The position numbers were made by a program, and so were the translations under genes. Shown one piece after another: positions 1 to 64,000 of a stretch of 64,000 bases of DNA (positions are counted from its first letter, which is position 1; each line of letters starts with the position of its first letter). The notes beneath the pieces were generated by a model. The model saw only the letters and a program-made list of their open reading frames with translations, made no database searches and was not told the DNA's origin. Origin of the DNA: Pseudobacteriovorax antillogorgiicola (lineage in GTDB: Bacteria > Bdellovibrionota_B > Oligoflexia > Oligoflexales > Oligoflexaceae); contig NZ_FWZT01000019.1 in the NCBI RefSeq assembly GCF_900177345.1, forward strand, positions 1-64,000, written 5' to 3'.

Positions 1-2
1 CA

Positions 3-308
3 CTCAAATACCATCGCTACTTCAAAGCTTGGTATGAGAGCCCAGAAGATGCTAGTGAATGCTTGCAAAAGTTTTTTGGTTGGTACAACACTGAGCATCG
101 ACACATAAATCTTGGCTTGATGACGCCTGAAACTGTTCATCAAGGTAAAGATAAGTCTGTAGCTAAGAAGAGAGCTGCGGTTCTCAAGCAAGCTTTTGAA
201 GCCTATCCAGAAAGGTTTCCAAAGTCCGGACCTAGACTGCCAGTACCCGCTGATTCTGTGGGTATAAATGTACCGGTGGTAAGGAAGTCTATACCCGTTT
301 TGGGGTGA
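3..308 (+). CDS. IS3-family transposase, C-terminal part (cut by window edge)
   Basis: The frame is open from base 3, before the first ATG at 63, so this is the tail of a gene that begins outside the window. The protein carries the end of an rve/DDE integrase core as in OrfB of IS3-family elements: a WYN-x-EHRH stretch, then LGLMTPETVHQGK, then a basic segment rich in Lys and Ala and the PERFPKSGPRLP segment typical of the very end of these transposases. It would have catalysed cut and join reactions at the element's ends. Only about 100 residues are visible, so activity cannot be judged. It marks the left edge of the region as mobile-element territory. Confidence 0.85.
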   Translation, partial: LKYHRYFKAWYESPEDASECLQKFFGWYNTEHRHINLGLMTPETVHQGKDKSVAKKRAAVLKQAFEAYPERFPKSGPRLPVPADSVGINVPVVRKSIPVLG

Positions 309-323
309 TTGTTATACTAAACT

Positions 324-353
324 TTCACCCTAATTGTCTCAAACACCCTGACA
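324..353. repeat. Putative right end (terminal inverted repeat) of the IS3-type element
   Basis: Just after the transposase stop lies a segment ending CACCCTGACA; read from the right it starts TGTCAGGGTGTTTGAGACAA, which has the look of an IS3-type terminal repeat. The left partner is outside the window, so the boundary at about 353 is inferred from position and the terminal TGT/ACA. The last codons of the leftward ORF at 325-705 fall inside this segment. Confidence 0.4.
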
Positions 354-705
354 TATTCCGCTCCATATTCATGGCCAATGGGTTTTCACCGTGAATTTCT
401 TCGAAGTGTTCAGCACCAGTTTCGATGAAGTGCCTGAAGAATGTACCGGGCTCAAACTCACTTAGACCAGTAGCTACGTAGCACCCGAAGTCATTCTTCG
501 ATGCATACCTGATATATGTGAGTAGTTCTGATAGTAGTTCTTGTTCTTTTTCGACGAATCTACTATGGCTTTGTGTGACGTATTCAGCGAGATTGCTTTC
601 CGAGTAAATATTACATGGCTTTCTTATAGGTTGAGACTTATCATCACATGACTTGTAGATACTTCTGCAAGTATGAAATTCCAAGCCTATATAGCACTGC
701 TTCAT
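325..705 (-). CDS. Hypothetical protein, possibly truncated by the IS element
   Basis: An ORF of 126 codons with ATG at 705 and no obvious Shine-Dalgarno site. It has several Cys residues, a coiled, acidic centre (VEKEQELLSELL) and no signal peptide or membrane segment. I do not recognise the family. Its last eight or so codons lie in the putative IS terminal repeat, so the original C-terminus may have been replaced when the element inserted. R1 copy 1 lies directly upstream in the opposite orientation. Expression is uncertain. Confidence 0.45.
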   Translation of the reverse strand: MKQCYIGLEFHTCRSIYKSCDDKSQPIRKPCNIYSESNLAEYVTQSHSRFVEKEQELLSELLTYIRYASKNDFGCYVATGLSEFEPGTFFRHFIETGAEHFEEIHGENPLAMNMERNMSGCLRQLG

Positions 706-727
706 TGTATTGTTGTCTGTATATCAA

Positions 728-1000
728 TTTCAAAATGTCACCCAAGTTTTCGAGGATTCATGGGTGAACCCTCCGCTCTCAACCATTGCGATCTACGGAT
801 TCACTTGAACCTATAAAACAAAGCTACGTTTCTGCTATCCTAATATTATCGGGAATGGTGTTGTGCGCCCGGATTTCTAGTTGAGTGCTAGTTTCGGACC
901 AAAAACTAGCGGGGTATCGAGACCCCACCCCTGATCGATTGAAAAGAGATTTTTTCTCAAGTTTCTCGATCAAAAGTGGAATTTCAATTGGTGAAACTCA
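728..1000 (+). repeat. R1 repeat element, copy 1
   Basis: Full-length copy of an intergenic element also found at about 2147, 3105 and 5865. Conserved blocks are TTTCGAGGATTCA (5' end), GCGATCTACGGATTCACTTGA, ATCGGGAATGGTG and GATCAAAAGTGGAATTTC (3' end). Hairpins: GAGGATTCA (752-760) with TGAACCCTC (765-773), and TGATCGA (932-938) with TCGATCA (966-972) enclosing an A/T-rich inner helix. A further stem GCTAGTTT/AAACTAGC lies near 887-910. The right edge touches the stop codon of the leftward gene at 998. Confidence 0.85.
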
Positions 1001-1435
1001 GCAGATGGTGAACCCAACAAATACATCAAACTGACTGATTACCCTAAGAACCTGAGTTTCGGCTTCGGTGCATGCTTCCGAAGTTCCTTGATCGTCGAGA
1101 GAGGACTTATCACAGGCTCTTTTTGACTTATAGAGAGACCTTATTATTCGTCGATTGTCTGCTAATTCTACTAGATCTAAGTAGAAGTCTGATTCAGGGG
1201 TGATGAGGGTTGGCTGAAGATCAAAATCGCAAAGCTTAACTTCAACTTCAGAACCAAAGCTCCCAAGAAAATCAAAATTTTCGTCAATCTTGCTTCTTAA
1301 TTGTTTTATAATTCCAAACTCTATATTCGCTTTTTGCCATAAGTCTTCCACAGTTTGTTTTTGGTCGCTTGCAGCATTGGAAAGGCTGCTAGCCAGCATC
1401 ATAGCTCCAAGGATTGATGAATTTACGAATTTCAT
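998..1435 (-). CDS. Hypothetical secreted protein
   Basis: The best start is ATG 1435, which gives a classical signal peptide (MKFVNSSILGAMMLASSLSNA followed by AS) with GGAG about 12 nt upstream; the frame extends further upstream but without a better signal. The mature protein of about 125 residues has five or six Cys (CDF, RACD, EACTEAE, TIC at the extreme C-terminus), suggesting disulfides and a periplasmic or exported location. No known family was recognised. The 3' end abuts R1 copy 1. Confidence 0.6.
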   Translation of the reverse strand: MKFVNSSILGAMMLASSLSNAASDQKQTVEDLWQKANIEFGIIKQLRSKIDENFDFLGSFGSEVEVKLCDFDLQPTLITPESDFYLDLVELADNRRIIRSLYKSKRACDKSSLDDQGTSEACTEAETQVLRVISQFDVFVGFTIC

Positions 1436-1737
1436 ACTAATAGTTTTCTCCAGAGAATTAAGGTTGAGGTCAAAACACGCGCAGTTTTCAATTGGGACCA
1501 TTATCCCATAGGCAAGGTGAGCTTTATGCTCGGTCCTTAATGATTAGCCAAAAAGACTAACAATAGTCAAAGATATTGCAGAAATTTTAATAACAAAAAT
1601 GTTACTTTCACCATATATGGATACGCCGCCGTTACAAGCAAAATCGATGAGGGGTGTGTGGTTACTACCATATATCCGACCTTTAGCGAGAATCGTCATT
1701 CTCTGGTCCTAATGGAATTCGAGCCGCTCCGTCTTAT

Positions 1738-1797
1738 CAATGTTACATTCACCATATGAACTCTAAAAACTGTCTTTTCGAATCCTACCTGATCTGC
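1738..1797 (+). repeat. R2 short repeat, copy 1
   Basis: Begins with a GTTAC-x-TTC block and ends with CCTACCTGATCTG; in between lies an AAAAA-CTGT-CTTTTC segment. It aligns with segments at about 2072, 8031 and 8812. A partial relative (AATGTTACTTTCACCATAT) lies at 1598-1616. Degenerate; boundaries approximate. Confidence 0.5.
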
Positions 1798-1803
1798 AGG
1801 TTC

Positions 1804-1986
1804 TCAGCCCTCTGCTCCAAAGAATAGTCCAAGAGACAATTGTAAAACGGGGATGCCGTTGTAGGCGCCGTACGCCATGTTAAGACCCCACTCTTTACCG
1901 ATCAGCAATCCTAGTTCCGCGCCATAATAGAGGCCGCTCTTGAGAGCTTTACCTCTTGATTCCGCAAATGGTAGAAGTATCTTCAT
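1804..1986 (-). CDS. Doubtful small ORF, perhaps the tail of a beta-barrel gene
   Basis: A 60-codon ORF starting at ATG 1986. The sequence is Gly/Leu/Tyr-rich with alternating residues (YYGAELGLLIGKEWGLNM), like the last strands of an outer-membrane barrel, but there is no signal peptide. It could be a remnant. The rest of the interval 1436-2450 holds R2 and R1 copies and no other gene that I can support. Confidence 0.25.
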   Translation of the reverse strand: MKILLPFAESRGKALKSGLYYGAELGLLIGKEWGLNMAYGAYNGIPVLQLSLGLFFGAEG

Positions 1987-2071
1987 AACAAGCCTTTTGA
2001 CTACTGATGACGCAAGTTTACAATTTCTAGGATTTTGGATTCCCTGATTTTAGTTTATCTTATGTGGAGTA

Positions 2072-2130
2072 ACTAGTTACTTCTCGGAAGTAGGGTTTTA
2101 TTAAGCGTTTTTCATCTCCTGATCAGAAAT
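2072..2130 (+). repeat. R2 short repeat, copy 2
   Basis: Contains GTTACTTCTCGGAAGTAGG, an AAGCG-TTTTT segment and CCTGATCAG. It aligns with the copy at 8812 (GTTACTTTCGGCAGTAGG, AAGCGACTTTT, GTGATCT). It sits directly upstream of R1 copy 2. Confidence 0.45.
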
Positions 2131-2146
2131 AGTTGTCCGTACATAT

Positions 2147-2426
2147 AAAACCCAAGCATTTCGAGGATTCAAAGATACCCCTCCGGTCTCAGACATGCCT
2201 TCAGCAAAGCTATGGCGATCTACGGATTCACTTGATCTACAAAACAAGGGAGTATTTTGTTATCCTGGTATCATCGGGAATGGTGATGTACGCTTAGATA
2301 TCTAGTTAAGTGCAAAATTTATGATCAAAAACTAAGCAGCGCATCCAGCCCAACTTTTTATCGATTGAAAAACATATTTTTCACATTTTTCTCGATCAAA
2401 AGTGGAATTTCTAATGGTGAATCCAG
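2147..2426 (+). repeat. R1 repeat element, copy 2
   Basis: Same order of conserved blocks as copy 1. The 5' hairpin is degenerate here (GAGGATTCA faces a changed arm). The 3' hairpin is kept with different bases: ATCGA (2360-2364) pairs with TCGAT (2392-2396), and the inner helix is TGAAAAA (2366-2372) with TTTTTCA (2377-2383). The 3' end is about 25 nt before the ATG of the lipoprotein gene at 2451, so the element could lie in its leader. Confidence 0.85.
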
Positions 2427-2450
2427 TTGTAAGGTCAGACAGAGAACATC

Positions 2451-2996
2451 ATGAAACAGTTTATATTTTGCTTGGTTGTAGCGCTTATTACTTCGTGTAA
2501 GATGTTCGGTGATAAAAAATGCAGCCCAAAATCCACCAAGGTTGAAGGCCAGACTTTATATACTTGCTATGCTGACAATGCCCCATCTTTTGGGTCTAGG
2601 TGGGTTAAAGGATTTTCATGCTCCAACACAGGATTTATACCTCAAACCCATAGCATAAAAGCAATCAATGACTCTGTAGTTCGCTTTCCAATAGCAACTT
2701 GTATCGATAAAGGCGGCAATATCGAACTCGTTGGAGAAAGAGGATCAAGCCTAATTTGCTCACCGGAAAACTATGGTAAATGGGTAGAGATTCTTGATCA
2801 ACAGTTCACCAAGAAAGTGTATTTTAGATGTCACGATATCCAACTAGATTTGAAGTGGCCTAATCCAAAATTGTTGGAAAACTCTGATGTTCGAGATGCT
2901 GAGAAAGGAAATTTCGAATCGGACCGAATAAAAGTATGTCCTACCGGAGAAAGGAACGTGTCCAATAATCCCCAGATCGTCCAATGTGGAAGTTAG
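2451..2996 (+). CDS. Hypothetical lipoprotein
   Basis: 181 residues starting with a short lipoprotein signal (MKQFIFCLVVALITSC, lipobox LITSC, Cys16). The mature part has about ten Cys, several in short pairs (KKCSP, YTCYA, FSCSN, ATCID, LICSP, FRCHD, KVCPT, VQCGS), which suggests a disulfide-stabilised envelope protein, perhaps two repeats of a Cys module. No named family recognised. The gene sits alone between R1 copies 2 and 3 and may be transcribed through R1 copy 2. Confidence 0.7.
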   Translation: MKQFIFCLVVALITSCKMFGDKKCSPKSTKVEGQTLYTCYADNAPSFGSRWVKGFSCSNTGFIPQTHSIKAINDSVVRFPIATCIDKGGNIELVGERGSSLICSPENYGKWVEILDQQFTKKVYFRCHDIQLDLKWPNPKLLENSDVRDAEKGNFESDRIKVCPTGERNVSNNPQIVQCGS

Positions 2997-3104
2997 AGAC
3001 AAAGCAACACCAACTTGCTATAAACTGATCAGTGACCAAGGCTAAAAAGCAGGTGTACCAATGATCTGTACTACCTTTATTGTATTCGCCAATAGGATTT
3101 CAAA

Positions 3105-3421
3105 AAACGATTCCCCTCTCATAGCCTGTTCGGCGATAATCCACCAATTTCATAGTATCACCCAAGATTTCGAGGATTCAAGGATGAACCCTCCGGTCTC
3201 AGCTATGACGATCTACGGATTCACTTGAGCCTATAAACCCAAGGAAATATTCAGCTACCCTGATATCATCGGGAATGGTGGTGTGCGCTCAAAATCTGAA
3301 TTTAGACCTGTTTCGATAAGAAAACTAGCTTCCAGTTAGAAACCCACCCTCCGATCATGAAAATCTGGCTATATTTTCAGAAAACCTGATCAAAAGTGGA
3401 ATTTCTACTGATGAATCTCAG
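3105..3421 (+). repeat. R1 repeat element, copy 3
   Basis: The longest copy. It shares with copy 4 an extra 5' block (AAAAAACGAT, CCCTCTC, CGATAATCCA) upstream of the common start. 5' hairpin GAGGATTCA (3172-3180) with TGAACCCTC (3185-3193). 3' hairpin GATCA (3353-3357) with TGATC (3387-3391), inner helix TGAAAAT (3358-3364) with ATTTTCA (3373-3379). It ends about 80 nt before the pdxJ start. Confidence 0.85.
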
Positions 3422-3499
3422 AATAACAAGTAGTATCAGGGTTAAAGGCCTTTTTAGTAGAACAGGCCAAATAGGGTGATATCCAGAAAGGAGATTGAA

Positions 3500-4234
3500 T
3501 TGACTCTGCTGAGCATAAATGTTAACAAAATTGCTCTTTTAAGAAACTCTAGAGGAACCAATCATCCCAACCTTGCTAAGTTTGTACTTAAGCTGATCGA
3601 CCTTGGAATTAATAGTATTACAGTCCACCCCAGAGAAGACGAACGCCATATTAGGTACAATGATGTGAAAGAGTTACATCATCTACTGTCTAATTATAAA
3701 GATGTTGAACTGAATATTGAAGGTTATCCAAGTGATCGATTCTTGAATCTAGTCTCCAAATACGCACCAAATCAGGTCACCTTGGTTCCAGATTCTATTC
3801 ACCAGCTCACTTCAGACCATGGTTGGGAGATTGCGAATGACATGAACTTTCTAAAATCTTCTGTTGCACGATTAAGAGAGATTCCTTCAAGAATATCTTT
3901 ATTCTGTGAACCGCTAACTAAAGATCTTCTTCTTGCAAAGGAGTTGAACGTGGATCGAGTTGAGATCTACACTGGTAAGTATGCAAATGACTTTGGATCT
4001 GAGAGAGAAGAAGAAACAACTAGAACCTTTGAGGCAAGCATCTCCCTGCTTAACTCTATTGGCCTGAAAGGAAATGCTGGCCATGATTTATCTTTAGAGA
4101 ATCTCAATAGTTTTCTACAACTCGGAGTCATTGAGGAAGTTTCCATTGGGCATGCGTTTACAGAAGACTGCATCTATCTTGGAGTCGATGAAGCGGTAAG
4201 AAGATATTTGGAGATAACCAACCAGCTTGCTTGA
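3500..4234 (+). CDS. pdxJ: Pyridoxine 5'-phosphate synthase PdxJ
   Basis: Last step of the DXP-dependent vitamin B6 route: joins 1-deoxyxylulose 5-phosphate with 3-amino-2-oxopropyl phosphate to make pyridoxine 5'-phosphate in the cytoplasm. About 244 residues, the normal length. Family blocks are in order: SINVNKIALLRNSRG, TVHPREDERHI, LNIEGYPS, VTLVPDS, IYTGKYAN, GNAGHDLSLENL and VSIGHAF. The start chosen is TTG 3500, because AAAGGAG (3487-3493) lies six bases before it and the protein then begins like other PdxJ proteins; the frame also has a GTG at 3476. Divergent at some positions (FCEP where FIDP is usual). R1 copy 3 precedes it; a PLP enzyme gene is the next gene downstream, on the other strand. 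Confidence 0.9.
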   Translation: MTLLSINVNKIALLRNSRGTNHPNLAKFVLKLIDLGINSITVHPREDERHIRYNDVKELHHLLSNYKDVELNIEGYPSDRFLNLVSKYAPNQVTLVPDSIHQLTSDHGWEIANDMNFLKSSVARLREIPSRISLFCEPLTKDLLLAKELNVDRVEIYTGKYANDFGSEREEETTRTFEASISLLNSIGLKGNAGHDLSLENLNSFLQLGVIEEVSIGHAFTEDCIYLGVDEAVRRYLEITNQLA

Positions 4235-4432
4235 GTTCTGTAGAGGTTTTTTGACAAGGTTATTGTTTACATGTGCAAGATGGTCGCGGTCTTCTGAAAG
4301 CCTTGCAAGCAACACTGCCCCCTAGCTATGTGGATATAGCCGTAAGGACATGTTTGAAGCGTTAGTAGGGGATGCCCAGACCTTACATACTTAATTGAGT
4401 CACTGCTCCTATTCATGTGGTCCACTCAGATG

Positions 4433-5395
4433 TCAGTTTTGTTCAAGACATTTGAGGAGCAAGGATTGGTCTATATTGCTACCAGTCATGATGATTCCTA
4501 TTTTTTTACCTCTATTCACTCCAGACTCCTTCATTAGTCCTGCTAGCGCTGCCGATGAAGCTGTTTCGGCTAGATTATGAGTATCTATATAATAGTACCC
4601 TACAGCTTTAGCGACTTCATTATCACTCACAGAAATAATACGCTGTGCACCATTCTTAACAACCTCAAAAGCTTCATCGGGAGGAACTGAGGTGGCAATT
4701 CCGTCAGCAATTGTATTCACATCGAAAATGGGAGATATCTTTCCTTGATCAAAGGAAATCTTCCATGCCGGCGCACCGGCACTCACAACCCCAACAATTT
4801 CAGTTTTCAGACCAAGCAAATCTCTTGTTTTAATCAAACCTACAATTCCTGATCCCATACCGACAGGAACATAGATCCGATCGAAATCAGGGATAGCTTG
4901 CATCATTTCTAAAGCATAAGTTGCTACACCAACAGCCAAATCTAATTCAAAAGCATCCACATAGCGCAGTCCTAACTCGTCCTGCATATTCTTGCTATAC
5001 TGCCTAGCTTCTTCAAAATTCTTTCCGTGGATTATTAGTTTAGCCCCGTGGGCTTCAATACTCCTATTTTGATCTGCACTATTTCCCTCTGGAACGATAA
5101 TTGTGACAGGAATATCAAAACGCTTTCCTGCAAAAGAAATACTCTGGCCGTGATTACCTCTTGTAGCTGTAATTAGGCCTCTCAAGGAAGAATTCTCCCG
5201 GCATAGGCGATGTAAAAGATTAATGCCACCCCGCACCTTGAAAGCTCCCGTAGGAGTTTGATTCTCATGCTTAACCCAAACCTCGCAACCAACTCGAGCA
5301 CTTAAGAGTGGCCAGCAGTGCAGTGCAGTGGGCTGAACAAATTTGTTCACAATTTTAACTGCATTTTCGATATCTTCTTTTTTAAAATCAAACAT
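4433..5395 (-). CDS. PLP-dependent threonine/serine dehydratase-like enzyme
   Basis: 320 residues with the fold type II (tryptophan synthase beta-like) signature: PTGAFKVRGG holds the PLP lysine (K53), TRGNHGQS is the substrate loop, and VPVGMGSG is the phosphate-binding Gly loop. The family removes the amino group of Thr or Ser, or racemises Ser; the exact substrate cannot be read from sequence. There is no C-terminal ACT domain, so it resembles catabolic or short forms rather than IlvA. A cupin gene lies 76 bp upstream on the same strand, probably co-transcribed. The pdxJ gene, which makes the cofactor, is convergent. Confidence 0.85.
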   Translation of the reverse strand: MFDFKKEDIENAVKIVNKFVQPTALHCWPLLSARVGCEVWVKHENQTPTGAFKVRGGINLLHRLCRENSSLRGLITATRGNHGQSISFAGKRFDIPVTIIVPEGNSADQNRSIEAHGAKLIIHGKNFEEARQYSKNMQDELGLRYVDAFELDLAVGVATYALEMMQAIPDFDRIYVPVGMGSGIVGLIKTRDLLGLKTEIVGVVSAGAPAWKISFDQGKISPIFDVNTIADGIATSVPPDEAFEVVKNGAQRIISVSDNEVAKAVGYYYIDTHNLAETASSAALAGLMKESGVNRGKKIGIIMTGSNIDQSLLLKCLEQN

Positions 5396-5471
5396 ATTGA
5401 AAACTCCACTAGTTCGTCGATGATATGGATTACCAACAAACCATACTCATGGCTTTGGATTTTAGGTTAGC

Positions 5472-5855
5472 CTAGATCCATACATCGTTATCAGCGCGAA
5501 GATCACTTTGCGCCTCTCCGGTATTGATGACGCCTTTAGGCTCAAGTAGGAGTAACTTAGACCGAATGATCGCTTCGGGCTTATGACTAATTCCTTTGGG
5601 AACAACAAATAGTTCGCCCTCTCTTAGGTCAACAATCTGTGATTCTAGATGGATCTTAATGTGCCCTTCTAACACGAGAAAAGCTTCGTCAGTATCATTA
5701 TGGCTATGCCAAACAAACTCTCCCTCAAACCATGCTATTTTAAACTGGTATTGATTTAGTTCTGCTACAACTCGGGGTGACCAGTTTTCGCCGAGCAATT
5801 CAAATTTATCTAGCAAGTTGACTTTTTTATTGTTCATAGGACTCACATTCGGCAT
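5472..5855 (-). CDS. Small cupin-domain protein
   Basis: 127 residues forming one cupin barrel. Motif 1 is WHSHNDTDEAFLVLEG, with metal-type His, His and Glu; motif 2 is FVVPKGISHKPE. This resembles mannose-6-phosphate isomerase-like cupins of unknown substrate. ATG 5855 and ATG 5837 (MNNKKVNLL) are both possible and neither has a strong Shine-Dalgarno site. The 5' side abuts R1 copy 4. It likely forms an operon with the dehydratase-like gene downstream. Confidence 0.8.
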   Translation of the reverse strand: MPNVSPMNNKKVNLLDKFELLGENWSPRVVAELNQYQFKIAWFEGEFVWHSHNDTDEAFLVLEGHIKIHLESQIVDLREGELFVVPKGISHKPEAIIRSKLLLLEPKGVINTGEAQSDLRADNDVWI

Positions 5856-5864
5856 TAGAAATTT

Positions 5865-6047
5865 AAAAAAAACGATCTCCCTCTCCAGCCTGATCTATGA
5901 TAATCCAACAATTCCATCAATTCACTCAAGATTTCGAGGATTCAAGGATGAATCCTCCGATCTCAGCTATGGCAATCTACGGACTCACTTGACCTATAAA
6001 ACAAGCTACTTTTCTGCTATCCTGATATCATCAGGAATCGTGAATTC
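5865..6047 (+). repeat. R1 repeat element, copy 4 (3' truncated)
   Basis: Carries the 5' block shared with copy 3, then a perfect 9-bp hairpin: GAGGATTCA (5936-5944) with TGAATCCTC (5949-5957). The A-C mismatch of copies 1 and 3 becomes an A-T pair here. It stops after the ATCAGGAATCGTG block, next to the stop codon of the leftward leucine-rich-repeat gene; the 3' hairpin is absent. Confidence 0.8.
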
Positions 6048-6050
6048 CTC

Positions 6051-7256
6051 TTACTGACTCGGCATTCTAGAATAGAGCTCGGTGTCTTGAAACCCCTGAA
6101 AGTTTGCTAGTATCTCATCGATTGTCAACATAAGATTTGCCTGTGAAAAATGTAATCTAAGCTTGTTTCGGCTGATATCTCGCACGAAAAGCCCTCTTTG
6201 AGGAGCGGGGAGTTCAAGGGCAATACCTCTGATAAGTGATCCTTCAAATGAAGTTGCCGGAGCAATCGCTGCAAACTTGCCGCTATAAGGGCCTTGAATT
6301 TGTTGACAGTCGTTAGAGCAAAAAGATATGTCCATCTTCAGATCTGGCTTGAACTCCACCATAGTATAGTAGCAATTACCGTAGCTAAGTTCACAAGTGT
6401 CAGATTTCCATTTTCCAATCAAACTCTCTTCGCTAGTGCTGTAGATTGTGCACCACTCTTTAAGTGGTTCATTGGCCACATCGTTTCCAGTCGGACAGTT
6501 TTTACTAGTTTTTTGGAATGTCTGGTCAAGCGGATTTTCATCTAGCAACAGTTTTCTGATTTGCCCCAGGCCTTTAAGGGCGGAAAAATTTTCGACCTTG
6601 TTCGATCGTAGGTCAAGATATGCCAAGGAAGAAATTGATTCCAGCGGCCCAATATCTCTAATGTTGTTGTTGCTAAGAGTAAGAGCAGTCACCTTAAGCG
6701 TTGCAAGAGGAGACACGTCTTCGATAGCGTTGGACTCTAAGTGTAGATTTTTCAGGTTTTTCAAGTGGCTCAGAGGTTCCAAATCGCTAATATTGTTATC
6801 GTATAATTGAAGATCTTCCATCTTGGAAAAGCTTGAAAGCGCCGAAATATCTTTAACTTTGTTCCCATCAAGATCCACTGAAACAACCTTGGAGAGTCCA
6901 TACAAAGGACTAATATCGACAATGTCTTTATCCGGGATAGTAATGGTCGTCAGCTCTCTCAAGGAACTATTTGCGTCAGCGCAGTTATCTGCTCCAACAT
7001 GATCCAATAATATTTGAACAGTTCGCTTTATCTCTGCATTAGAATTCTCGTCTTCGCAATAGTCAAAAAATTGTTTCTTTCGACATTTCTGACCGTCGAA
7101 AACCTCAACTGCGCTGCATTGCTTAGGGTTCACCAGAGGAAGCTCTTGACCTTGCTCCTCCGACGAGGACTTGTCAGAATCATAGCGATCGCAGCTAGTC
7201 AGAGCAAGCATGGAGAACATTAAATGAACAAGAAGCTTTGTACTAGAGATCTTCAT
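6051..7256 (-). CDS. Leucine-rich-repeat lipoprotein
   Basis: 401 residues. Lipoprotein signal with lipobox LALTSC, then a polar linker and a Cys-containing segment. From about residue 110 to 245 there are six 22-residue leucine-rich repeats of the SDS22/internalin type (for example DISALSSFSKMEDLQLYDNN). A C-terminal domain of about 130 residues follows, with Cys pairs and a lipocalin-like look (GKWKSDTCELSYGN), not assigned to a family. Likely surface or periplasmic, binding a protein ligand. Its leader ends in a region without other features. Confidence 0.8.
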   Translation of the reverse strand: MKISSTKLLVHLMFSMLALTSCDRYDSDKSSSEEQGQELPLVNPKQCSAVEVFDGQKCRKKQFFDYCEDENSNAEIKRTVQILLDHVGADNCADANSSLRELTTITIPDKDIVDISPLYGLSKVVSVDLDGNKVKDISALSSFSKMEDLQLYDNNISDLEPLSHLKNLKNLHLESNAIEDVSPLATLKVTALTLSNNNIRDIGPLESISSLAYLDLRSNKVENFSALKGLGQIRKLLLDENPLDQTFQKTSKNCPTGNDVANEPLKEWCTIYSTSEESLIGKWKSDTCELSYGNCYYTMVEFKPDLKMDISFCSNDCQQIQGPYSGKFAAIAPATSFEGSLIRGIALELPAPQRGLFVRDISRNKLRLHFSQANLMLTIDEILANFQGFQDTELYSRMPSQ

Positions 7257-7431
7257 ATGGCTGCCTTCTTAAAATTTCTCAAAAATCCCATTTCACCTAG
7301 CAGGTGGTCACTCTCCTGATTGAGAACCATCAGTCTGAAGGAGTCAAAGCTACCTGATTTATTGCGTGTTGCCAGCAGCTCACTGAGCCAGCACATGGGA
7401 TTGTGGAATCTCGAAGAGATCACCTCAATGA

Positions 7432-7959
7432 TTAGCGGAAGAGGCAGCTATCCATATTTTCAGTCAGGCAGGTAACTGTGAGACTGATATCCGCACTCGG
7501 TCCATCGGTTTTGGGATGAGGGGAAGTAATACTATACGTTCTTATATCTTTGTTGAAGCTAACAGGAATTTGTTCCCATTCACATTCATCGCATTCTTCT
7601 TTACTAAAACCAGATACAATAAAATTCATTTCTTTTTCTCTAGCCTCAAAGGTAAGAATGTTACTTTTGTTTATCCTCTGACCATTCGTTCTAGGTATAG
7701 TATCAAGCATTTTTTGTTCTTCTACAGACCAAACTTGCATACGAAGTTTCCTATTCGAATGATAGACAATAGTGATTTTAAAAGGCTCATTTTTCGTTAC
7801 GGTAAAGTTCTTTGCTAGTGATGAATCTATTCCCTCATTTTCGATAAGAAAACCGTAATCAGGGTTAGACGTATCATTTGAGTCGTTCGTTTCATGACTT
7901 CCACAGGATATAAAACAAATAGATATTGATGCAATCGATGTTAGTAGAATCTTTTTCAT
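7432..7959 (-). CDS. Hypothetical lipoprotein
   Basis: Start taken at ATG 7959 (MKKILLTSIASIS), giving a short signal with lipobox CFISC; two more codons are open upstream. The mature protein of about 155 residues is beta-rich, with Cys only near the C-terminus (EECDECEW, TCLTENMDSC). No family recognised. It lies in a leftward run with the LRR lipoprotein and the gene at 8116, separated by 150-170 bp gaps. Confidence 0.65.
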   Translation of the reverse strand: MKKILLTSIASISICFISCGSHETNDSNDTSNPDYGFLIENEGIDSSLAKNFTVTKNEPFKITIVYHSNRKLRMQVWSVEEQKMLDTIPRTNGQRINKSNILTFEAREKEMNFIVSGFSKEECDECEWEQIPVSFNKDIRTYSITSPHPKTDGPSADISLTVTCLTENMDSCLFR

Positions 7960-8030
7960 GAACAAATTTTTCCTTAATCTGAGAGATTGGTAAACCTTTG
8001 TCTTTGACCTTTCAACCTGTTATCTATAGG

Positions 8031-8092
8031 TAGACGTTACCTTCGACAGTTGGATTTCAAAGTCTGGATTCTTGATCTTACCTGATCTGTGA
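8031..8092 (+). repeat. R2 short repeat, copy 3
   Basis: CGTTACCTTCGACAGTTGGA, then TTTCAAAG and TTACCTGATCTGTGAC. The first 27 bases match the copy at 8812 at about 23 positions by eye. Lies between the ends of two leftward genes. Confidence 0.55.
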
Positions 8093-8115
8093 CGGAGGCA
8101 TGCGATTCTCTCCAT

Positions 8116-8766
8116 CTAAAGTCGGTAGTCTCCCTCATCAAAGTTAAATTCTTGAATACATTTCAAATGCTCTATGATGTTGGTTCTTCGAGTGGTAAGA
8201 TCGCCAGAACTGCTAGCTGCTAAAACCCGCCCTTCATGCATCGCAATTTCAACACCATGCTCGTCATCCCAGCCTACGGAGAAGGCAAAAACAATGATCC
8301 CTATTTCACTAAGACCATGATCTAACAAGTTGATGGACTCTAAATGAACTTGAGATTTCAGACAGTCGGATGAGCTAAGATCCAGCTTCACTCTCAACTG
8401 ATCCCAAAAATTCTGCTTCTTACCGTTCATTGGATCTAGGTCCTCCTCTTGGAAATCCAAGAGATCAATTTCCGAGCTGACTATGGCCCAAAGCTTTCTT
8501 ATGAGTTCTTTTTCATAGTTCTTTGCGTGCTCCAAAAAATTTCGCCAAGCCTTTTCGTGGATCAAGCTAGGTCCAGACCCCATGTCATCAATCGCCGTGA
8601 CGCTAACTTCTTCAGATATTTCAAAGTCAGGGTCTAGGTCACAATATCCATCACATCTGAATGACAGGTAAACACCAGAATCTTTGAAAATTTTTTTATC
8701 AAAAGTTGCAACATACCAGGACTCTATGTCTTGATCCTGCACTAGTCTATCAATAAACTTATCCAC
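8116..8766 (-). CDS. Hypothetical protein with DUF6985-like tail
   Basis: 216 residues, cytoplasmic (no signal). GTG start at 8766 with GAGG five bases upstream. Acidic. The segment FSVGWDDEHGVEIAMHEGR near the C-terminus resembles the core of DUF6985, a family of unknown function often seen near polymorphic-toxin immunity genes; the N-terminal half (SFRCDGYCDLDPDFEI) is also compatible. The assignment is from memory of the motif and is tentative. No toxin gene is adjacent. Confidence 0.55.
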   Translation of the reverse strand: MDKFIDRLVQDQDIESWYVATFDKKIFKDSGVYLSFRCDGYCDLDPDFEISEEVSVTAIDDMGSGPSLIHEKAWRNFLEHAKNYEKELIRKLWAIVSSEIDLLDFQEEDLDPMNGKKQNFWDQLRVKLDLSSSDCLKSQVHLESINLLDHGLSEIGIIVFAFSVGWDDEHGVEIAMHEGRVLAASSSGDLTTRRTNIIEHLKCIQEFNFDEGDYRL

Positions 8767-8811
8767 TAAAACCTCGGCAATTCATCTCTACATTTCGATA
8801 TAAGATTTCTT

Positions 8812-8872
8812 TCACGTTACTTTCGGCAGTAGGATCTCAAAAAGCGACTTTTCTAAAACCAGGTGATCTCTG
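8812..8872 (+). repeat. R2 short repeat, copy 4
   Basis: CGTTACTTTCGGCAGTAGGA, then AAAAAGCGACTTTTC (a small hairpin AAAAG-cga-CTTTT) and CCAGGTGATCTCTGG (CCAG/CTGG hairpin). Best-preserved copy for comparison with the others. Upstream of the leftward gene at 8766. Confidence 0.55.
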
Positions 8873-9166
8873 GCACGCTCAAATTGAAATCACTCCCTGA
8901 ATCTATTTGGATTCACTCCGCCTCGGCAGTGACACTACCTGATCAAACTTATTGCAGAAACCTATGAGAGATAGGCGCGACAACGTACTCTCTTGGGTGA
9001 TCAATAAACAGTAGTTTTTTGGCTACCCAAATTGCTGGATATTATTCGATGGTTATGCAAACGCAAAAAACCTACGAAACGCATGTATATACAGTGACTT
9101 ACAAAAAATCACGCGTGCTCAGATCACGCACATTTCCTCATAGGAGGGTTAGCAGTTTAGAGATAG

Positions 9167-9192
9167 GCCCTACGGGCTGTCTTTCGGGAAAG
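9167..9192 (+). other. Tandem small hairpins in the 8.8-9.46 kb intergenic region
   Basis: GCCC-TAC-GGGC (9167-9177) is followed at once by CTTT-CGGG-AAAG (9181-9192), after an AGGAGGG stretch at 9142-9148. The 690-bp gap contains no supported gene. The hairpins could be part of an RNA leader or a small RNA; nothing known was recognised. Confidence 0.35.
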
Positions 9193-9348
9193 TGAAGATA
9201 AGTTATTAATGGGTGTTTTATCATATTTAACTTGCATCATGAATGATTCACTCATTGGCTCAAGATATCGTGATTAGAATTCTTAGAGAGCTGTTTAAGA
9301 GCTATCACGGCTGGCTTTAGAAAGGACTGTGGTCGCGACATTCCCAAT

Positions 9349-9405
9349 CCTGAGTCTCCATACCTATAAATTGGCCTATAAACGTTTCACCCATTGAGAC
9401 TCAGG
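9349..9405 (+). promoter_or_regulatory. Inverted repeat with nested direct repeats upstream of the protease gene
   Basis: CCTGAGTCTC (9349-9358) and GAGACTCAGG (9396-9405) are perfect 10-bp inverted arms. Between them CCTATAAA occurs twice (9363-9370 and 9375-9382), 12 bases apart. The block lies about 55 bp before the protease ATG, so it may be an operator or a leader stem-loop; function inferred from position only. Confidence 0.45.
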
Positions 9406-9460
9406 GACCATTGATGATAGCGTCGGGGCCTAAAACTTACCCTAAAAAACAGAGGATTTT

Positions 9461-10567
9461 ATGCGAAAAGAGTTCAGAAAGACGCGTGCGTTTGCTGCGA
9501 AACTTGGTCTTTGCATAGGACTTGCGGCCCTATTTTCTTGTCAGAAAAGCGATGTGGAATCATCCCGACCCAACGTTATAAATGGAGTCAAGGAGTCGGG
9601 GTTTCCGGCCGTGGGGTCGCTGCTGACGCAGAGTTGGTTTTCCCGCCAGCATCAATGTACAGCTACCCTTATAAAGCCGCAATGGCTTCTGACGGCAGCT
9701 CATTGTGTTAAGAATGGTGTCGATAAATTGGTCTTTGCCATCGGACCCGAAGCTAAAAGAGGCAACACCTACTCCATTGAACGAGCTATCCAGCATCCTC
9801 GCTATTACCCCAATCCAGTTGGCTCACTTTACGATATTGCGCTTGTCAAACTTGCTCAAGGGGTTCCATCATCAGTGGCAGAACCGATCCTATATAGTAG
9901 AGAGGCTATCGAGCCACTCTTAGGGGACGATGTCCTTTATTTAGGATATGGGAGCACCAGTGGCGAGTCTGCAATTCTGGGGCTTGGTATAAAACGCAAG
10001 GTCACTCTTCCCATCTCGCGTATTGATGATGTTACCTACAGCACGAGTTTCGAAGATAAGGGCCTATGCACGGGCGACTCTGGGGGGCCGGGCTTGGTGC
10101 AGGTAGCTGGCGAACTGAATATTGTAGGGGTGACCTCTGCGTCACTTGGTTGCCAAGGTGGGACTTGTAATATTTGTTCTAATGGTACGAAGCACACTAG
10201 AGTTGATCGCTTCTACGATTGGATTGCCGCTGAAGTAGGAGACACCTTTGAGCCATGTAGTAGTGATAAAAGCCGCTGCGCTTGTGACGCAGCCTGTACA
10301 GCGATGGGCAACTGCGATGATGCTGTTTGTGCAGAAAACACCTGCTTCGATATGATTAGCTGCATGTTCGATGAGTGTGGCGATACTGAGGATGGCTCAT
10401 GTGCGACCGCTTGTATCGATGATGGCAGTATTGAGGCTCGCAATAAACTGATGGTACTCGTCGATTGCTGGGGCTCCAAATGCCGTGCAGTGCCAGGCAG
10501 TGACAATGAACGCCACTGCCTTCAGACCCAATGTTCTGACCAATGGAACTTTTGTTCTAACAACTAA
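9461..10567 (+). CDS. Trypsin-like serine protease lipoprotein with Cys-rich tail
   Basis: 368 residues. Signal with lipobox (FSC, Cys27), so membrane-anchored outside the cytoplasm. The S1 (chymotrypsin) domain runs from about residue 38, with triad His81 (LLTAAHC), Asp125 (YDIALV) and Ser207 (GDSGGP). VINGVKESGFPAVGSL resembles the IxGG-type N-terminus of S1 proteases, suggesting zymogen-like processing. After residue 260 a Cys-rich tail (about 16 Cys) resembles small eukaryote-like disulfide modules but is not assigned. The promoter region holds a notable inverted repeat. Convergent with the lipoprotein gene at 10602. Confidence 0.9.
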   Translation: MRKEFRKTRAFAAKLGLCIGLAALFSCQKSDVESSRPNVINGVKESGFPAVGSLLTQSWFSRQHQCTATLIKPQWLLTAAHCVKNGVDKLVFAIGPEAKRGNTYSIERAIQHPRYYPNPVGSLYDIALVKLAQGVPSSVAEPILYSREAIEPLLGDDVLYLGYGSTSGESAILGLGIKRKVTLPISRIDDVTYSTSFEDKGLCTGDSGGPGLVQVAGELNIVGVTSASLGCQGGTCNICSNGTKHTRVDRFYDWIAAEVGDTFEPCSSDKSRCACDAACTAMGNCDDAVCAENTCFDMISCMFDECGDTEDGSCATACIDDGSIEARNKLMVLVDCWGSKCRAVPGSDNERHCLQTQCSDQWNFCSNN

Positions 10568-10601
10568 GCACGAACTATGGATGGGGCCACAGCTCTATTC
10601 G

Positions 10602-11099
10602 CTATGGCTTCTCACATCCTTGCCCCAGATTGCCACTCGCTAGCACGAGCACCTCGTTGGGCAGGTCTTGGATAGGTTGCCAGTTCTCATCGAAGCGCTC
10701 TTGATAGTAACATCGAAAGCCGGAGCATGCCTGAGAGTTGATACAATAGTTTCTAAGCGCATTGCTACACTCCACCATCGCATCCCGGCAAGGCATATCA
10801 AAGCGAAGTGATTCCTGAATCAGTTCCCCACGACGATCATACTCGATACGAAATAGCCCTGCTCTAGATTGATTGCAGATGCCCGAAGAAGGTGGTGGAA
10901 AAGGGTTTTGATTTCCCGGATCGTTCGGTGAGAATGAATCCTCGTCACCCAATTGAATCGCTTTACTGGAGTTTTCTGGAACACCGCCAGTTTCAATCCT
11001 TTCAGCGACCCTACTGGTATTGTCAACAGAGCAAGAAATGAGAGCTATAGCAATGGCTAGGGATAGTAAAAATCTAGCTAAAATGTTTAGATGACCCAT
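10602..11099 (-). CDS. Hypothetical lipoprotein
   Basis: 165 residues: signal with lipobox IALISC, then a long disordered Ser/Asn/Pro-rich linker (residues 25-75), then a Cys-containing domain with about eight Cys (SSGIC, MPCRDAMVECS, NYCINSQACSGFRCYY, GCEKP). Family not recognised. Separated by only 34 bp from the convergent protease gene, which also has a Cys-rich tail; a partnership is possible but unproven. Confidence 0.65.
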   Translation of the reverse strand: MGHLNILARFLLSLAIAIALISCSVDNTSRVAERIETGGVPENSSKAIQLGDEDSFSPNDPGNQNPFPPPSSGICNQSRAGLFRIEYDRRGELIQESLRFDMPCRDAMVECSNALRNYCINSQACSGFRCYYQERFDENWQPIQDLPNEVLVLASGNLGQGCEKP

Positions 11100-11222
11100 G
11101 TTGATTTTGTCCCCTAGTAGAAAGGTCTAGTCTTTACTAGAGGGCGTCAGCTTGGTCAATCACCCCAGCATTTAGATGGCTATTGAGAGGGCTCCATAGT
11201 AATGAATGCTAGGTTTGGCGGA

Positions 11223-11900
11223 TTAATATCTGAATGTGATATGCGCTCCATCAAATGCTGTGTAAACAAGTGTGTCTGCAGCATCCCCTTCACCGAAACT
11301 GCCTGAAAGGTTGCTCTCTGAGCTGTAGGTCTTCAAAGTACGGCGATAGTTAAGGCTGTAGCGAATACCGAAGGAAAGCTGGGCATCGATCGCATAGTCA
11401 GCTTGGAAAATTAAGCCTAGCATCCCGTGTCTTTGCTTTTGGGTTGTAACATACTCGATTGTTTCTATGGATTCACTGCTATATTTATTTGTTATAGTAT
11501 CGCTCTCTTCCGAATACGCGAACCTTGGCCCCATGGAAAGTTTAACGGAGCCATTTTCTTTCATTGGATGAAGGTAGGTTAGGGTAAGCCCTTTAGTTGT
11601 AGATTCGTTGATGGTACGGTTCTCTTCGTCGCTGCTACCAAAAGATAGGGTTTCATACTCTCCGCTGCCGTAGATAAGACCGAACTCCCAAATACTACCA
11701 TCCTGCTTTAAATGGCCAAGGCTCACTTCTTGAGCAAAGATACTCCCCTCGCTAAGCTCTAGAATAGGAGTCCAAACACTACTCCACGGGTTGAAGCGGA
11801 TGTAAGAATCAGCCGGTTTCTCTGTCTCGCTAGTTTCTGCAACGGCTAAGAAAGTAGTGCTTCAGATCAATAGACTAACAATTCCATTGGTAAGTTTCAT
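11223..11900 (-). pseudogene. Outer-membrane beta-barrel gene with in-frame TGA in the signal peptide
   Basis: From ATG 11900 the frame reads MKLTNGIVSLLI, then TGA (11864-11862), then STTFLAVAETSE and continues without interruption to 11223. Without the stop this is a clean signal peptide (cleavage after AVA) on a barrel of about 210 residues: alternating strands (GSIWEFGLIYGSGEY, GLTLTYLHPM, GMLGLIFQADYA, LSFGIRYSLNYR) and the terminal HITFRY of outer-membrane proteins. The downstream GTG at 11726 would give a 167-residue protein lacking the signal. TGA is an ordinary stop elsewhere in the window (for example pdxJ), so a recent nonsense mutation is the simplest reading; sequencing error or readthrough are alternatives. 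Confidence 0.75.
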
Positions 11901-12108
11901 ATTCCACCTTTGTGTTTCGAATTCTCAATAACGTGACTCGTTTCGACAAAAGTGGCTGGAAGATAAAGGATTACTAAATGACAACGATAGTGGTCTTGAA
12001 TTCAGGAGGCTAGGCGAAGTGCTGCTCTGGCATTTTAAGCAGCCGTTTGCATGGGCTAATATGGGCGTAAGGAAGGAGTAATAGTCGAATGATCCTTATG
12101 GGGGAGGG

Positions 12109-12144
12109 AATTCATCGTTTGCTGTAGTTGGCAAACGATGAATT
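12109..12144 (-). terminator. Strong stem-loop downstream of the amidohydrolase gene
   Basis: AATTCATCGTTTGC (12109-12122) pairs perfectly with GCAAACGATGAATT (12131-12144) around an 8-base loop. It lies 19 bp past the leftward gene's stop. No T-run follows on the minus strand, so it may protect the mRNA 3' end rather than act as a simple intrinsic terminator. The rest of the 11901-12162 gap shows nothing else. Confidence 0.6.
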
Positions 12145-12162
12145 GATACGTATCGAAAGGAT

Positions 12163-13341
12163 CTAGCCCTCTAGTTGGCTTAGAGTTTTGAAGTTTTTAT
12201 AGAGCACTTGGTATGCTTCCTCGTAAGAATAATCAGCGCGATCTAATGCCTCCAGAGTTGTTTCCATGTAAGACTTGGTCCCCCCTGGAAAGCCGGGCCC
12301 ATCAGACCCATAGATCAACCGATCCACCAAACCACGGTCTTTGACCTCTATTAAGACTCCACTGAAGAAACTGCCATCAGGATCGTGACTTTTTTTACCG
12401 AAAGCAGACATTTCCAGGTAAACGTTGGGATAGGATTCGGCAAGATCAAGAACAATCGGCATGAAGTTATTGCCTTCGCCTGTGAAATCATATCCCATGT
12501 GACCCATGATAAACTTGGTTCTAGGGTGTGCTGCAACAATCTCTTTCAGACCACTAGGGTCGTAGCTACTCAGATAACGCTGCGCCTCTTCTTCGGTTGC
12601 AAAGCTATCAAGGTTGCGAAGGGGTGATGAGCCTGTATGATGATAGATGGGGATATCATACTGGGCTGCAAGCTCGTACACGCCATCGAATCTTCGATCA
12701 TTGAGCGGCCAGTTGTTGTGGATGAATGCAAGCTTGATACCGACGATGTATGGGTGCTGTAACGCTTCTGCCAGCTCTTCAGCTGATTGAGCAGGGTCAT
12801 CAATCCACTGCTGCATATTTACTGTGGCGAGTCCGAAGAAATATGGCGAATCGCCAAACATATAGTTTTTACGATCATCGAGGGCTTTGATAATATCGTT
12901 GTTGCTGGTAACCCCCCAAGTCTCTGGTGCGTGTACCGCGAACAAGCCACAGTAGCTGATCTTAGCCCGCAAGCACTCCTGCTGGATGCCAATGCCAAAG
13001 CCATAGGGACTGATCATAAACTTAGACAGGACCGATAGGCCGAGCTTTTTGATCGAATCAGGTAGCCAGGGCACATTGATGGCCTTCATTACAAAGTCCT
13101 GACCCAAGGGGCCCATACTTTCAAACGTCCCCGGGTGAAGGTGGATATCGATAACCGGTACGCTTTCACCGCGATAAGTCTGAGTGGGGCGTTCCTTAGG
13201 CTTGAGAGGATTGCCGAAAAAATTTCGCAATTCATCAACAGACTCAAGTTCGTATGACGATCCATGGCTGTGCTGTGGCTCATGACTTCCACATGACATT
13301 AAGACTGTTCCGGCTACAAGAGCCGAGACTATTCGTAGCAT
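12163..13341 (-). CDS. Amidohydrolase-family lipoprotein (metal-dependent hydrolase)
   Basis: 392 residues from ATG 13341, chosen because AAGGGA lies six bases before it and the signal then begins MLRIVSALVAGTVLMSC (lipid Cys17); earlier ATGs at 13359 and 13347 are less well placed. TIM-barrel metal site of the amidohydrolase_2 type: IDIHLHPG (His67, His69), IYHHTG, FIMGHMG and IYGSDGPG with the final Asp. The family hydrolyses or decarboxylates small molecules in the cytoplasm; a lipid-anchored exported version is unusual. Substrate unknown. Single gene, flanked by stem-loops. Confidence 0.85.
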   Translation of the reverse strand: MLRIVSALVAGTVLMSCGSHEPQHSHGSSYELESVDELRNFFGNPLKPKERPTQTYRGESVPVIDIHLHPGTFESMGPLGQDFVMKAINVPWLPDSIKKLGLSVLSKFMISPYGFGIGIQQECLRAKISYCGLFAVHAPETWGVTSNNDIIKALDDRKNYMFGDSPYFFGLATVNMQQWIDDPAQSAEELAEALQHPYIVGIKLAFIHNNWPLNDRRFDGVYELAAQYDIPIYHHTGSSPLRNLDSFATEEEAQRYLSSYDPSGLKEIVAAHPRTKFIMGHMGYDFTGEGNNFMPIVLDLAESYPNVYLEMSAFGKKSHDPDGSFFSGVLIEVKDRGLVDRLIYGSDGPGFPGGTKSYMETTLEALDRADYSYEEAYQVLYKNFKTLSQLEG

Positions 13342-13519
13342 TGTCATTCCCTTTGACATAAATTGTAATTAGAAAAACTTGAGCCTAGTTATCAAGGGAG
13401 TCAGGCTTTGCCAAATTAGGAACACTTATTAAGTGGTTTAGGTCTCTTAACCATTGCAGTTTAGGGCAGAGGAACGTTGCTTGGGTCGTGAAATAGGGAG
13501 AAATTCTCTTGATTGGCTC

Positions 13520-13573
13520 ATTATCTCCTACCAAAATGTAGGAGATAATTTGATTGATCCGTGACGATCAATC
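13520..13573 (-). terminator. Two stem-loops after ppiC
   Basis: ATTATCTCCTAC (13520-13531) pairs with GTAGGAGATAAT (13538-13549), loop 6. Next to it, GATTGATC (13552-13559) pairs with GATCAATC (13566-13573), overlapping the ppiC stop codon. Likely 3' end structure for the leftward ppiC transcript. Confidence 0.6.
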
Positions 13574-13849
13574 GTTCCGCATAGTTACTTCAATGAGATG
13601 GTAGCCAAATTGAGTTTGAACGGGGCCTTGGACTTCACCGAGAGGAGCGCTGAAAACCACTTGATCGAACTCTGGAACCATTTGTCCCTGAGTAAAGGTG
13701 CCAAGGGAACCACCACCTTTGCCAGATGGGCAGGTTGAGTGCTCTTTCGCTAAATCCGCAAAGTTTGCACCATTTGCAATTTGGTCTTTAAGGGATACGC
13801 AAAGTTCTTCTGATTCGACTAAAATATGCCGAGCAGCGGCTTTTTTCAT
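13568..13849 (-). CDS. ppiC: Parvulin-type peptidyl-prolyl cis-trans isomerase
   Basis: 93 residues, a single rotamase/PpiC domain with no signal peptide, so a cytoplasmic stand-alone parvulin. Family features: ARHILVES at the start, [23 protein letters not shown] in two parts across the centre, [11 protein letters not shown], and QFGYHLIEV at the end with the conserved His. It accelerates proline isomerisation in protein folding. Length matches E. coli PpiC. Probably monocistronic; 3' stem-loops follow. Confidence 0.92.
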
Positions 13850-13942
13850 GGTTTCGTCCTCTTGATTAGGCGTCTTTAAAACTAGAACAGTAGTCCAATT
13901 TCACGAAAAAAACTAGAGTCGGTCTCAATAGTTGATTCAGAC

Positions 13943-14938
13943 TCAGAAATTGAAATTGAGAAGGTAGTCAACAACCTCTGCGATCACTTTGTCCCTAACG
14001 ATGTCTTTCTCATGGAGCAGCTCGTGTTTGGCATTGGGGAACACCATTTTGAAACAGTTACGGGCACGCTTGCAAACATAGTCTTGCCCCTCAGTCTCCA
14101 CAAGAGCATCATCTCCAGCTTGCAGAATGAAAAGGGGTATTTTGAGTTTGCTGGCATCGTCTTTCATTCGCCAGGTGGCTTCCAGACTTGCTGCGGACCA
14201 AGCGAAGCTTGCTCCTGAGACTGCCATGGCTGAGTTTGCCCGCATATCTGTCATCCATTTATTGAATCGAACCTCGCTGTTGGTAACCAAGTTTGGTCGA
14301 TCCCCCTTATAGGGCCCATGCTTAGGGATATATTGATCTCCAAGGCCTATAACCGAGAAGAATTCAGAGATTAGCCAGGATATCCTTTCAGGGTATGGGG
14401 TCACAATATCTAGCATCGGTGACACTAAGACCATTTTCCGAAAGGATTGTGGATTTTCAACAGCGTAAATAGATAGAATATTCGAGCCCATCGAGTGACC
14501 AAGCGCCATCAATGGTGCATCTCCGATCCGGGGGCGTATCACCTTGCCGATAAACGCATCCAGATCTTTGAGGTAGTCGCTATAAGATTCAATATAGCTA
14601 ATGTGAGGGTCTTCAGTTATTCTTTGTGACTGCCCGAAGCCACGGTAGTCGAGGATGTAAGTGCTAATGCCATGCTGATAAAGATCGTAGGCGACCTCAT
14701 CATATTTCTTCGTATCCTCTGTCCAGCCATGGGAAATGAGTACATGAACTTTCCCATCTGGGTGAGAAAATATTTTGTAGAAAATGCTGACATCATCTCT
14801 GGTTTTCACAGTTCCCGATTCACCATTTTCATAGAACGGCTCTACTAAGCGAGCGTGCTCTGCTAGGTAGCTTTCTTCAGGTATCCCATAGGCAAGCTCA
14901 AATATGGCAAAAATCGCGAACAGCGAAAAGAAACGCAC
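13943..14938 (-). CDS. Exported alpha/beta hydrolase (lysophospholipase/monoacylglycerol lipase-like)
   Basis: 331 residues, GTG start at 14938 with GGAGG seven bases upstream. N-terminal signal-like segment MRFFSLFAIFAIFELAYG. Hydrolase fold: VLISHGW oxyanion region, LDYRGFGQS, nucleophile Ser149 in LGHSMGS, acid Asp in LQAGDDALVE and base His in NAKHELLHE. The pattern fits serine aminopeptidase S33/lysophospholipase (PldB-like) proteins that cleave lysolipids or monoglycerides, here in the envelope. hemF lies 85 bp upstream on the same strand. Confidence 0.85.
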   Translation of the reverse strand: MRFFSLFAIFAIFELAYGIPEESYLAEHARLVEPFYENGESGTVKTRDDVSIFYKIFSHPDGKVHVLISHGWTEDTKKYDEVAYDLYQHGISTYILDYRGFGQSQRITEDPHISYIESYSDYLKDLDAFIGKVIRPRIGDAPLMALGHSMGSNILSIYAVENPQSFRKMVLVSPMLDIVTPYPERISWLISEFFSVIGLGDQYIPKHGPYKGDRPNLVTNSEVRFNKWMTDMRANSAMAVSGASFAWSAASLEATWRMKDDASKLKIPLFILQAGDDALVETEGQDYVCKRARNCFKMVFPNAKHELLHEKDIVRDKVIAEVVDYLLNFNF

Positions 14939-15023
14939 GATTTATCCTCCAGTTCAGACTCAACAACGCTACTTTGTTGTCTCTCCTAGTATTATACTCG
15001 AAGGAGCCTACGGAGGCGATCGG

Positions 15024-16079
15024 TCAGCTATGATTCGAGACGGTCGGCGGTACGATCTTGCCTTTGGCCTGCTTGTCGATCCCTTGAGGGTGCTCTCGGT
15101 AATGCTTTCGAATAACCTTCGCGAGGCTAGCTTTGAGCGGCTCGTCAACTGAGCAGATGGAATCACTTGGGAGCGCATCTAAAAGGGAGCGCACCAGTTC
15201 ATCTTGGGGCGCCTCTGTTTTTGATGCCCAAGAGGCGAATAGGTGACGATCGATGTGAGAGGGTAGAGAACCCAATATGCCCACATCATTTTGATCGTGC
15301 ACCAAGAGACCTGAAGTGGTGCCTCGATCCAAAGTGAGCACCTGGTAAAAATAAAGGGTGTGGTAGTCGCGCTGCTGCTTGCGATGATCGTCTTCAATGA
15401 CTTCTTTGCGCGATAATGCACGGTCTAGGATGGCCACATAGCAATCGATCATGCCCTTGCCAAATGTCATGGCGAAGTTGAGATCATCAGAAAAACTGTC
15501 TGTATGGTATCCTTCAAGGTAAAAATGGGAAACTCCCCTATGCCGATTCAAAGCAGGAATAAAGAAGTACTGCGCTCCTTGCTCCGTGCCTTCTCCGTAG
15601 TGAGATCCTGAAAATTGCCGAAGAGCTGCTTCGAAATCTTCGCGATCTTCATTCCGTTCGATTGCAGGATTTAAGTCTGCCATAATTCGCCAGTAGCCTC
15701 GACCACCTTTCATCTCTGTCCAGCTAATATGCATGTGAACCGAAGGGAGGTGAGGGGATTGCGGATGGATGATGGTTGATAGCGCGGAGGCCGAGCCAAG
15801 TTTTTTCTCGGGCAAATCATCGTAGTGGACTTGCGACATATTGACTGATCCGCGATTGAAGATCGAGTCCTCAGGAGCAACATAGCGAACTCCCCCACCA
15901 TGTTTGCCTTGCTCCCGGAGCCATGACACTTTTTGAAATGAAGCTGAGTGACCCTGTTTTTTGGCGAGTATTTCGAGTTCGTGGACGAAGTGGTCCTGCA
16001 AGGAGCAGATCCCTTTCAATGCAGCTGTTGCAGAATCAGATTGGGCTGGGGTTCTAGAATCCAAAGCTGGCCTCTCCAA
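15024..16079 (-). CDS. hemF: Oxygen-dependent coproporphyrinogen III oxidase (divergent HemF)
   Basis: Heme synthesis: oxidative decarboxylation of coproporphyrinogen III to protoporphyrinogen IX. About 350 residues. Family blocks: GKHGGGVRYV, SVNMSQVHYDDLP, IHPQSPHLPSVHMH, IMADLNP and the C-terminal TLDRGTTSGL with the conserved Asp-Arg pair, then ILGSLP. Divergent: the FFDDL block usual after ARGIGG is replaced by HFYLEGY, so activity is less certain than family membership. The start may be TTG 16079 or TTG 16064, the latter with GAGAGG just upstream. Confidence 0.82.
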   Translation of the reverse strand: MERPALDSRTPAQSDSATAALKGICSLQDHFVHELEILAKKQGHSASFQKVSWLREQGKHGGGVRYVAPEDSIFNRGSVNMSQVHYDDLPEKKLGSASALSTIIHPQSPHLPSVHMHISWTEMKGGRGYWRIMADLNPAIERNEDREDFEAALRQFSGSHYGEGTEQGAQYFFIPALNRHRGVSHFYLEGYHTDSFSDDLNFAMTFGKGMIDCYVAILDRALSRKEVIEDDHRKQQRDYHTLYFYQVLTLDRGTTSGLLVHDQNDVGILGSLPSHIDRHLFASWASKTEAPQDELVRSLLDALPSDSICSVDEPLKASLAKVIRKHYREHPQGIDKQAKGKIVPPTVSNHS

Positions 16080-16142
16080 TGTTGTGGATCAAATTCCCGA
16101 TGTGAAGCTAAAATACACCAGATCCTGATGATTGCAAAGAAA

Positions 16143-16175
16143 AAGCCCTCGGCCTGCATTAGGCCGAGGGCTTTG
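16143..16175 (-). terminator. Rho-independent terminator
   Basis: AAAGCCCTCGGCCT (16143-16156) pairs with AGGCCGAGGGCTTT (16162-16175), loop GCATT. On the minus strand it follows the stop of the gene at 16211 and is trailed by T-rich sequence, a textbook intrinsic terminator for that gene. Confidence 0.9.
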
Positions 16176-16210
16176 GCTATGGCTGGATAGTGTGCGCCCG
16201 AGGGCGCGCG

Positions 16211-18433
16211 CTATTGTGCTTTCATCTTAACGAAGTCGATAGCGACTGCATCTTCGATATTTTTGTAATAGTTGTTGTTGCGGAATCCGTCCTGCAAGCG
16301 AGACTTGAATCGGAATACAAAGTTTGATCGGTGACAGCCTGGGTATTGGCTTTCGAGGTGACTGAGGTCTACTTGAAAGCTAGCGTGTTTCCAATCGTGG
16401 CGGCTATGATTGCGGCCGTTGAAATCATTTTTGGCTGTCTCTCGATTGTTGACGAAGACGGTCTTCCAGCGGTCCGATTTTAGTCGATAGGGATCTACTG
16501 GATTCAAACCGCATTCGTAATCACCGAACAAACAGACTTCGGCTTTCAAGTACTCTTCCGTGTACTCATGCTGGCGACTATCGTTATCACCGATGTCCAT
16601 GATCAGGTATTTAAAGCTGACATCGACTTTGCTGTATTGAGACAGGTCAAAATTTTTGGAAACTAAGAAAATCTTATGAGTGGACTGCCCTTCGCGACCA
16701 AACATAAACAAAGACTTGTCTTGATCCGCCATGGGTCCGAATCCGTAGGGATGTTGGCCGAAGATTTTAGCGCATATGTGATCCTTGCACTCCTGGTCAT
16801 TCTCTTGAATCCCTTTACCATTGTCATCTAGTAGGAAACGCCAGTGAAAGCCTGGATCATGGCTGAAGAGTTGTTGACGTTCGAAGGAGTCTTGGAGAAA
16901 AGTCCACGAGTACTCCTCGTAGATGATGCCAAAGGTGTAGTCACGAGAACGATTGCCATAGCAGTCTTCTAGCCAGAAGGTGAAGTGATCCTCACTGACA
17001 TGATTGTTGCCACCGTGAGGATGATAGGTAAAGGTTCCGTTGTGCTGGTTCCAGTCTGTGATATCACCGAACTGAGGGCTGCTACCGAACCGATAGTAGA
17101 ACTTGTCATGCTCTAAGTCTTCGGCATGAATCTGGCCATAACATGCTCCCGTTCGTGGGCACGTGATGCTAACATCCCATTGGTTGGGGTGGCCGGGCTG
17201 TGGATGACTGGGACAATCTCCCGATGGACACGACGGATAATCTGGGCAATCTCCTGACGGACATGACGGGTAGTCCGGACAATCACCAGACGGGCATGAT
17301 GGTGGATGACTGGGACAATCTCCTGATGGACAAGAAGGGTAGTCCGGGCAATCTCCAGATGGGCATGATGGTGGGTGACTGGGACAATCTCCCCCTGGGC
17401 ACGATGGTGGGTGACTGGGACAATCTCCCCCTGGGCATGGCTGCGGGCAATTGGGGTAGCAGTTGCTTGGCGGCTGGTTGGTATAGTTTACACGAAAGCG
17501 GATCTTACCGATATTTGATCTTCGGGTGCCTTTGATAACTCGAAAATGAAACTCATCATCCCCTTCATAACCAGGGCGAGGCGTGTAGACGAAGTCTCCC
17601 TGATTTGGATCGATGACTAGATCCCCTTCTGTTACATCCCGAATGATTTCAATATTCGTGATGGGTTGGTTGGAATTCGGATCGACCCAGTTTAAGCTAC
17701 CATTAAAGGCCGAGCCAGCATTGGTCTCAAAGAAGCCGTCAGCGGCGATGATGCCATCATTGATGGCCATTACTTCAAATGTCACGGTTGCTTGGCTTTC
17801 AAGCTCACCATCGTTGAGGGTGACAACCATGGAGTCTTCACCGCTAAAATTTGCGTTTGGTGTATATCGAATCTTGAGGCTGCCATCGCCAACGGCTTCG
17901 ACCGAACCATTCGAGGTTTCTCGCGTCAGTTTAAGGCTAACAGGTGATTGTTCTGGGTCTTCAACAGGGATATCGAATTCGATGGAACTATCTTCAGGTA
18001 AGCGAAGCAAGATGTCTTGGGTTTTGGGAGCATCGTTGACGGCAAGAATATTTGCAACAACTGGTTGCACCGTGCGCTTGCCACTGCTATCCAGCAGTTC
18101 GATACTAAAGCGATCCTCCCCTGCAACGTCTGCATTGGGTTGGTAAACCCACGAAGACTTGCCAGAGTCGTAGATCAAACTTCCCAGTTCCGGCTTTTCT
18201 AGCAATTGAATGTTCGCTGTCGTTTTCCATTGGTTGGCAAGGATATCCATTTGAAAGGATTGATCCTCGAAGGTTTGGAAAACCCAAGATGGTTCCACGG
18301 AAAGTGGTTGTGAGGCGTCTAACGAAACCTGACGTCGGTTGTCGCTGACTTCAACACGACCGAGTCCACCCATGTCGGAGCACGAGACGGACAGAGCCGC
18401 AAGAGCTATGACTAGCCCAGCTGATTTTTTCAT
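16211..18433 (-). CDS. Large lipoprotein with cadherin-like repeats and Cys-Pro-Gly-Asp repeats
   Basis: 740 residues; lipobox SVSC (Cys18). Residues 55-330 contain three cadherin-like/tandem-95 Ig-type domains (NDAPKTQDI linkers, YTPNANFSGEDSMVVTLND, YTPRPGYEGDDEFHFRV), as in large surface adhesins. Residues about 343-425 hold seven CP(G/S)GDCP units separated by SHPPS or DYPS. Another VSEDHFTFWLED module follows, and the last 230 residues form a jelly-roll-like domain (SWTFLQDSFERQQLF, FDLSQYSKVDVSFKYLIMD). Good GAGGGGA Shine-Dalgarno before ATG 18433, terminator at 16143. Likely surface-exposed; function unknown. Confidence 0.85.
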   Translation of the reverse strand: MKKSAGLVIALAALSVSCSDMGGLGRVEVSDNRRQVSLDASQPLSVEPSWVFQTFEDQSFQMDILANQWKTTANIQLLEKPELGSLIYDSGKSSWVYQPNADVAGEDRFSIELLDSSGKRTVQPVVANILAVNDAPKTQDILLRLPEDSSIEFDIPVEDPEQSPVSLKLTRETSNGSVEAVGDGSLKIRYTPNANFSGEDSMVVTLNDGELESQATVTFEVMAINDGIIAADGFFETNAGSAFNGSLNWVDPNSNQPITNIEIIRDVTEGDLVIDPNQGDFVYTPRPGYEGDDEFHFRVIKGTRRSNIGKIRFRVNYTNQPPSNCYPNCPQPCPGGDCPSHPPSCPGGDCPSHPPSCPSGDCPDYPSCPSGDCPSHPPSCPSGDCPDYPSCPSGDCPDYPSCPSGDCPSHPQPGHPNQWDVSITCPRTGACYGQIHAEDLEHDKFYYRFGSSPQFGDITDWNQHNGTFTYHPHGGNNHVSEDHFTFWLEDCYGNRSRDYTFGIIYEEYSWTFLQDSFERQQLFSHDPGFHWRFLLDDNGKGIQENDQECKDHICAKIFGQHPYGFGPMADQDKSLFMFGREGQSTHKIFLVSKNFDLSQYSKVDVSFKYLIMDIGDNDSRQHEYTEEYLKAEVCLFGDYECGLNPVDPYRLKSDRWKTVFVNNRETAKNDFNGRNHSRHDWKHASFQVDLSHLESQYPGCHRSNFVFRFKSRLQDGFRNNNYYKNIEDAVAIDFVKMKAQ
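17205..17445 (-). repeat. Coding tandem repeat (Cys-Pro-Gly-Asp units)
   Basis: DNA for the seven CPxGDCP units repeats with periods of 33 and 36 bases, with TGGGACAATCTCC on the plus strand recurring. Such runs expand and contract easily, so repeat number may vary between strains. Confidence 0.8.
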
Positions 18434-19139
18434 AACTTGATCCCCTCTATTAAGTGCGCGACCTGATGCACACTGAAACCTTTTCCCCCGTTAAATATAA
18501 ATTCTTTAATGAAGCTCAAAAAACGATTTTAATTCCTTTTAGAAACAGTGTGATAATGCGAATTGATACGTTTAGTAATATTTGCTTAGGATCAGAAAAA
18601 AATTTTTTTATTCGCTATTTCGCTGCGGTAAGATTTGAAGGTTTGCAGAGATTAACCTGGTTTTATCAGAGAGTTCTAGCTCCATGGTTATCCAGATGCG
18701 AACCTTGTTCGTGATTTTGGGGAAATGTTCTCTTTCTGACTTTTGAGTCAGCTTTTAAAAAGGGTTCGGTGATTTGCCTGCTTCCGAGAGCCAATCATCT
18801 TCTGTCTCCGAAGCTAAATCCATTTAATGACTCACAAATTGAAATCTCTTGCCTAAAAAATACGCCACGGCAGATTCCTGATGGCCTGGCTTTTCAGGCT
18901 GGAAGCACGTTCGTCAAACGATAAGAACCAAAAAATAATAATATATTTAGCTATTTACAGATTGCTGATTATAGAGTCCTGGTGTACCCGAACCAGAATT
19001 ATCCATATCTATCTGAATTCAAAGGACATTAAATTTAGCGTAATATCTTATGGTTCGCATTGACATATGTCATATTAATATGCTACTTGGTCGTACCTCT
19101 TGGTTTCTATCAACATATTTTCAAGTTAGGAAACAAACT
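18434..19139. other. AT-rich intergenic region between divergent lipoprotein genes
   Basis: About 700 bp separating the leftward gene at 18433 and the rightward gene at 19140; it must carry both promoters. It is clearly AT-rich (for example 18590-18615 and 18928-18960). Short ORFs here lack ribosome sites and are not supported. No RNA gene recognised. Confidence 0.5.
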
Positions 19140-22100
19140 ATGAAGAGTGTTTATACTATATTTATCATATCCTTGCTTACTGCTGGAGGGTGTGAAACAA
19201 AGAAGTCTTCGGAACTCCCAACACAACAGGAACAACCCAACCCACAGATCGATCAAGTACCTGAAGTTAGTAAGGGTCGCCTGACAGAGCTGGTAGTTCA
19301 GGTTGGTCAAGAAAATCTCGTTCTCGACAATATCTTCTCTCAAGATACGGTTGATGAATACCAAGATTTGCAAGACTCTCTCAGAGCTGCGCAGAGAGTT
19401 CTAGGAAGCGATACAGCTAGCCAGAAAGATGTTGAGCAAGCCTATAGTCGATTGAAAAGTGCTTATGATGAATACCAAAAATCGATCCTCGATGGTGCTA
19501 AATCCCAACTCCAAAGCGAAATAGGGCAAGCAAAAACACTACTTATCGAAGCTTTGAGCAGTAGCAGCCATAATGAGCAGCAAATCGAAATGTTAACCGA
19601 GATCGCCCGACAGGCCGAGACCGTTGCGACAGAAGGTGATCTTGATGATATTAAAGCCGCTATTGAGAACGTGCAAAGAGCACGCATTGACTTCATAGGT
19701 AATGGCAAATCGGATGAAAAAGATGAAACAGAAGATGGTGGTGGGGCTAATCCATCTACACCAGATCGTTCTGCACTATCTGCAATTCTAAATAAGGCAG
19801 AATCAGAACTGCTGGTAGCTCAAGATCTTGCGAGTCATGAAAGTGTATCAATTGAAGACTTGGAAGAAGCTATTGAAGCAGCAAAGTCTCTCCTAGGTAA
19901 TGCTGAGGCCTCTGCCGAGCAAATTGAGGCATCTAAGGAAGCGCTTACTAGTTCTCTTGATGAGTTTCGTGGTGCTGAATTAGGTAAAATTGTTTGTACT
20001 CAAAATGAATCTGTGAAGGATTTTTGCTCTAGAATTCAACGTGCTGGTATTCTTTTTCAGTCGTCGGCTCAAAAAGTTCAAGTGCTCCTCTCAGGTGATG
20101 TCTTCAATCCTCAGTATAGCAAAACTCTGGTGAAGGTTTCTGGAATAACAAACAGAGGTCCATATGTGAGTGAGATGGTATCCCTGCCTGAAATCAACGA
20201 GTTATTGTCTGGGAAAAGCTCCCTAGTGCTCAGCTTGGGAGATGAAAAAGCAACTTTAAGCCTCTCTGCTCCCGCGCGTATTTGGACTATCGAAGGGCGC
20301 CTTGTAATAAAGGCAAAACTTATGATTGAAGCTGGAAATCTTCGAGTCAATTCGGTCTTCGAAGCTCCGATTTCAATCATCGATCAGGCTGCTGTGAAAA
20401 ATTTAAGCTTTGCCTCTTATAATGTGGAACACTTTAGATCGACATCTGGGGAAAGAAACTCGATCGCTCAATATCGATCCTCTGAAAGTAACTGGTCGGA
20501 CTTTCAGGAACTAAAAAAGCGAAAAATTGCCCATGCATTAGTGCTTTCTGGCAACCCTGACATTGTTGCTATGCAGGAGTTCGAAGATGAGGCTACTTTC
20601 CACGAGCTTAAACCTGAACTAGAAAAAATTGGATATCGATACTTTTCAGTTGGTGATCAGAAGAACTATAAGCTCGGTGAAAATGGTTTTATCGTCGATG
20701 TTGCGGATGATTCAACATCCAACATGACAACCGCTATCGCTAGTAAATTCCCCATAGACACATCCTTGGCGTCGGTAATCCCCACTCGCCTTCCGGACTC
20801 AAGGTCAGCTGGTATCAGAAACATTCAAGTAGCAGATGTTTTAGTTGCAGGGCAAAGGCTACGTGTTGTGAACTCTCATTGGTTAAGCCAGAAGGGTGGA
20901 GCTGATGGTAAAAGAGAACAACTTGCAAGAAAAATAGGGCAGGCAGTCTCTGATTGGAATCGAAAGTTCCCAGATCTTGATATTCTAGTGGCAGGGGACT
21001 TTAATGTTTCACTAGAACATATAGTCGGAGAGGATGCTAAAGAGCCCGAAATCGTAACATCCCTAGGAATTCTAGAAAGGGAACCCAGCTATCTTCATGG
21101 CAAGAGTAGCGGCTTGTACAACACATGGTTTGAATTGTCTAATAAGCGCTATAGTTCTGAGTATCGAGGGTATGGCTCCGCGCTGGATCACATCCTTGTA
21201 AACACCAGGCTTTATGATCAGAACGGTTTGAGTTATGTGGATAATAGTTTTCAAGTTGTCGGAGCTAAAAATTACGAACTAGCTCGCTGGATATTAAAAA
21301 ATCAAGTAGGGCTTCCGAAAAGGTGGATGGTTTCTAATAAAAATCCAAACTTTAAATATGACCATCTCGGTATTGGATATTCAGATCATTTACCGATTCG
21401 GATCGATCTGACTCTCGATTCAGTTGAAACCAGCACTAGCGGAAATGGATCTATTCTCCCTCCTTACAAGGAAGTCTACGAGCTTGATCAGTCAACTTGC
21501 GATGGCTATAGAGCGAAAAGCGATATCTCTATGGTAGGGGATACTTGGGTCGGTACGTGCTTAGAGTTAGACAATGAGCCTATCGATGATAGTGGCCAAA
21601 AGGCCATCATCATTGACCAAACTAGTGTCGGCTTCGCCATATTCGGGCGAGCAAATCAATCATCGCGAATAGAAAAAATTAAGGCAGCAATTCGATTCAC
21701 AAAAGGTAATAAGATTTCGGCGAGGGGTATCTTGATTCGAGATAGAGATGGGAGCCCAATCTTTGTTGTTGCTGACACGAAAGGGGTAAAGCTTCTTCAG
21801 GAAGATATTAAGTGTGGGACGCAACAGGACCCTTTAAACGTAAACGAAGTTTTTTCTTTGCCTTCCTCGACCGATTCTTTATTCGATTGTGTTGGTTTTG
21901 AGGGCCGCTTAGCATATTCGTCCATTAAAAATTATGACGCTTCTGGACTAACGAGACTAAGATTGAAAGATGCCAATAAAGAAGATGATAAAGTCATTAC
22001 TCTTGAACTAGATCATCAAGACTTCGTTCGTGTGTTTTTGGGTGGTCTTGAACTGGACGAAGCGGATGCCAAGAGTCGGCTTTCAAACTCTGGGGCGAAA

Positions 22101-23798
22101 TTTATAAAAGTAGTTGGGAAGATCACTCCTTACACCAAGAGTGGAGTGATGGTGAACGCTAGCAAAGCCTTAGGTTCTATTGAGATAGTTGATCCAGTTG
22201 ATCCAGTTGATCCAGTTGATCCAGTTGATCCAGTTGATCCAGTTGATCCAGTTGTAGAGAGTGATATAGATTTTGAAGTTCTTTTTACTAACCCGGTATG
22301 TCCACCACAAAAAATCGTCAGCTATGTTCCTCCATATTCTGGGGATAGAAAAGACTCAACGCTAGACTCTTTTCCGGCGCAACCTCAGCGAATTTTCGTT
22401 GACGGGATTCCGACTGTCGGTGGGGGAAGCAAAACTCATATCAAAGCAAACGTGAGATGTGGATCTCAAGATTTTGCAAACTCCACTTCCAGAGCTGAGG
22501 CTGGTCTTCGTGACAAAGATAGCCCACTTACACGTGTTGAGGAAATTATTGGGGCAGCAGAGAGTGGTGACAAGATATTCATTGCTAGTATGAGCTTTAG
22601 CAGCGGAGAAGTCATTGCAAAGCTTTGTGAAGCTCTTAGAGTTGGGGTCGAAGTTAAGATCTTTGTTGATTCTAACAATAGTGACCTCAACGATTTAAGG
22701 TCTTGTGACGTTAACGGTAAATATGAGCTTGTCTACTGGGATAAGTTTGGTGAAACTGGAACTCTTGCTCACGCAAAGACAATCATTGTTGAATCAGGTT
22801 CACATAATAGTGAGCTTTCTGATAAGCTACTCATTAGCTTTCAAAGTGCGAATGTTTCCTCTTCTGGAACATGGCGCAATCATGAAAACTGGAATTTTTT
22901 AAAGGTAGATAAAGATTCGAAGCTTGCGAAAAGGCATATTTGCTTTAGAGATTCGGTTTCTCCAATGGTTAGGCAACAAGGATCTGGAAGATCGAGTCAT
23001 AGCAGAGAAATCGAAGGCTTCACTAGTAAATTTTCTAAGTGCTTAGCAGAAGAGAATCTTGAGAACCAAGATGGCCTTTCTGTAAAGAGTTTCTTCATTC
23101 CATATTCCGCTGATAAAGCAGATATGCGGCCAGTATTAGAAAATGAACTCAAAAAAGCGGATGAGATTGACATTGCTATCCACCATCTCTCTATGAAGAG
23201 TATTATGTCTATTCTTGATCAAAGGTTGAGATCTAGTAACCCTCCGAAAGTCCGTCTCATCGCAGATGATGAACTTTTCTGGGTTGGTACAACCACTGGT
23301 AACTACGTCGATCTTGGTAATACTCGGCAATATGCTTATGACGATGCTACCAACTCATGCAAAAATGGAAAATCTACTGAGCAGCAGCGGAACATGAACT
23401 GTGCATTTATCTATGAGCATGAGTATTTGGGTGCGGGGAGCCGATTAGGAGTCAAGCAATTGGTAGAACGTTACAGTCAGAATCTTGATGAAAACGGTGA
23501 TCCAATCTTTGAGGTTCGCTACCTTGAATCAAATCACCGTAAGGAAGAAGGTGGCTATCAGCTTCATCACAATAAATACATGGTCTTCAGATATAACGAC
23601 GGACGTGGTCAGGTATTTACCGGAGCTGGAAACTTTACGAACGCGGCATTCAAGACTAACTTCGAGAACTACTATTTGATTGGGCTTGAGCAGGCAGTGA
23701 TTGATTTCACTAGCCAATTTGATTACGTGTTTAATGAATTAGCGACCAAGGAAGCAGACTTGCCGATTACCTGGCAGTATTCCGTTGAGGCAAACTAA
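19140..23798 (+). CDS. Lipoprotein joining an endonuclease/exonuclease/phosphatase domain to phospholipase D-like modules
   Basis: 1552 residues from ATG 19140, which gives a lipoprotein signal (TAGGC lipobox); 30 open codons upstream lack a signal. Residues 50-280: helical coiled repeats of FIVAR type. About 420-755: EEP nuclease fold with SYNVEHF, MQEFED (Glu), GDFNVS (Asp/Asn), LDHILVN and SDHLP (His). About 780-1015: unassigned beta-rich region. 1017-1037: seven Val-Asp-Pro repeats. 1100-1552: two PLD-like units with His1211-Ala-Lys1213 and His1477-Asn-Lys1479 plus GAGNFTNAAF; the Asp of each HKD motif is replaced. Predicted secreted DNase or phosphodiesterase on the cell surface. Monocistronic or with the lipoprotein gene 89 bp downstream. 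Confidence 0.85.
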   Translation: MKSVYTIFIISLLTAGGCETKKSSELPTQQEQPNPQIDQVPEVSKGRLTELVVQVGQENLVLDNIFSQDTVDEYQDLQDSLRAAQRVLGSDTASQKDVEQAYSRLKSAYDEYQKSILDGAKSQLQSEIGQAKTLLIEALSSSSHNEQQIEMLTEIARQAETVATEGDLDDIKAAIENVQRARIDFIGNGKSDEKDETEDGGGANPSTPDRSALSAILNKAESELLVAQDLASHESVSIEDLEEAIEAAKSLLGNAEASAEQIEASKEALTSSLDEFRGAELGKIVCTQNESVKDFCSRIQRAGILFQSSAQKVQVLLSGDVFNPQYSKTLVKVSGITNRGPYVSEMVSLPEINELLSGKSSLVLSLGDEKATLSLSAPARIWTIEGRLVIKAKLMIEAGNLRVNSVFEAPISIIDQAAVKNLSFASYNVEHFRSTSGERNSIAQYRSSESNWSDFQELKKRKIAHALVLSGNPDIVAMQEFEDEATFHELKPELEKIGYRYFSVGDQKNYKLGENGFIVDVADDSTSNMTTAIASKFPIDTSLASVIPTRLPDSRSAGIRNIQVADVLVAGQRLRVVNSHWLSQKGGADGKREQLARKIGQAVSDWNRKFPDLDILVAGDFNVSLEHIVGEDAKEPEIVTSLGILEREPSYLHGKSSGLYNTWFELSNKRYSSEYRGYGSALDHILVNTRLYDQNGLSYVDNSFQVVGAKNYELARWILKNQVGLPKRWMVSNKNPNFKYDHLGIGYSDHLPIRIDLTLDSVETSTSGNGSILPPYKEVYELDQSTCDGYRAKSDISMVGDTWVGTCLELDNEPIDDSGQKAIIIDQTSVGFAIFGRANQSSRIEKIKAAIRFTKGNKISARGILIRDRDGSPIFVVADTKGVKLLQEDIKCGTQQDPLNVNEVFSLPSSTDSLFDCVGFEGRLAYSSIKNYDASGLTRLRLKDANKEDDKVITLELDHQDFVRVFLGGLELDEADAKSRLSNSGAKFIKVVGKITPYTKSGVMVNASKALGSIEIVDPVDPVDPVDPVDPVDPVDPVVESDIDFEVLFTNPVCPPQKIVSYVPPYSGDRKDSTLDSFPAQPQRIFVDGIPTVGGGSKTHIKANVRCGSQDFANSTSRAEAGLRDKDSPLTRVEEIIGAAESGDKIFIASMSFSSGEVIAKLCEALRVGVEVKIFVDSNNSDLNDLRSCDVNGKYELVYWDKFGETGTLAHAKTIIVESGSHNSELSDKLLISFQSANVSSSGTWRNHENWNFLKVDKDSKLAKRHICFRDSVSPMVRQQGSGRSSHSREIEGFTSKFSKCLAEENLENQDGLSVKSFFIPYSADKADMRPVLENELKKADEIDIAIHHLSMKSIMSILDQRLRSSNPPKVRLIADDELFWVGTTTGNYVDLGNTRQYAYDDATNSCKNGKSTEQQRNMNCAFIYEHEYLGAGSRLGVKQLVERYSQNLDENGDPIFEVRYLESNHRKEEGGYQLHHNKYMVFRYNDGRGQVFTGAGNFTNAAFKTNFENYYLIGLEQAVIDFTSQFDYVFNELATKEADLPITWQYSVEAN
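22188..22250 (+). repeat. 9-bp tandem repeat inside the nuclease/PLD gene
   Basis: GTTGATCCA repeated seven times without change, encoding a Val-Asp-Pro linker between the middle region and the PLD-like part. Exact identity points to recent expansion by slippage; frame is kept because the unit is a multiple of three. Confidence 0.95.
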
Positions 23799-23887
23799 GC
23801 ACAAACAATGTTTTTGGGGCAATATATTTGCCCTGGACGCATCTACAATTCTCTTTATTAAATTGAACCTGATCAAAAGGAATAGAA

Positions 23888-24463
23888 ATGAAACTAACCA
23901 TTGCATTGCTCTCGTCCATTCTAGTTTTATCAGCTTGTGGAAAGGATAATAAGTCGTCGAATCGAACACCTCCGCATGCACCGGAAGATCTAGCGGAGTC
24001 TCCTAAGGGGCAACCCGAGTCGGAGAACGATTCTAGTCAATTGAAATCTTTAGAAGGTACAGAAGTTAAGCCGTCTGCAACTCCTGAGAATAAATCTCCT
24101 GAAAGTCAGCAAGCAACTGCATATGTTGCGAAATCAGACGCAGTCTGTACGGAAGGAACACTGCCTAGCTACTCCACGTTTAAAGCAATCGTTGACGAAC
24201 TAGCGGGTATCTATGCTGGTCAGTTTTCAGAGTTTCAGATTGAATCAGCCGATCATGAATATGCAAGCGAATTCTTATTTTGGTACAAGCCATCAAATAG
24301 AGATGTATCGATTTTACGGGTGGTTCAAACTGATGGCAGCGTTGATGTTTTAAAGATCGACGAAACTTATGAAGAAGTAGCAAAGGGTGAGACCCACCTA
24401 AACCTTGCAGCACGGGTCAAAGATCAGCCGGCCAATATTTTGTGTGTCGAAGAAGCAGAGTAA
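23888..24463 (+). CDS. Hypothetical lipoprotein
   Basis: 191 residues: MKLTIALLSSILVLSAC lipobox signal, a disordered Pro/Ser/Glu linker (residues 20-78), then a compact domain with two Cys (AVCTEGTL, NILCVEEAE) and a beta-rich pattern. No family recognised. It follows the EEP-PLD lipoprotein by 89 bp and ends at an intrinsic terminator, so the two may share a transcript; an accessory role is only a guess. Confidence 0.7.
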   Translation: MKLTIALLSSILVLSACGKDNKSSNRTPPHAPEDLAESPKGQPESENDSSQLKSLEGTEVKPSATPENKSPESQQATAYVAKSDAVCTEGTLPSYSTFKAIVDELAGIYAGQFSEFQIESADHEYASEFLFWYKPSNRDVSILRVVQTDGSVDVLKIDETYEEVAKGETHLNLAARVKDQPANILCVEEAE

Positions 24464-24476
24464 TCTAGGTACTGTA

Positions 24477-24521
24477 AATACCTCTGTTAATGGGGCTTTG
24501 CTCTCTCAGAGGTATTTTTTT
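24477..24521 (+). terminator. Rho-independent terminator
   Basis: AATACCTCTG (24477-24486) pairs with CAGAGGTATT (24507-24516), followed by a T-run. It closes the rightward lipoprotein transcript and faces the leftward TolC gene. Confidence 0.85.
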
Positions 24522-24582
24522 ATTCTTTTCGAAGCTATCCAACGCGATAACTATCTTCCTAAAGAACAGCTAGATATGCCTG

Positions 24583-25902
24583 CTATCCAAGCCAAGCCCT
24601 AATAAATAGAAGAAGCTGATCCGTGTCGCGACTAAAGCGTAGCTGTTCCGATTTTAATTTGAGTTTCAAGTCAAGAAGTTTAAGGCGCTGAGAATTAAGT
24701 TTGGCTTGAGCATCGGCTAACTCTCGAAACGATATTCGGCTATTTTGATAGCGGCTTAACCGCAGGACCTTGATTCGCTCTAGAAGCTTTAAACCCTCTT
24801 TGCTTGATTGAATTTGAGTTTTTAAAGCCTTCATGGAGGCTTTTAACTCAGCTTCAAGCTGCTGAGTTTCAATTTGTAGGGAGCCTTTCTTGCTCTTAGT
24901 CCACTCTAGTTGACTTTCCCGATACTTGACTGAGCTTGCAACGCTATGATTACGAACGGGCAAGAGAAGGCTGACACCCGCATAGAACTCTTCGTAGCTG
25001 GTGACATTGTTTTGAACTCGCCGAGCTCCAACATAAAGATCAGCATCTGTTTTTTCAAGTTCTTTAGCGTCATCAAGCTCCATTTCATCGAGAGAAGTCT
25101 CGCTTGCAAGGATTCGAAACGATCGCCAAGCAGATTGTTCCAGATTGATTGGCAGGCGCGGTAAGCCTTGCTCAGAGATCCGATTTGGAAGTTTGATCCT
25201 TGTCATTTGCTCAATGTCTTGTTCAATCTGTTTGATCTGAGCCCGAATCGCGGCAATGTTCGCCTTTTGCTCAATGACACTGACTTCTACCTCTAAAAGT
25301 TCGCTTTCTCTAGCAATGCTGCTTTCAAAGCGTTTCTTAACGTATCCATAGAGGCTTTTACTTTCATTCAATATCTCCTGTTGAATATCAAGCTCCAGTA
25401 TTTGCCGCAGCCAATCCAAGTAGAGTTGAACCCTAGAAAACCAATGAGCTTCTAGTGCTTCATCTCTTTCTAGATGATTTCTAGTGACCTTGGCCTTTAA
25501 CTGATCTTGCTCCGAATTATAGAGTCTTGAGAAGCCATTTTGCCAAACTTTCTGGCTAATTTCTAAGTTGTCCGTAGTGGTGATGCCAGCCACTGAGTTG
25601 CTTCGACTTATCGACCGGCCTATACTTACTGAACTCCCAGTTTCGGGAATGCTTGAGCTTATGATTGAGTTCGTCGCGGGGCTATTTTCATCACTTTCCT
25701 CGTGGGTAAGACTTATGGAGACATTCCACTCTTGAGTCTGGCTTAAAAAAAAGGCGTCCTGAGCTTGGTACTGCTTCTCAATATCTTTGAGTTTCGGATC
25801 ATGCTCTTGGATAGCCTTCAGATACTTCAAAAATGGTTTTGAATCGGCACCTTGAGCAGTCCACGAATTGAAAAATATACCTAAAAGAAGTAGAATGATC
25901 AT
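24583..25902 (-). CDS. TolC-like outer-membrane efflux channel
   Basis: 439 residues with a signal peptide (MIILLLLGIFFNSWTAQGA) and two copies of the OEP pattern: long alpha-helical hairpins (QVLYLDWLRQILELDIQQEI-like at 165-220 and 340-420) separated by barrel strands (NVSISLTHEE, DLYVGARRVQNN). It forms the outer-membrane duct for tripartite export. ATG 25902 lies 3 bp after the stop of the RND gene, so the two are translated from one message. Somewhat short of E. coli TolC but in the normal range. Confidence 0.88.
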   Translation of the reverse strand: MIILLLLGIFFNSWTAQGADSKPFLKYLKAIQEHDPKLKDIEKQYQAQDAFFLSQTQEWNVSISLTHEESDENSPATNSIISSSIPETGSSVSIGRSISRSNSVAGITTTDNLEISQKVWQNGFSRLYNSEQDQLKAKVTRNHLERDEALEAHWFSRVQLYLDWLRQILELDIQQEILNESKSLYGYVKKRFESSIARESELLEVEVSVIEQKANIAAIRAQIKQIEQDIEQMTRIKLPNRISEQGLPRLPINLEQSAWRSFRILASETSLDEMELDDAKELEKTDADLYVGARRVQNNVTSYEEFYAGVSLLLPVRNHSVASSVKYRESQLEWTKSKKGSLQIETQQLEAELKASMKALKTQIQSSKEGLKLLERIKVLRLSRYQNSRISFRELADAQAKLNSQRLKLLDLKLKLKSEQLRFSRDTDQLLLFIRAWLG

Positions 25903-25905
25903 AAA

Positions 25906-28900
25906 TTAAGACCTCGAAAGTCGAATGCGAATAGAAGCGTAGAAGCTAAAGAGTACTGGCACCAAGCCCAGGGTGATGGTTGTGCCAAACAGAAGTCCCC
26001 AGCCCATAGCCAGCATCATTTCTGCTAGCATGGCATCGTAGCCTCCTAAGCCGTAAGCTGTAGGAAACAGGCCAGCAACTGTGGTTATCGTTGTGACAAG
26101 AACTGCTCGAAGCCTGGTGGATGAAATACGAGCGATGTCATCGAAGAGGCCATCAAGTTGCCAGCTAAGGTTTTCTTTGAATGTTGAAATCAGAACAATA
26201 GAGTCATTGATAACAACCCCAGACATACCGATGGCGCCGACAACGGCAAAAAAACCAAAGCTGGCTTTTTGATGGAAAAAGAAGGCTAAAATAACGCCAG
26301 CGATTCCAAAGGGAATCGCCGCAAGGATTAAGAATGGGGTGGTAAAACTATTGAAGAGCAGGATTAAAATCGTGTAGATCATAACAACTGCCATCAGTAT
26401 CGATGTCGAAAAACCGCTACTGGACTTTCTTGACTCTTCAACCTCGCCTCGAAAGGTGATGATGCTATTTGGATGCTCTTCTAGGATCCGAGGAAATGGT
26501 CCACTTTCCAGCATTTCAGCCACTTCAAGAGAGGTCAGTTTACTACCTGGTTTCAGATCGCCGTAAACCATGGTGGTTCGCTGGTAGTCTACCCTAGAGA
26601 TACTGGCGGGCTTCTGAAGCTTCTTAACTTCGATGACTTCTCGCAAGGGCACAAGGTAACCGGCACTATTGCCAATATGTTTCTCTAGTAGCTGCTCGAT
26701 CTTCTTACGAGAATCCACGGAATTGGTGAGCCGAACTTCAATCTCTTGATCACCCTCGGGAAGGGTGTATAGAATCTGTCCTTCAACAAATATCCGAATA
26801 CTCTCAGCAATTGTTTTTGGATCGAGATTTAGTTGGGCCATACGGTCCTTTCGGAAATCAATCTCATAAGTGTCTTCTAGCAGCGGAGCTTCAATCTCGC
26901 TGTTATGAACTCCCTCGATCTTATCAAGCTCGGCCTTTACAAGCTGGGCAATCTCATGACGTTCGCCATCGCGATTTGATTGAATCATTATCTCCAGTGG
27001 GCTGCCACTAGAAAATCCAAATCGACCCTTGATAACGCGAGCCTTGGTGAACTCAGTCATTTCCTTGAGCTTCGTCGCCCAACGGTCTGAGATACTTTCC
27101 GAACTCTCAGCTCGCTCTTCCTTTGCAGTCAGCTCAATGCGGTAAGAAATACTATTGGCCAAGCTCTGGCGGCCTCGTCGGCTTTGGCCAATGCTACTGC
27201 GAATGCCTACTACCAGACCTTCATCTTGTAGCACCATAGATTCGATTTTCCGTGATAATTCTGCCGTTTCAATGGCATTTTGCGCATCCTTTGCTGTTGC
27301 TCTAATGAATATCTCTGAATTCTCGTCTTGGGGGAAGAGGACGAATTTGAGCTTATTTTGAAAGATGTAGACTGAGCCGGCTAGAATACCGATAAAAACG
27401 AGGACGTAGATCGCCCGGAATCGGAGCACGATTTTGAGAAGTTTGGCAAAACGTTCTTCGAATTTAAAGAACCAGTGCCCCGCTTCTTTTTGCTCTTTGA
27501 GTTTCCAGCCTTGGAGGTGAGATGGAAGTATGAGGGTGGATTCAAGTAGGCTTCCCATGAGCATGATGATGACGATCGATGGGATATAAAGCACAAATGA
27601 TGAGAATCGGCCCTCGAAAAAATAAAAGGGAACAAAGGCAACACAAGTGGTTAAGATGCTAGCAATAATGGGTAGCATCACCTGTTTTGTGCCTTCGACG
27701 CTGGCATCGAGTTCCGATAGCCCTAAAGACTTTTTCCGGGATACATTTTCAGCCACAATGATCGCATCATCGACAACGATTCCTAAGACGATGATTACGG
27801 CAGCGAGGGTCACGTTGTTGACAGTAAAGCCAAGGTAGTTGGAAATAATCAAGGTAAAGCACAGGGAAAACGGAATACCCATAGCAACCCATATCCCAGA
27901 CCTAAGGTCGAGGAAAAGGAGGAGGCAAATGAGAATTAGAAGGAATCCCACAATGCCATTGCTGGCGATGATCTTGAGTCGGTTGGAGATCACATAGGAT
28001 TCGTCGTCCAGAGCTATGATCTTAAGCTTGGCGTTCTTACGACTCTGCTTGAATTGATCGAGAATCTTTAATACTGCCTCTTGCGCCTCTGTAATATCTG
28101 CATCAACTGATTTACGAATATTGATGATCACAGCTTCGTGGCCATTAACCTTTTGAATGGATCGTGTTTTTTGAAAGATCCGTAACACTTTTGCTACGTC
28201 CTTGAGTCGGATGTTGCGGCCTCCAAAATTACTGGACACAGTGAGATTCTCAAACTTCTCAACCTGGTCAAGCTCGGATTGGATCGTTACTTTGGTTTCA
28301 CCCGTATCTTCTAGGGCGCCAGCTGGAAGACGGATATTATTATTGCGAATTGATGCTGCAATTTGGCTTATTGGGATTTCGAACTGCTCTAGCTTGGTGG
28401 GCTCAACAAGGATCTGTATCTCCTGCTCAAGAAACCCCCGTTGGCTCACAGAGCTGATCAATGGTGACGCGACGAGCATATTTTCGAGTGAGCGGGCTTG
28501 GTCTTGAACCATGCGCCGATCTTCGAAGTTCAAAAGGTGGGCTTCACTGTGAGACAGGGAAATGTCCATAATCGCCTTCTCACTGGTCTTAAATTGCCGG
28601 AAGCTGATGGTTTCGCGAACGCGGTCAGGCAACGGTGCGTCGAGTGCAGCCTCGCGTATGGACTGTAGAACGACCTGCTTGTCATCCAGGTTGTTTAGGA
28701 GTGATACCGAGATGGAGGCGCTACCTGTGCCTGCTTCGCTGCTAATGGTTTCAATGCCGGAGAGTCCCCGCAAGCGTTTCTCGATTTCAAAGATGACCAG
28801 ACGTTCGACATCCGCTGCATTGGCGCCTGGATATGAGGCACTAATGCGAATTGAGTTGGATTCAAACTCTGGCATCTCTTCCTTTTTGATGTGAAACCAA

Positions 28901-28986
28901 GATAAGATTCCACCAAGAAGGACAAGGCCAAATAGCAAGTTTGTCAGCCGATGATTCTGAGAGAAGTATGATAGTAAACTCTGCAA
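25906..28986 (-). CDS. RND-family efflux transporter (AcrB-like)
   Basis: 1026 residues, inner-membrane proton-driven exporter. Start TTG 28986, with AGGAG eight bases before it. N-terminal TM1, then the porter domain (SYPGANAADVERLVIFEIEK), TM2-6 around residues 335-480 with the proton-relay pair in GIVVDDAIIVAENV, a second porter half, and TM8-12 (FFAVVGAIGMSGVVINDSIVL; TTVAGLFPTAYGLGG). Resembles the HAE1-like group with HIKKEEMPEFE early. No membrane-fusion (adaptor) gene accompanies it in this window, which is unusual for an RND-TolC pair. Confidence 0.92.
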   Translation of the reverse strand: MQSLLSYFSQNHRLTNLLFGLVLLGGILSWFHIKKEEMPEFESNSIRISASYPGANAADVERLVIFEIEKRLRGLSGIETISSEAGTGSASISVSLLNNLDDKQVVLQSIREAALDAPLPDRVRETISFRQFKTSEKAIMDISLSHSEAHLLNFEDRRMVQDQARSLENMLVASPLISSVSQRGFLEQEIQILVEPTKLEQFEIPISQIAASIRNNNIRLPAGALEDTGETKVTIQSELDQVEKFENLTVSSNFGGRNIRLKDVAKVLRIFQKTRSIQKVNGHEAVIINIRKSVDADITEAQEAVLKILDQFKQSRKNAKLKIIALDDESYVISNRLKIIASNGIVGFLLILICLLLFLDLRSGIWVAMGIPFSLCFTLIISNYLGFTVNNVTLAAVIIVLGIVVDDAIIVAENVSRKKSLGLSELDASVEGTKQVMLPIIASILTTCVAFVPFYFFEGRFSSFVLYIPSIVIIMLMGSLLESTLILPSHLQGWKLKEQKEAGHWFFKFEERFAKLLKIVLRFRAIYVLVFIGILAGSVYIFQNKLKFVLFPQDENSEIFIRATAKDAQNAIETAELSRKIESMVLQDEGLVVGIRSSIGQSRRGRQSLANSISYRIELTAKEERAESSESISDRWATKLKEMTEFTKARVIKGRFGFSSGSPLEIMIQSNRDGERHEIAQLVKAELDKIEGVHNSEIEAPLLEDTYEIDFRKDRMAQLNLDPKTIAESIRIFVEGQILYTLPEGDQEIEVRLTNSVDSRKKIEQLLEKHIGNSAGYLVPLREVIEVKKLQKPASISRVDYQRTTMVYGDLKPGSKLTSLEVAEMLESGPFPRILEEHPNSIITFRGEVEESRKSSSGFSTSILMAVVMIYTILILLFNSFTTPFLILAAIPFGIAGVILAFFFHQKASFGFFAVVGAIGMSGVVINDSIVLISTFKENLSWQLDGLFDDIARISSTRLRAVLVTTITTVAGLFPTAYGLGGYDAMLAEMMLAMGWGLLFGTTITLGLVPVLFSFYASIRIRLSRS

Positions 28987-29090
28987 GGTATAGCTCCTGG
29001 ATTGCGTATCATGGGAAATCTATACCATGGCACATATAATGAGAAGGGAAATTTCTGATTGCGAGCGGTTGCTTGTAGATAAAAAAGAAA

Positions 29091-29117
29091 AAAGAGGAAC
29101 CGGTTTGGCCCCTCTTT
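29091..29117 (-). terminator. Rho-independent terminator
   Basis: AAAGAGG (29091-29097) pairs with CCTCTTT (29111-29117), with an inner AACCGGTT. On the minus strand a long T-rich run follows. Terminates the leftward signalling operon ending at 29146. Confidence 0.85.
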
Positions 29118-29145
29118 CGAACGTGCGCGGGCAGTTGATGGATTC

Positions 29146-30396
29146 CTATCCGATCATTTCAAAGAATTCATCGACATCTTCACTACTATCTGGAAACTTC
29201 TGATCGAGATCGTCTGCATTGCTAAGTGTCATTAGGTTTTGCTTGATGCCAAATTGCTTTTTAACAAGTTCTGCATAGGTGCTGGCCTTCGCAAATCGAT
29301 CCTGGCTCTCTTGAAAAGATCTTTCGAACCAGGCCATGGCATTCTCATAATCTTCCTGGCGGAAGTAACCGTAACCGATGTTGAACATCACTTTGGTTTT
29401 ATCACGGCGGTTGTTTAAAAACGATAGTGCCGATTGGTAGTGTGTAATTCCATCGTCTATAGCGCCTGATTGCACCTTTGAAATCCCGATTGAATTCATG
29501 AGGCACGCAAACGGTTTTGAAATCGAAGGTGGTTTAGAGCAAAGAAATTCATCTAGATTTTGAGCGATAATTGCGCCGGCGTTTGCTGCTTCGCTTTGAC
29601 TATCAATTTCCAGCCCCCTAGCAAAAGTGTCCTTGGCTAGCTGAGACTCTTGCTCTTGAAGTTCTAGTTGGCCTAAGGTGCAGATCCGGCCTAGATTGTC
29701 CGGCGATATCTTATCGGCTGCTTTAAGGAACTGATAGGCTTTATGGTTTTCTTTCCGCTCCAATGCGATTTTGCCTAGATTGCTCAGTGCCCTGATATTC
29801 TTCTTATCTACAGCTAGGATTTTTTTCTGTACAGCTTCACAAGCGCTAAGCTGGTTTTTTTCTAAAAGAACGTCTGAAACCAGAAGGCCTAGTGGAATCG
29901 GATTAGGGGCTTTGTCCAGTAATTTAAGAATCGACTTAATTGCCTGAAGGTTCTCACAGCCTTTTTTGAAGGCTTTGTCAATAAGCCGAAAATTGGCTTG
30001 ATACCATTGGTACTCTTTATTCACTGCTTGAAGTTTAGTGCGAAATATGGATTGGGTGACCGGCTTCTGGAGGAAGTCCATCGAGAAGAACTCTTCCGTA
30101 AGCGTCATATCGTGTTCACTAATAACGCCCGAGAAAACCAAAATGGGAGTTAAAGCCGTTGCCTGTTTGGCTCGTATGCGGTTGACAATGCCAGCACCGG
30201 TGATCTGCCCTTTGGCTGACCAATCGACGATGAAGAGATCAAACTTTTCGGTATCCAGAGCCTTAGCGAGATCGTCTGGTGACTCGTATTCAGCGACGTC
30301 CTGGTATCCCTCTTCAAGACAGTATTGGGTAAGAATCTCTCGATAGTGGAGATCTGCATCCATAACTGCAACTCGTTTGCCCGTGTTGGTGGTCAC
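29146..30396 (-). CDS. Receiver domain plus TPR protein
   Basis: 416 residues. GTG 30396 start with GGAGG upstream. Residues 1-125: CheY-like receiver (phospho-acceptor Asp58 in LFIVDWS, DADLHYRE acidic pair, Lys in FLQKPVT). Residues about 150-400: tetratricopeptide repeats (ALSNLGKIALERKENHKAYQ, NIGYGYFRQEDYENAMAWFE). No output enzyme domain, so it likely acts through protein contacts when phosphorylated. Last gene of the leftward group with CheY and two CheX-like genes, after a 210-bp gap that contains a stem-loop. Confidence 0.88.
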   Translation of the reverse strand: MTTNTGKRVAVMDADLHYREILTQYCLEEGYQDVAEYESPDDLAKALDTEKFDLFIVDWSAKGQITGAGIVNRIRAKQATALTPILVFSGVISEHDMTLTEEFFSMDFLQKPVTQSIFRTKLQAVNKEYQWYQANFRLIDKAFKKGCENLQAIKSILKLLDKAPNPIPLGLLVSDVLLEKNQLSACEAVQKKILAVDKKNIRALSNLGKIALERKENHKAYQFLKAADKISPDNLGRICTLGQLELQEQESQLAKDTFARGLEIDSQSEAANAGAIIAQNLDEFLCSKPPSISKPFACLMNSIGISKVQSGAIDDGITHYQSALSFLNNRRDKTKVMFNIGYGYFRQEDYENAMAWFERSFQESQDRFAKASTYAELVKKQFGIKQNLMTLSNADDLDQKFPDSSEDVDEFFEMIG

Positions 30397-30564
30397 GGCC
30401 CCTCCGCATGGATTGAAAAAATTAGCCTCAAGTACGTCTGTTATTTCCCGTTCGGCGAAGGGCTTGGTAATTTGAAGTAAGCTTTCTTAGGGGGATTTTT
30501 CTGGGGAGTCACTGCAAGTTCACGTGGCCTTGTGGCCAGGTTATTTTTCCCTGAAAGTGGGAAA

Positions 30565-30589
30565 GCTCAAGAGTTTTGCACCCTTGAGC
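30565..30589 (-). terminator. Stem-loop between CheX-like and receiver-TPR genes
   Basis: GCTCAAG (30565-30571) pairs with CTTGAGC (30583-30589), loop 11, placed 18 bp after the stop of the CheX-like gene. Weak T-run; may attenuate rather than fully end transcription. Confidence 0.5.
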
Positions 30590-30606
30590 CGTTTGTACTA
30601 AATCAT

Positions 30607-31218
30607 TTAGAGGAAGTCTACGTCGCCGCCGTCGTCTTGCTCAGCAAGAGATGACGTGCTTTTCAGCATTTCTGTGACGCCGGCCCAATCGTGGATTTCT
30701 ACATCCCAACTACAGAGAATTTGGGCATTATCTAAGGTAAAGATCCAAAAGTCGTAAATCTCTTCTTCTTCATCCTCTTTAAATGCTAGAGGTTCTGAGA
30801 GGGCGGGCTTCTGGTTGGGAAGGTTGACGACCAGTTCACCAGATTCTTTCAGTGCTGAATAATTACTTTGAAGCCAAATCTTCAACGCACCAGCAGTAAG
30901 GTTACAGTATTCCCGGATGAAGTCGTGGCAAAGAAATGGCGAGATATTTTTACCCTTGAAGCTTGCCTTTTGAGAAGCAAAGGCTTTGGCGTCGTCAACT
31001 TGGTAGTACACCCGAAAGGTGAATATCAAGTCTTCAGATTCCACGATGATCTTAACCATCCAATCATCTTCTGACAGTGCTGGATGAGACTCCATTTCGA
31101 TGGCTTGGAATCCAGCCGCTGGGATTACGCTCTTGAGTCGGTTGGAGGCCGCATCCCGTAGGGCGCCCTTTAACATACTGATGTCGTTGCCATCATAAAG
31201 TTTTTTCGCTTCAGTCAC
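30607..31218 (-). CDS. CheX/CheC-like protein (second of three)
   Basis: 203 residues, GTG 31218 with AAGGA upstream. I place it in the CheC/CheX/FliY fold because it keeps the first half of the phosphatase motif D-x3-E-x2-N (Asp99, Glu103, Asn106), followed by LTAGALK and a VNLP turn at residue 134, a few residues later than usual. In CheX and CheC the Glu and Asn remove phosphate from CheY-P. The Asp/Glu-rich C-terminus (QDDGGDVDFL) is an oddity. Sits 11 bp after the previous CheX-like gene: one operon with cheY. Confidence 0.7.
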   Translation of the reverse strand: MTEAKKLYDGNDISMLKGALRDAASNRLKSVIPAAGFQAIEMESHPALSEDDWMVKIIVESEDLIFTFRVYYQVDDAKAFASQKASFKGKNISPFLCHDFIREYCNLTAGALKIWLQSNYSALKESGELVVNLPNQKPALSEPLAFKEDEEEEIYDFWIFTLDNAQILCSWDVEIHDWAGVTEMLKSTSSLAEQDDGGDVDFL

Positions 31219-31229
31219 AGCATGATTCC

Positions 31230-31715
31230 TTAAGCTGATTTATCGAATTTTACACTTTCAGAAATATCCGCCTGGAATGTAATTCCAAGTTGATACGTAC
31301 CGTTGCTAAACACATATGTCTCAGGTTCTGTTTTGACGTCGTCGGCTTTCTCAAAGGGACTATTTTGAGAGCTTGGAGGATTCAAAGTGGTGTCTAAGTC
31401 GAAGGACAAGAGGTCGTTTTTGATGTTGCCGAGAACCCGATTAACAATTTCACCAACCCAATCCATCAAATCTTCCTCGACAATTTCGTCGCCGTACTTA
31501 CGTTCCGGGTGGCTGTGCTTTAGTGCTGCTGGGTCCACATTGATGATCAAGTAGCCGTTGATGTGATTGCCTTTGACCTTGATCCGAGAAGAATAACAAT
31601 TGGTGAAATCGAAGTCAGCATTCTCTTCAAAGACCATATCTTCGTCAAATCGATTTTTAAAAAAATCATAAAAACCATCCACGATGATTTGTTTTAACTT
31701 GGGGTTATAGCTCAC
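31230..31715 (-). CDS. CheX-like phosphatase-family protein (first of three)
   Basis: 161 residues from GTG 31715, chosen because AGGAG lies five bases before it; the frame is open to TTG 31739, which overlaps the cheY stop. It carries the full CheX/CheC motif D-x3-E-x2-N-x21-P: Asp85, Glu89, Asn92 and Pro114, inside MDWVGEIVNRVLGNIKNDL. Predicted to dephosphorylate a CheY-type receiver; the cheY gene immediately upstream is the natural partner. Cytoplasmic. Divergence of the flanks means phosphatase activity is inference. Confidence 0.8.
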   Translation of the reverse strand: MSYNPKLKQIIVDGFYDFFKNRFDEDMVFEENADFDFTNCYSSRIKVKGNHINGYLIINVDPAALKHSHPERKYGDEIVEEDLMDWVGEIVNRVLGNIKNDLLSFDLDTTLNPPSSQNSPFEKADDVKTEPETYVFSNGTYQLGITFQADISESVKFDKSA

Positions 31716-31729
31716 GCTGTCTCCTCTCG

Positions 31730-32098
31730 TTATGCGCAAAATGTATCGAGTAGGGTGTTCACCGTCTTGGGGTCTGCTGGTTTGATGATCCAGCCTGTGA
31801 CTCCCAACTCTTTGGCTCGTTTCATCACGTCTTGAGTTGCTTCGCTTGTTAGCATAACAACGGGTAGATTTTGGAATTTGTCCTGTTTTTTTACAGCCTC
31901 AAGAAACTCAATGCCATTCATTTCGGGCATGTTTACGTCGCAAAAGACGAGCTTGATGTCTTCCTTTTCTTCCAGTTTGGCAAGGGCTTCCTTGCCATTT
32001 TGAGCTTCGATGGTGAGGATACCATGGTTGTGAACAACCCGAACAACTTCTTTTCGTGCAGTTTTTGAATCATCAACGATAAGAACTTTTGTAGCCAT
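31730..32098 (-). CDS. CheY-like single-domain response regulator
   Basis: 122 residues, one receiver domain: VLIVDDSKTARKEV (acidic pocket), Asp54 in FCDVNMPEMNG, Thr in MLTSEA and Lys in IIKPADP. These match chemotaxis CheY closely. It has no output domain, so it acts by binding a target. First gene of the leftward operon with CheX-like genes; divergent from the CheA-like DISM kinase gene, which is the likely phosphodonor. The 166-bp gap between them must hold both promoters. Confidence 0.9.
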   Translation of the reverse strand: MATKVLIVDDSKTARKEVVRVVHNHGILTIEAQNGKEALAKLEEKEDIKLVFCDVNMPEMNGIEFLEAVKKQDKFQNLPVVMLTSEATQDVMKRAKELGVTGWIIKPADPKTVNTLLDTFCA

Positions 32099-32264
32099 GA
32101 TGTGTTCCGATCTCGTAGAAAATTGAACCCTTATTAATGGTACTTGCGTATCCTGTTCTAGATCAAGTCCTATAGCAACCTACTTGATGAATCATTCAGA
32201 AAAATGAAAATCTTCCGATATCAGATTGAGAAGAATCTTGTATCTTTGGTGAAATAGAAAAAAT

Positions 32265-34913
32265 ATGAACATTGTCTTTCGATGCTTTGTTTGTACCCTG
32301 GTACTTGCAGAGCTGTCATTAGCAGAAAATCAAAGCAACACTCCAGGTGTCCTCGATCTACGGGGGCATGACTGGCAAAAAAATGATTTGCTTGCGATCT
32401 CTGAGAATTGGCATTACTACGACAAGCAGCTCATCGATTCAAGTAGTCTTAACCAGGCTAGCGACCCTGAAACTGTAGATGCCCAGGTTGTGATGGCTGA
32501 TGTGACTCCCGGTGGGATTGATGGCTATGGGACACTTCACCTTAGAGTAATCTTGGATGCACCACGCCAACTCACATTTTGGACTGCTGAAATTTTCTCT
32601 AGTCATAAAATTATAGTCGATGATGTGATCTTGAGTGAGGGCGGCATTGTAGGAACCTCAGCCACCGAGGAAGTGCCTGGGCAGCGGGAGTCCTTGTTGA
32701 CTTTTACTCCGAAGCAGGCCACCTTCGATATTTTTATCCAGAACTCTAATTTTGCGACTCATAGGCGCTTCTCAGCTTTGGAAACTTACTTAGGTCTTGA
32801 GCCAGCGATCATCAAGAAGCGGAAGGGCGATATCATCACCGATGCATTCTTGGTCGGTGCGATTGTGATGATGGGTTTTTATCATCTGATCCTGTACCTT
32901 TTGAGGCGTGAAGAACGGGCACCCCTTTGGTTTGGTCTTTTCTGCTTGATTATCGGCGTCCGTACATTTGTCCGTTCTAATGGGCTTTGGCACCACCATG
33001 TATTCGAGACTCCTGATATCATCTGGAGTTCGAAGGTTGAATACATGACTTTTGGACTCGGAGTACTTACCTTTATAAGATTTTTTAACCTGTTATATAA
33101 TAAGGAAGTCTGGCGCTGGATCGTTCAGCTCGGTGTATGGACGTCGTTGGCTTTTACAGCCTTGGCCTTAGTCACCTCGCCAAAGATATTTGGTCAATCC
33201 CTCCCTTACTTTCAACTGGTTGTTGTGTTTATTCTACTAAGCGTTGTGACAGCCCTGGTTAATGTGGTGAGAAAGAAACGAGATGGTAGCCTGATATTCC
33301 TCGTGGGTTTCAGTGCCTTGGGCTTCGGAGTCGTCAACGACATTCTTCTATCTCAAAATAGTGCCGCCATCAATGCAACAATTGTTCATTGGGGACTCCT
33401 TGGTTTTATCCTTTCTCAGTCAGCTATTCTATCCAAGCGCTTTGCTGCTGACTACCGGCAGCTACGGGTCGCCGAGGGAAAAATTAGAGTCTTAAACGAG
33501 AATCTAGAGCGCAAGGTCGAAGAGAGAACCCAAACGATCCGGACCATATATGATAACGTCAAGACAGGCTTCTTACGGGTTGATCATGATGGACACGTCC
33601 TTGAAGGTTTCACTGCATCTTGCGATGACCTTTTCCACAAAAAAGTGGAATCCGGAACCAGCCTTGCTACGATCTTAGAACTCGATCCGCGAGAAACAGA
33701 ACATTTTAGTCTTGCGATAACCCAAATATTTGATGATATGCTCCCTGAAGAGGCAGCATTGAGTCAGGTTGCACGTCGCTATATTCTGCACCACGGGGCC
33801 GTCGACTTAGAAGGAGCGGTCATTCGTGACGGGGAAAATAGCGTCGAATCGATTCTCTATAGCGTGTCTGATGCTGGTCCGGTGCTTCGTGCCGAGAAAG
33901 AAGCCCATTTGAATCAATGCCTCTTGAAAATCGTGCGGGAAAAGGAAGCCTTCAAATCGTTCGTAATCGATGCTGAGGAACGGGTTGATCTAGCCTGTAG
34001 TCATCTGAAGGATAAAGATCGTAGCCATTTCAAAATGGTTCTTCATACACTTAAGGGTAACTTTTACTCGTTCGGCTTGGAAGATATAGGGTCATATATC
34101 CACGAGCTTGAAAGTCTGCTCCATCCTCATGTGGATGACGTCCGTGAAATCCAATCCATGTTACAAAGCTTTATGAATAAGCATGCAGAAGTGATAGGCT
34201 TGGATGGCAAGCTTCACGGTGAAAAATCCTATGCCCTATCGGAAGGAAGTATTGCGCTTTTACGTGATCGTCTCGAAGCAGAAAAGGCCGACGTCAAAAT
34301 TATCAAGATTGTGGATTACTGGTTGAAAGACATCCAGAAAGTAACGGCTTTCTCTCTGCTTTCTCATTTTAGAGAGGTGGTGAAACACCTCGCTTTGCAG
34401 CTGGGTAAAGAGGTTGACTTCAAAATTATCGGTGGCGATATTCTCGTCGACCCCCAGCTAGTACAGAATATTATTCATAATCTGATTCATCTAGTGCGGA
34501 ATGCTTTGGATCATGGCATCGAATTTCCTGATGAGCGCGGCGACAAGGCACCTGTTGGCAGTCTAACTATCAAAGTCGAACAACACGACGACGAGATTCG
34601 GCTGGTAGTGGAAGACGATGGCAAGGGCCTCGATCAAGAGAAAATTAAAAGCAAAGCTATAGGTAGAGGGCTGATGTCCCAGCTTGAATTGGATAAAATG
34701 AACGAAGATGAAATTCTCAAATTGATATTTGACAATGGTTTTTCAACCCGCGATCGCGTGACCGAGATCTCAGGCCGTGGGTTTGGTATGGGAGCATTAC
34801 TAACTGCAGTGCAAGAGATTGGAGGAGATATCCAAGTGGCCTCGACAAGAGGGCAGGGAACTCGCTTCACTCTGAAGCTGCACCAAGATGGCATGAAGTT
34901 AAAGTCAGCGTAA
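32265..34913 (+). CDS. 7TMR-DISM sensor kinase with CheA-like HPt and ATPase
   Basis: 882 residues. Signal peptide, then an extracellular 7TMR-DISMED2-type sensory domain (about 25-185), seven membrane segments (about 190-395), a coiled coil (EGKIRVLNENLERKVEERTQ), a PAS-like stretch (430-540), an HPt domain with His594 in LHTLKGNFYSFGL, and a CheA-type ATPase (N-box VRNALDHGIEFPDERG, DDGKGLD, GRGFGMGAL). The HPt-to-ATPase order is that of CheA, but there is no CheW-like P5 domain. A DISM receptor fused to a CheA-like core is uncommon. It likely phosphorylates the nearby CheY and receiver-TPR proteins. Confidence 0.88.
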   Translation: MNIVFRCFVCTLVLAELSLAENQSNTPGVLDLRGHDWQKNDLLAISENWHYYDKQLIDSSSLNQASDPETVDAQVVMADVTPGGIDGYGTLHLRVILDAPRQLTFWTAEIFSSHKIIVDDVILSEGGIVGTSATEEVPGQRESLLTFTPKQATFDIFIQNSNFATHRRFSALETYLGLEPAIIKKRKGDIITDAFLVGAIVMMGFYHLILYLLRREERAPLWFGLFCLIIGVRTFVRSNGLWHHHVFETPDIIWSSKVEYMTFGLGVLTFIRFFNLLYNKEVWRWIVQLGVWTSLAFTALALVTSPKIFGQSLPYFQLVVVFILLSVVTALVNVVRKKRDGSLIFLVGFSALGFGVVNDILLSQNSAAINATIVHWGLLGFILSQSAILSKRFAADYRQLRVAEGKIRVLNENLERKVEERTQTIRTIYDNVKTGFLRVDHDGHVLEGFTASCDDLFHKKVESGTSLATILELDPRETEHFSLAITQIFDDMLPEEAALSQVARRYILHHGAVDLEGAVIRDGENSVESILYSVSDAGPVLRAEKEAHLNQCLLKIVREKEAFKSFVIDAEERVDLACSHLKDKDRSHFKMVLHTLKGNFYSFGLEDIGSYIHELESLLHPHVDDVREIQSMLQSFMNKHAEVIGLDGKLHGEKSYALSEGSIALLRDRLEAEKADVKIIKIVDYWLKDIQKVTAFSLLSHFREVVKHLALQLGKEVDFKIIGGDILVDPQLVQNIIHNLIHLVRNALDHGIEFPDERGDKAPVGSLTIKVEQHDDEIRLVVEDDGKGLDQEKIKSKAIGRGLMSQLELDKMNEDEILKLIFDNGFSTRDRVTEISGRGFGMGALLTAVQEIGGDIQVASTRGQGTRFTLKLHQDGMKLKSA

Positions 34914-34923
34914 CGGAAACACT

Positions 34924-36081
34924 ATGGCTATTATTCCAAATGACTTAATTGCACTTTATGAACTATTTGCCTCGTTCGAATCAGCGGCGCTATTCACTGA
35001 TGACCTCATAGAAGAGTTGCCACTGATTTGTATTCTAACCAATGTGGAAGGGCAGATCATTCGAATTAATAGCTATGGTGAGGAGTACTTCTATCGTAAA
35101 AAATATGACGTTGTCGGCACAAACCTTACTCAATTGGTCTCCGAAAATGCGCGGCAGAGTTTCTCTGATTATATCGAAGGCTTGAAACATGATCCCAGCC
35201 TCAGCCTATCTTACATTGAGCAAAACGAAGAGGAATATATCAACTGGAAATCTCTGGTAATACGTAGCCCGAACGCTCGAACGCCTATCGTTGTAGTCTT
35301 GGGAGATGATGTAACGGAAACGGTGACCCTAAAATCTAGTGTTCTCAGCGCTCGAACGGTTCAAAAAGCTCTATTACCCGTATCTTTCGAAGTTGAAGGG
35401 GTTACCCTTCGTTGGGTTTATGAATCTGCTGAAGCTACCGGTGGCGACTGGTTTGACTATCTTTTTGATGAAGAACGGAATCGCCTGATTGTGTGTATTG
35501 CAGATGTTAATGGTCATGGAACCGCGGCAGCGATGGTTACTGGCTGTGTCGCTGGCTTATTTCGTGGGGTATTGAAAACACTTCTAGCGCCGGAGTTTGA
35601 TGGCAAACGTTTGGATTTGTTTGCAAGCAGTTTGAACAATGGGATCTACGATATCCTGCAAAGAGCCAATCGCTTACTGACCCTGGCAATCATCGAAATT
35701 GATCTTAACACTGGTGATGGTCACTACGTGAGCTGTGGTCATCCCCGTGTGATGCTCTTTGGTAAAAACAAAGTAAAAGGACTACTGAATCGAAATGGGC
35801 CCATTGGTGTGACCGAGAACCAAAAGTTCCAGGGTACTGCCTTCCATTTGCCCGAGGACGAGTCACTTTTTCTTTATACGGATGGACTCATAGAAAATGA
35901 AGATATCAGTGGCAAGCGTTTGACCTCTCGTGACCTGCGTTTGATTCTAGGCGGTCGCAATGTGCCTGATCTCAAATACAATAAATTGCGCCACTTCGTG
36001 AAGAGTCTGGACTGTGTGAGCCCTTTCAATGATGATGTGGCTTTTGTTATCGTAACCCGAGATCCAAAGGAAGGTGGGTAA
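34924..36081 (+). CDS. PAS domain plus SpoIIE/PP2C-type phosphatase
   Basis: 385 residues, starting 10 bp after the kinase gene. Residues 22-130: PAS domain (ILTNVEGQIIRINSYGEEYF). Residues 165-380: PPM/SpoIIE phosphatase with metal-binding Asp residues in TGGDWFDYLFD, IADVNGHGTAAAMVT, LYTDGLIEN and FNDDVAFVIV. Such proteins remove phosphate from Ser or Thr of partner proteins, typically STAS-domain regulators; no STAS gene is present here. Likely controlled by the DISM kinase or by binding through PAS. Confidence 0.9.
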   Translation: MAIIPNDLIALYELFASFESAALFTDDLIEELPLICILTNVEGQIIRINSYGEEYFYRKKYDVVGTNLTQLVSENARQSFSDYIEGLKHDPSLSLSYIEQNEEEYINWKSLVIRSPNARTPIVVVLGDDVTETVTLKSSVLSARTVQKALLPVSFEVEGVTLRWVYESAEATGGDWFDYLFDEERNRLIVCIADVNGHGTAAAMVTGCVAGLFRGVLKTLLAPEFDGKRLDLFASSLNNGIYDILQRANRLLTLAIIEIDLNTGDGHYVSCGHPRVMLFGKNKVKGLLNRNGPIGVTENQKFQGTAFHLPEDESLFLYTDGLIENEDISGKRLTSRDLRLILGGRNVPDLKYNKLRHFVKSLDCVSPFNDDVAFVIVTRDPKEGG

Positions 36082-36084
36082 CTT

Positions 36085-36624
36085 GTGAGTGCAGTTAATC
36101 CAAAATTCCAAGATTTCCTAGTAGAAACGTCGAGTAACTCTCTCAAGAGTTTTACCAATCTGCAATTCGAAACCACCATCCTTGGTGTCGATGATTTGCC
36201 ATTCTATCAGTACCTGGCGACTATGGTCATCGGCTCTTCAGAGAACAAGGTGCTGTTGACGGTGCACTTTTGGTCTGATGATGCATCGGTTTTAACGAAG
36301 GATCCTAGGAAGATTCTTGATAAATCAGTAAAGCTTGACATTTTCAAAGAATATCTCAATATCTACTCTAGTAAGATCAAGAACCAACTGAACTTGCAGG
36401 GCCTGGACTTGGGAATTAGCTTGCCATTTATCGCTCCAGGCTACCAAAGCTACTTTATTTTAGATACCAACGCTTACACCCAACAGTTCTGCTGGGAATT
36501 AAAGCGCAACAAAACACGTATTGGCTTTGGCTGCGGTTTAGCATTTAAAGAAACGGACGTTCTCAATCGAATCGCAGAGTCGGAAACTGGTAGCGAAGAG
36601 TTTCACGACCTGGAAATGTTATAA
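36085..36624 (+). CDS. CheX-like phosphatase-family protein (third of three)
   Basis: 179 residues, GTG start 36085 just 3 bp after the SpoIIE gene, so translationally linked. It contains D-x3-E-x2-N-x21-P exactly: Asp85, Glu89, Asn92, Pro114, within DIFKEYLNIYSSKIKNQL and LGISLPFIAPG. The numbering equals that of the CheX-like protein at 31230 with its revised start. By family, a CheY-P phosphatase; here perhaps a brake on the kinase-driven circuit. Not previously obvious from overall sequence, so activity remains inference. Confidence 0.78.
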   Translation: MSAVNPKFQDFLVETSSNSLKSFTNLQFETTILGVDDLPFYQYLATMVIGSSENKVLLTVHFWSDDASVLTKDPRKILDKSVKLDIFKEYLNIYSSKIKNQLNLQGLDLGISLPFIAPGYQSYFILDTNAYTQQFCWELKRNKTRIGFGCGLAFKETDVLNRIAESETGSEEFHDLEML

Positions 36625-36660
36625 GTGGTTTGTTGACTCATTAGGAAAGAAGGTATTGAC

Positions 36661-37434
36661 ATGTTTGGAAAGACGGTACTTGTTGGATTTGGGTTGATTT
36701 TAGCGAGTGGGGGATGGGCTGCAGACGAAAAGGCAGATGGCTCCTGTGAGGGTGCTGGGCCCCAGTCACCGCGGGACATTACCATTGAGAAAGGGAGCAA
36801 TTCTAGCCGGTGGGCCTTTGCACCAGAATATAAAGATATGAATCTCTGTAACATTCACTTCCATCGTTTTGCCGAGCATAAATCACCCGCATTTGGAAGG
36901 CTCGGTGGCGAAGATGAGAATCGCGGCTATATCTGTGAAAACACGCGTCCTAAGCTCAAGCTGTCAGAGAGAAGCGAGGATGGCAAAGGTTGCAAAGGTG
37001 TGATTGCTGGTGACACGGTTGAAGTTCACTGGGTCTTTAGCTCCTGTAATGTCAAGCCTGGTGCGACTCTTAACTCTTGTTTCAATCCAAAGTGTAAGAA
37101 CCCCACCCTACGGGTTGAAGCGCGAGTCTTTTATCTCACCGATGGAAAAGCCGGGGAGCTAGACTTCGCCAACTATGATGTCAAGGGCAATCAGCCCAAG
37201 AGTCTTCCAAAATCCAAGGAATTGGTGCGTTACCTTGGTTCAACGACTGGTCCGAAGTATACAGAAGAGTCATGTTCGCCATTTCAGGTGAGCTGGAGTG
37301 TAGGTGCCGAGTGTTCGCCTTTGAGCATGGCTAGTCTGGATCGATGGTGTGAAAATAACGTATTTAAAGAGGATCACGCCCACGGTGTGAGAAACATCGT
37401 ACGCAAGGAAGAGCTTCTTTCGCCGATTAATTAA
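36661..37434 (+). CDS. Delta-class carbonic anhydrase
   Basis: 257 residues with a signal peptide (MFGKTVLVGFGLILASGGWA cleaved before AD), so periplasmic. Family blocks: GAGPQSPRDI, FAPEYKDMNLCNIHFH (zinc ligands His66 and His68), AEHKSPAF, and VEVHWVFSSC with the third ligand His123. Catalyses CO2 hydration to bicarbonate. The class was first known from diatoms and dinoflagellates, with bacterial members found later; many Cys suggest disulfides. It follows the CheX-like gene by 36 bp and could share its transcript. Confidence 0.88.
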   Translation: MFGKTVLVGFGLILASGGWAADEKADGSCEGAGPQSPRDITIEKGSNSSRWAFAPEYKDMNLCNIHFHRFAEHKSPAFGRLGGEDENRGYICENTRPKLKLSERSEDGKGCKGVIAGDTVEVHWVFSSCNVKPGATLNSCFNPKCKNPTLRVEARVFYLTDGKAGELDFANYDVKGNQPKSLPKSKELVRYLGSTTGPKYTEESCSPFQVSWSVGAECSPLSMASLDRWCENNVFKEDHAHGVRNIVRKEELLSPIN

Positions 37435-37603
37435 GCTTCGGGACTGTCTCTAGCCTTGGTGCAGCCTAATCGGCTGCATAATTCCAGGTTTCATGCCTCC
37501 ATTAGGCTTACCACGCCATGTTCCCCTAGAATTAGCGCTTGTCATTATTTCTTTAAATGTCTACGTTTACGGGATTCACGACCTGACTCAGATGAGGTTC
37601 CCA

Positions 37604-38407
37604 ATGATTCGTCGACTGATAAGTTTTTGTTTTCTTCTTGTGGCCCTCGCGATTCCAGCACAAGCTGACACCTTAAAGGACATCCAGTCAAAGGGTGTCA
37701 TTAAAGTCGGTATGGAACCGGGGTTTTTGCCCTTTGAAATGCGAACCAAATCTGGTGAGTATGTTGGCTTTGACATAGAAATGATGAACGCCTTCGCCAA
37801 ATTCTTGGGGGTTAAGACAGAGTTTATCAGCACCAAGTGGGATGGAATTATTCCCGGTTTGATGGCGAAAAAATATGATGTTGTGGTGTCGGGTATGACG
37901 ATCACCCCAGCAAGACGTAAGGCAGTTCTGTTTAGCGAGCCCTATTATAAGGCTGGTTTGAAGGTGCTCATGCGGCCTGAATTAGCGAAGACGGTGCGCA
38001 ATCTAAAGGATCTGGATCAAAAGAAGCATAAGATTGTTGTGAAGCTTGGTACCACAGGCGATATTTTTGTTGGTAAGAGTATCAGCAAAGCCAAGGTTCG
38101 TAAATTAGATAGTGAGGCTGATGCAGCGCAGTCGGTATTGCTGGGGCGAATGGATGCCTTCATCTATGACAAGCCCTATCTCGAACTATATGCCGAAAGC
38201 AAGAAAGGAAAAGTTTCACTGATGCCGGATGTTTTGTCAGAAGAGTACTTCGGGTTGGCAGCTAGAAAGCAGGACCAGAGTCTCGTGACAAAGTTTAATG
38301 AATTTCTCGCTAAATGGAAGGCTGATAAAACCGGCGGCTACGATTATACCTATAAAAAAATCTTCATTGATATGACTTGGAAGTCAAAGTTTCCTAATTT
38401 ATTCTAA
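37604..38407 (+). CDS. Amino-acid ABC transporter, periplasmic binding protein
   Basis: 267 residues. Start ATG 37604 follows GATGAGG and gives a signal peptide (MIRRLISFCFLLVALAIPAQA). Solute-binding protein family 3: IKVGMEPGFLPFEM, GFDIEMMNAFAKFLG, WDGIIPGLMAKKYDVVVSG in pieces, MTITPARRKAVLFSEPYY and the LDSEADAAQSVLLGR hinge. Binds polar amino acids or similar and hands them to the permease; the exact ligand cannot be told. First gene of a three-gene transporter operon. Confidence 0.9.
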   Translation: MIRRLISFCFLLVALAIPAQADTLKDIQSKGVIKVGMEPGFLPFEMRTKSGEYVGFDIEMMNAFAKFLGVKTEFISTKWDGIIPGLMAKKYDVVVSGMTITPARRKAVLFSEPYYKAGLKVLMRPELAKTVRNLKDLDQKKHKIVVKLGTTGDIFVGKSISKAKVRKLDSEADAAQSVLLGRMDAFIYDKPYLELYAESKKGKVSLMPDVLSEEYFGLAARKQDQSLVTKFNEFLAKWKADKTGGYDYTYKKIFIDMTWKSKFPNLF

Positions 38408-38415
38408 GGCGCCCC

Positions 38416-39189
38416 ATGTACAAAAAAAGTCTTCCGTTTTTTTATACCCTCCTAGCACTCGCTACGGTGGGTTCAGCCATCGGCTTTCTTGTCTATAGTT
38501 TCTGGAATCTGGACTACGATTGGGAGTTCGGATTTTTGTGGGATTATATTTGGCTTTCGGAGTCTGGTAAGCCAGGGATTATCCTACAGGGGCTTTGGGG
38601 CACCATATATATTAGCGTGATCAGTATCGTGATGGGCTCAATCATGGGAGTCCTTCTCGGGCTGGCTTTGCTGAGCCAGGAGCCCGTAACTCGTCGGGTC
38701 GCTGTGTTTTATGTGGATGTCTTTCGGAACACGCCCGTATTAGTCCAATTGTATGTGATTTACTTTATTGTGGGCACGGCCTTAGAATTAGAGCCGGAAA
38801 CCGCCGGTGTTCTGACTTTAAGTCTATTTTGCTCGGCCTATGTTGGCGATATTTTCCGAGGCACGATCCAAGAATTTGAAAAGGGGCAGGTGGATGCTGC
38901 GAAAAGTATGGGCCTCACTTCGATACAAATCGCTGGCTCGGTGATTGCTCCTCAAGCGCTGCGCCGGATGCTGCCACCACTGGTTGGGCAGTTTGTAAGT
39001 TTGGTGAAAGACTCGTCTCTTGTATCGGTTATTTCTGTAGCTGATCTAACCAAATCGGCTCTCAATGTAGTTTCGGTTAGCTTTCGCAGCTTTGAAACCT
39101 GGTTCGTCGTTGCTGTGATTTACTTTGCACTCAACTATATATTGAGTAGCTACGGTCGTTATTTAGAAAGAAAGTTAAGGGTGGCATGA
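38416..39189 (+). CDS. Amino-acid ABC transporter, permease
   Basis: 257 residues with about five membrane spans. HisM/GlnP-type: GIILQGLWGTIYISVISIV at the start, FRNTPVLVQLYVIYF, and the cytoplasmic EAA loop (QVDAAKSMGLTSIQIAGSVI, PQALRRMLPPLVGQF). A single permease gene implies a homodimer. It starts 8 bp after the binding protein and overlaps the ATPase gene by 4 bp (ATGA). Confidence 0.92.
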   Translation: MYKKSLPFFYTLLALATVGSAIGFLVYSFWNLDYDWEFGFLWDYIWLSESGKPGIILQGLWGTIYISVISIVMGSIMGVLLGLALLSQEPVTRRVAVFYVDVFRNTPVLVQLYVIYFIVGTALELEPETAGVLTLSLFCSAYVGDIFRGTIQEFEKGQVDAAKSMGLTSIQIAGSVIAPQALRRMLPPLVGQFVSLVKDSSLVSVISVADLTKSALNVVSVSFRSFETWFVVAVIYFALNYILSSYGRYLERKLRVA

Positions 39190-39935
39190 GTCAAACCATT
39201 GTTGAGTTCAAGGAAGTCTTCAAGAGCTTTCCATCGGAGAAAGGGCCTGTAGAAGTTCTAAAAGATATTAACTTCAAGGTGAAAGAAGGTCAGGTTGTAT
39301 GCCTCATAGGGCCATCAGGTGGTGGTAAAAGCACCTGCCTTCGTAGTATCAATGCTTTGGAAACTATCGATCGCGGAGATATCGAGGTTTGTGGTATTCA
39401 CTATGGCACAACTAAACGCCCAATTCACAAAGTCCGTCAGAACACGGCGATGGTGTTTCAGAGGTTCGAGCTTTTTCCCCACCTCACAGCCCAAGAGAAC
39501 GTGGCTTTGGGCATTCGTAAGGTAAAAGGGCTTAGTAAGAAAAACTCTATGGCTAGAGCTTCCGATTTGCTGATTCGAGTCGGCCTTACGGATCATCAAC
39601 ATAAGTATCCTGATTCATTGTCAGGTGGTCAGCAGCAACGGGTGGGCATTGCACGGGCTTTGGCTCTAGAGCCAAAGGTTTTACTTTGCGATGAGCCGAC
39701 TAGCGCTCTCGATCCTGAGCTGGTGGACGACGTATGTGATGTTTTGGTTGATGTCGCAAAGTCCGGCATTACCATGATTATCGTGACCCACGAGATGAGC
39801 TTCGTTAAGAAAATCTCAGATTGGACCCTGTTTTTGGAACATGGGACAATTTTAGAGCAGGGACCGACTCAGGAATTATTTGCGTCTCCAAAAACGGAGC
39901 GTTTGCAACAGTTCCTTAACAAAGTCCACACCTAA
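39186..39935 (+). CDS. Amino-acid ABC transporter, ATP-binding protein
   Basis: 249 residues, GlnQ/HisP type. Walker A GPSGGGKST near residue 40, Q-loop VFQRFELFPHLT, signature LSGGQQQRVGIARAL, Walker B VLLCDEPTSALDP and H-loop VTHEMSF. Powers uptake through the permease encoded just upstream. Complete and without oddities. Confidence 0.94.
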   Translation: MSQTIVEFKEVFKSFPSEKGPVEVLKDINFKVKEGQVVCLIGPSGGGKSTCLRSINALETIDRGDIEVCGIHYGTTKRPIHKVRQNTAMVFQRFELFPHLTAQENVALGIRKVKGLSKKNSMARASDLLIRVGLTDHQHKYPDSLSGGQQQRVGIARALALEPKVLLCDEPTSALDPELVDDVCDVLVDVAKSGITMIIVTHEMSFVKKISDWTLFLEHGTILEQGPTQELFASPKTERLQQFLNKVHT

Positions 39936-39996
39936 GTTTCGTTAAAATTGACCGCAGGCGAGACTCGGCTGCGAATCTTATAGGAGCCTTAATAGA

Positions 39997-40452
39997 TTGA
40001 CACGAATTTGGATTGATGCGGACGCATGTCCCGCTCAAGTGAAAGAGATTGTTTTTAAAGCTATGGAGCGCACCCAAACTCCTGTTACGATGGTTGCTAA
40101 TAGCCAGATGCGGATCCCCAAAAGCCCATTAGCAGCTCTTGTGGTGGTGGATAAGGGAGCCGATGTTGCTGATGCTTATATTGTGGAGAACTGTAAGCCC
40201 ATCGACCTTGTGATCACGGCCGATATTCCTTTGGCAGATCTGATCGTTCAGAAGGGGGCTGCTGCTATCAATCCCCGTGGCAAGGTCTATACCGAAGCCA
40301 GCATTAAGGAAGCTTTATCGATGAGGAACTTCATGGATGATTTGCGTTCAACGGGAATGATTTCAGGGGGACCGGCACCCCTAGGTGCGAAAGATATCCA
40401 GGCTTTCGCAAATGGTTTTGATAAACTACTAACGCAAACCTTACGCCGCTAA
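39997..40452 (+). CDS. YaiI/YqxD-family (DUF188, UPF0178) protein
   Basis: 151 residues. TTG start at 39997 preceded by TAGGAG. IWIDADACPAQVKEI at the N-terminus, VVDKGADVADAYI, DLVITADIPLADL and GGPAPLG near the end are the family hallmarks. The fold resembles PIN-like nucleases, with conserved acidic residues; biological role not established. Its stop codon lies in a perfect palindrome that may end transcription. Confidence 0.9.
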   Translation: MTRIWIDADACPAQVKEIVFKAMERTQTPVTMVANSQMRIPKSPLAALVVVDKGADVADAYIVENCKPIDLVITADIPLADLIVQKGAAAINPRGKVYTEASIKEALSMRNFMDDLRSTGMISGGPAPLGAKDIQAFANGFDKLLTQTLRR

Positions 40453-40471
40453 ACTAAATTTAGTTTAGCGG
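40446..40471 (+). terminator. 26-bp perfect palindrome at the end of the YaiI-family gene
   Basis: CCGCTAAACTAAA and TTTAGTTTAGCGG are contiguous perfect arms, including the TAA stop of the gene. It could form a hairpin without a stable loop, acting as terminator or 3' barrier, or be a protein-binding palindrome. No T-run follows. Confidence 0.5.
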
Positions 40472-40743
40472 ACCTGCACCAAAACATAGTCAGTGGTCAC
40501 TTGAGAATTCAATTCTTTTCATCTTGCTCCCCTAATGGTACTAACTTGCGTCGCTAGTATGTCTTTGTAGAAATCATAAAAACTTCGTAAATGAGGGTCT
40601 GTGTTACTAGAATGTAGCGAGAGAATTTCGGTTCCTGGAGCTTGGATTTCTATAATACTTATTAAAAACTAGCTGAGATTTCTAAATTTTGAATCTTGAA
40701 TTTAACCAACATTAATTAGACTTGATTGAGTACGGATATGTAA

Positions 40744-41203
40744 AGAAAGATCAAGCGCATAGGTGTTCTTTATTCTGCGAACAACCCAGCCTGGCAAGTT
40801 GATCTTGAATCCCTAGAAAATATAACTGATCATGTTAAGTCACTATGGAGTGACGTAGATTTTTTTCACGAATGGAGTTTAAAGGATGACTTGTCCAATC
40901 CCTTATCTGGATGTGTTAAGACTTAAGTTCAAGAGCCGTAAACTTTTTCGCAGCGGCGAACTTGATGTCTTGTATGCCGATAGAGGAGTCGTAGTCTACA
41001 CCCGAAAATTAGATTCTCAGCTTGCTTTAGTCGCAATCAATTCCAGCGACGAAGAACAAGACGTTGATCTCAAAATGGAGCCTAATATGTCTTTAGATGG
41101 GCAGCTGGGTCGCGAATCAAACTTATTTAGTGATAACGATGGTCGTGTCAGGATGAGTCTTGAAGGATTAAGCTCACATCTTTATCTTAAAACCTCTCCC
41201 TAA
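40744..41203 (+). pseudogene. Remnant of a glycoside hydrolase 13-type gene
   Basis: The ORF 40886-41203 (105 codons) looks like the end of an alpha-amylase-family enzyme: FRSGELDVLYADRGVVVY followed by LALVAINSSDEEQDVDL is the usual last helix and start of the C-terminal beta-sandwich. The catalytic barrel is missing, the frame is closed by TAA just before the ATG, and the AAAGG upstream has no spacing. A different open frame at 40744-40923 (IGVLYSANNPAWQ...) lacks a start and may be debris. I read the region as a decayed gene; the 40472-40740 stretch shows nothing else. Confidence 0.55.
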
Positions 41204-41323
41204 GTCGAACGTGGCGCGAAGTCAGTGTCTCGGGATGAGCTGATTCGCGCCGCGCACTCCGTAGAGACAAACCAGGCGCTAGATCTGCGATTTTTAGCAA
41301 ACAGGCTTTGAGACCGGCCATCG

Positions 41324-41713
41324 CTAGTCGTCAAGGTTCGCTTCAGTTTGCTGAAACAGAGTTACGATCCACTGGCCTTCGATGTTTCTCATGATGCAGG
41401 TTGTGATAAGGCTAAGGCTGTATGGTTCTCCATCATCATCCTTGTCGAAATAGTCACCTTCCGTAACGCCATATGCCATCTCTGAAGACTCTTCAACAAA
41501 TACTAGGTCGTGGGTGATCGACCATTGATCGTCTTCGAACCAATCGTCAAAAAACTCAAGAAAATCCTCAACGGTGTCTAAGATCGTGCCATCGCACATG
41601 ATCCCTGCCATGGGTCCCGATTTGGGTAAAAATTTTCTGATTGTCGCCATCTGCTTTTTGCTTATGGCATCGAGAAATTGTTCTAGTGCAGTTTTGAATT
41701 CCATGAGGCTCAC
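41324..41713 (-). CDS. SnoaL/NTF2-like protein
   Basis: 129 residues, one cone-shaped alpha+beta domain of the SnoaL-like/ketosteroid isomerase superfamily: FKTALEQFLDAISKKQM helix, MCDGTILDTVEDFLEFFDDWF, and beta strands YSLSLITTCIMRNIEGQW. Very acidic. Members bind small hydrophobic ligands or act as adaptors; no role can be assigned. Alone on the minus strand between the glycosidase remnant and the DISM gene. The gap 41714-41997 shows no other feature. Confidence 0.7.
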   Translation of the reverse strand: MSLMEFKTALEQFLDAISKKQMATIRKFLPKSGPMAGIMCDGTILDTVEDFLEFFDDWFEDDQWSITHDLVFVEESSEMAYGVTEGDYFDKDDDGEPYSLSLITTCIMRNIEGQWIVTLFQQTEANLDD

Positions 41714-41997
41714 TCTTTATTAAGGTTTGGGCAATTTTTGTAACGCAGTTTCCAGTGAGAAGCAATCAACTTGAGCATGGTTTCTCTACAAACTGAGTTG
41801 GAATCTTGAGGCGAAAGCCTATTTGACCAAAATGACTAAACTCTCTGGTAGGAAACGGGTCTATAATATTCCAAAGTGATCCCTGAATCCAGATAACCAT
41901 TTGATATTTAAAAATTAAAATTCAATAGATCCGAGGTTTCTGAAATTTGAGGATCGGCGACCGATGGAAGAACTGAAGAATCGTTTTTGAGGTTTCC

Positions 41998-44900
41998 TTG
42001 AAGTACTGGCTATTTATACTAGTGTTGATACCTTGGCTCCTGTCCTGTGGGAGAGGGCGCCTGGACTTGGAGCTCAAGGGTGGCCAAGTTGATTTGTCTG
42101 GACAGACATTCGAACGATCTGTTCGATTTCAAGGGCAGACCAGGGCGCTGATCGGTGAATTGGCGAACCCCAGCGATATTCTTAAGAATCCGGAAATGGG
42201 CTCACTTCAGAGCCTGAACACCAAGCTGCCAGGGGCTAGGCCTATGGGTAGCTTTATGATTCGCCTGAAGAACCTGGACCCGAAAGGCCGAGGTCTAGGG
42301 CTTCATCTTCGGGCAGATTCGGCCTACCGCTTGTACTTGCTAGATCTTAAGGAAGGTCGAGTTAATGGAATTGGCTCTTGGGGAACTGTAGCTGCTCAAA
42401 AAGGCCGGGAAAGACCTCAGCTTGGCACGGGGCTGTTTCGCTTACCAATTCCCTCCCAGGGGGCCGGAGATTATATTTTGCTGATCCATGTCTCAAACTT
42501 CCACTTTAGTGCTGGCGGTATTTGGGAAAACCCAGAGATCGGCGTCTATCATCAGATGCAGAAACAGCACATGGCTGAATCACATAGCCAAGTCGCAGTG
42601 ATCGCAATGTGCTTCATCATGGGGCTTTATAATTTATTTATTCATTTTAGACGGCGGGATGATCTGTCGACTCTATTTCTAGCTGCTTTCTGTCTACTAC
42701 AATCGTTTCGCCTCTTTGCCATGAGCTTCTTACTTGGAGATCTTTTACCAAACATGACGAGCAGCCAGTATGAGTTCTTCCGTCGCATGGAGTTTCTACC
42801 CTTCAATCTCTCCGTCGCTGCCTTCGTCTCCTTCGCTCAAAATAATTATCGCCGCTACATTAAGCTTTCAGTCTCTATCGGGGTGTGGGTCTTTGCTGCT
42901 GTCTACAGCTTAGTCGTCCTAGGGAGTTCTGCGAAGTTTTATCGTCCGATCCTAGAGTATACCAACCCAGTTCTAGTCCTTGTAGCTCTTTACGCAGTGT
43001 TTGGGATTATAAGAGCAGCGAAAGATGGATTTGTTGGTGCTATAACTTTAGCTATGGGAATCCTCGTCGTAATCGCCGCATCATTCGTGGATTTAGCAGT
43101 GACTATGGGTTTGTTAAGCGTGCCGTTTATCATGGGCTATGGTATTGTGGGCCTGATTCTAGCCCAAGGCTTTGTAGTGGCTAAGCTCTTCGCTAGTGCT
43201 TATGAAAGAACCATCCACCTCAATCAACAGCTCAAGGAACAAGAAGAGGCTCGGACTCTGTTCTTTCATAATGTGTCTCATGAACTTCGGACACCACTCA
43301 ACGGCATTATTGGGTTTTCGAAACTTGTGGTTGAAGGAGGTTACGGTACTGTTTCCGATAAAGTTAAAGAGCAGGTTGGTAAGATCGAGCGTCTGGCTCA
43401 ATCCCTGATGCTACAAGTGAATACGATACTCGATATTGCTAAATCAAGGCGAGGTCAGATGGAGCTACGATCTTCCATTATATCCCTCAATGAGCTAGTG
43501 AATGATACTAAAAGCTTGGGCGAGGGGCTGACTCATAAATACGATACAGCATCCTTTGAGATCGAAACCAGTTGGAACTGGAATGAAAGCACATCCTTTG
43601 TTACTGATAAGGAAAAAGCCTTTGCTATCATAAGAAATCTGATTGGCAATGCTTTTAAGTTTGCAAAGTCGGGGCAGCCAAATCAGGTGAGAGTCTCATT
43701 CGCGTTGGATGCAGCCCATGCCTTCCATATCGAAGTGTCGGATACTGGTCTTGGAATTCCTGAAGAAAGTGTCCCCCATATATTTGAAGAGTTTAAGCAG
43801 GTCGATCAGGGTGCCCGACGATCCTTTGAGGGCACGGGCCTGGGGCTCGCCATGGTAAAAGAGATTCTTAAGCTCATGGGTGGCGATATTCGTGTGACAT
43901 CAAAACCTGGAGAAGGCTCAACGTTCAAAGTGATTATTCCGGAAAATAATAAGGTTGTTTTACAAACAACTAGCCAAGAAATCGATGAGGTTAAGACAGT
44001 TGTCTCGGGGCTGGAAGAACCTTCTGAAGATACCCATCACTTAGAAATGATTGCTAGGCTGGAAAAGCATAATGATGGCCAGGTGTTTATTATCGATGAC
44101 AATGATGTGAACTGTGAAGTGCAGGCTGATATTCTCCGCAACTGTGGTTTTCATGTTAGGTATGCCACCAATGGGTATGAAGGCATCCGCATGATGGAGA
44201 TTGATCCTCCAGATGTTTTGCTTCTTGATTTGATGATGCCTAATTTTTCTGGCGAAGATGTATTGCGCAATGTGAAACTACATCAGAGACTGCGAGAGGT
44301 GCCCGTAATTCTATTGACGGCGCGGGCATCAAAGGGTGATATGCTTCATGGCCTGGATATTGGAGCCGATGACTATCTGCCAAAACCGGTAGACAGTCAG
44401 GAACTCATATTAAGAGTCCATAACCTATTAGAACGGCAAAAAACGAGCAAACACTCAGGAGAGCGGGAAGCTTTGGAGGCGGCCCAAGCGATGTTTGCGC
44501 CTGTAAATCCTGCAGTGCCGCAACCTCCAGGTTTTGAGCTTAGCCACTACTTTAAAGCGGCTAGCGACATGAGTAGGGACTGGTCGCGGGTTGCCTATCA
44601 TGCCGATAGCAACGAACTCTTTCTCTTCATGGGAGATGTTGGGGCTTCGGGAATCAATGCTTCATTTATCACAGTTGGTGCTGCTGCAGCCTGTCGGGCA
44701 GCACTTGATATTGTTAAGCAAGCGGGAGCCAGTATCGGCTTATCACAGAAACTAATTCTTCTAGCTAAAGCTATCAACGAGGCGCTGATAGATGGGAATC
44801 AGGATGTAAGGCGATACATGTCTGTTGCTATTGTGGGTCTGGATATCAAGACGGGTCAGGGTTGGTATCTGAATGCTGGCCATCATGGGGTCTTTTTACA

Positions 44901-45243
44901 TAGTGGTGAAGGAGATACCCTACTCAGCAAGCCAGGTGACCCACTTGGGGTTACGAGTAAGCCTCAGTTTGGTATTTTGGATTTCCAAATGACTCATCGG
45001 GATTACCTCATGATATATACTGATGGGCTTATGGAAAATCGAGGGCCGGAAGGCCGTAAACTAACGATCGGTGATATCAAAGATAGCCTTGCTGAAGGTG
45101 GTTCCGCGGAAACCATGAAGGAACACCTCCTTGAACGAGCAAATTCACTGTGGCGGAATCGCAAAGGCAATGACGATTATGCCTTTTTCATCCTTCAATG
45201 CGTTCAGCAGCTGCAATCACGCAGACTTGATAAAACGGATTAA
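41998..45243 (+). CDS. 7TMR-DISM hybrid: histidine kinase, receiver and PP2C phosphatase in one chain
   Basis: 1081 residues. TTG start at 41998 with GAGG upstream; lipoprotein-like N-terminus (PWLLSCGRG). Extracellular DISM domain (about 30-190), seven membrane spans (195-400), HisKA with His428 (NVSHELRTPLNGI), HATPase (NLIGNAFKFA, DTGLGIPEE, GTGLGLAM), receiver with Asp744 (LLLDLMMPNFSG), and a C-terminal SpoIIE/PPM domain (LFMGDVGASGINASF, IYTDGLMEN, GNDDYAFF). Sensing, phosphorelay and protein-phosphatase output are joined in one protein. The first PPM Asp block is weaker than in the gene at 34924 (SRDWSRVAYHA). Confidence 0.88.
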   Translation: MKYWLFILVLIPWLLSCGRGRLDLELKGGQVDLSGQTFERSVRFQGQTRALIGELANPSDILKNPEMGSLQSLNTKLPGARPMGSFMIRLKNLDPKGRGLGLHLRADSAYRLYLLDLKEGRVNGIGSWGTVAAQKGRERPQLGTGLFRLPIPSQGAGDYILLIHVSNFHFSAGGIWENPEIGVYHQMQKQHMAESHSQVAVIAMCFIMGLYNLFIHFRRRDDLSTLFLAAFCLLQSFRLFAMSFLLGDLLPNMTSSQYEFFRRMEFLPFNLSVAAFVSFAQNNYRRYIKLSVSIGVWVFAAVYSLVVLGSSAKFYRPILEYTNPVLVLVALYAVFGIIRAAKDGFVGAITLAMGILVVIAASFVDLAVTMGLLSVPFIMGYGIVGLILAQGFVVAKLFASAYERTIHLNQQLKEQEEARTLFFHNVSHELRTPLNGIIGFSKLVVEGGYGTVSDKVKEQVGKIERLAQSLMLQVNTILDIAKSRRGQMELRSSIISLNELVNDTKSLGEGLTHKYDTASFEIETSWNWNESTSFVTDKEKAFAIIRNLIGNAFKFAKSGQPNQVRVSFALDAAHAFHIEVSDTGLGIPEESVPHIFEEFKQVDQGARRSFEGTGLGLAMVKEILKLMGGDIRVTSKPGEGSTFKVIIPENNKVVLQTTSQEIDEVKTVVSGLEEPSEDTHHLEMIARLEKHNDGQVFIIDDNDVNCEVQADILRNCGFHVRYATNGYEGIRMMEIDPPDVLLLDLMMPNFSGEDVLRNVKLHQRLREVPVILLTARASKGDMLHGLDIGADDYLPKPVDSQELILRVHNLLERQKTSKHSGEREALEAAQAMFAPVNPAVPQPPGFELSHYFKAASDMSRDWSRVAYHADSNELFLFMGDVGASGINASFITVGAAAACRAALDIVKQAGASIGLSQKLILLAKAINEALIDGNQDVRRYMSVAIVGLDIKTGQGWYLNAGHHGVFLHSGEGDTLLSKPGDPLGVTSKPQFGILDFQMTHRDYLMIYTDGLMENRGPEGRKLTIGDIKDSLAEGGSAETMKEHLLERANSLWRNRKGNDDYAFFILQCVQQLQSRRLDKTD

Positions 45244-45786
45244 GAGCTACCTAGAAACAATTGGCCGCTGCAAGCCCATGATTCCGAAAAGGGATTTTGT
45301 GAAAATTGATGCGTCACAGTGCTTCAATTAGTCAGGAAGATCCATTCCCCCAGGGAAAGCGAATGCTTCTAGAAAACAATGCTATTTACCTAAAGATAAA
45401 GGTAAAAATGACGATCCTATAGGTCTGCACGAATGAATTAAACAAATCTATTTGCCGAAACTGGTTGGGTTCTCGATTGTGAACTCTTACTCTTGGTAAG
45501 GATTTGATCCCGAAAGTCTAAGTTATATCAGTAGCCTAGAGGAGTTGCTGTGTGCTGCTCCTCGATTTTAGCGTCGTGTCGCTGCTGATCCAAAAGTTTA
45601 TCTTATAATTACAAATATATAGAGCTTTCCTAAGCGCTCCATTTAGAGTCAATGCTGTCTTGGCCTATGGACCAGCCGGGCCAAAGAATCAAAATCCTGA
45701 ACAATCGTCATGACTTCGAAACCACTCCGCGAAGGCCTTCCCCTTGCAGTAGCTTTGCTGCGAAATGTCTATTGTTTGGAGCCTTC
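45244..45786 (+). other. Intergenic region upstream of the cytochrome c/DUF1592 operon
   Basis: About 540 bp with no gene that I can support. A frame open from 45652 runs into the lipoprotein gene, but its extra 45 codons lack a signal. It must carry the operon's promoter, which I could not place with confidence. Confidence 0.4.
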
Positions 45787-46497
45787 ATGAAGCACATCGT
45801 CATTACACTTATTATTGCCGCGAGTACTATCTCCTGCAGCCGCTATCCTGAGTCACTGATTCCTATTAAAAGCGCCTCATATAAGCAACCGGACCAAGAT
45901 CACGATGGGTCGATGGCTGATGTTCGTATCGCACGCTTCTCGCTCACCGACTATACTGAAGTGGATGTTGAGGTACTTGAGCAGGATGATCGAACCATCG
46001 CTTTTCAGGAAAGTTTTGCTGAAGCTACGAGTGATATCGCTTTCAGTCTTCTTCCGAGTCGCTACTATTTCTATTTGAGCTACCAGGGTAGCGATGGGGT
46101 TGTAGCAGGAACCAGCCTTTGTTCTGAACAAGTTCAAGCTGATCGCATGCAAACTCTTAAATCCGGAATGAATAGGGTTTCGATTCCCGTCTGCCGAACC
46201 AACGGTGAGAAACTCAATGCTGATGTCATCATCCAGCCTGTACTACAGGAACCAGGAGAAAAACCAGCATTCAATGCTGCTGCTATTTACAAGGAGCAGT
46301 GTGCAAGCTGCCATGGTCGCGAAGCAGAAGGAGTTGAGCCATTCGACCTTCCTTTAAAAGGTGCAGCCTGCAAAAGTTGCTCGTCTCGCGAAAGCTTTGC
46401 ATCTGTTACTGCCAAGACAATGCCTCCGAGAGAGACAGGTTCTTGTGACCAAAGCTGTGGCGAAAAGATTTTTGACTATATTCAAGCTAATTTCTAG
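45787..46497 (+). CDS. Lipoprotein with a C-terminal cytochrome c motif
   Basis: 236 residues from ATG 45787, which begins a lipobox signal (MKHIVITLIIAASTISC). Residues 35-150 form a beta-rich domain that also occurs at the N-terminus of the next gene product (shared pattern L-x-PS-x-Y, then SG-x-NR-x5-VC). The C-terminus has a heme-binding CASCHGRE (Cys172-His176) and KTMPPRETG with the axial Met. Probably a periplasmic electron carrier on the inner or outer membrane, first gene of a three-gene operon. Confidence 0.8.
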   Translation: MKHIVITLIIAASTISCSRYPESLIPIKSASYKQPDQDHDGSMADVRIARFSLTDYTEVDVEVLEQDDRTIAFQESFAEATSDIAFSLLPSRYYFYLSYQGSDGVVAGTSLCSEQVQADRMQTLKSGMNRVSIPVCRTNGEKLNADVIIQPVLQEPGEKPAFNAAAIYKEQCASCHGREAEGVEPFDLPLKGAACKSCSSRESFASVTAKTMPPRETGSCDQSCGEKIFDYIQANF

Positions 46498-46506
46498 GAG
46501 TTCCTG

Positions 46507-48372
46507 ATGAAGTTTATGTTCTTATTCATATGGCTTGTCAGCTTGATGAGTGCTTGCTCTAAGATCCCACTCATGGGCGATCGAGAGAATACCGAACTCG
46601 CTAGTATAACTGTCTCAGAATTGAAAGAAGTCGACTACGATCACTTCAGTTTGAGAGTCTTTTCTGGCGATGACATTGTTGTAGAAAAAGACAAAGTAGC
46701 ACGTAGTGATGGCGAAATCTCCCTATCCCTACACCCGTCTGAATACCGTTTTGAACTGGATATTCTCCAAGGAGATAGTATCTTTGCTAGCACGAAATAC
46801 TGTGCTGAAGCAGATTACTACACCCTAGAGTCGGGACCCAACCGAATTGCTGTCAACGTTTGTAAAAAGGATGGTACCCCGGTTTTCTCACCGGTCTGCG
46901 ATGACTCTGGAGTGGGGCGTCGGGTCTTGAAGCTTCTTTCAAATAAAGAAGTAGAGCGCACAATCGCTGACTTAACGCAACAAGCAAGTGCGGTATCAAA
47001 TCTGTTTCCAGCTGCTAAAAAAGTGGAAGGCTTCAAGAACATATCAGATATCAACGTTGTGACGTTCGAGCATGTCAAAGGCTTTTGGGACTTGGCTAGC
47101 AGCACATCCACCACAATCGTTGATCGTATTATTAGCAACTATGATTGCTCAGGTGGAATGGATCAAGCTTGCTTGGAAAATATGTTCTATCTACTTGGCG
47201 AACAGATATGGCGTAAGCGTTTAGTTAATGAAGAGTTGTCCTCTCTGAAGGAACTATACCAAAATATCCGCCCAGCTACTGATCATAAACAAGCTGTGAC
47301 TCAGGTACTACGGGGCATGTTTATGTCTCCACAGTTTATCTATCGCTCAGAGATTGGTGTGAAGCGCAATGGAGTGAGTCACCTGGATCAATTTGAAATC
47401 GCAAATGCATTATCCTACCTTTTTACTGGTAGTGCCCCTGATAAAGCCTTGATGGATTTGGCGAAGGCTGGGAGCCTAGCTAGCGAAGATGTTTTAGCAG
47501 AGCAAGCCCTTCGCTTGTTGAAGACGAACGCCGCAAAAGATATTCAAAAAGAGTTTCTAGGAGCTTGGCTAGAGCATGACAAGGTGCTTTCCATTACAAA
47601 AGATTCCGATATGTTCCCTAATTTTGAGACTCTTAGAGAGCCTCTCTATCAGGAAACCAACACATTCTATAATAGCCTCTTCTTTGCCGATGGAACATTT
47701 GAAGACTTATTCTTGGCGGACTATACCTATGGAAATCAAACATTGGCTCAGCTCTACAATGGAACAGCTAACGGCAATCAGATCAAAGTGCCGAGTGACG
47801 AGCGACTAGGGATCTTGGGTCATGGTAGTGTGATAGCTTCTCACTCTTCAGCCTATGAAACAGGGCCCATTCACCGTGGTGTATTTCTCTTGGAAAAAAT
47901 CCTCTGTGATCACATGCCACCGCCACCGCCTAGCTTAGACGTGGTTCCGCCAGAGCGTGATCCTAATGCAACCACTCGGGAGCGCTTTGCCGCTCATAGT
48001 GAAAATCAGGCTTGTGCAGCCTGTCACGTGAAACTGGATGGTGCTGGCTTCGGCTTTGAATCACTCGATCCGATTGGGCGCTTTCGCTCAACAGAAAATA
48101 GTTTGCCGGTAGATGATTCTGGCAAGTTATTTATCGATGGCAAGCAGATCGATTACTCCGGAGTGAGTCGGGTATCTGAGCTAGTGGCCGACAGTACCCA
48201 AGGCAAGCTATGTTATGTGACCCAAGTCTATCGCTATGCCAATGGTTTGATCGATGAAGATCGCGATAAATGTGCCATAGAAAATCTACAAGAGAAATTT
48301 ATTGACCGCAGCAACCTGAAGCAGATCTGGATGGACTTGGTCGCAAGCCCAGCCTTCACGAAAAGGAAGTAG
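46507..48372 (+). CDS. DUF1592-family lipoprotein with cytochrome c-like motif
   Basis: 621 residues. Lipobox signal (LMSAC), the beta-rich domain shared with the upstream protein (about 30-125), then the DUF1587/1592/1588/1585 series: RRVLKLLSNKEVERTIADL, VLRGMFMSPQFIYRSEIG, LGILGHGSVIASHSS, HRGVFLLEKILC, a CAACH heme motif with LDGAGFGFESLDP, and YRYANGL at the end. These Planctomycetes/Myxococcota/Oligoflexia proteins are always found with a DUF1552 partner; function unknown, thought to be redox-linked. Starts 9 bp after the previous stop. Confidence 0.88.
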   Translation: MKFMFLFIWLVSLMSACSKIPLMGDRENTELASITVSELKEVDYDHFSLRVFSGDDIVVEKDKVARSDGEISLSLHPSEYRFELDILQGDSIFASTKYCAEADYYTLESGPNRIAVNVCKKDGTPVFSPVCDDSGVGRRVLKLLSNKEVERTIADLTQQASAVSNLFPAAKKVEGFKNISDINVVTFEHVKGFWDLASSTSTTIVDRIISNYDCSGGMDQACLENMFYLLGEQIWRKRLVNEELSSLKELYQNIRPATDHKQAVTQVLRGMFMSPQFIYRSEIGVKRNGVSHLDQFEIANALSYLFTGSAPDKALMDLAKAGSLASEDVLAEQALRLLKTNAAKDIQKEFLGAWLEHDKVLSITKDSDMFPNFETLREPLYQETNTFYNSLFFADGTFEDLFLADYTYGNQTLAQLYNGTANGNQIKVPSDERLGILGHGSVIASHSSAYETGPIHRGVFLLEKILCDHMPPPPPSLDVVPPERDPNATTRERFAAHSENQACAACHVKLDGAGFGFESLDPIGRFRSTENSLPVDDSGKLFIDGKQIDYSGVSRVSELVADSTQGKLCYVTQVYRYANGLIDEDRDKCAIENLQEKFIDRSNLKQIWMDLVASPAFTKRK

Positions 48373-48375
48373 ACG

Positions 48376-49716
48376 ATGAAAATGACCCGTAGAACAATTC
48401 TAAGAAATATCTATGCCTCCGCGGTGAGCCTGCCTTTGTACCGAGTCATTGCAGAAACCGAAGCATTTGGTCAGGTGGCGAGTGGTCCAAAGGCCCTGTT
48501 CCTCTATTATCCTAATGGCAATATTGCGAATGCCTTCTTTCCCACGTCACCAGGAAACTTTCCTATGGTTTCAGCACCGCTCTCGACTGTAGGTTCGAAA
48601 GTATCGTTTGTTCGAGGCTTAGAGTACCTCACAGCAGGTAGCCACGAAGGTGGAGCCCAGTTTTGCTTTACCGGCAAAGCAGGGCAATCGAGCCATTCCA
48701 TTGATACCTATTTGGGTGAAAAACTAGGTGCGAATACCCTGATACGGACTCTACGTTTGGGTGTTGGCGCCAACTTCCAGACAGGTGCTGACAAGCAGGT
48801 TAGCTATCTAAGTGGTGGCGCTGGAGCCAATATTCAGGATAACCCAAAGGCAGCGTTCACGGATATCTTTGGTAGTAGCTTGAACCGGGTTCAACGCAAT
48901 GCGGTGATGAATCATGATAAAAGTGTTTTAGACTTTTCCTTGAATCAGCTTAAAGCTCTGCAAACTCGCTTGGGTCAGATAGAAAAGGAAAAGCTTGATA
49001 GTCACATGGATTCTCTTCGTGAACTAGAGCGTCGCATCGATCTTGCCAATGGCATGGGAGGCGGCAACGGTGGTGGAGGTGATAATGGTGGCGGCAACGG
49101 CGGTGGCATGGCTCAGTGTAATGCCAGTTTCGATGCCAATGGAATCAACTTCCCTGATCAAGAAACAGGTTATCCCAAGACTTTCGAGAAAAACGAGCAC
49201 TACGGCCTCATTTCGGAAATTATGATCAATATTATGGTGCAGGCTATGTCTTGCGGCGTGACCAACGTGGGTCTGATGCAGTGGTCTCACGCTGTAAGCC
49301 CCACTGTGTTCAACTTCACCAAGGGCCCTGCCATAGGTAGCGGACACCACGACTTGTCTCACTATGGTGGTGATGAAAATGGCGGAACTGCGAATCAGTT
49401 CAAGACCTGTCAGCGCTGGCATATGGCGCAGATGGCGTCACTTCTTGAAAAGTTGGATGGTGTGTCTGCTGGTGGCAAGAGCCTATTAGATTCCATGGCA
49501 TGTCTTGCTACTACAGAATTAGGGGACTCGAATCTTCACAACTTTCAAGATATCCCTTGCTTCGTCGCAGGGGGGCGTATCAAAGGTGGACAAATCCTAC
49601 AGGGTGATACCTCATATAATAAGCTTTTGGTGACCATCCTGAATAGTGTGGGGATTAACGATAGCAGTTTTGGAGATCCTGCTCTGGGAACTGGAGCGAT
49701 TTCTGGGTTGATTTGA
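48376..49716 (+). CDS. DUF1552-family protein
   Basis: 446 residues. N-terminus MKMTRRTILRN with a double Arg before a hydrophobic stretch suggests Tat-type export. DUF1552 hallmarks: LFLYYPNGNI, FVRGLEYLTAGSHEGGA, FCFTGKAG, LDSHMDSLRELERRI and HHDLSHYGGD. A Gly/Asn-rich linker (about residues 220-242) is inserted after the ERRI helix, where other members have a short loop. Partner of the DUF1592 gene 3 bp upstream. Function unknown. Confidence 0.88.
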   Translation: MKMTRRTILRNIYASAVSLPLYRVIAETEAFGQVASGPKALFLYYPNGNIANAFFPTSPGNFPMVSAPLSTVGSKVSFVRGLEYLTAGSHEGGAQFCFTGKAGQSSHSIDTYLGEKLGANTLIRTLRLGVGANFQTGADKQVSYLSGGAGANIQDNPKAAFTDIFGSSLNRVQRNAVMNHDKSVLDFSLNQLKALQTRLGQIEKEKLDSHMDSLRELERRIDLANGMGGGNGGGGDNGGGNGGGMAQCNASFDANGINFPDQETGYPKTFEKNEHYGLISEIMINIMVQAMSCGVTNVGLMQWSHAVSPTVFNFTKGPAIGSGHHDLSHYGGDENGGTANQFKTCQRWHMAQMASLLEKLDGVSAGGKSLLDSMACLATTELGDSNLHNFQDIPCFVAGGRIKGGQILQGDTSYNKLLVTILNSVGINDSSFGDPALGTGAISGLI

Positions 49717-49776
49717 AGGCTTTTGCCGAGGAGGCGCATTGAGCGCAGAATGATATACTATAAGTGAATTGCTGAA

Positions 49777-49799
49777 GCTCCGCGGCTTAGCCACGGAGC
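49777..49799. terminator. Stem-loop between convergent genes
   Basis: GCTCCGCGGC (49777-49786) pairs, with one mismatch, with GCCACGGAGC (49790-49799) around TTA. It lies between the ends of the DUF1552 gene and the convergent symporter gene and can serve both. Confidence 0.7.
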
Positions 49800-49804
49800 G
49801 AATC

Positions 49805-51241
49805 TTATTCTTTCCAAGGAGAGTCATCACCCAGATTCCAGCCTTTACCATCAAATACTGGATCTTTATTAGCCTTCTGCTGCGCCTCGTAATCCTTGAG
49901 GGCCTCGATCGCGGGTTTCATAAATATGAGAATAACAATCAGATTAAACCAAGCCATCAAGCCTACACCAATATCACCAAGATCCCAAGCCATACCGGCT
50001 GTTTGCACTGTACCATAACCGACGGAGAAAAGAAGGGCGACCCTAAGAAGTAGTGTCGTGAGCTTATGGTTCTTCATATGTTGTGTGAGATAGGCCACAT
50101 TAGTCTCGGCGATGTAGTAATAAGCCATGAGAGTTGTAAAGGCGAAAAGAAGGAGTGAGATGGCTACAAAAGGTGCTCCAGCACCAGAAATCACTGTTTC
50201 AACCGCTTGCTGTGTGTAGGCTGGCCCTGGAACGATGTCCCCCATACCATCAAAAATCTTAGCACCAGTTGTAGCACCACCCTCGTAAGTATTGTAAGCA
50301 CCTGTGAGAAGGATCATGAAAGCTGTAGCTGTGCAGATGAAGAGCGTGTCAATATAAACTGAAAAACACTGCACCAAGCCTTGCTTGGCTGGGTGACTCA
50401 CCTCTGCCGCCGCAGCTGCATGGGGCCCAGTTCCTTGCCCAGCTTCGTTTGAATAGATGCCTCGTTTTACCCCGAAACTAACCGCTGACCCAAGGATACC
50501 GCCAAAGGTGGAGTCCATCCCAAAAGCACTGCTAATGATTAAAGATAGCACTCGGGGTAGTTCGCTGATGTTTACCATGATGACGCCAATAGCAAGCAAT
50601 ACGTAGGCGACCGCCATAAAGGGAACAATTTTCTCGGCAACGTGACTGATGCGCTTAACACCACCAAAGATAATAAGTCCCAGACCGATTAGCAGGGCAA
50701 CGGCTGTGACTGACGGCTGGATGCCAAAAGCATTCTCCATTCCAATAGCGATACTGTTGGCTTGGATACCGGGTAAGAAGAAACCTGCTGAAATCAATGT
50801 GACAATCGCAAACGCGATTCCTAACGGGCGCCAGCCCAGGCCACGATCAATAAAATAGGCAGGACCACCGCGAAGTTCCCCGTCTATTTCCACCTTATAC
50901 AGCTGGGCGAGGGTGGATTCGATGTAGGCCGAAGATGAGCCAAAAAATGCGATGACCCACATCCAGAAAATTGCTCCGGGTCCTCCGAAAGCAATGGCTG
51001 TGGCCACACCTGCGATATTGCCAGTACCCACACGGCCAGAAATAGACATGGCGAGGGCTTGGAAGGATGAGACACCTCGGTCTGATTCTTTCACCTCGGT
51101 GAGTAACTTAAACATGTCTCGGACATGACGTAGCTGAACAAATCGGGTTCGTAAGCTAAAATAAAGCCCGGCTCCGAGGCATAAGGCAATGAGGGCATTG
51201 CTCCAGATAATATCTTTAAGAAGGCCTATAAATTCGGTCAC
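49805..51241 (-). CDS. Sodium:alanine symporter (AGCS family)
   Basis: 478 residues from GTG 51241, chosen because AAGGAG lies about seven bases before it; the longer frame to 51274 would have a polar, uncharacteristic N-terminus. About eleven membrane spans. Family blocks: FQALAMSISGRVGTGNIAGV, FWMWVIAFFGSSSAYIESTL, ELRGGPAYFIDRGL, YSNEAGQGTGPHAAAAA. Imports alanine or glycine together with sodium ions. A stand-alone gene. Confidence 0.92.
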   Translation of the reverse strand: MTEFIGLLKDIIWSNALIALCLGAGLYFSLRTRFVQLRHVRDMFKLLTEVKESDRGVSSFQALAMSISGRVGTGNIAGVATAIAFGGPGAIFWMWVIAFFGSSSAYIESTLAQLYKVEIDGELRGGPAYFIDRGLGWRPLGIAFAIVTLISAGFFLPGIQANSIAIGMENAFGIQPSVTAVALLIGLGLIIFGGVKRISHVAEKIVPFMAVAYVLLAIGVIMVNISELPRVLSLIISSAFGMDSTFGGILGSAVSFGVKRGIYSNEAGQGTGPHAAAAAEVSHPAKQGLVQCFSVYIDTLFICTATAFMILLTGAYNTYEGGATTGAKIFDGMGDIVPGPAYTQQAVETVISGAGAPFVAISLLLFAFTTLMAYYYIAETNVAYLTQHMKNHKLTTLLLRVALLFSVGYGTVQTAGMAWDLGDIGVGLMAWFNLIVILIFMKPAIEALKDYEAQQKANKDPVFDGKGWNLGDDSPWKE

Positions 51242-51512
51242 TGATGATTCTCCTTTCCTTATCTGAATTAGCATGGGTGGATCGTGTCTTGTGGACGGTA
51301 GGGCATGCCATAGAATTCAGTTCAGGCTCGTATCGTTGGTTAAACAGGACAGTTCAGACCTAGCTAGATAGAATCTTTGCGGGATTTTTGCAATGTGATA
51401 TTGCCCAGATCGGAAGCCTGGGCTGATGTGTGACACCATGGTATGGCAATAATTTAGGCTTGGTAGGGAAAAGCTGCGTGCGTCCTTGAGGCGAAACTTT
51501 GTAAAAACGACT

Positions 51513-52130
51513 CTATGAATTCTGTGCTTCGATGGCTATGGCCTTTTGATAGCTTTCATGTTCGGAGAGGGTATGGCTATAGCGTTCGATATTTGGGTAC
51601 TTCCCCAAAATTTCGCGCCGCTTGAGTACATCAACAACAAATGACACCATCATATCTGCGCCGGTTAGCCGATCGTCAACCAAGTATCGCTTGCCTTCCA
51701 GAGATTGATCCAGATGGGATAAGACCTTGTTGACTTCATCCTGAGCATACAGATGAATAAAATTTGTCTCAGCGCCATCCTTATGAATAAACAGTTGTAG
51801 CAGCAGGGGAATCATCGCCGAACTTTCTGCAAAGCTGATCCAGTAAAGATAGTCGAACCAGGATGCACTACCTGATGGCGGCGCTAAGCGGTCCGGGGCA
51901 AAGCGATCGATTAAGAACTGGGTTATCGCCCCTGATTCGGCCATCACCTTGCCTTCGAATTCGATCACCGGCGATTTGCCGAGAGGATGAACTTCCTTTA
52001 GCTCAGGGGGAGCTAGAGAGTCTTTAGCTTGTCTTTGGTAGCGAATGATCTCGTAGTCTACAGACAGCTCTTCCAAGAGCCATAGAATTCGCTGAGATCT
52101 TGATTGGTTGAGGTGGTGGAGCTTTATCAT
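51513..52130 (-). CDS. Glutathione S-transferase family protein
   Basis: 205 residues. N-terminal thioredoxin-like domain (LHHLNQSRSQRILWLLEEL, with Ser as the usual catalytic contact; PLGKSPVIEFEGKVMAESGAI in two parts) and C-terminal helical domain (LVDDRLTGADMMVSFVVD). Likely conjugates glutathione or has a related detoxifying role. Single gene. The gaps on either side (51242-51512 and 52131-52407) show nothing definite. Confidence 0.9.
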   Translation of the reverse strand: MIKLHHLNQSRSQRILWLLEELSVDYEIIRYQRQAKDSLAPPELKEVHPLGKSPVIEFEGKVMAESGAITQFLIDRFAPDRLAPPSGSASWFDYLYWISFAESSAMIPLLLQLFIHKDGAETNFIHLYAQDEVNKVLSHLDQSLEGKRYLVDDRLTGADMMVSFVVDVLKRREILGKYPNIERYSHTLSEHESYQKAIAIEAQNS

Positions 52131-52407
52131 GGGTAATACCTCTAGTTTAAGAGACGAACATGCAAACAGCCATACGATAGGGACTTTGCCATTTAATTTA
52201 AATAGATATTCCGGGGAGAGAGTTTTTCTGTGGCACGCCAGCCTCTTTTGTACAGAATATCATGGGGTTCTGGAATCTGCTGTGTGAAATAATCGCAGTA
52301 TGTGCCTGACAAGCTTAGTGTTAATCGGAAACATCAAGAATACCAAATAGCCTGTCGATACACCTGTTAGGCAACCCTATCATCCAATCTTTACTTAGGG
52401 GAAAGAA

Positions 52408-52845
52408 ATGAATTTCTTCCGACTTATATGCCTTATATTCGCTACTCCACTCCTTCTATCGGCTTGTAGTGATAGTGGCTTTTTGGGCAACAAGGAAACC
52501 TCTAATAGCCGATTGGCTGCTGACGCCACTCCGGCTGTAGGCGCTGGGGAGCCCGACCTTTGCCAGGCTCCCAACGAAGACGGTGATGGGGAGCCTGATA
52601 ATGATAGAGAGGATTCTAAGGTTGACGAAGACGGCAAGCGTGACTATGAAGAAGAAAAAGATGATGATGAAGCTGATGAAGAAGACGAAGCTGACTACGA
52701 GTCTGATGATGAAGTTGACCAAGAAGGAGGCGGAAAGAAGTCTGAAAGGAATTCCAAGAGAAAAGGAAAATCAGACGAAGAGTACTCCGAGATGGATGAT
52801 GATGAGTCGGACACAGAAGATGAAAAGCCTAGTAACAAGTGTTGA
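52408..52845 (+). CDS. Strongly acidic lipoprotein
   Basis: 145 residues with a lipobox signal (LLLSAC, Cys20) and AGGGGAAAG before the ATG. From residue 58 on the chain is almost entirely Asp, Glu, Lys, Ser and Gly, with no hydrophobic core, and ends in Cys. It resembles calcium-binding or polyelectrolyte spacers but has no regular EF-hand or other motif. Ends at a strong bidirectional terminator. Confidence 0.75.
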   Translation: MNFFRLICLIFATPLLLSACSDSGFLGNKETSNSRLAADATPAVGAGEPDLCQAPNEDGDGEPDNDREDSKVDEDGKRDYEEEKDDDEADEEDEADYESDDEVDQEGGGKKSERNSKRKGKSDEEYSEMDDDESDTEDEKPSNKC

Positions 52846-52851
52846 TATGAT

Positions 52852-52885
52852 AAAAGGCGTTGCGTACAACCTGTGCAACGCCTTT
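52852..52885. terminator. Bidirectional terminator
   Basis: AAAAGGCGTTGC (52852-52863) pairs with GCAACGCCTTT (52875-52885), loop 11. It sits between the convergent acidic lipoprotein and cyclase genes; T-rich on the plus side, A-rich start giving T-run on the minus side. Confidence 0.85.
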
Positions 52886-54452
52886 ATGCAGCCTGGCCTG
52901 AAGCATCTACTTCAAGCGTGAAAACCTCTCGTTGCCGAGCAACGCCTTTCAATTCCACCATACCTAAAGACTTCAGCTGACCCGGTGCTAGCGCTGCAGC
53001 CTCTGCTGAGATCAACACCTTCTGATCGTGCACTTTGCATTGATCTTCGATGCGAGCCGCGACATTTACTGGTTCACCGATCACCGTAAATTCTAAGCGA
53101 TCCGGGGTCCCGCAATTGCCGTATAGGATTTCGCCTACATGAATTCCTATTCCAAATGCAATGGGATCGATATGTTTTTGGTTTCTTGACTCCGTTTGAA
53201 CGGTGGCCTTTGTACTCGATGCCAAGGCCGCCTGCATTGCCATTTCTGCGGTTCGGAACTTTCTATTGAAGCCATAGGGAAATATCGAAACAATTGCATC
53301 TCCGATGAAGCGCAAGACCTCGCCGCCGTGTTCGATGATAGGATCAGCCACCAGTTCCATGTATTGATTCAAATAACGCAGGTAATCCTGGGGCTTCTTC
53401 TCACTTGAAGCTTGGGTTGAATTTCTTAAATCTGAGTATAAGATCACTGCTTCGATGCACTCATAAGCATCGCGATGGATAGAACCACTTAAAACTCGCT
53501 TGCAGCTTTCATGACCAAGGTACGTGCTCAGCAGAATATGGGTACGAGTGTGAAGGTTGTCTACTTCTAAGACTCTTGCGACCAGCGTCATGGCTTCATA
53601 CAAGGCGCCGAGCTGTTCCGATCGAAATCCTCTGGCCTGCTTGGTGGCAGTGCTGATGAAGTTAGTTTGACCATCGGAGAAATTCATTGGTAGCGCTACA
53701 TAGTCAGTGCCATTCAATTCAGCAAGCTCCTCTAGGATAGGATAAGATTGAGGCTCACCCAGAGGCTGGATCTTTTGACGTATTCCTCCTTTGCCATCAA
53801 GAACAACTTTCACAGGGCTATTGAGAAATGCTTTGGATCGCAAAACCTCTCGGGATACAGGAAACATACGGACACTCTCATCTCCGAGCCGCCAGGAATA
53901 GCGATAGCCCGTAAGCTGGGGATGTAGTGTTCCAATCACCAAATTGAAAAAAATGACGTCGGGATCGATGTGTTGGCGGTAGCATTGAAAAAAAGAATTG
54001 ATAAAGCTTTGGCTGGATGGAGGCTTTCCAATATTCTGCAAAAGCCATTCAATAACTGGGTTGGGGTAGGGCGCGCGCTTTAAGCTGTAGTGACTTAGGA
54101 AGTTCTTCGGTTTAATGACTTCTACGCCTTCGATATTCTCATCAAACGACACGAAGCCGCCAATATCGCGAACCTCGTCAAGTGGTGTTTGGTAGCCCCA
54201 CATGGCATCCAACTGACAGCAATCATCACCAATTAAATGAAAGTAACTGGCATTGCCTTTGAACGGGCAAAAGGTGACCTTCGATGATTGAGCTAATTGC
54301 TTTGTGTTAATTGCGCTCATGGGAAAGTAAATGGTCGGCTGGTGCCGCTCCTCTAGCAATACCACGCAATCTGTCGATCGACAGATCTCACGGCCTCGGT
54401 ATAGCACAAGGCAAAGCTCCTTGCAGGGTTTGATTAGGATCTCATATTGCAT
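52884..54452 (-). CDS. DUF427 domain fused to a class III nucleotide cyclase
   Basis: 522 residues from ATG 54452; a TTG at 54488 would add 12 codons without a ribosome site. Residues 15-115: DUF427 (IYFPMSAINTKQL, VTFCPFKGNASYFHL). Residues 125-320: GAF-like region common in bacterial cyclases (IGTLHPQLTGYRYSW, GTDYVALPMNFSDGQ). Residues 340-510: class III cyclase with metal Asp in LYSDLRNST and FIGDAIVSIFP, and VIGEPVNVAARIE with the catalytic Asn and Arg. Makes cAMP or cGMP from the triphosphate. The DUF427 fusion is unusual. The 340-bp upstream gap is AT-rich with no other feature. Confidence 0.88.
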   Translation of the reverse strand: MQYEILIKPCKELCLVLYRGREICRSTDCVVLLEERHQPTIYFPMSAINTKQLAQSSKVTFCPFKGNASYFHLIGDDCCQLDAMWGYQTPLDEVRDIGGFVSFDENIEGVEVIKPKNFLSHYSLKRAPYPNPVIEWLLQNIGKPPSSQSFINSFFQCYRQHIDPDVIFFNLVIGTLHPQLTGYRYSWRLGDESVRMFPVSREVLRSKAFLNSPVKVVLDGKGGIRQKIQPLGEPQSYPILEELAELNGTDYVALPMNFSDGQTNFISTATKQARGFRSEQLGALYEAMTLVARVLEVDNLHTRTHILLSTYLGHESCKRVLSGSIHRDAYECIEAVILYSDLRNSTQASSEKKPQDYLRYLNQYMELVADPIIEHGGEVLRFIGDAIVSIFPYGFNRKFRTAEMAMQAALASSTKATVQTESRNQKHIDPIAFGIGIHVGEILYGNCGTPDRLEFTVIGEPVNVAARIEDQCKVHDQKVLISAEAAALAPGQLKSLGMVELKGVARQREVFTLEVDASGQAA

Positions 54453-54790
54453 GACACATCCGACTTTAGTCTTCTTCGTTATCGACAAGGGTAGGGATGG
54501 CTGAATGATTGATAAGTAAGTGGCTGTAAATATTGTTTAATATATTTTATTAAGGGTAAAAACAGAGCATGAAGCGGCTAATATTAGCTTCCTTAGCTCG
54601 TTAAAATTGGCGATGGGAAAACACTTTTCTTATTCCATATGTTGGATTGGGAGCTTCAGCTACTAAAACATCATTGAGAATCTTTCGACAGGGGTTATAT
54701 AGCTCAAATTGAAGAAAGGGATGGTTACCAAAGAACTGAGGGAATTGTCTATAGCCTCAGCCTCGGTGTTCCCTTCTAGTATTTTTGAAT

Positions 54791-56359
54791 CTATCGCCTC
54801 AAGTTAGAAGAGGTAAATCCAATACTAGGATTTTCAAACCCCATCCCGCTGACTCTTTGGCCTCTACTTAAGGCCAAAGAAAGAGAGCTTTGCCCCCTAT
54901 AGGAAGGTACTTGTAAGCCATCTACATTAATCATTCGATCTATTAACGGAATATCAGGATTTAGAAATAGATCAAAAACAGGCTGACCTGATTCCGATTT
55001 GAAGACCCCTGTTGATAACACCGTGAGCCACTTACCATCGATTGATGGAAGCCTATCCCCTGGCCTTATGTCAACCGCTTGATTGATCCCTACATCGGTG
55101 ATGAAGGGGTGTTGTGCGGTGACTTGGACAGACACTCCATTGCTCATTTTCAGTTCCACTAAAGCCTGATTCGGAAGGGATTTAAAAACATAGATGATCT
55201 GGCTAGGCTTTTTTAGCTTTGGGTTCCAAACGAGGTCTCCAGCCATCAGGTCTTTCATAGGTTTGAACGTTCGATCAGCCATCTCTACTAGGCTGGAGCC
55301 ATGCCAAGAGTCGGCTTCAGTATTTTCTTCAGGCCCTTTGTTAACGTGTATCCCCGCAAAGCAAGTTCCCACATTACCATCAGGGCCTTGCACTTTCATT
55401 TCAACCCAATTGCTATTTTGGGCGGTATATGTAAGCTGCTGTAACTCAACGTTCTTCGCATAGATGCTATTGGCTTCGGGATAGGGAAGCTCAGTACTTG
55501 TTTTTTCCAGCATACCAGTAGGGAAGTCCATCGCTCCTTCGGACTCCATACCAGGCATCTTTCCCGTTCTAGCGTCTACAACAACCCCATCTGCTATAAA
55601 TTTTAAGGTAACAGTTTGACCAACATCAGTCTCAAATGTCCACGGTTTACCCGCCCCAGCACATCCTCCGTAAACCGGTGGAACTGTTATGACAATGGGG
55701 TTCCCTGCCTCATCGACAATAGGAGTTCCAGTCTTTTCATTAACTGCTACTTTTTGCTCTGCATCTTTCTTTTTACAACTAAAAGGTTGTGACGTCTCTC
55801 TGCCATCTACTTCAATTTTACAGCCAGGAGCTGGAGGAGGAGGAATGGCAATGCCGGCTGCCGATATAATCGAGGTTTTCTTGTCGGCTAGGCCTTGGCT
55901 AACTCTGGTTCTAGCCTTGGTCGCTACACCTGTTATCAAATAGGGGAGATCGCTGTTGCCAGTGATCAGTCTACCAAACTTTATATTGGTTGTGGATTTA
56001 GAGCCCTTGGGATCACCGTTATATGACTTTGAGTATACGTTGACTCGATTCTTACCGCCCCTCCAGAGCTTATTTTTCGATTTAGCGCTTGGGTTGACTT
56101 CCATGTTGGATCTGACAATCGGAAGGTATGGCTCTGGGTATATGGCAGGATTTTCTCCCGAGGCAAGGGCTTTAGCCAGGGTAAGAGAGTTGAAATTGAT
56201 GTCTTTGCCTTCCTGACTAGCATTCTGCAAATCTGATGCTTTTAGACTATTCTTGGCCTTAAGTGAGGATACCCCTGCATAGAGTCCTACACCCCCAGCT
56301 AAAATGAGTACTAGCCCTAGTACACCTACACCAGACTGGTCTTTGAGGCTTACTACCAT
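54791..56359 (-). CDS. Exported protein with C-terminal Hint (self-processing) domain
   Basis: 522 residues. A single N-terminal hydrophobic helix (SGVGVLGLVLILAGGVGLYA) like a pilin or uncleaved anchor; a low-complexity middle with PPPPAPG and several Cys. Residues about 355-500 form a Hint domain: SLVEMADRTFKPMKDLMAGD (block A, Ser where Cys is usual), VSVQVTAQHPFITD (block B with Thr and His), VDIRPGDRLP, and VFDLFLNPDIPLIDRMINVDG. Hint domains cleave or splice peptide bonds; the Ser nucleophile may cleave by ester formation. Divergent from two pseudopilin genes, suggesting a shared envelope apparatus. Confidence 0.75.
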   Translation of the reverse strand: MVVSLKDQSGVGVLGLVLILAGGVGLYAGVSSLKAKNSLKASDLQNASQEGKDINFNSLTLAKALASGENPAIYPEPYLPIVRSNMEVNPSAKSKNKLWRGGKNRVNVYSKSYNGDPKGSKSTTNIKFGRLITGNSDLPYLITGVATKARTRVSQGLADKKTSIISAAGIAIPPPPAPGCKIEVDGRETSQPFSCKKKDAEQKVAVNEKTGTPIVDEAGNPIVITVPPVYGGCAGAGKPWTFETDVGQTVTLKFIADGVVVDARTGKMPGMESEGAMDFPTGMLEKTSTELPYPEANSIYAKNVELQQLTYTAQNSNWVEMKVQGPDGNVGTCFAGIHVNKGPEENTEADSWHGSSLVEMADRTFKPMKDLMAGDLVWNPKLKKPSQIIYVFKSLPNQALVELKMSNGVSVQVTAQHPFITDVGINQAVDIRPGDRLPSIDGKWLTVLSTGVFKSESGQPVFDLFLNPDIPLIDRMINVDGLQVPSYRGQSSLSLALSRGQRVSGMGFENPSIGFTSSNLRR

Positions 56360-56602
56360 ATTCTTATACCTAAACCATGTTTGACAAACTCGAATTGTTT
56401 CCTCTGTTATCGGTAGGCCCCTACTAGCGTCTATAGGCTTAACTTGAATTCTTCACTGAGAAGAAAAATAGCTATATATATTAGTATGTTGCTGTCATTC
56501 GAAAGAGGGGGCTACCTCTCTATTTCACAATTACGTGAGCCTTTTCAAGTCTCACCTGATTACAGACGATAAGGACTTTAGCAGTTAATTGAGGAAGTTT
56601 GT

Positions 56603-57184
56603 GTGAAAATGAAACAGGCTGGATTCTCGATCATTGAGCTTATGATTGCAGTTGGAGTGGTGGCAATGATTACGATTGGTATTGCTCGAATGATAAGCAA
56701 TCAGAGTCAAGCGGAGCTACGTAGCGATCTAAAGCGTAATTATCGCGACATGTCTCAGCGCATAACGAAGCGTGTAAATCATTACTTCCGAAGACAGATA
56801 GCCATCGATATTGTGTCTTCATCACAATTGAGACTTCAGCTACCTGATGGTGATGTGACAATTGAAACGATCTGCTCCCCTACATCTCTTGATTATCACG
56901 ACTCAAGCAGTATCCTCGACCGCTGTCTAGAATGTGAGGTCGGTAACAGGCATATTGTGCGTATTGGTTATCAAGATGCAGTCCACTACTTCCCCTCGAA
57001 AGAATCACGAGTCGACCATCCGGCGGCTACCATGATGTGTTTCGAACCAGGAGCGGACGCAAGCGAAGTTGCGGTGACAATGGAGACTATTTTGGTAGAT
57101 CCAGTTAAAAAGTCTGGGCATAAACGAGTGTCTTCGGAAACAATATTGGTAGGTGACCTGAATAATGTTAACTTTTTTCGCTGA
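56603..57184 (+). CDS. Type IV pilin-like (pseudopilin) protein
   Basis: 193 residues, GTG 56603 with GAGG eight bases upstream. Prepilin signal: KQAG/FSIIELMIAVGVVAMITIGIA, cleaved after Gly with Glu5 of the mature chain, followed by a basic coiled helix (SDLKRNYRDMSQRITKRVN). The globular part has Cys at TICSP and RCLECEVG. Probably a minor pilin of a type II secretion or type IV pilus system. Overlaps the next gene by 20 bp. Confidence 0.85.
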   Translation: MKMKQAGFSIIELMIAVGVVAMITIGIARMISNQSQAELRSDLKRNYRDMSQRITKRVNHYFRRQIAIDIVSSSQLRLQLPDGDVTIETICSPTSLDYHDSSSILDRCLECEVGNRHIVRIGYQDAVHYFPSKESRVDHPAATMMCFEPGADASEVAVTMETILVDPVKKSGHKRVSSETILVGDLNNVNFFR

Positions 57185-57893
57185 ACAGAAAGGCTGCAAT
57201 AAGGGTATAACTTTAGTAGAAGTTCTTGTCGCTAGTGTTCTGCTCGGCGTTGTAGCGTTAGTAGGGTATAATGCTCGGGATATGATTCAAAATGCCTTAT
57301 TTAAGACCACAAGCCGAGATGCTCACTCCCAATATATTTCGGCGATCAAGAACCGAACTGGCAAAAAACTTAGGCAGATTTTTCTAGCGGCCAACTCTGA
57401 GCCGGCCAAGATATCGGGACTTTTGAATGATGATATCCAAATTGGAGATGGTATAAGAGTGCGCTGGAGTCGACCAGCCATGAAGGGTGGAGATATAAAT
57501 ATCGATTTCGGGTCCAATGCTTCCAAACTTGCCAGTGAATCAATTCGCCGTTGCCGGCGTTCCCGCTCCAGTCCTGAGTCCTGGCAGGGACAGCGTCTTG
57601 AAAATCGATTGAATGCCAAACGATTGCTTTTCTGTGGAGAGCTAGTAATTCCACAAGCAAGTGCTCAGGACTCTCAAAGTTTACGTCAAGCCGACTATGG
57701 ATTTCTCCTTCTGGATGTAAACTATAAGCGGGCACTTGATGGAGAGAACATTCCTCTAAAAGGTTTCGGCTCTGAAGGCACCCTAGCCGTCGCCACCTGG
57801 ACGCTTTTCTGGAACTATGAACGAGGGAAAAAGACATTTCATCAGTATAGGAAAGGCACTTTTTATATTGTACCAGTGGACACGGGGCCATAG
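57165..57893 (+). CDS. Second pseudopilin
   Basis: 242 residues. Leader MLTFFAEQKGCNKG, then ITLVEVLVASVLLGVVALVGY with Glu5 of the mature protein, the prepilin signature. The larger globular part suggests a GspJ/GspK- or PilW-like minor pilin. Starts inside the previous gene, so expression is translationally coupled. Convergent with the GNAT gene at 57929; a small GCTGC/GCAGC stem lies between. Confidence 0.85.
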   Translation: MLTFFAEQKGCNKGITLVEVLVASVLLGVVALVGYNARDMIQNALFKTTSRDAHSQYISAIKNRTGKKLRQIFLAANSEPAKISGLLNDDIQIGDGIRVRWSRPAMKGGDINIDFGSNASKLASESIRRCRRSRSSPESWQGQRLENRLNAKRLLFCGELVIPQASAQDSQSLRQADYGFLLLDVNYKRALDGENIPLKGFGSEGTLAVATWTLFWNYERGKKTFHQYRKGTFYIVPVDTGP

Positions 57894-57928
57894 CTGCGAG
57901 GAGGCAGCGATATTCTGGAATATGAGTG

Positions 57929-58567
57929 TTATTTGATTCCTCTTACTCGGTCGAGCATGTCCGACACCCACCAGGCTACTTTGAGTCTTATGCGTTGTGC
58001 TAGGGATGGTGGTGGGTTAGGAAACGGAAATGGTTGGGGTGGATCGAAGAGTGGTAGATATAAGGTCCTAAATCTGGTTTTTAAACCTATTTTTTCATTC
58101 ATGGCTAAGGATATCTTGTTGAACTCGAAGACCTCACAGGTAATCTCCGAAGCCCCACCATTGCGACTCCATTCAATCATTTTGTCCGCAAGTAGGTTTG
58201 CTAAGCCAGTTCCTCTCTGATCTTTATCAACCACTATCACCCCGACGTGTGCCGTTCTTCTTTGTTTGGTGAAATGCACGATTCGGTGATCGATGAAGGT
58301 GATCTCACTCATGCCAGCTATCTTGCCTTCAACTTCTATAACAAGGATCGTGGAATTGAGGTTCCTTAGAATCTTTTTAATATACTGCCTAGAACGGGCT
58401 GGATTGGGTGGAACACAGTAATAGTCTTTGTCAGATTGATAATGATACAGATCTGATTGGTGATATAAGTTACATAGTTGGTCGTAGTCTTCGATTTGCG
58501 CTTCTCTAACGAGAAAATGAGAATCTTCTTTTTTGCTATTGATGTCTTGCTGTAGTGTGGAACTCAA
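57929..58567 (-). CDS. GNAT-family N-acetyltransferase
   Basis: 212 residues, TTG start with AAGGA upstream. Acetyl-CoA-binding block VVDKDQRGTGLANLLADKM (the R-x-x-G-x-G/A loop), then ITCEVFEFNKISLAMNEKIG. N-terminal VREAQIEDYDQL is typical. A Pro/Phe-rich tail follows. Acceptor substrate unknown. The gene begins 17 bp after the JmjC-like gene, so the two form one unit. Confidence 0.85.
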   Translation of the reverse strand: MSSTLQQDINSKKEDSHFLVREAQIEDYDQLCNLYHQSDLYHYQSDKDYYCVPPNPARSRQYIKKILRNLNSTILVIEVEGKIAGMSEITFIDHRIVHFTKQRRTAHVGVIVVDKDQRGTGLANLLADKMIEWSRNGGASEITCEVFEFNKISLAMNEKIGLKTRFRTLYLPLFDPPQPFPFPNPPPSLAQRIRLKVAWWVSDMLDRVRGIK

Positions 58568-58584
58568 CGATACGTCCTTCCTTT

Positions 58585-59511
58585 TTAAGCACTCTTATCC
58601 TTCTCACTACCTTTTATGAAGTAACCATTTGGAGAATTAGGATCAACTTGGAATTTTTTATCTAGTGTATAGGTATGTTCGGTTACAATTTTAATCTTTC
58701 GAAGGACTCGAAAGGCTTGGATCTTAGCCTCAGGAATGATTCCTGATATGGAGGTGTCACGGAAGGCAAATGGCACGAACTTGCGAAAGGCGCGGTTTGC
58801 ACAGTAGACCCACTCCTTCCGCTGGGCAGCCCTGGTATAGAACACAGCAGAAAGGCTAACATTGAAATTGTCAGCAGTCACGACACGATGCGGGCAGTTT
58901 TGAGGCCAATTGATGTATTCTCCCTCGTTCAGGGCAAACGACTGTGCGAGTTTATCCCAGTCGGACCTAAATGAAACCTCTTCTTCAGATTCTCTACTGA
59001 ATATGCATTCAAGGTCCTGCTGATTTATGAGGTTTGGATCATTGTTTGGATAGATCCAAATTCTCTTATTGCCTCTAATATGGTAGAGGGTCACCTGATT
59101 TGGGTCGACATGATAGTACACCTGAGTGTTTGGCGACGATACGAGCAAGGTTAGAGAGTTTCTAGACGTAGGCACTTGCATTTCAGAAAACATCTTGTCC
59201 ATCATGTCTCGGTAAACAGGATTCTGCTCTAGGCGTAAGAGGTTCAACCACAACTTGCCATGCTTAATTGCATCAAGGATATCCTTGCCAGGTATGTCGC
59301 CTGGAGTACCACTCATCCAATCCGAATTATTTGCAGGATCATCACCCATGGTCGCCATTGGCATACATTCTCTAGGGTGACAATCAAATAACTTGATCAG
59401 TGCATCGTCCGTAAATCGACCGCTACTGTGGAGGTTGTGCTTACCTAGTATGATTTCGTTATCTACCTTCTCAGCTTTGTTAAGGTCCCAATCGCTAAGT
59501 GGAACTGTCAT
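58585..59511 (-). CDS. Cupin/JmjC-like 2-oxoglutarate oxygenase
   Basis: 308 residues from ATG 59511, preceded by CTGGAG; the frame also has a TTG at 59529. Double-stranded beta-helix metal site: His134-x-Asp136 in YYHVDPNQ and His208 in NCPHRVV, with GNKRIWIYP as the Lys/Arg that could hold 2-oxoglutarate. This resembles cupin_8/JmjC hydroxylases acting on peptides or small molecules. Upstream of GNAT and divergent from the ATP-grasp gene, so likely part of one pathway. Confidence 0.82.
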   Translation of the reverse strand: MTVPLSDWDLNKAEKVDNEIILGKHNLHSSGRFTDDALIKLFDCHPRECMPMATMGDDPANNSDWMSGTPGDIPGKDILDAIKHGKLWLNLLRLEQNPVYRDMMDKMFSEMQVPTSRNSLTLLVSSPNTQVYYHVDPNQVTLYHIRGNKRIWIYPNNDPNLINQQDLECIFSRESEEEVSFRSDWDKLAQSFALNEGEYINWPQNCPHRVVTADNFNVSLSAVFYTRAAQRKEWVYCANRAFRKFVPFAFRDTSISGIIPEAKIQAFRVLRKIKIVTEHTYTLDKKFQVDPNSPNGYFIKGSEKDKSA

Positions 59512-59684
59512 GTGAGTCTCCAGGAGCAATACATCTTTGTTGATGAGCTTCTCGGAAGCCGAGGAAATAAATAAAGGCTACTGGTCAATAGGGTATAAAT
59601 TTTACTTGCGTTTCTTTAAGTCTAGCGGTGACTCTCCGATGGACAGAGGGTACAAAGGCGTTCATTATCACAAAGAGAAGGGCT

Positions 59685-61067
59685 ATGACCCGCCGAGGCC
59701 GCTATTTCTTGATTCAAGACCCATACCATCCCTATGCGTATGAGTTTATCAAACGTATTAATAAAAAAGATCCGGATCTTCGGCCGTTAGCGTTCTATTC
59801 AAATCCGAGACTAAAATTCTACTTTCGCAAATCATACAACCTTAAGAAGTCATTTTCGAACGCAGTCGAATACGATGTGCCTCCAGGTGCTATCGATCAG
59901 TTTTTGCAGTATGGGCAGGATAAATACGAAATTGTCGGTATATTACCTTGGAATGAGCAAGTTCTCGATCTCTCCGTATATATCCTCAAGGAACTCAATC
60001 TTCCTTGGAATGAACCCAAGACAATCTCTTTGTTTAGAGATAAGTATCGGTTCAAAGATATGCTCTATAGGAGTAACAAGGCGCTGCTCCCCAGCCCCTC
60101 AAGGTGCCTACAATCATATAATGACTATTTAAAAGTCAAAGATGAGGTGGCCGACAGGTTCGTCATAAAGCCCAATAATGGATATAGCAATCAATGTATC
60201 GGTTTTTTTGATAAGAGCACACCAGATAAGGTAATAGAGAGCTATTTTCAGAGTTCATCAAAGTATTCCGACTTCACCTTGGAAGATTTCTTGGAGGGAG
60301 AAGAATTTGCAATCAACGGCCAAGTGGACGAAAAAGGTGACGTTCACATACTGAGCATTTTCCAATACCAAAGAGTTCTGGCCAATGGTCGGAGTAATGT
60401 TTATGCCGAAACATGGAATCTACCTGATAAGGACCCAAGGTTTGCGTTGCTCGTAGAGTACGCGAAGCAGGTTATGACAACAAGTAAGCTTGTTAGGTGC
60501 CCGTTTCATATGGAAATTATTGATGATGTCCAACTGGGGCCAACCCTGGTGGAAGTTGGGTGCAGAACCGGTGGAGGAATGCTGATAACCGCTACTAATG
60601 ATGTACATGATAATCGATTAGATGCTTTCGATATAGCAGCTCATTTTTACTTATTTGATACTCCTTACGGAAAAATTGATTTTAATTGGGACTATGGAAA
60701 TGAAGTTAGTTTCTTGGATCTTGATGGTATTTCCCCGGCATCAGGCTATATCTATCGCTTACGCAATAAGCAAGCTACCGAAAAAAGGGCCGAGTTTGTC
60801 CGCTGGACGAGCGAACCGCAAATTGGTCAGAGGGTTTACAAAACAGTAGATCTAGAAACGCTCCCTTGGGCCATGCACTTAAAATCTAAAGAAGGTAAGG
60901 AGCATCTTAAACGAGTCGCCGAGTCGATTCGAAGGGAATTTATTATAAATGAACCCCAAAACGCAGTATTGAAGTGGATGACCATCACCAGGGTTTATAT
61001 AAAAAAACTTTTCGAGAAAGTTCTCTGGTGGGGGCATAGGAGCTTTCAAAAAAGATCGCCGTTTTAG
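59685..61067 (+). CDS. ATP-grasp ligase
   Basis: 460 residues from ATG 59685, which follows AGAAGGGCT; earlier in-frame codons to 59628 are unlikely. ATP-grasp core: RYFLIQDPYHPYA N-terminal lobe, DKYRFKDML, DRFVIKPNNGYSN (ATP-binding Lys), DFTLEDFLEGEEFAINGQV (Glu), and LVEVGCRTGGGML with metal-binding Glu and Asn-like positions. Such enzymes join a carboxylate to an amine via acyl phosphate. Divergent from the JmjC-like gene; the 173-bp gap presumably holds both promoters. Confidence 0.88.
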   Translation: MTRRGRYFLIQDPYHPYAYEFIKRINKKDPDLRPLAFYSNPRLKFYFRKSYNLKKSFSNAVEYDVPPGAIDQFLQYGQDKYEIVGILPWNEQVLDLSVYILKELNLPWNEPKTISLFRDKYRFKDMLYRSNKALLPSPSRCLQSYNDYLKVKDEVADRFVIKPNNGYSNQCIGFFDKSTPDKVIESYFQSSSKYSDFTLEDFLEGEEFAINGQVDEKGDVHILSIFQYQRVLANGRSNVYAETWNLPDKDPRFALLVEYAKQVMTTSKLVRCPFHMEIIDDVQLGPTLVEVGCRTGGGMLITATNDVHDNRLDAFDIAAHFYLFDTPYGKIDFNWDYGNEVSFLDLDGISPASGYIYRLRNKQATEKRAEFVRWTSEPQIGQRVYKTVDLETLPWAMHLKSKEGKEHLKRVAESIRREFIINEPQNAVLKWMTITRVYIKKLFEKVLWWGHRSFQKRSPF

Positions 61068-61258
61068 TATTTACAAAGAAACCGATAGTGCTTTACTTTA
61101 ATATATGATCACAAACCTATTTTTTTGGAATAATAGCAGGCCTTGTATATAGCTGCTGTCCGATGGAGTCTTCACTAGAAGAAAAAACTATGACTCTTTT
61201 AAATAAACATCGATCAATGATAAAATCACAAATGATTCAATAGCAATAGGTTCATCCA

Positions 61259-62050
61259 GTGCAGGAACTACTTCTATATTATGCTTATCTCATTCTCGCC
61301 GGAATCCCCTTTTTGATTATTGCGAAGATGCGTCCCTATACAAATATGCCACCAACTAGAGAGTTAGCCTGGGATTGGGTTGCTCTATTGGCAGCTGCAA
61401 TTTTTACTACCATAGATCAATGGTATCTAACGGCGCCTCTTTTTGATCGACTATCTCATATTGAAAGCTTGAAAATCTATCAAGATTCAGCTTTGCTTCT
61501 TCCGAAGCCAGTGGTCTTTATACTATATTTAGTGATTTTAGACTTCTTTAACTATTGGTTCCACCGTTCTGCTCATAGTCGATTCCTTTGGGAAACCCAT
61601 GCTTGGCATCACTCTTCGAAGTCTATCTACTTCATATCGGGCTTACGAAGCTCATTCTTTCATGTAGTATGGTTTAATATCCCCAATACTCTGGCATTTA
61701 TTATTTTACCTATCGATAAATTTGCAACGGTATTTTTGGGTTTCCAGATACTTCAAATCTGCAACTTGCACTACACACATTCCAATATTAGGCTACCTTA
61801 CCAGAAGATTCTGGAGAAAGTGATCGTGACCCCCCGTGTCCACTTGGTCCATCATCTTTCCGACCCCAAGTATACTAACTCAAACTACTGCTTTTTCTTT
61901 ACTTTTTGGGACCGTTTGTTTGGCACTTATACCGATCCTGATACTGTTGAGGATGGTGTCCCTTTTGGTCTCGATTATGAAGAAAGCAACGTCAACCTCC
62001 TTCTTGGCTTGCCTCGTGTCGACCGTTGGTTTAAAAAACCAACGTCGTAG
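61259..62050 (+). CDS. Fatty acid hydroxylase/sterol desaturase family protein
   Basis: 263 residues, GTG start 61259. Integral membrane di-iron oxygenase with four or five spans. Histidine motifs: HRSAH, THAWHH, LHYTHSN and VHLVHHLSD. Hydroxylates or desaturates a lipid or sterol-like chain. 191 bp downstream of the ATP-grasp gene on the same strand, so it may join that pathway. The 62051-62282 gap shows nothing definite. Confidence 0.88.
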   Translation: MQELLLYYAYLILAGIPFLIIAKMRPYTNMPPTRELAWDWVALLAAAIFTTIDQWYLTAPLFDRLSHIESLKIYQDSALLLPKPVVFILYLVILDFFNYWFHRSAHSRFLWETHAWHHSSKSIYFISGLRSSFFHVVWFNIPNTLAFIILPIDKFATVFLGFQILQICNLHYTHSNIRLPYQKILEKVIVTPRVHLVHHLSDPKYTNSNYCFFFTFWDRLFGTYTDPDTVEDGVPFGLDYEESNVNLLLGLPRVDRWFKKPTS

Positions 62051-62282
62051 ATTCGGTCTCCATTAGTCAAAAATGAGCCCTTTCATACCTCTGGAATTCT
62101 AAATTAGCTGCTAGAATTTCAATTAATTCCCCTAGTAATAATCATAAGCTACTAAAATTTTGGTTTTTGTAGAGCTTGATTCAGAAGTGATGAATTTTCT
62201 CTAAAGAAGGCTTTGCGCCTAACCGATATGGCACCAAGCACAGGCCCGAAAATTTAACTTAATAGATCTAGTGGAATTCCAA

Positions 62283-64000
62283 ATGAACTTATTGCAAAAG
62301 TATGTTTTTGTAGCCCTATTGATGTCAGTACTTTCCGAAAGTCTTACTGCTCAAAATAATTCAGATGACTTATCCCTCCCGGATGATCAATTCGGAGCGC
62401 CTCTTTACAACTTGGCAATTCGCAATATCAACTCTTTTTCAGAACTTTGGTATTTTAGTTCCCTAGACGGAATCGAACCGTTGAGTGTTCGTGAAGGGGC
62501 AAGCATAGCTTCTGGTGTGAGGCTTGAATACACTGAATCTGGTGTTACAAGGTGTGTGGTTCCATGGGGGGGAGATACCCTACAGCTCGGCTATGTTGAA
62601 AACTCCGAGCTAGCTACTTCTAGCGAGGTCTATGAAAACGCTCGGATGATCTCGGCACGTCAGTGTATTGAAACATTTTCTACCTATCAAAACCCAGTGA
62701 CCCAGGTTTGTATCGACTCAGACCTAGAACTAGTACTGGGGCCGGATGGAGTAGAAGGACATTGTCAATACTCTGAGCCCGCACCGTTGGATTGTGGAAA
62801 CGTGGCTCATGGTGAGTCTGAAATACGGACAAGGTTCGCACTGGGTACAGTTCCCTTTGGAAATACTTGTCAGTCCCAAGAGCAAACTTCAACTTGCAAC
62901 AACGGAGTTATGTCTCCCTGGAGCGGCTCATACATCCATACCACTTGTGTGGTCGAACCTAGCCCTGAACCTTCGGATTGTGGAAACGTGAGCCATGGTG
63001 AAGTAACAAGGCGCGTTCGGTTTCTAGAAGATCAAGTTGAATTTGGAGGTTCATGTCTTTCTGAGGAGCAAACCTCAACTTGCGACAATGGAGTCATGTC
63101 TCCTTGGTCTGGAAGATTTAGCCATGAAAGCTGTGTTGTCTTAGCCGAGCCAACGCTTGCCGACTGTGGGGATCTAAAGCACGGCGAGAGCCAGTCTAGA
63201 ATACGGTTTTTGTCGGCTACTGTGGAGCAAGGTGAGTCTTGCACTTTGCAAACTCAAACATCAACTTGCAACGATGGTCAGATGTCTGATTGGAGTGGTA
63301 GCTACACTTTTGAAGAGTGCAACATTATTCCAAATGATGATACTGAACTCGATATATCTTTAGCAGAAGATGAGAACTCTGAACCATTGTATAACCTCGC
63401 CTTTAAGGACATGTTATACCCCAATAGCACGAAATGGTATTTTGCATCTCTCAATGGTAGCGACCCGCTCTCTGTGCGGGATGCAAAAAACTTGGGAGCC
63501 GAGATAAGCCTAGAGTACAGGGAAGATGGATCGACTCTATGTACTGCTGTGTTCGGAAACGACTATCTTCAACTAGCTTATGCTCGCAATGACGAAGTCA
63601 TTAATTTCGATCAGTCTTACTCATCAGCATCTGCATTTACAGCTGAACAATGCCTTGCAACGTTTTCTACAACTAGTAGCACGGTACATCAGAAGTGTTT
63701 AGTAAATGGCCAAAACTTGGTGTTAGATAACGATGGTGTAACTGGCCACTGCATCGTGCCGATTGAAACAGAAAAAAATTGCGGTGATCTTGCTCATGGT
63801 GAAGAAACATCTCGCATACGCTATTTGAGTGCTACAGTATTACCAGGTGAAAGCTGTGCATCAGAAGAGCAGTTTGCAACTTGCAATAACGGAAGCTTGG
63901 ATTTCGATGGGACATTTTCATTTTCATCTTGTGATGTAAGTCAAGACGTTAACTCAGCTGTGACAATTGACTACACAGGCACTTACTACGCTGTAACGAT
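62283..64000 (+). CDS. Secreted modular repeat protein (cut by window end)
   Basis: Open for 572 codons from ATG 62283 to the window edge. Signal peptide MNLLQKYVFVALLMSVLSESLTA (23 residues shown as its leader in two parts: MNLLQKYVFVALLMS, VLSESLTA). Two kinds of module. Type A (about 125 residues; at 40-165 and again at about 372-500): PLYNLA, a W-[YF]-F-x-SL core, PLSVR, QC-x3-TFST, VLGPDGVEGHC. Type B (about 55 residues; three copies after the first A, one after the second): DCGN-V-x-HGE, RFL, GxSC, TSTCNNG, MSPWSG. All have conserved Cys and look disulfide-bonded. Type B resembles known HG/CNNG surface repeats. Likely surface-exposed; function unknown. Confidence 0.82.
   Translation, partial: MNLLQKYVFVALLMSVLSESLTAQNNSDDLSLPDDQFGAPLYNLAIRNINSFSELWYFSSLDGIEPLSVREGASIASGVRLEYTESGVTRCVVPWGGDTLQLGYVENSELATSSEVYENARMISARQCIETFSTYQNPVTQVCIDSDLELVLGPDGVEGHCQYSEPAPLDCGNVAHGESEIRTRFALGTVPFGNTCQSQEQTSTCNNGVMSPWSGSYIHTTCVVEPSPEPSDCGNVSHGEVTRRVRFLEDQVEFGGSCLSEEQTSTCDNGVMSPWSGRFSHESCVVLAEPTLADCGDLKHGESQSRIRFLSATVEQGESCTLQTQTSTCNDGQMSDWSGSYTFEECNIIPNDDTELDISLAEDENSEPLYNLAFKDMLYPNSTKWYFASLNGSDPLSVRDAKNLGAEISLEYREDGSTLCTAVFGNDYLQLAYARNDEVINFDQSYSSASAFTAEQCLATFSTTSSTVHQKCLVNGQNLVLDNDGVTGHCIVPIETEKNCGDLAHGEETSRIRYLSATVLPGESCASEEQFATCNNGSLDFDGTFSFSSCDVSQDVNSAVTIDYTGTYYAVT

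What the first reader, a model, noticed from the sequence alone, without database searches (positions are those of the whole stretch)
728..6047. R1: a four-copy intergenic element with covarying hairpins
Four copies (728-1000, 2147-2426, 3105-3421, 5865-6047) lie in one orientation within 5.3 kb, each between genes. Seen directly: the 3' hairpin is kept with different bases in each full copy (TGATCGA/TCGATCA; ATCGA/TCGAT plus TGAAAAA/TTTTTCA; GATCA/TGATC plus TGAAAAT/ATTTTCA), and the 5' hairpin repairs an A-C mismatch to A-T in copy 4. That is the pattern of selection on RNA structure, followed by a conserved single strand AAAAGTGGAATTTC. Two copies sit just before rightward genes (lipoprotein 2451, pdxJ). 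It may be a structured non-coding RNA, a 5'-leader control element, or a MITE-like repeat. I know no named family it matches.
Basis: partly seen in the sequence, partly recalled or inferred. Interest (0 to 1): 0.72.

Follow-up and report, generated by a model that had tools for sequence, protein, structure and literature searches.

The report
Short mobile repeat in gene arrays
The four repeats are real. They are copies of a previously undescribed, non-coding, roughly 340-base element that looks like mobile DNA sitting in one-way gene arrays of this one genome. The evidence does not support the idea that it is a conserved structured RNA.

Summary
The repeat is real. The genome holds about 17 alignable copies plus fragments; four are in the window, all in one orientation. 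Full copies are about 340 bp, longer than reported, with sharp ends: GTTACTTTCRSCAGTWGAAATTC ... GAATTTCTAYTGGTGAATCTCAG. A sister family (R2) has the same ends and a different middle. Arrays on five contigs are internally co-oriented. The genes between copies are unrelated, and several are fragments cut exactly at an element end. No target duplication was found in 10 full elements. Six AT-rich bases flank both ends (p about 1e-4). Neither R1 nor an excess of its end motif is found in 55 related genomes.

The structured-RNA reading fails: covariation is no better than shuffled (0.064 vs 0.075), neither strand is favoured, the consensus fold is weak, and Rfam has no match. Integron membership also fails: too long, no R-box motifs, no integron integrase.

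Best reading: a lineage-specific, non-autonomous mobile element (MITE-like) moved in trans and reshuffled by copy-to-copy recombination. A site-specific recombinase is slightly favoured over a DDE transposase (no duplications; one natural joint, right end-TTTAAA-left end). The enzyme is not identified.

The parts
658..1001 (+). R1 copy 1, full length; left end diverged (GATACTTCTGCAAGTATGAAATTC), right end ...GAATTTCAATTGGTGAAACTCAG
   Evidence: its first ~65 bp have no BLAST match to other copies, the rest is 82-91% identical to the better-matching copies on other contigs
1601..1701 (+). left end and 5' part of sister family R2 (GTTACTTTCACCATATATGGATACGCC...)
   Evidence: 94% identical to C35:1193-1289, a copy that ends in the shared right end
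1742..1800 (+). isolated left end (GTTACATTCACCA...CCTGATCTGCAGG)
   Evidence: exact match to the end pattern
2076..2426 (+). R1 copy 2, full length, with an internal insert of about 20 bp also seen in some other copies
   Evidence: the lipoprotein gene starts 25 bp after its right end
3079..3421 (+). R1 copy 3, full length; 3' half of a different subtype, shared with the copy on contig C54
   Evidence: 72% to C54, 51-66% to the others over the 3' half
5842..6042 (+). R1 copy 4, 3'-truncated; followed at 6044-6064 by a group II intron 3'-tail remnant
   Evidence: the same tail belongs to the RF00029 hits on C15 and C39
8036..8110 (+). diverged left end of the family (GTTACCTTCGACAGTTGGATTTC...CCTGATCTGTGA)
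   Evidence: PWM score 23.4-27.2 against a maximum of 16.1 in shuffled sequence; this end was itself in the training set of both matrices
8816..8960 (+). diverged left end of the family (GTTACTTTCGGCAGTAGGATCTC...)
   Evidence: exact match to the 13-base end pattern; PWM score 26.9-28.5, in the training set

Best explanation
R1 (with sister family R2) is a lineage-specific family of non-coding, non-autonomous mobile DNA elements of about 300-360 bp. SHOWN: sharp ends carrying an imperfect inverted repeat, a variable middle, no conserved reading frame, no target duplication, an AT-rich six-base flank at both ends, co-oriented arrays with unrelated cargo, and breakpoints of gene fragments exactly at the element ends. 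INFERRED: an enzyme supplied in trans recognises the two ends. Elements insert at AT-rich sites or beside one another, and recombination between copies then swaps flanks, truncates genes and mixes subtypes. Because there is no target duplication and one natural joint reads right end - TTTAAA - left end (inverted arms around six bases), I think a site-specific (tyrosine-type) recombinase is somewhat more likely than a DDE transposase. I put mobile element at about 0.8 and tyrosine-type mechanism at about 0.4.
For: - Copies: 17-20 matches in the whole genome.
- Ends: a matrix trained on right ends recovers left ends on the opposite strand at the exact boundary (e.g. C15:14249-, 23.1 bits, not in the training set; best shuffled 10.7), so the inverted repeat is real.
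- Same ends with another middle: R2 at C37:365-668 and C35:1189-1468.
- Orientation: 8 of 8 in the window array and 5, 3, 3, 3 in four others, all co-oriented within each array; chance about 2^-17.
- No coding capacity.
- Dispersal, not local duplication: window neighbours are 55-75% alike over the 3' half, while copy 1 is 88-91% like copies on C15, C35, C37 and C52.
- Flanks: AT 78% in the adjacent six bases against 61.5% in background, p <= 1e-4 on each side.
- No target duplication in 10 full elements (11 boundary choices); the longest shared flank is 5 bp, within the range of mismatched controls.
- Breakpoints at ends: C15:10979-11307 is a 99.7% copy of the 3' end of a TonB-receptor gene and starts at the base after R1's right end; a GspG fragment and a group II RT fragment start at right ends; a repeat known from three other contig ends is cut after 84 bp at a left end.
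- Joint: C37 TTTAAA between an R2 right end and an R1 left end.
- End motif: 27 hits in this genome against 3 for the reversed control; relatives show only background numbers.
Against: No autonomous partner carrying these ends was found in the assembly. The short tyrosine recombinase near two arrays (C35:6142-6744, decayed copy C54:84-347) belongs to a widespread plasmid-borne family, so its link to R1 is circumstantial. Flanks beyond the six bases do not resemble the element's own arms, so no specific attachment site is shown. The RE-6bp-LE joint is a single instance. The outermost five bases differ between left and right ends, which is unusual for a transposase-cut terminus. The assembly is in 68 contigs and many array ends coincide with contig ends, so array sizes are lower bounds.
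Confidence: 0.55

Rival explanations
1. R1 is an ordinary MITE moved by a DDE transposase; the target duplications were erased by recombination between copies, and the arrays are a graveyard that collects insertions.
For: Inverted repeats, about 340 bp, no ORF and more than 10 copies are standard MITE features (PMC3852290). AT-rich flanks fit too. Mosaic copies and discordant flanks show that copies recombine.
Against: No target duplication in any of 10 full elements. Strict co-orientation in five arrays is not expected of independent insertions. No insertion sequence with these ends was found.
Confidence: 0.25
2. R1/R2 are attC-like recombination sites of an integron or integron-like cassette array.
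For: Co-oriented palindromic repeats separated by unrelated genes, mostly of unknown function, with variable middles between conserved ends; a group II intron inserted in one end on C39.
Against: attC sites are 55-141 nt with R boxes RYYYAAC/GTTRRRY (PMC7370490); R1 is about 340 bp and the end sequences show no such boxes. No integron integrase reaches the family cut-off in the genome; the best hit is 21.5 bits against 265. Cargo genes lie on both strands.
Confidence: 0.08
3. R1 is a structured non-coding RNA or a 5'-leader control element.
For: Single copies fold into hairpins; some copies sit 19-55 bp before intact genes (2451 lipoprotein, 3476 pdxJ, C35:481).
Against: No covariation beyond shuffles, strand-neutral pairing, weak consensus fold, no Rfam match. 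Right ends also abut gene fragments and reverse-oriented genes. Family restricted to one genome.
Confidence: 0.07

Closest known systems
Bacterial MITEs (non-autonomous derivatives of insertion sequences)
   Same: Short, no ORF, terminal inverted repeats, more than 10 copies, intergenic
   Different: No target duplication seen, no parent element with the same ends found, co-oriented in arrays
SE / GInt / Tn554 / RIT group of tyrosine-recombinase integrative elements (PMC10214605)
   Same: Imperfect inverted repeats of 13-19 bp, 6-bp spacer at the joint and 6-bp footprint (as described for SEs)
   Different: SEs carry four genes including two recombinases; R1 carries none, no such operon was found, and no specific attB is shown
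Integron cassette arrays (attC sites)
   Same: Tandem co-oriented repeats with unrelated genes between them, conserved ends and variable middle
   Different: Length, missing R boxes, no integron integrase, genes on both strands
Mobile insertion cassettes and REP-like repeats (from general knowledge)
   Same: Non-autonomous inverted-repeat units scattered between genes
   Different: No sequence comparison was made with these; REPs are much shorter

Membership tests
MITE | terminal inverted repeats | tested here: met
   TTCACCARTAGAAATTC at both ends; cross-detection of ends by matrices
MITE | no coding sequence, short, multicopy | tested here: met
   stops in all frames of full copies; 17-20 matches
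MITE | target site duplication | tested here: not met
   none in 10 full elements, 11 boundary choices; duplications are described as occurring only sometimes (PMC3852290), so this lowers but does not exclude membership
MITE | autonomous partner with the same ends | tested here: not met
   end pattern searched in the whole assembly; exact matches lie only at R1/R2-type elements; the assembly is a draft
Integron attC | R-box motifs RYYYAAC and GTTRRRY at the ends | tested here: not met
   read directly from the end sequences of all copies
Integron attC | 55-141 nt hairpin site | tested here: not met
   full copies 340-363 bp
Integron attC | integron integrase in the genome | tested here: not met
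   TIGR02249 best 21.5 bits, cut-off 265
SE/Tn554-like element | inverted repeats with 6-bp spacer at a joint | tested here: inconclusive
   one natural joint RE-TTTAAA-LE on C37; AT-rich hexamers next to the ends
SE/Tn554-like element | own tyrosine recombinase genes | tested here: not met
   R1 encodes nothing; five PF00589 hits in the genome, at separate loci
Structured RNA family | covariation supporting a conserved structure | tested here: not met
Structured RNA family | transcription as an RNA | not testable with these tools
   no expression data

The most novel reading that the evidence does not exclude
R1/R2 ends are the recombination sites of a cassette-capture system that is not an integron. 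Two inverted arms and a six-base spacer let an unidentified recombinase assemble co-oriented arrays of genes and gene fragments.
Probability: 0.2. Interest if true: 0.7.

Novelty: new variant of a known kind. Interest (0 to 1): 0.38.

Why it matters
If the mobile-element reading is right, this is an undescribed repeat family that builds one-way gene arrays in a large genome without an integron integrase. It would be a second route to cassette-like gene collections and a simple system for finding the enzyme that moves them. It also shows that hairpins in a handful of repeats are not evidence for an RNA: inverted-repeat mobile elements produce the same impression, and 15 copies were enough to separate the two.

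Tried and rejected
- Structured RNA: rejected on covariation, strand symmetry and fold; no Rfam match.
- Classical integron: rejected on integrase, motif and length.
- Coding element: no conserved ORF.
- Local tandem duplication: rejected, neighbours in the window are not each other's closest relatives.
- Movement of an 84-bp flank together with R1 on C15: at first it looked like co-mobilised flank, but the 84 bp turned out to be a separate multicopy repeat also at the ends of C7, C13 and C36.
- Resemblance of the R1 interior to a group II intron 5' end: a recalled resemblance only. The two RTs whose Rfam intron domains were found away from the arrays are of other types, so it was dropped.
- Short tyrosine recombinase as the R1 enzyme: near two arrays, but it is a common plasmid recombinase; left open.
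- Arm-like target sites next to the hexamer: not supported.
- Homologues elsewhere: none in 55 relatives, plasmids, phages or viral contigs; a single chance-level hit among the genome contigs.

Full report
CHECK OF THE OBSERVATION. The four copies are present, co-oriented and intergenic. Similarity between them is far beyond chance (E 1e-19 to 2e-45 within the window). The true ends lie further out than reported on the left: about 658-1001, 2076-2426, 3079-3421 and 5842-6042. Copy 4 lacks its 3' half.

COPIES IN THE GENOME. The window is the first 64 kb of contig C19 of a 7.28-Mb, 68-contig assembly. Copies 1 and 3 as DNA queries give 17 and 20 matches. Groups lie on C15 (10639, 14223, 15249, 18224), C19 (the window), C35, C37 and C54; single copies or fragments lie on C4, C5, C8, C52 and distally on C15, with a short fragment on C31. 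No match at E <= 0.001 was found in 55 related genomes, including six of the same family, and none in plasmids, phages or viral contigs. The conserved 3' pattern matched one unrelated genome contig, consistent with chance.

ANATOMY. Aligning the copies with their flanks shows sharp ends: GTTACTTTCRSCAGTWGAAATTC at the left and GAATTTCTAYTGGTGAATCTCAG at the right, an imperfect inverted repeat with a near-perfect 17-bp core. A weight matrix trained almost only on right ends finds left ends on the other strand at the exact boundary (two left ends had slipped into that training set, but others, such as C15:14249-, had not). A second family, R2 (C37:365-668, C35:1189-1468), has the same ends and a different middle. 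Further left ends occur in the window at 1601, 1742, 8036 and 8816. In all, 22 ends or elements in five arrays are co-oriented within each array (8, 5, 3, 3, 3), which has a chance of about 2^-17. There is no conserved reading frame.

RNA TEST. Alignment A1 has 15 copies. Internal helices pair in 370 of 436 cells on either strand, so there is no wobble preference for one strand. The consensus fold has -5.65 kcal/mol with a covariation term of -0.65. A few individual compensations are real (columns 330/346 and 333/343, two copies each) but no more frequent than expected. The alignment in the diverged 3' hairpin of copies C19c and C54 is uncertain, which could hide one or two events.

FLANKS AND BREAKPOINTS. 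Ten full elements (eleven left/right boundary choices) show no target duplication; the longest shared flank is 5 bp and mismatched controls reach 7 bp. The six bases next to the ends are AT-rich (78% against 61.5%; p <= 1e-4 on each side). In that script the left ends of copies 1 and 2 were entered a few bases too far out (655 and 2068 instead of 658 and 2076); this affects two of 33 flanks in the AT test, where the correct positions are more AT-rich, and two of the eleven pairs in the duplication test, where the corrected flanks, read by eye (CTTGTA/CAGATG and TAACTA/TTGTAA), show no duplication either. The element ends coincide with breakpoints of host sequence. C15:10979-11307 is a 99.7% copy of the 3' end of the TonB-receptor-like gene at 5257-7548 (named from its sequence, not tested against a library) and starts one base after R1's right end. 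GspG and group II intron RT fragments begin at other right ends. A repeat also present at the ends of C7, C13 and C36 is cut after 84 bp at a left end. In the three copies where a flank could be matched to an intact locus elsewhere, the other flank came from somewhere different, so these are not simple insertions. On C37 an R2 right end and an R1 left end are joined by exactly six bases, TTTAAA.

MACHINERY. No integron integrase reaches cut-off. Five PF00589 hits exist; one intact 200-aa recombinase lies on C35 4.7 kb from an array, and a decayed 86%-identical copy lies about 30 bp from R1-derived sequence on C54. That recombinase family is common on plasmids (1,554 plasmid records), so the association is suggestive only. 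A sequence beyond the hexamer resembling the arms was looked for and not found. No other gene bears the R1 ends.

INTERPRETATION. The facts shown are those of a non-autonomous mobile element family. The mechanism is inferred. Missing target duplications, AT-rich hexamers and the one RE-6bp-LE joint resemble the ends of SE/Tn554-type elements (inverted repeats of 13-19 bp, 6-bp spacer, 6-bp footprint; PMC10214605), so I lean to a site-specific recombinase acting in trans, with a DDE-driven MITE as the main rival. Arrays would then grow by insertion near other copies, and recombination between copies would exchange flanks and halves; copy 3 in the window looks like such a mosaic (its 5' half matches other copies at about 80% while its 3' half is 51-66% alike except to C54).

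VERDICT. Observation confirmed, coordinates widened. RNA interpretation not supported; MITE-like interpretation supported in a variant form. Moderately interesting: a new repeat family with unusual one-way arrays and an unidentified enzyme.

Noticed in passing
window 1-360: Looks like the C-terminal end of an IS3-type transposase (read from the protein, not tested); near-identical copies of these 360 bp sit on contigs C3, C5, C18, C20, C31, C42 and C53, several at the contig end, so the assembly breaks at this insertion sequence.
   Followed up: partly
window 6044-6064; L037:18658-18733; L100:8768-8843: Group II intron 3' domains (RF00029 on C15 and C39) lie beside R1-type ends; on C39 the intron interrupts an R1-type left end.
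   Followed up: partly
L037:1-5062 and L042:2742-7775: Two copies (92% identical DNA) of a phage tail module; on C54 the endolysin gene is fused to the middle of an R1 copy, and a fragment of the same gene is fused to R1 at the same place on C37.
   Followed up: partly
L039:1462-6744: A small HTH-like protein, Dcm-type cytosine methyltransferase, a large uncharacterised protein and a short tyrosine recombinase next to the C35 array; possibly a restriction or defence island.
   Followed up: no
L095:3490-4210 (C35:11490-12210) and L038:1684-2161 (C15:21684-22161): An unrelated repeat of about 480 bp shared by C35 and C15, with a 75-bp relative at window 8998-9072; it may be a plasmid replication-gene remnant.
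   Followed up: partly
L100:1256-1371: SAM riboswitch (RF00162, 84 bits) on contig C39.
   Followed up: no
window 998-1501: A reverse-strand ORF whose stop codon lies in the right end of R1 copy 1, so it is probably truncated by the element.
   Followed up: no

Follow-up and report, generated by a model that had tools for sequence, protein, structure and literature searches.

CheX phosphatases are known as parts of chemotaxis systems, and the present locus raises the question of what three CheX-like proteins do around a CheW-less sensor kinase. An earlier note had read the group as a kinase-phosphatase circuit unrelated to motility, with a separate Ser/Thr phosphatase output. We analyzed the locus in its window (the whole stretch of 64,000 nucleotides from Pseudobacteriovorax antillogorgiicola) and in relatives, and favor, at a probability of roughly 0.6, a CheW-independent His-Asp circuit in which CheX and two members of a subfamily termed CheXL would remove phosphate from CheY. 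The predicted folds and the recurrence of the gene association support the circuit reading of the note; its CheA label for the kinase and its separate PP2C output did not survive, and its independence from motility is only a possibility in a flagellated genome.

Gene content of the locus

All seven open reading frames were found, and the residues that had been named check in the translations. On the reverse strand lie a receiver-TPR protein (P0001, 29146..30396; Pfam Response_reg 43.6 bits plus TPR, with a complete receiver and the C-terminus SSEDVDEFFEMIG), CheXL-1 (P0002, 30607..31218), a canonical CheX (P0003, 31230..31715) and a CheY (P0004, 31730..32098; Response_reg 89.3 bits, with D9, D10, D54, T84 and K106). 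A divergent intergenic region (32099..32264 on the ORF map) separates this CheY operon from the forward-strand kinase operon, which encodes a 7TMR-DISM sensor kinase (P0005, 32265..34913), a PAS-PP2C phosphatase of the SpoIIE family (P0006, 34924..36081) and CheXL-2 (P0007, 36085..36624). A promoter scan that included the intergenic region found promoter-like sites at shuffle level (8 vs. 8.8), and terminator-like sites numbered 9 vs. 6.2 (sd 2.6) in shuffles. Pfam found no CheW, CheR, CheB, MCP or flagellar domain among the 19 proteins it was given from positions 19050 to 48369 of the window, in agreement with the note.

The corrected start of P0003 at GTG 31715 is backed by GAGAGGAG about 7 nt upstream. 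With it, D85, E89, N92 and P114 carry the same numbers in P0003 and P0007, as had been claimed, while P0002 has D99, E103 and N106, and also P134. The identical numbering is partly coincidence, because the two proteins come from different subfamilies, P0007 grouping with P0002 and not with P0003.

P0005 has an Hpt domain (Pfam 29.6 bits; His594 inside HTLKG) and a CheA-type ATPase (NCBIfam CheA, region 698-872, 1.6e-52, the match covering the ATPase region only), both in common with CheA. At E ≤ 1 Pfam matched neither a CheW domain, the protein ending soon after the ATPase, nor H-kinase_dim, though a divergent short dimerization domain may be present. The earlier term DISM-CheA thus holds for the Hpt and ATPase parts, but P0005 is not a CheA, since CheW is missing and Pfam detects no dimerization domain; according to PMC10542144, all CheA surveyed there share four of the five canonical domains. 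The fused 7TMR-DISM sensor sets it further apart from CheA.

P0006 scores 107.3 bits to SpoIIE. Its motifs GGDWFD, ADVNGHG, TDGLIE and NDDVAF, which we take to be the metal-site Asp motifs, and its PAS-PP2C build are those of SpoIIE/PP2C partner-switching phosphatases; unlike in those systems, a STAS or anti-sigma partner was not identified at the locus, and Pfam found no STAS substrate protein among the scanned neighbors (19 window proteins). The N-terminal helix-PAS of P0006 belongs to a partner family that adjoins CheXL genes (partner alignment; 109.6 bits in a genome search with profile A6, described below), so that P0006 is not a separate output.

Fold and family of the CheX-like proteins

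P0003, which has no tail, matches Pfam CheX at 39.6 bits, above the curated cut-off of 27, and has the catalytic E89 and N92. P0002 and P0007, searched singly against Pfam, gave no CheX match, and were therefore tested by profile and by fold. The CheXL profile is homologous to the CheX structures 3iic (1.1e-6), 6vpw (0.0012) and 1squ (0.0035), hhalign of CheXL against CheX gave a probability of 95.8 (E 8.1e-9), and against Pfam CheX 19 of 29 family members score E ≤ 0.01. The AlphaFold (AF2) model of P0002 (pLDDT 84.5) had as its best PDB match by Foldseek the CheX of the CheX-CheY complex 3hzh, and that of P0007 (pLDDT 87.4) matched CheX 3hm4 (E 7.7e-8). VIA structure comparison, made for P0007 and read within the families it displays, with others possible outside that display, gave Z 17.2 to 3iic and 16.6 to 3hzh. 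The best structural matches of P0002 (Foldseek) and P0007 (Foldseek and VIA) are CheX or CheC-like, and the view that the two are not CheX-like, being missed by Pfam, was rejected on the profile and fold results. By their models P0002 and P0007 are CheX-fold proteins. All three proteins that had been called CheX-like are of CheX fold or family, although only P0003 matches Pfam CheX singly, and each is predicted from model and sequence to have the fold with an intact acid-amide catalytic pair, the E-x2-N whose acidic residue and Asn serve CheC/CheX/FliY phosphatases in the mechanism described in PMC3035606.

CheXL, the subfamily of P0002 and P0007, is present in Oligoflexia and Bdellovibrio relatives. 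Its profile A1 (185.9 bits for P0002 in an own-genome search) was built from a first set of genomes, and a second set played no part in building. CheXL genes below 40 bits and repeated sequences were left out before counting in the first set, as were genes below 35 bits in the second; L081 is absent from first-set counts because the simple ORF caller skipped it. The catalytic Glu, Asn and Pro are invariant in 94/94 CheXL (44/44 first set, 50/50 second), and most members share the CheX signature D-x3-E-x2-N-x21-P. Fold and genomic CheY link are also common to CheX (PF13690; Borrelia CheX-CheY 3hzh; Thermotoga 1squ/1xko); CheXL differs in its acidic tail, which ends in a conserved peptide, in often escaping the Pfam CheX model, and in its partners, which are PAS enzymes and kinases lacking CheW instead of chemotaxis genes.

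This tail is acidic and flexible, and closes in most members with G-[DE]-[ILV]-[DE]-F-L-COOH. CheXL-1 ends in GGDVDFL (GDVDFL codons 30610..30627, reverse strand) and CheXL-2 in HDLEML (36604..36621, forward strand). An [FIML]L terminus occurs in 37/44 first-set CheXL vs. 11/908 other ORFs, and [FIML][LF] in 41/50 second-set CheXL vs. 10/380; FF ends are many in the second set, where the strict pattern is found in only 12/50. P values for the tail count sequences and not independent events. The terminal peptide is like the N-terminus of FliM from the same genome, MSQVLSQSEVDALLSAV, which contains SEVDALL. CheZ carries a CheY-binding motif at its C-terminus. With the CheZ and FliM peptides the CheXL tail shares shortness, acidity, I/V/L-D/E followed by F/L-L, and a flexible tether, whereas it is one residue shorter and forms the very C-terminus of a protein that has the CheX fold. 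From this likeness, which is in sequence alone, the tail probably docks a receiver domain as those peptides do. A loose FliM-like pattern within the last 12 residues was found in 7/908 non-CheXL ORFs, P0001 among them; the P0001 C-terminus as a shared docking tail was rejected, the C-termini of other receiver-TPR proteins being different.

Neighborhoods of CheXL genes

Around CheXL genes lie genes for a CheY, for Hpt kinases without CheW or for PP2C phosphatases, and for a helix-PAS protein of distinctive type. In certain relatives of predatory bacteria several CheXL-type copies occur, next to stand-alone sensor kinases and phosphatases and not to chemotaxis genes. The neighborhood to ±5 kb was complete for 22/44 CheXL genes in the first set and 26/50 in the second. 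In the first set a stand-alone CheY was near 18/22, a kinase or PP2C near 18/22, and the PAS partner near 21/22 (by a model that started from the PAS-PP2C of the window); second-set counts were CheY 18/26, kinase 16/26, PAS partner only 10/26 (by a model of first-set partner N-termini) and PP2C 0/26. CheY is near CheXL more often than receiver density would give, also when that density is set at its upper bound (P 9e-6 and 4e-4, counting sequences with relatedness uncorrected). Co-occurrence in relatives, on which the earlier reading depended, thus recurs. The second-set figures for PP2C and the PAS partner tell against the circuit, as do the strict-tail count there and the flagellated host genome.

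In 16/44 first-set and 12/50 second-set cases the PAS-partner gene begins before the CheXL gene has ended, the overlap of start and stop being 4 nt. In a reverse test with profile A6, 24/27 partner-PAS matches in 11 whole genomes adjoin a CheXL gene; the A6 model consists of 23 partner genes, most from those same genomes, so the test speaks to the scarcity of further partners and is not independent discovery. Two matches with no visible CheXL (G003:C67 and G003:C385) are both at contig ends and uninformative, and the third (G027:C97) is a weak match with no CheXL beside it. The domain after the partner PAS varies (kinase, PP2C or none) while the CheXL-PAS pair stays.

This persistence, together with the overlaps, the near confinement of the partner family to CheXL neighbors and its presence at 21/22 first-set loci, could mean that CheXL is mainly an adaptor, binding CheY-phosphate and the PAS partner and reporting phosphorylation state to the kinase or PP2C, with hydrolysis as a timer and CheXL plus helix-PAS as the true functional pair. 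We regard this as possible but doubtful: the invariance of the catalytic E and N goes beyond what binding alone needs, the pairing is much looser in the second set, and CheXL-1 of the window has no directly adjoining PAS gene.

A candidate circuit in its genomic setting

The orthologous locus is kept with layout and flanks in a second genus (G001), minus the receiver-TPR gene; P0001, once considered a core member, is therefore a neighbor outside the conserved core. A third genus (G003) keeps only the kinase/CheY/CheX arrangement, with CheXL not adjoining, an observation against the circuit. In the host genome (7.3 Mb) receiver domains number at least 150, and there are numerous DISM and Hpt kinases as well as paralogs of P0005. 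Among 72 stand-alone receivers those nearest to P0004 are nearly all module ones; a whole-genome search found equally close CheYs (70-95 bits to P0004) on contigs C1, C34 and C24, away from CheXL, because of which the module CheY as a dedicated clade was dropped. These P0004-like CheYs elsewhere are likewise an observation against the circuit.

The classical role of CheX is as a chemotaxis phosphatase, the host genome is flagellated (FliM was found, and 13 CheW matches on other contigs), and the CheXL tail resembles the CheY-binding N-terminus of FliM; CheX and CheXL might on these grounds drain the motility CheY-phosphate pool under stress-sensor control. That the locus feeds the flagellar system is improbable, however, as it has its own CheY and kinase, the 19 window proteins scanned with Pfam include no che or flagellar neighbors, and CheXL genes elsewhere are mostly near their own kinase and CheY. 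Chance grouping of common signaling genes, conceivable in a genome so rich in receivers and kinases, is strongly disfavored by the layout and flanks kept in G001, by the CheY association beyond receiver density (relatedness uncorrected) and by the 24/27 of the reverse test.

In the preferred His-Asp circuit, the DISM receptor-kinase P0005 would sense a membrane or periplasmic cue and autophosphorylate His594 by its CheA-type ATPase, and the phosphate would pass to Asp54 of the divergently encoded CheY, where CheX and both CheXL would hydrolyze it; tail docking to a receiver is a less certain part of this scheme. The PAS-PP2C next to CheXL-2 is likely the output enzyme, dephosphorylating a Ser/Thr-phosphorylated target, possibly of the STAS type usual for its family. 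In PMC10542144, Leptospirae CheA-CheC/CheX fusions join the phosphatase to a flagellar-class (F1) CheA; these and the present locus both tie a kinase to a CheC/CheX phosphatase, the latter by separate genes and a CheW-less receptor kinase.

More tentatively, CheXL plus helix-PAS could be a new class of two-component output, with the CheX fold as reader-eraser of CheY-phosphate: CheXL would dock receivers by its C-terminal peptide and switch the enzyme linked to its PAS partner, whether a His kinase or a Ser/Thr phosphatase, with no need of CheW, receptor arrays or flagella, in a form that has multiplied among Oligoflexia and relatives of Bdellovibrio. The open full-text literature yielded no account of a module of this kind, subscription papers being mostly outside that search. 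CheXL offers clear assay targets in tail docking and phosphatase activity, and its own C-terminal signature, in the recurring company of CheY, PAS enzymes and Hpt kinases that lack CheW, would show chemotaxis parts rebuilt into general signaling circuits.

Two divergent operons

Two divergently oriented operons occupy window positions 29146-36624, in a genome of 7.28 Mb and 68 contigs. The leftward operon (minus strand) encodes CheY (31730-32098), CheX (31230-31715, with a GTG start and GAGAGGAG ahead of it), a second predicted CheX-fold protein (P0002, 30607-31218) and a receiver-TPR protein (29146-30396). The rightward operon (plus strand) starts with a 7TMR-DISM/Hpt/HATPase kinase (32265-34913); a PAS-PP2C phosphatase (34924-36081) follows after a gap of 10 nt, and the third predicted CheX-fold protein (P0007, 36085-36624) after one of 3 nt. 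The Pfam scan identified the receivers, the canonical CheX, the kinase domains and SpoIIE, and gave no CheX match for P0002 or P0007. Every residue number in the earlier note proved correct when checked on the sequences.

The related genome G001 has the identical order: RND-type efflux gene, CheXL (the P0002/P0007 subfamily described below), CheX, CheY, divergent DISM kinase, PAS-PP2C, CheXL and amino-acid ABC transporter, the flanking genes being named from likeness to the Pfam-scanned neighbors in the window. The G001 locus lacks both the receiver-TPR gene and the gene for delta carbonic anhydrase (at 36661 in the window). On a short contig of a second relative (G003), DISM kinase, CheY and CheX are arranged divergently as in the window, with a PrmA-like gene after CheX in place of CheXL.

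Several other window products were noted. The receiver-TPR protein ends in SSEDVDEFFEMIG, which resembles the CheY-binding peptides of FliM and CheZ and is not kept in the other receiver-TPR proteins compared. Directly after P0007 lies a delta-class carbonic anhydrase (36661-37434, plus strand; Pfam CA_like, 166.6 bits), whose N-terminus is hydrophobic and signal-peptide-like. The 1081-residue protein at 41998-45243 (plus strand) unites a sensor kinase with its Ser/Thr phosphatase output in one chain, its domains being 7TMR-DISM, HisKA, HATPase, a receiver and a SpoIIE PP2C. At 19050-23798 (plus strand), a 1582-residue protein combines an endonuclease/exonuclease/phosphatase domain with PLD-like domains.

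The CheXL subfamily and its tail

Used as queries against 56 related genomes, P0002 and P0007 retrieved two overlapping sets of proteins of about 200 residues, and E103, N106 and P134 are invariant in the 29-sequence alignment. Its profile matches CheX and CheC-like PDB entries (1.1e-6 to 0.0037), Pfam CheX is matched at E<=0.01 by 19 of the 29 members in single-sequence scans, and an hhalign comparison with an alignment headed by the window's CheX gave a probability of 95.8 (E 8.1e-9). The AlphaFold models, both of good confidence (mean pLDDT 87.4 for P0007, 84.5 for P0002), have CheX or CheC-like proteins as top Foldseek matches, the best for P0002 being CheX from the Borrelia CheX-CheY complex; VIA aligned P0007 with 3iic (Z 17.2, rmsd 2.4, 147 residues) and 3hzh (Z 16.6, rmsd 2.3, 141 residues). 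These methods agree, VIA applying to P0007, in supporting the earlier note's view of both proteins as CheX-like, and on modeled folds and profiles we assign them to a CheX-like subfamily, termed CheXL.

CheXL proteins end in an acidic stretch of low model confidence with the terminus G-[DE]-[ILV]-[DE]-F-L-COOH, a tail absent from the canonical CheX. Among the 44 CheXL genes of the first set, from whose genomes the family profile was built, 37 products end in [FIML]L vs. 11 of 908 other ORFs at the same loci, and the strict pattern is found in 26 vs. none. In a second set of 50, not used for the profile, [FIML][LF] ends 41 (vs. 10/380 other ORFs), while the strict pattern is rarer than in the first set (12/50 vs. 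2/380) because many CheXL there end in FF. Identity to the window proteins is mostly 14–30% in the members compared, so closeness does not explain the conserved tail. The genome's own FliM starts MSQVLSQSEVDALLSAV; the FliM N-terminus is described in PMC7355467 as the CheY-binding peptide on a flexible tether, and its SEVDALL bears a fair likeness to the CheXL GDVDFL. By this resemblance, the CheXL tail may dock a receiver.

The CheXL profile matched 19 of 58 genomes of the phylum at E<=1e-3, partly through weak cross-matches to CheX, and 14 of 58 at >=60 bits. Among 368 genomes from the phylum to which one Bdellovibrio-type genome belongs, 29 had a match at E<=1e-8. Scanning 84,980 species for a single 10-residue pattern, which divergent members escape, found 19 loci; the records holding most of them bear the names Oligoflexia, Pseudobacteriovorax, Bdellovibrio or those of relatives. 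Six CheXL are encoded in the window's genome alongside ordinary CheX proteins: two at the locus, two on contig C4 and one each on C11 and C2. One on C4 (G000:C4:348224-348817; 9722-10588 of locus L114) is N-terminally extended to 288 residues, with no PAS partner found nearby; it is probably the profile member with a borderline PilZ match (E 0.0092). Loci L165 (G185:C61) and L166 (G186:C4) have three CheXL genes in tandem, and no kinase, CheY or PAS partner was found within 5 kb, L165 ending at a contig end.

Neighbors and the PAS partner

Contig ends limit these neighbor counts, most relatives being fragmentary assemblies. Of the 22 first-set genes with complete 5-kb flanks, 18 had a stand-alone CheY nearby, 18 a kinase or PP2C, and 21 a PAS gene, these PAS genes all belonging to one family; for the 26 such second-set genes the counts were CheY 18, kinase 16, PAS 10 and PP2C none. 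CheY and kinase are therefore generally linked to CheXL, while PAS and PP2C show a strong link in the first set that loosens in the second. The association of genes described in the earlier note recurs in relatives, at the G001 locus and in both sets of counts. Exclusivity of CheY to the CheXL module failed when tested.

The start of the PAS partner overlaps the end of CheXL by 4 nt in 16 of 44 first-set cases, and this overlap recurs in 12 of 50 in the second. Partners, which include the window's PAS-PP2C, share an N-terminal helix, L-x-A-S-H-E-I...L-E-x-S-K, followed by an Hpt-ATPase kinase, PP2C or nothing. Searched alone against 11 whole genomes, this N-terminal part gave 27 matches, 24 adjoining a CheXL gene; of the three others, two were at contig ends and one was weak. 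The tight first-set pairing favors CheXL as an adaptor for its PAS partner, the strongest rival to the circuit proposed below; the invariant catalytic pair argues against pure adaptor use, and we consider the adaptor reading unlikely.

The kinase and the proposed circuit

The earlier note's CheA assignment holds in part: the kinase has an Hpt domain with His594 and an ATPase of the CheA type, but Pfam detected neither a CheW domain nor a dimerization domain. Four of five canonical domains occur in all CheA surveyed, according to PMC10542144, and by that rule the protein is not CheA. At least 17 matches to it occur in its own genome (16 of 133 candidates were scored), with further DISM-Hpt-ATPase genes on contigs C20, C13, C8, C6, C3, C18 and C15, and none of the genome's 13 CheW matches coincides with such a gene. 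This genome is flagellated and carries chemotaxis-type CheW genes, so a link of the locus to motility is possible. Searches of open-licence full text turned up no description of a module of this kind.

The locus most likely encodes a CheW-less circuit from DISM kinase to CheY, with dephosphorylation by CheX and CheXL. The DISM receptor would receive a signal leading to kinase autophosphorylation at His594, from which phosphate would pass to CheY Asp54. CheX and CheXL would then remove it by the acid-amide mechanism known for CheX, in which, according to PMC3035606, Asn orients water and an acidic residue bridges the receiver Lys. The PAS-PP2C phosphatase would be the enzyme output of the circuit, acting on a presumed target.
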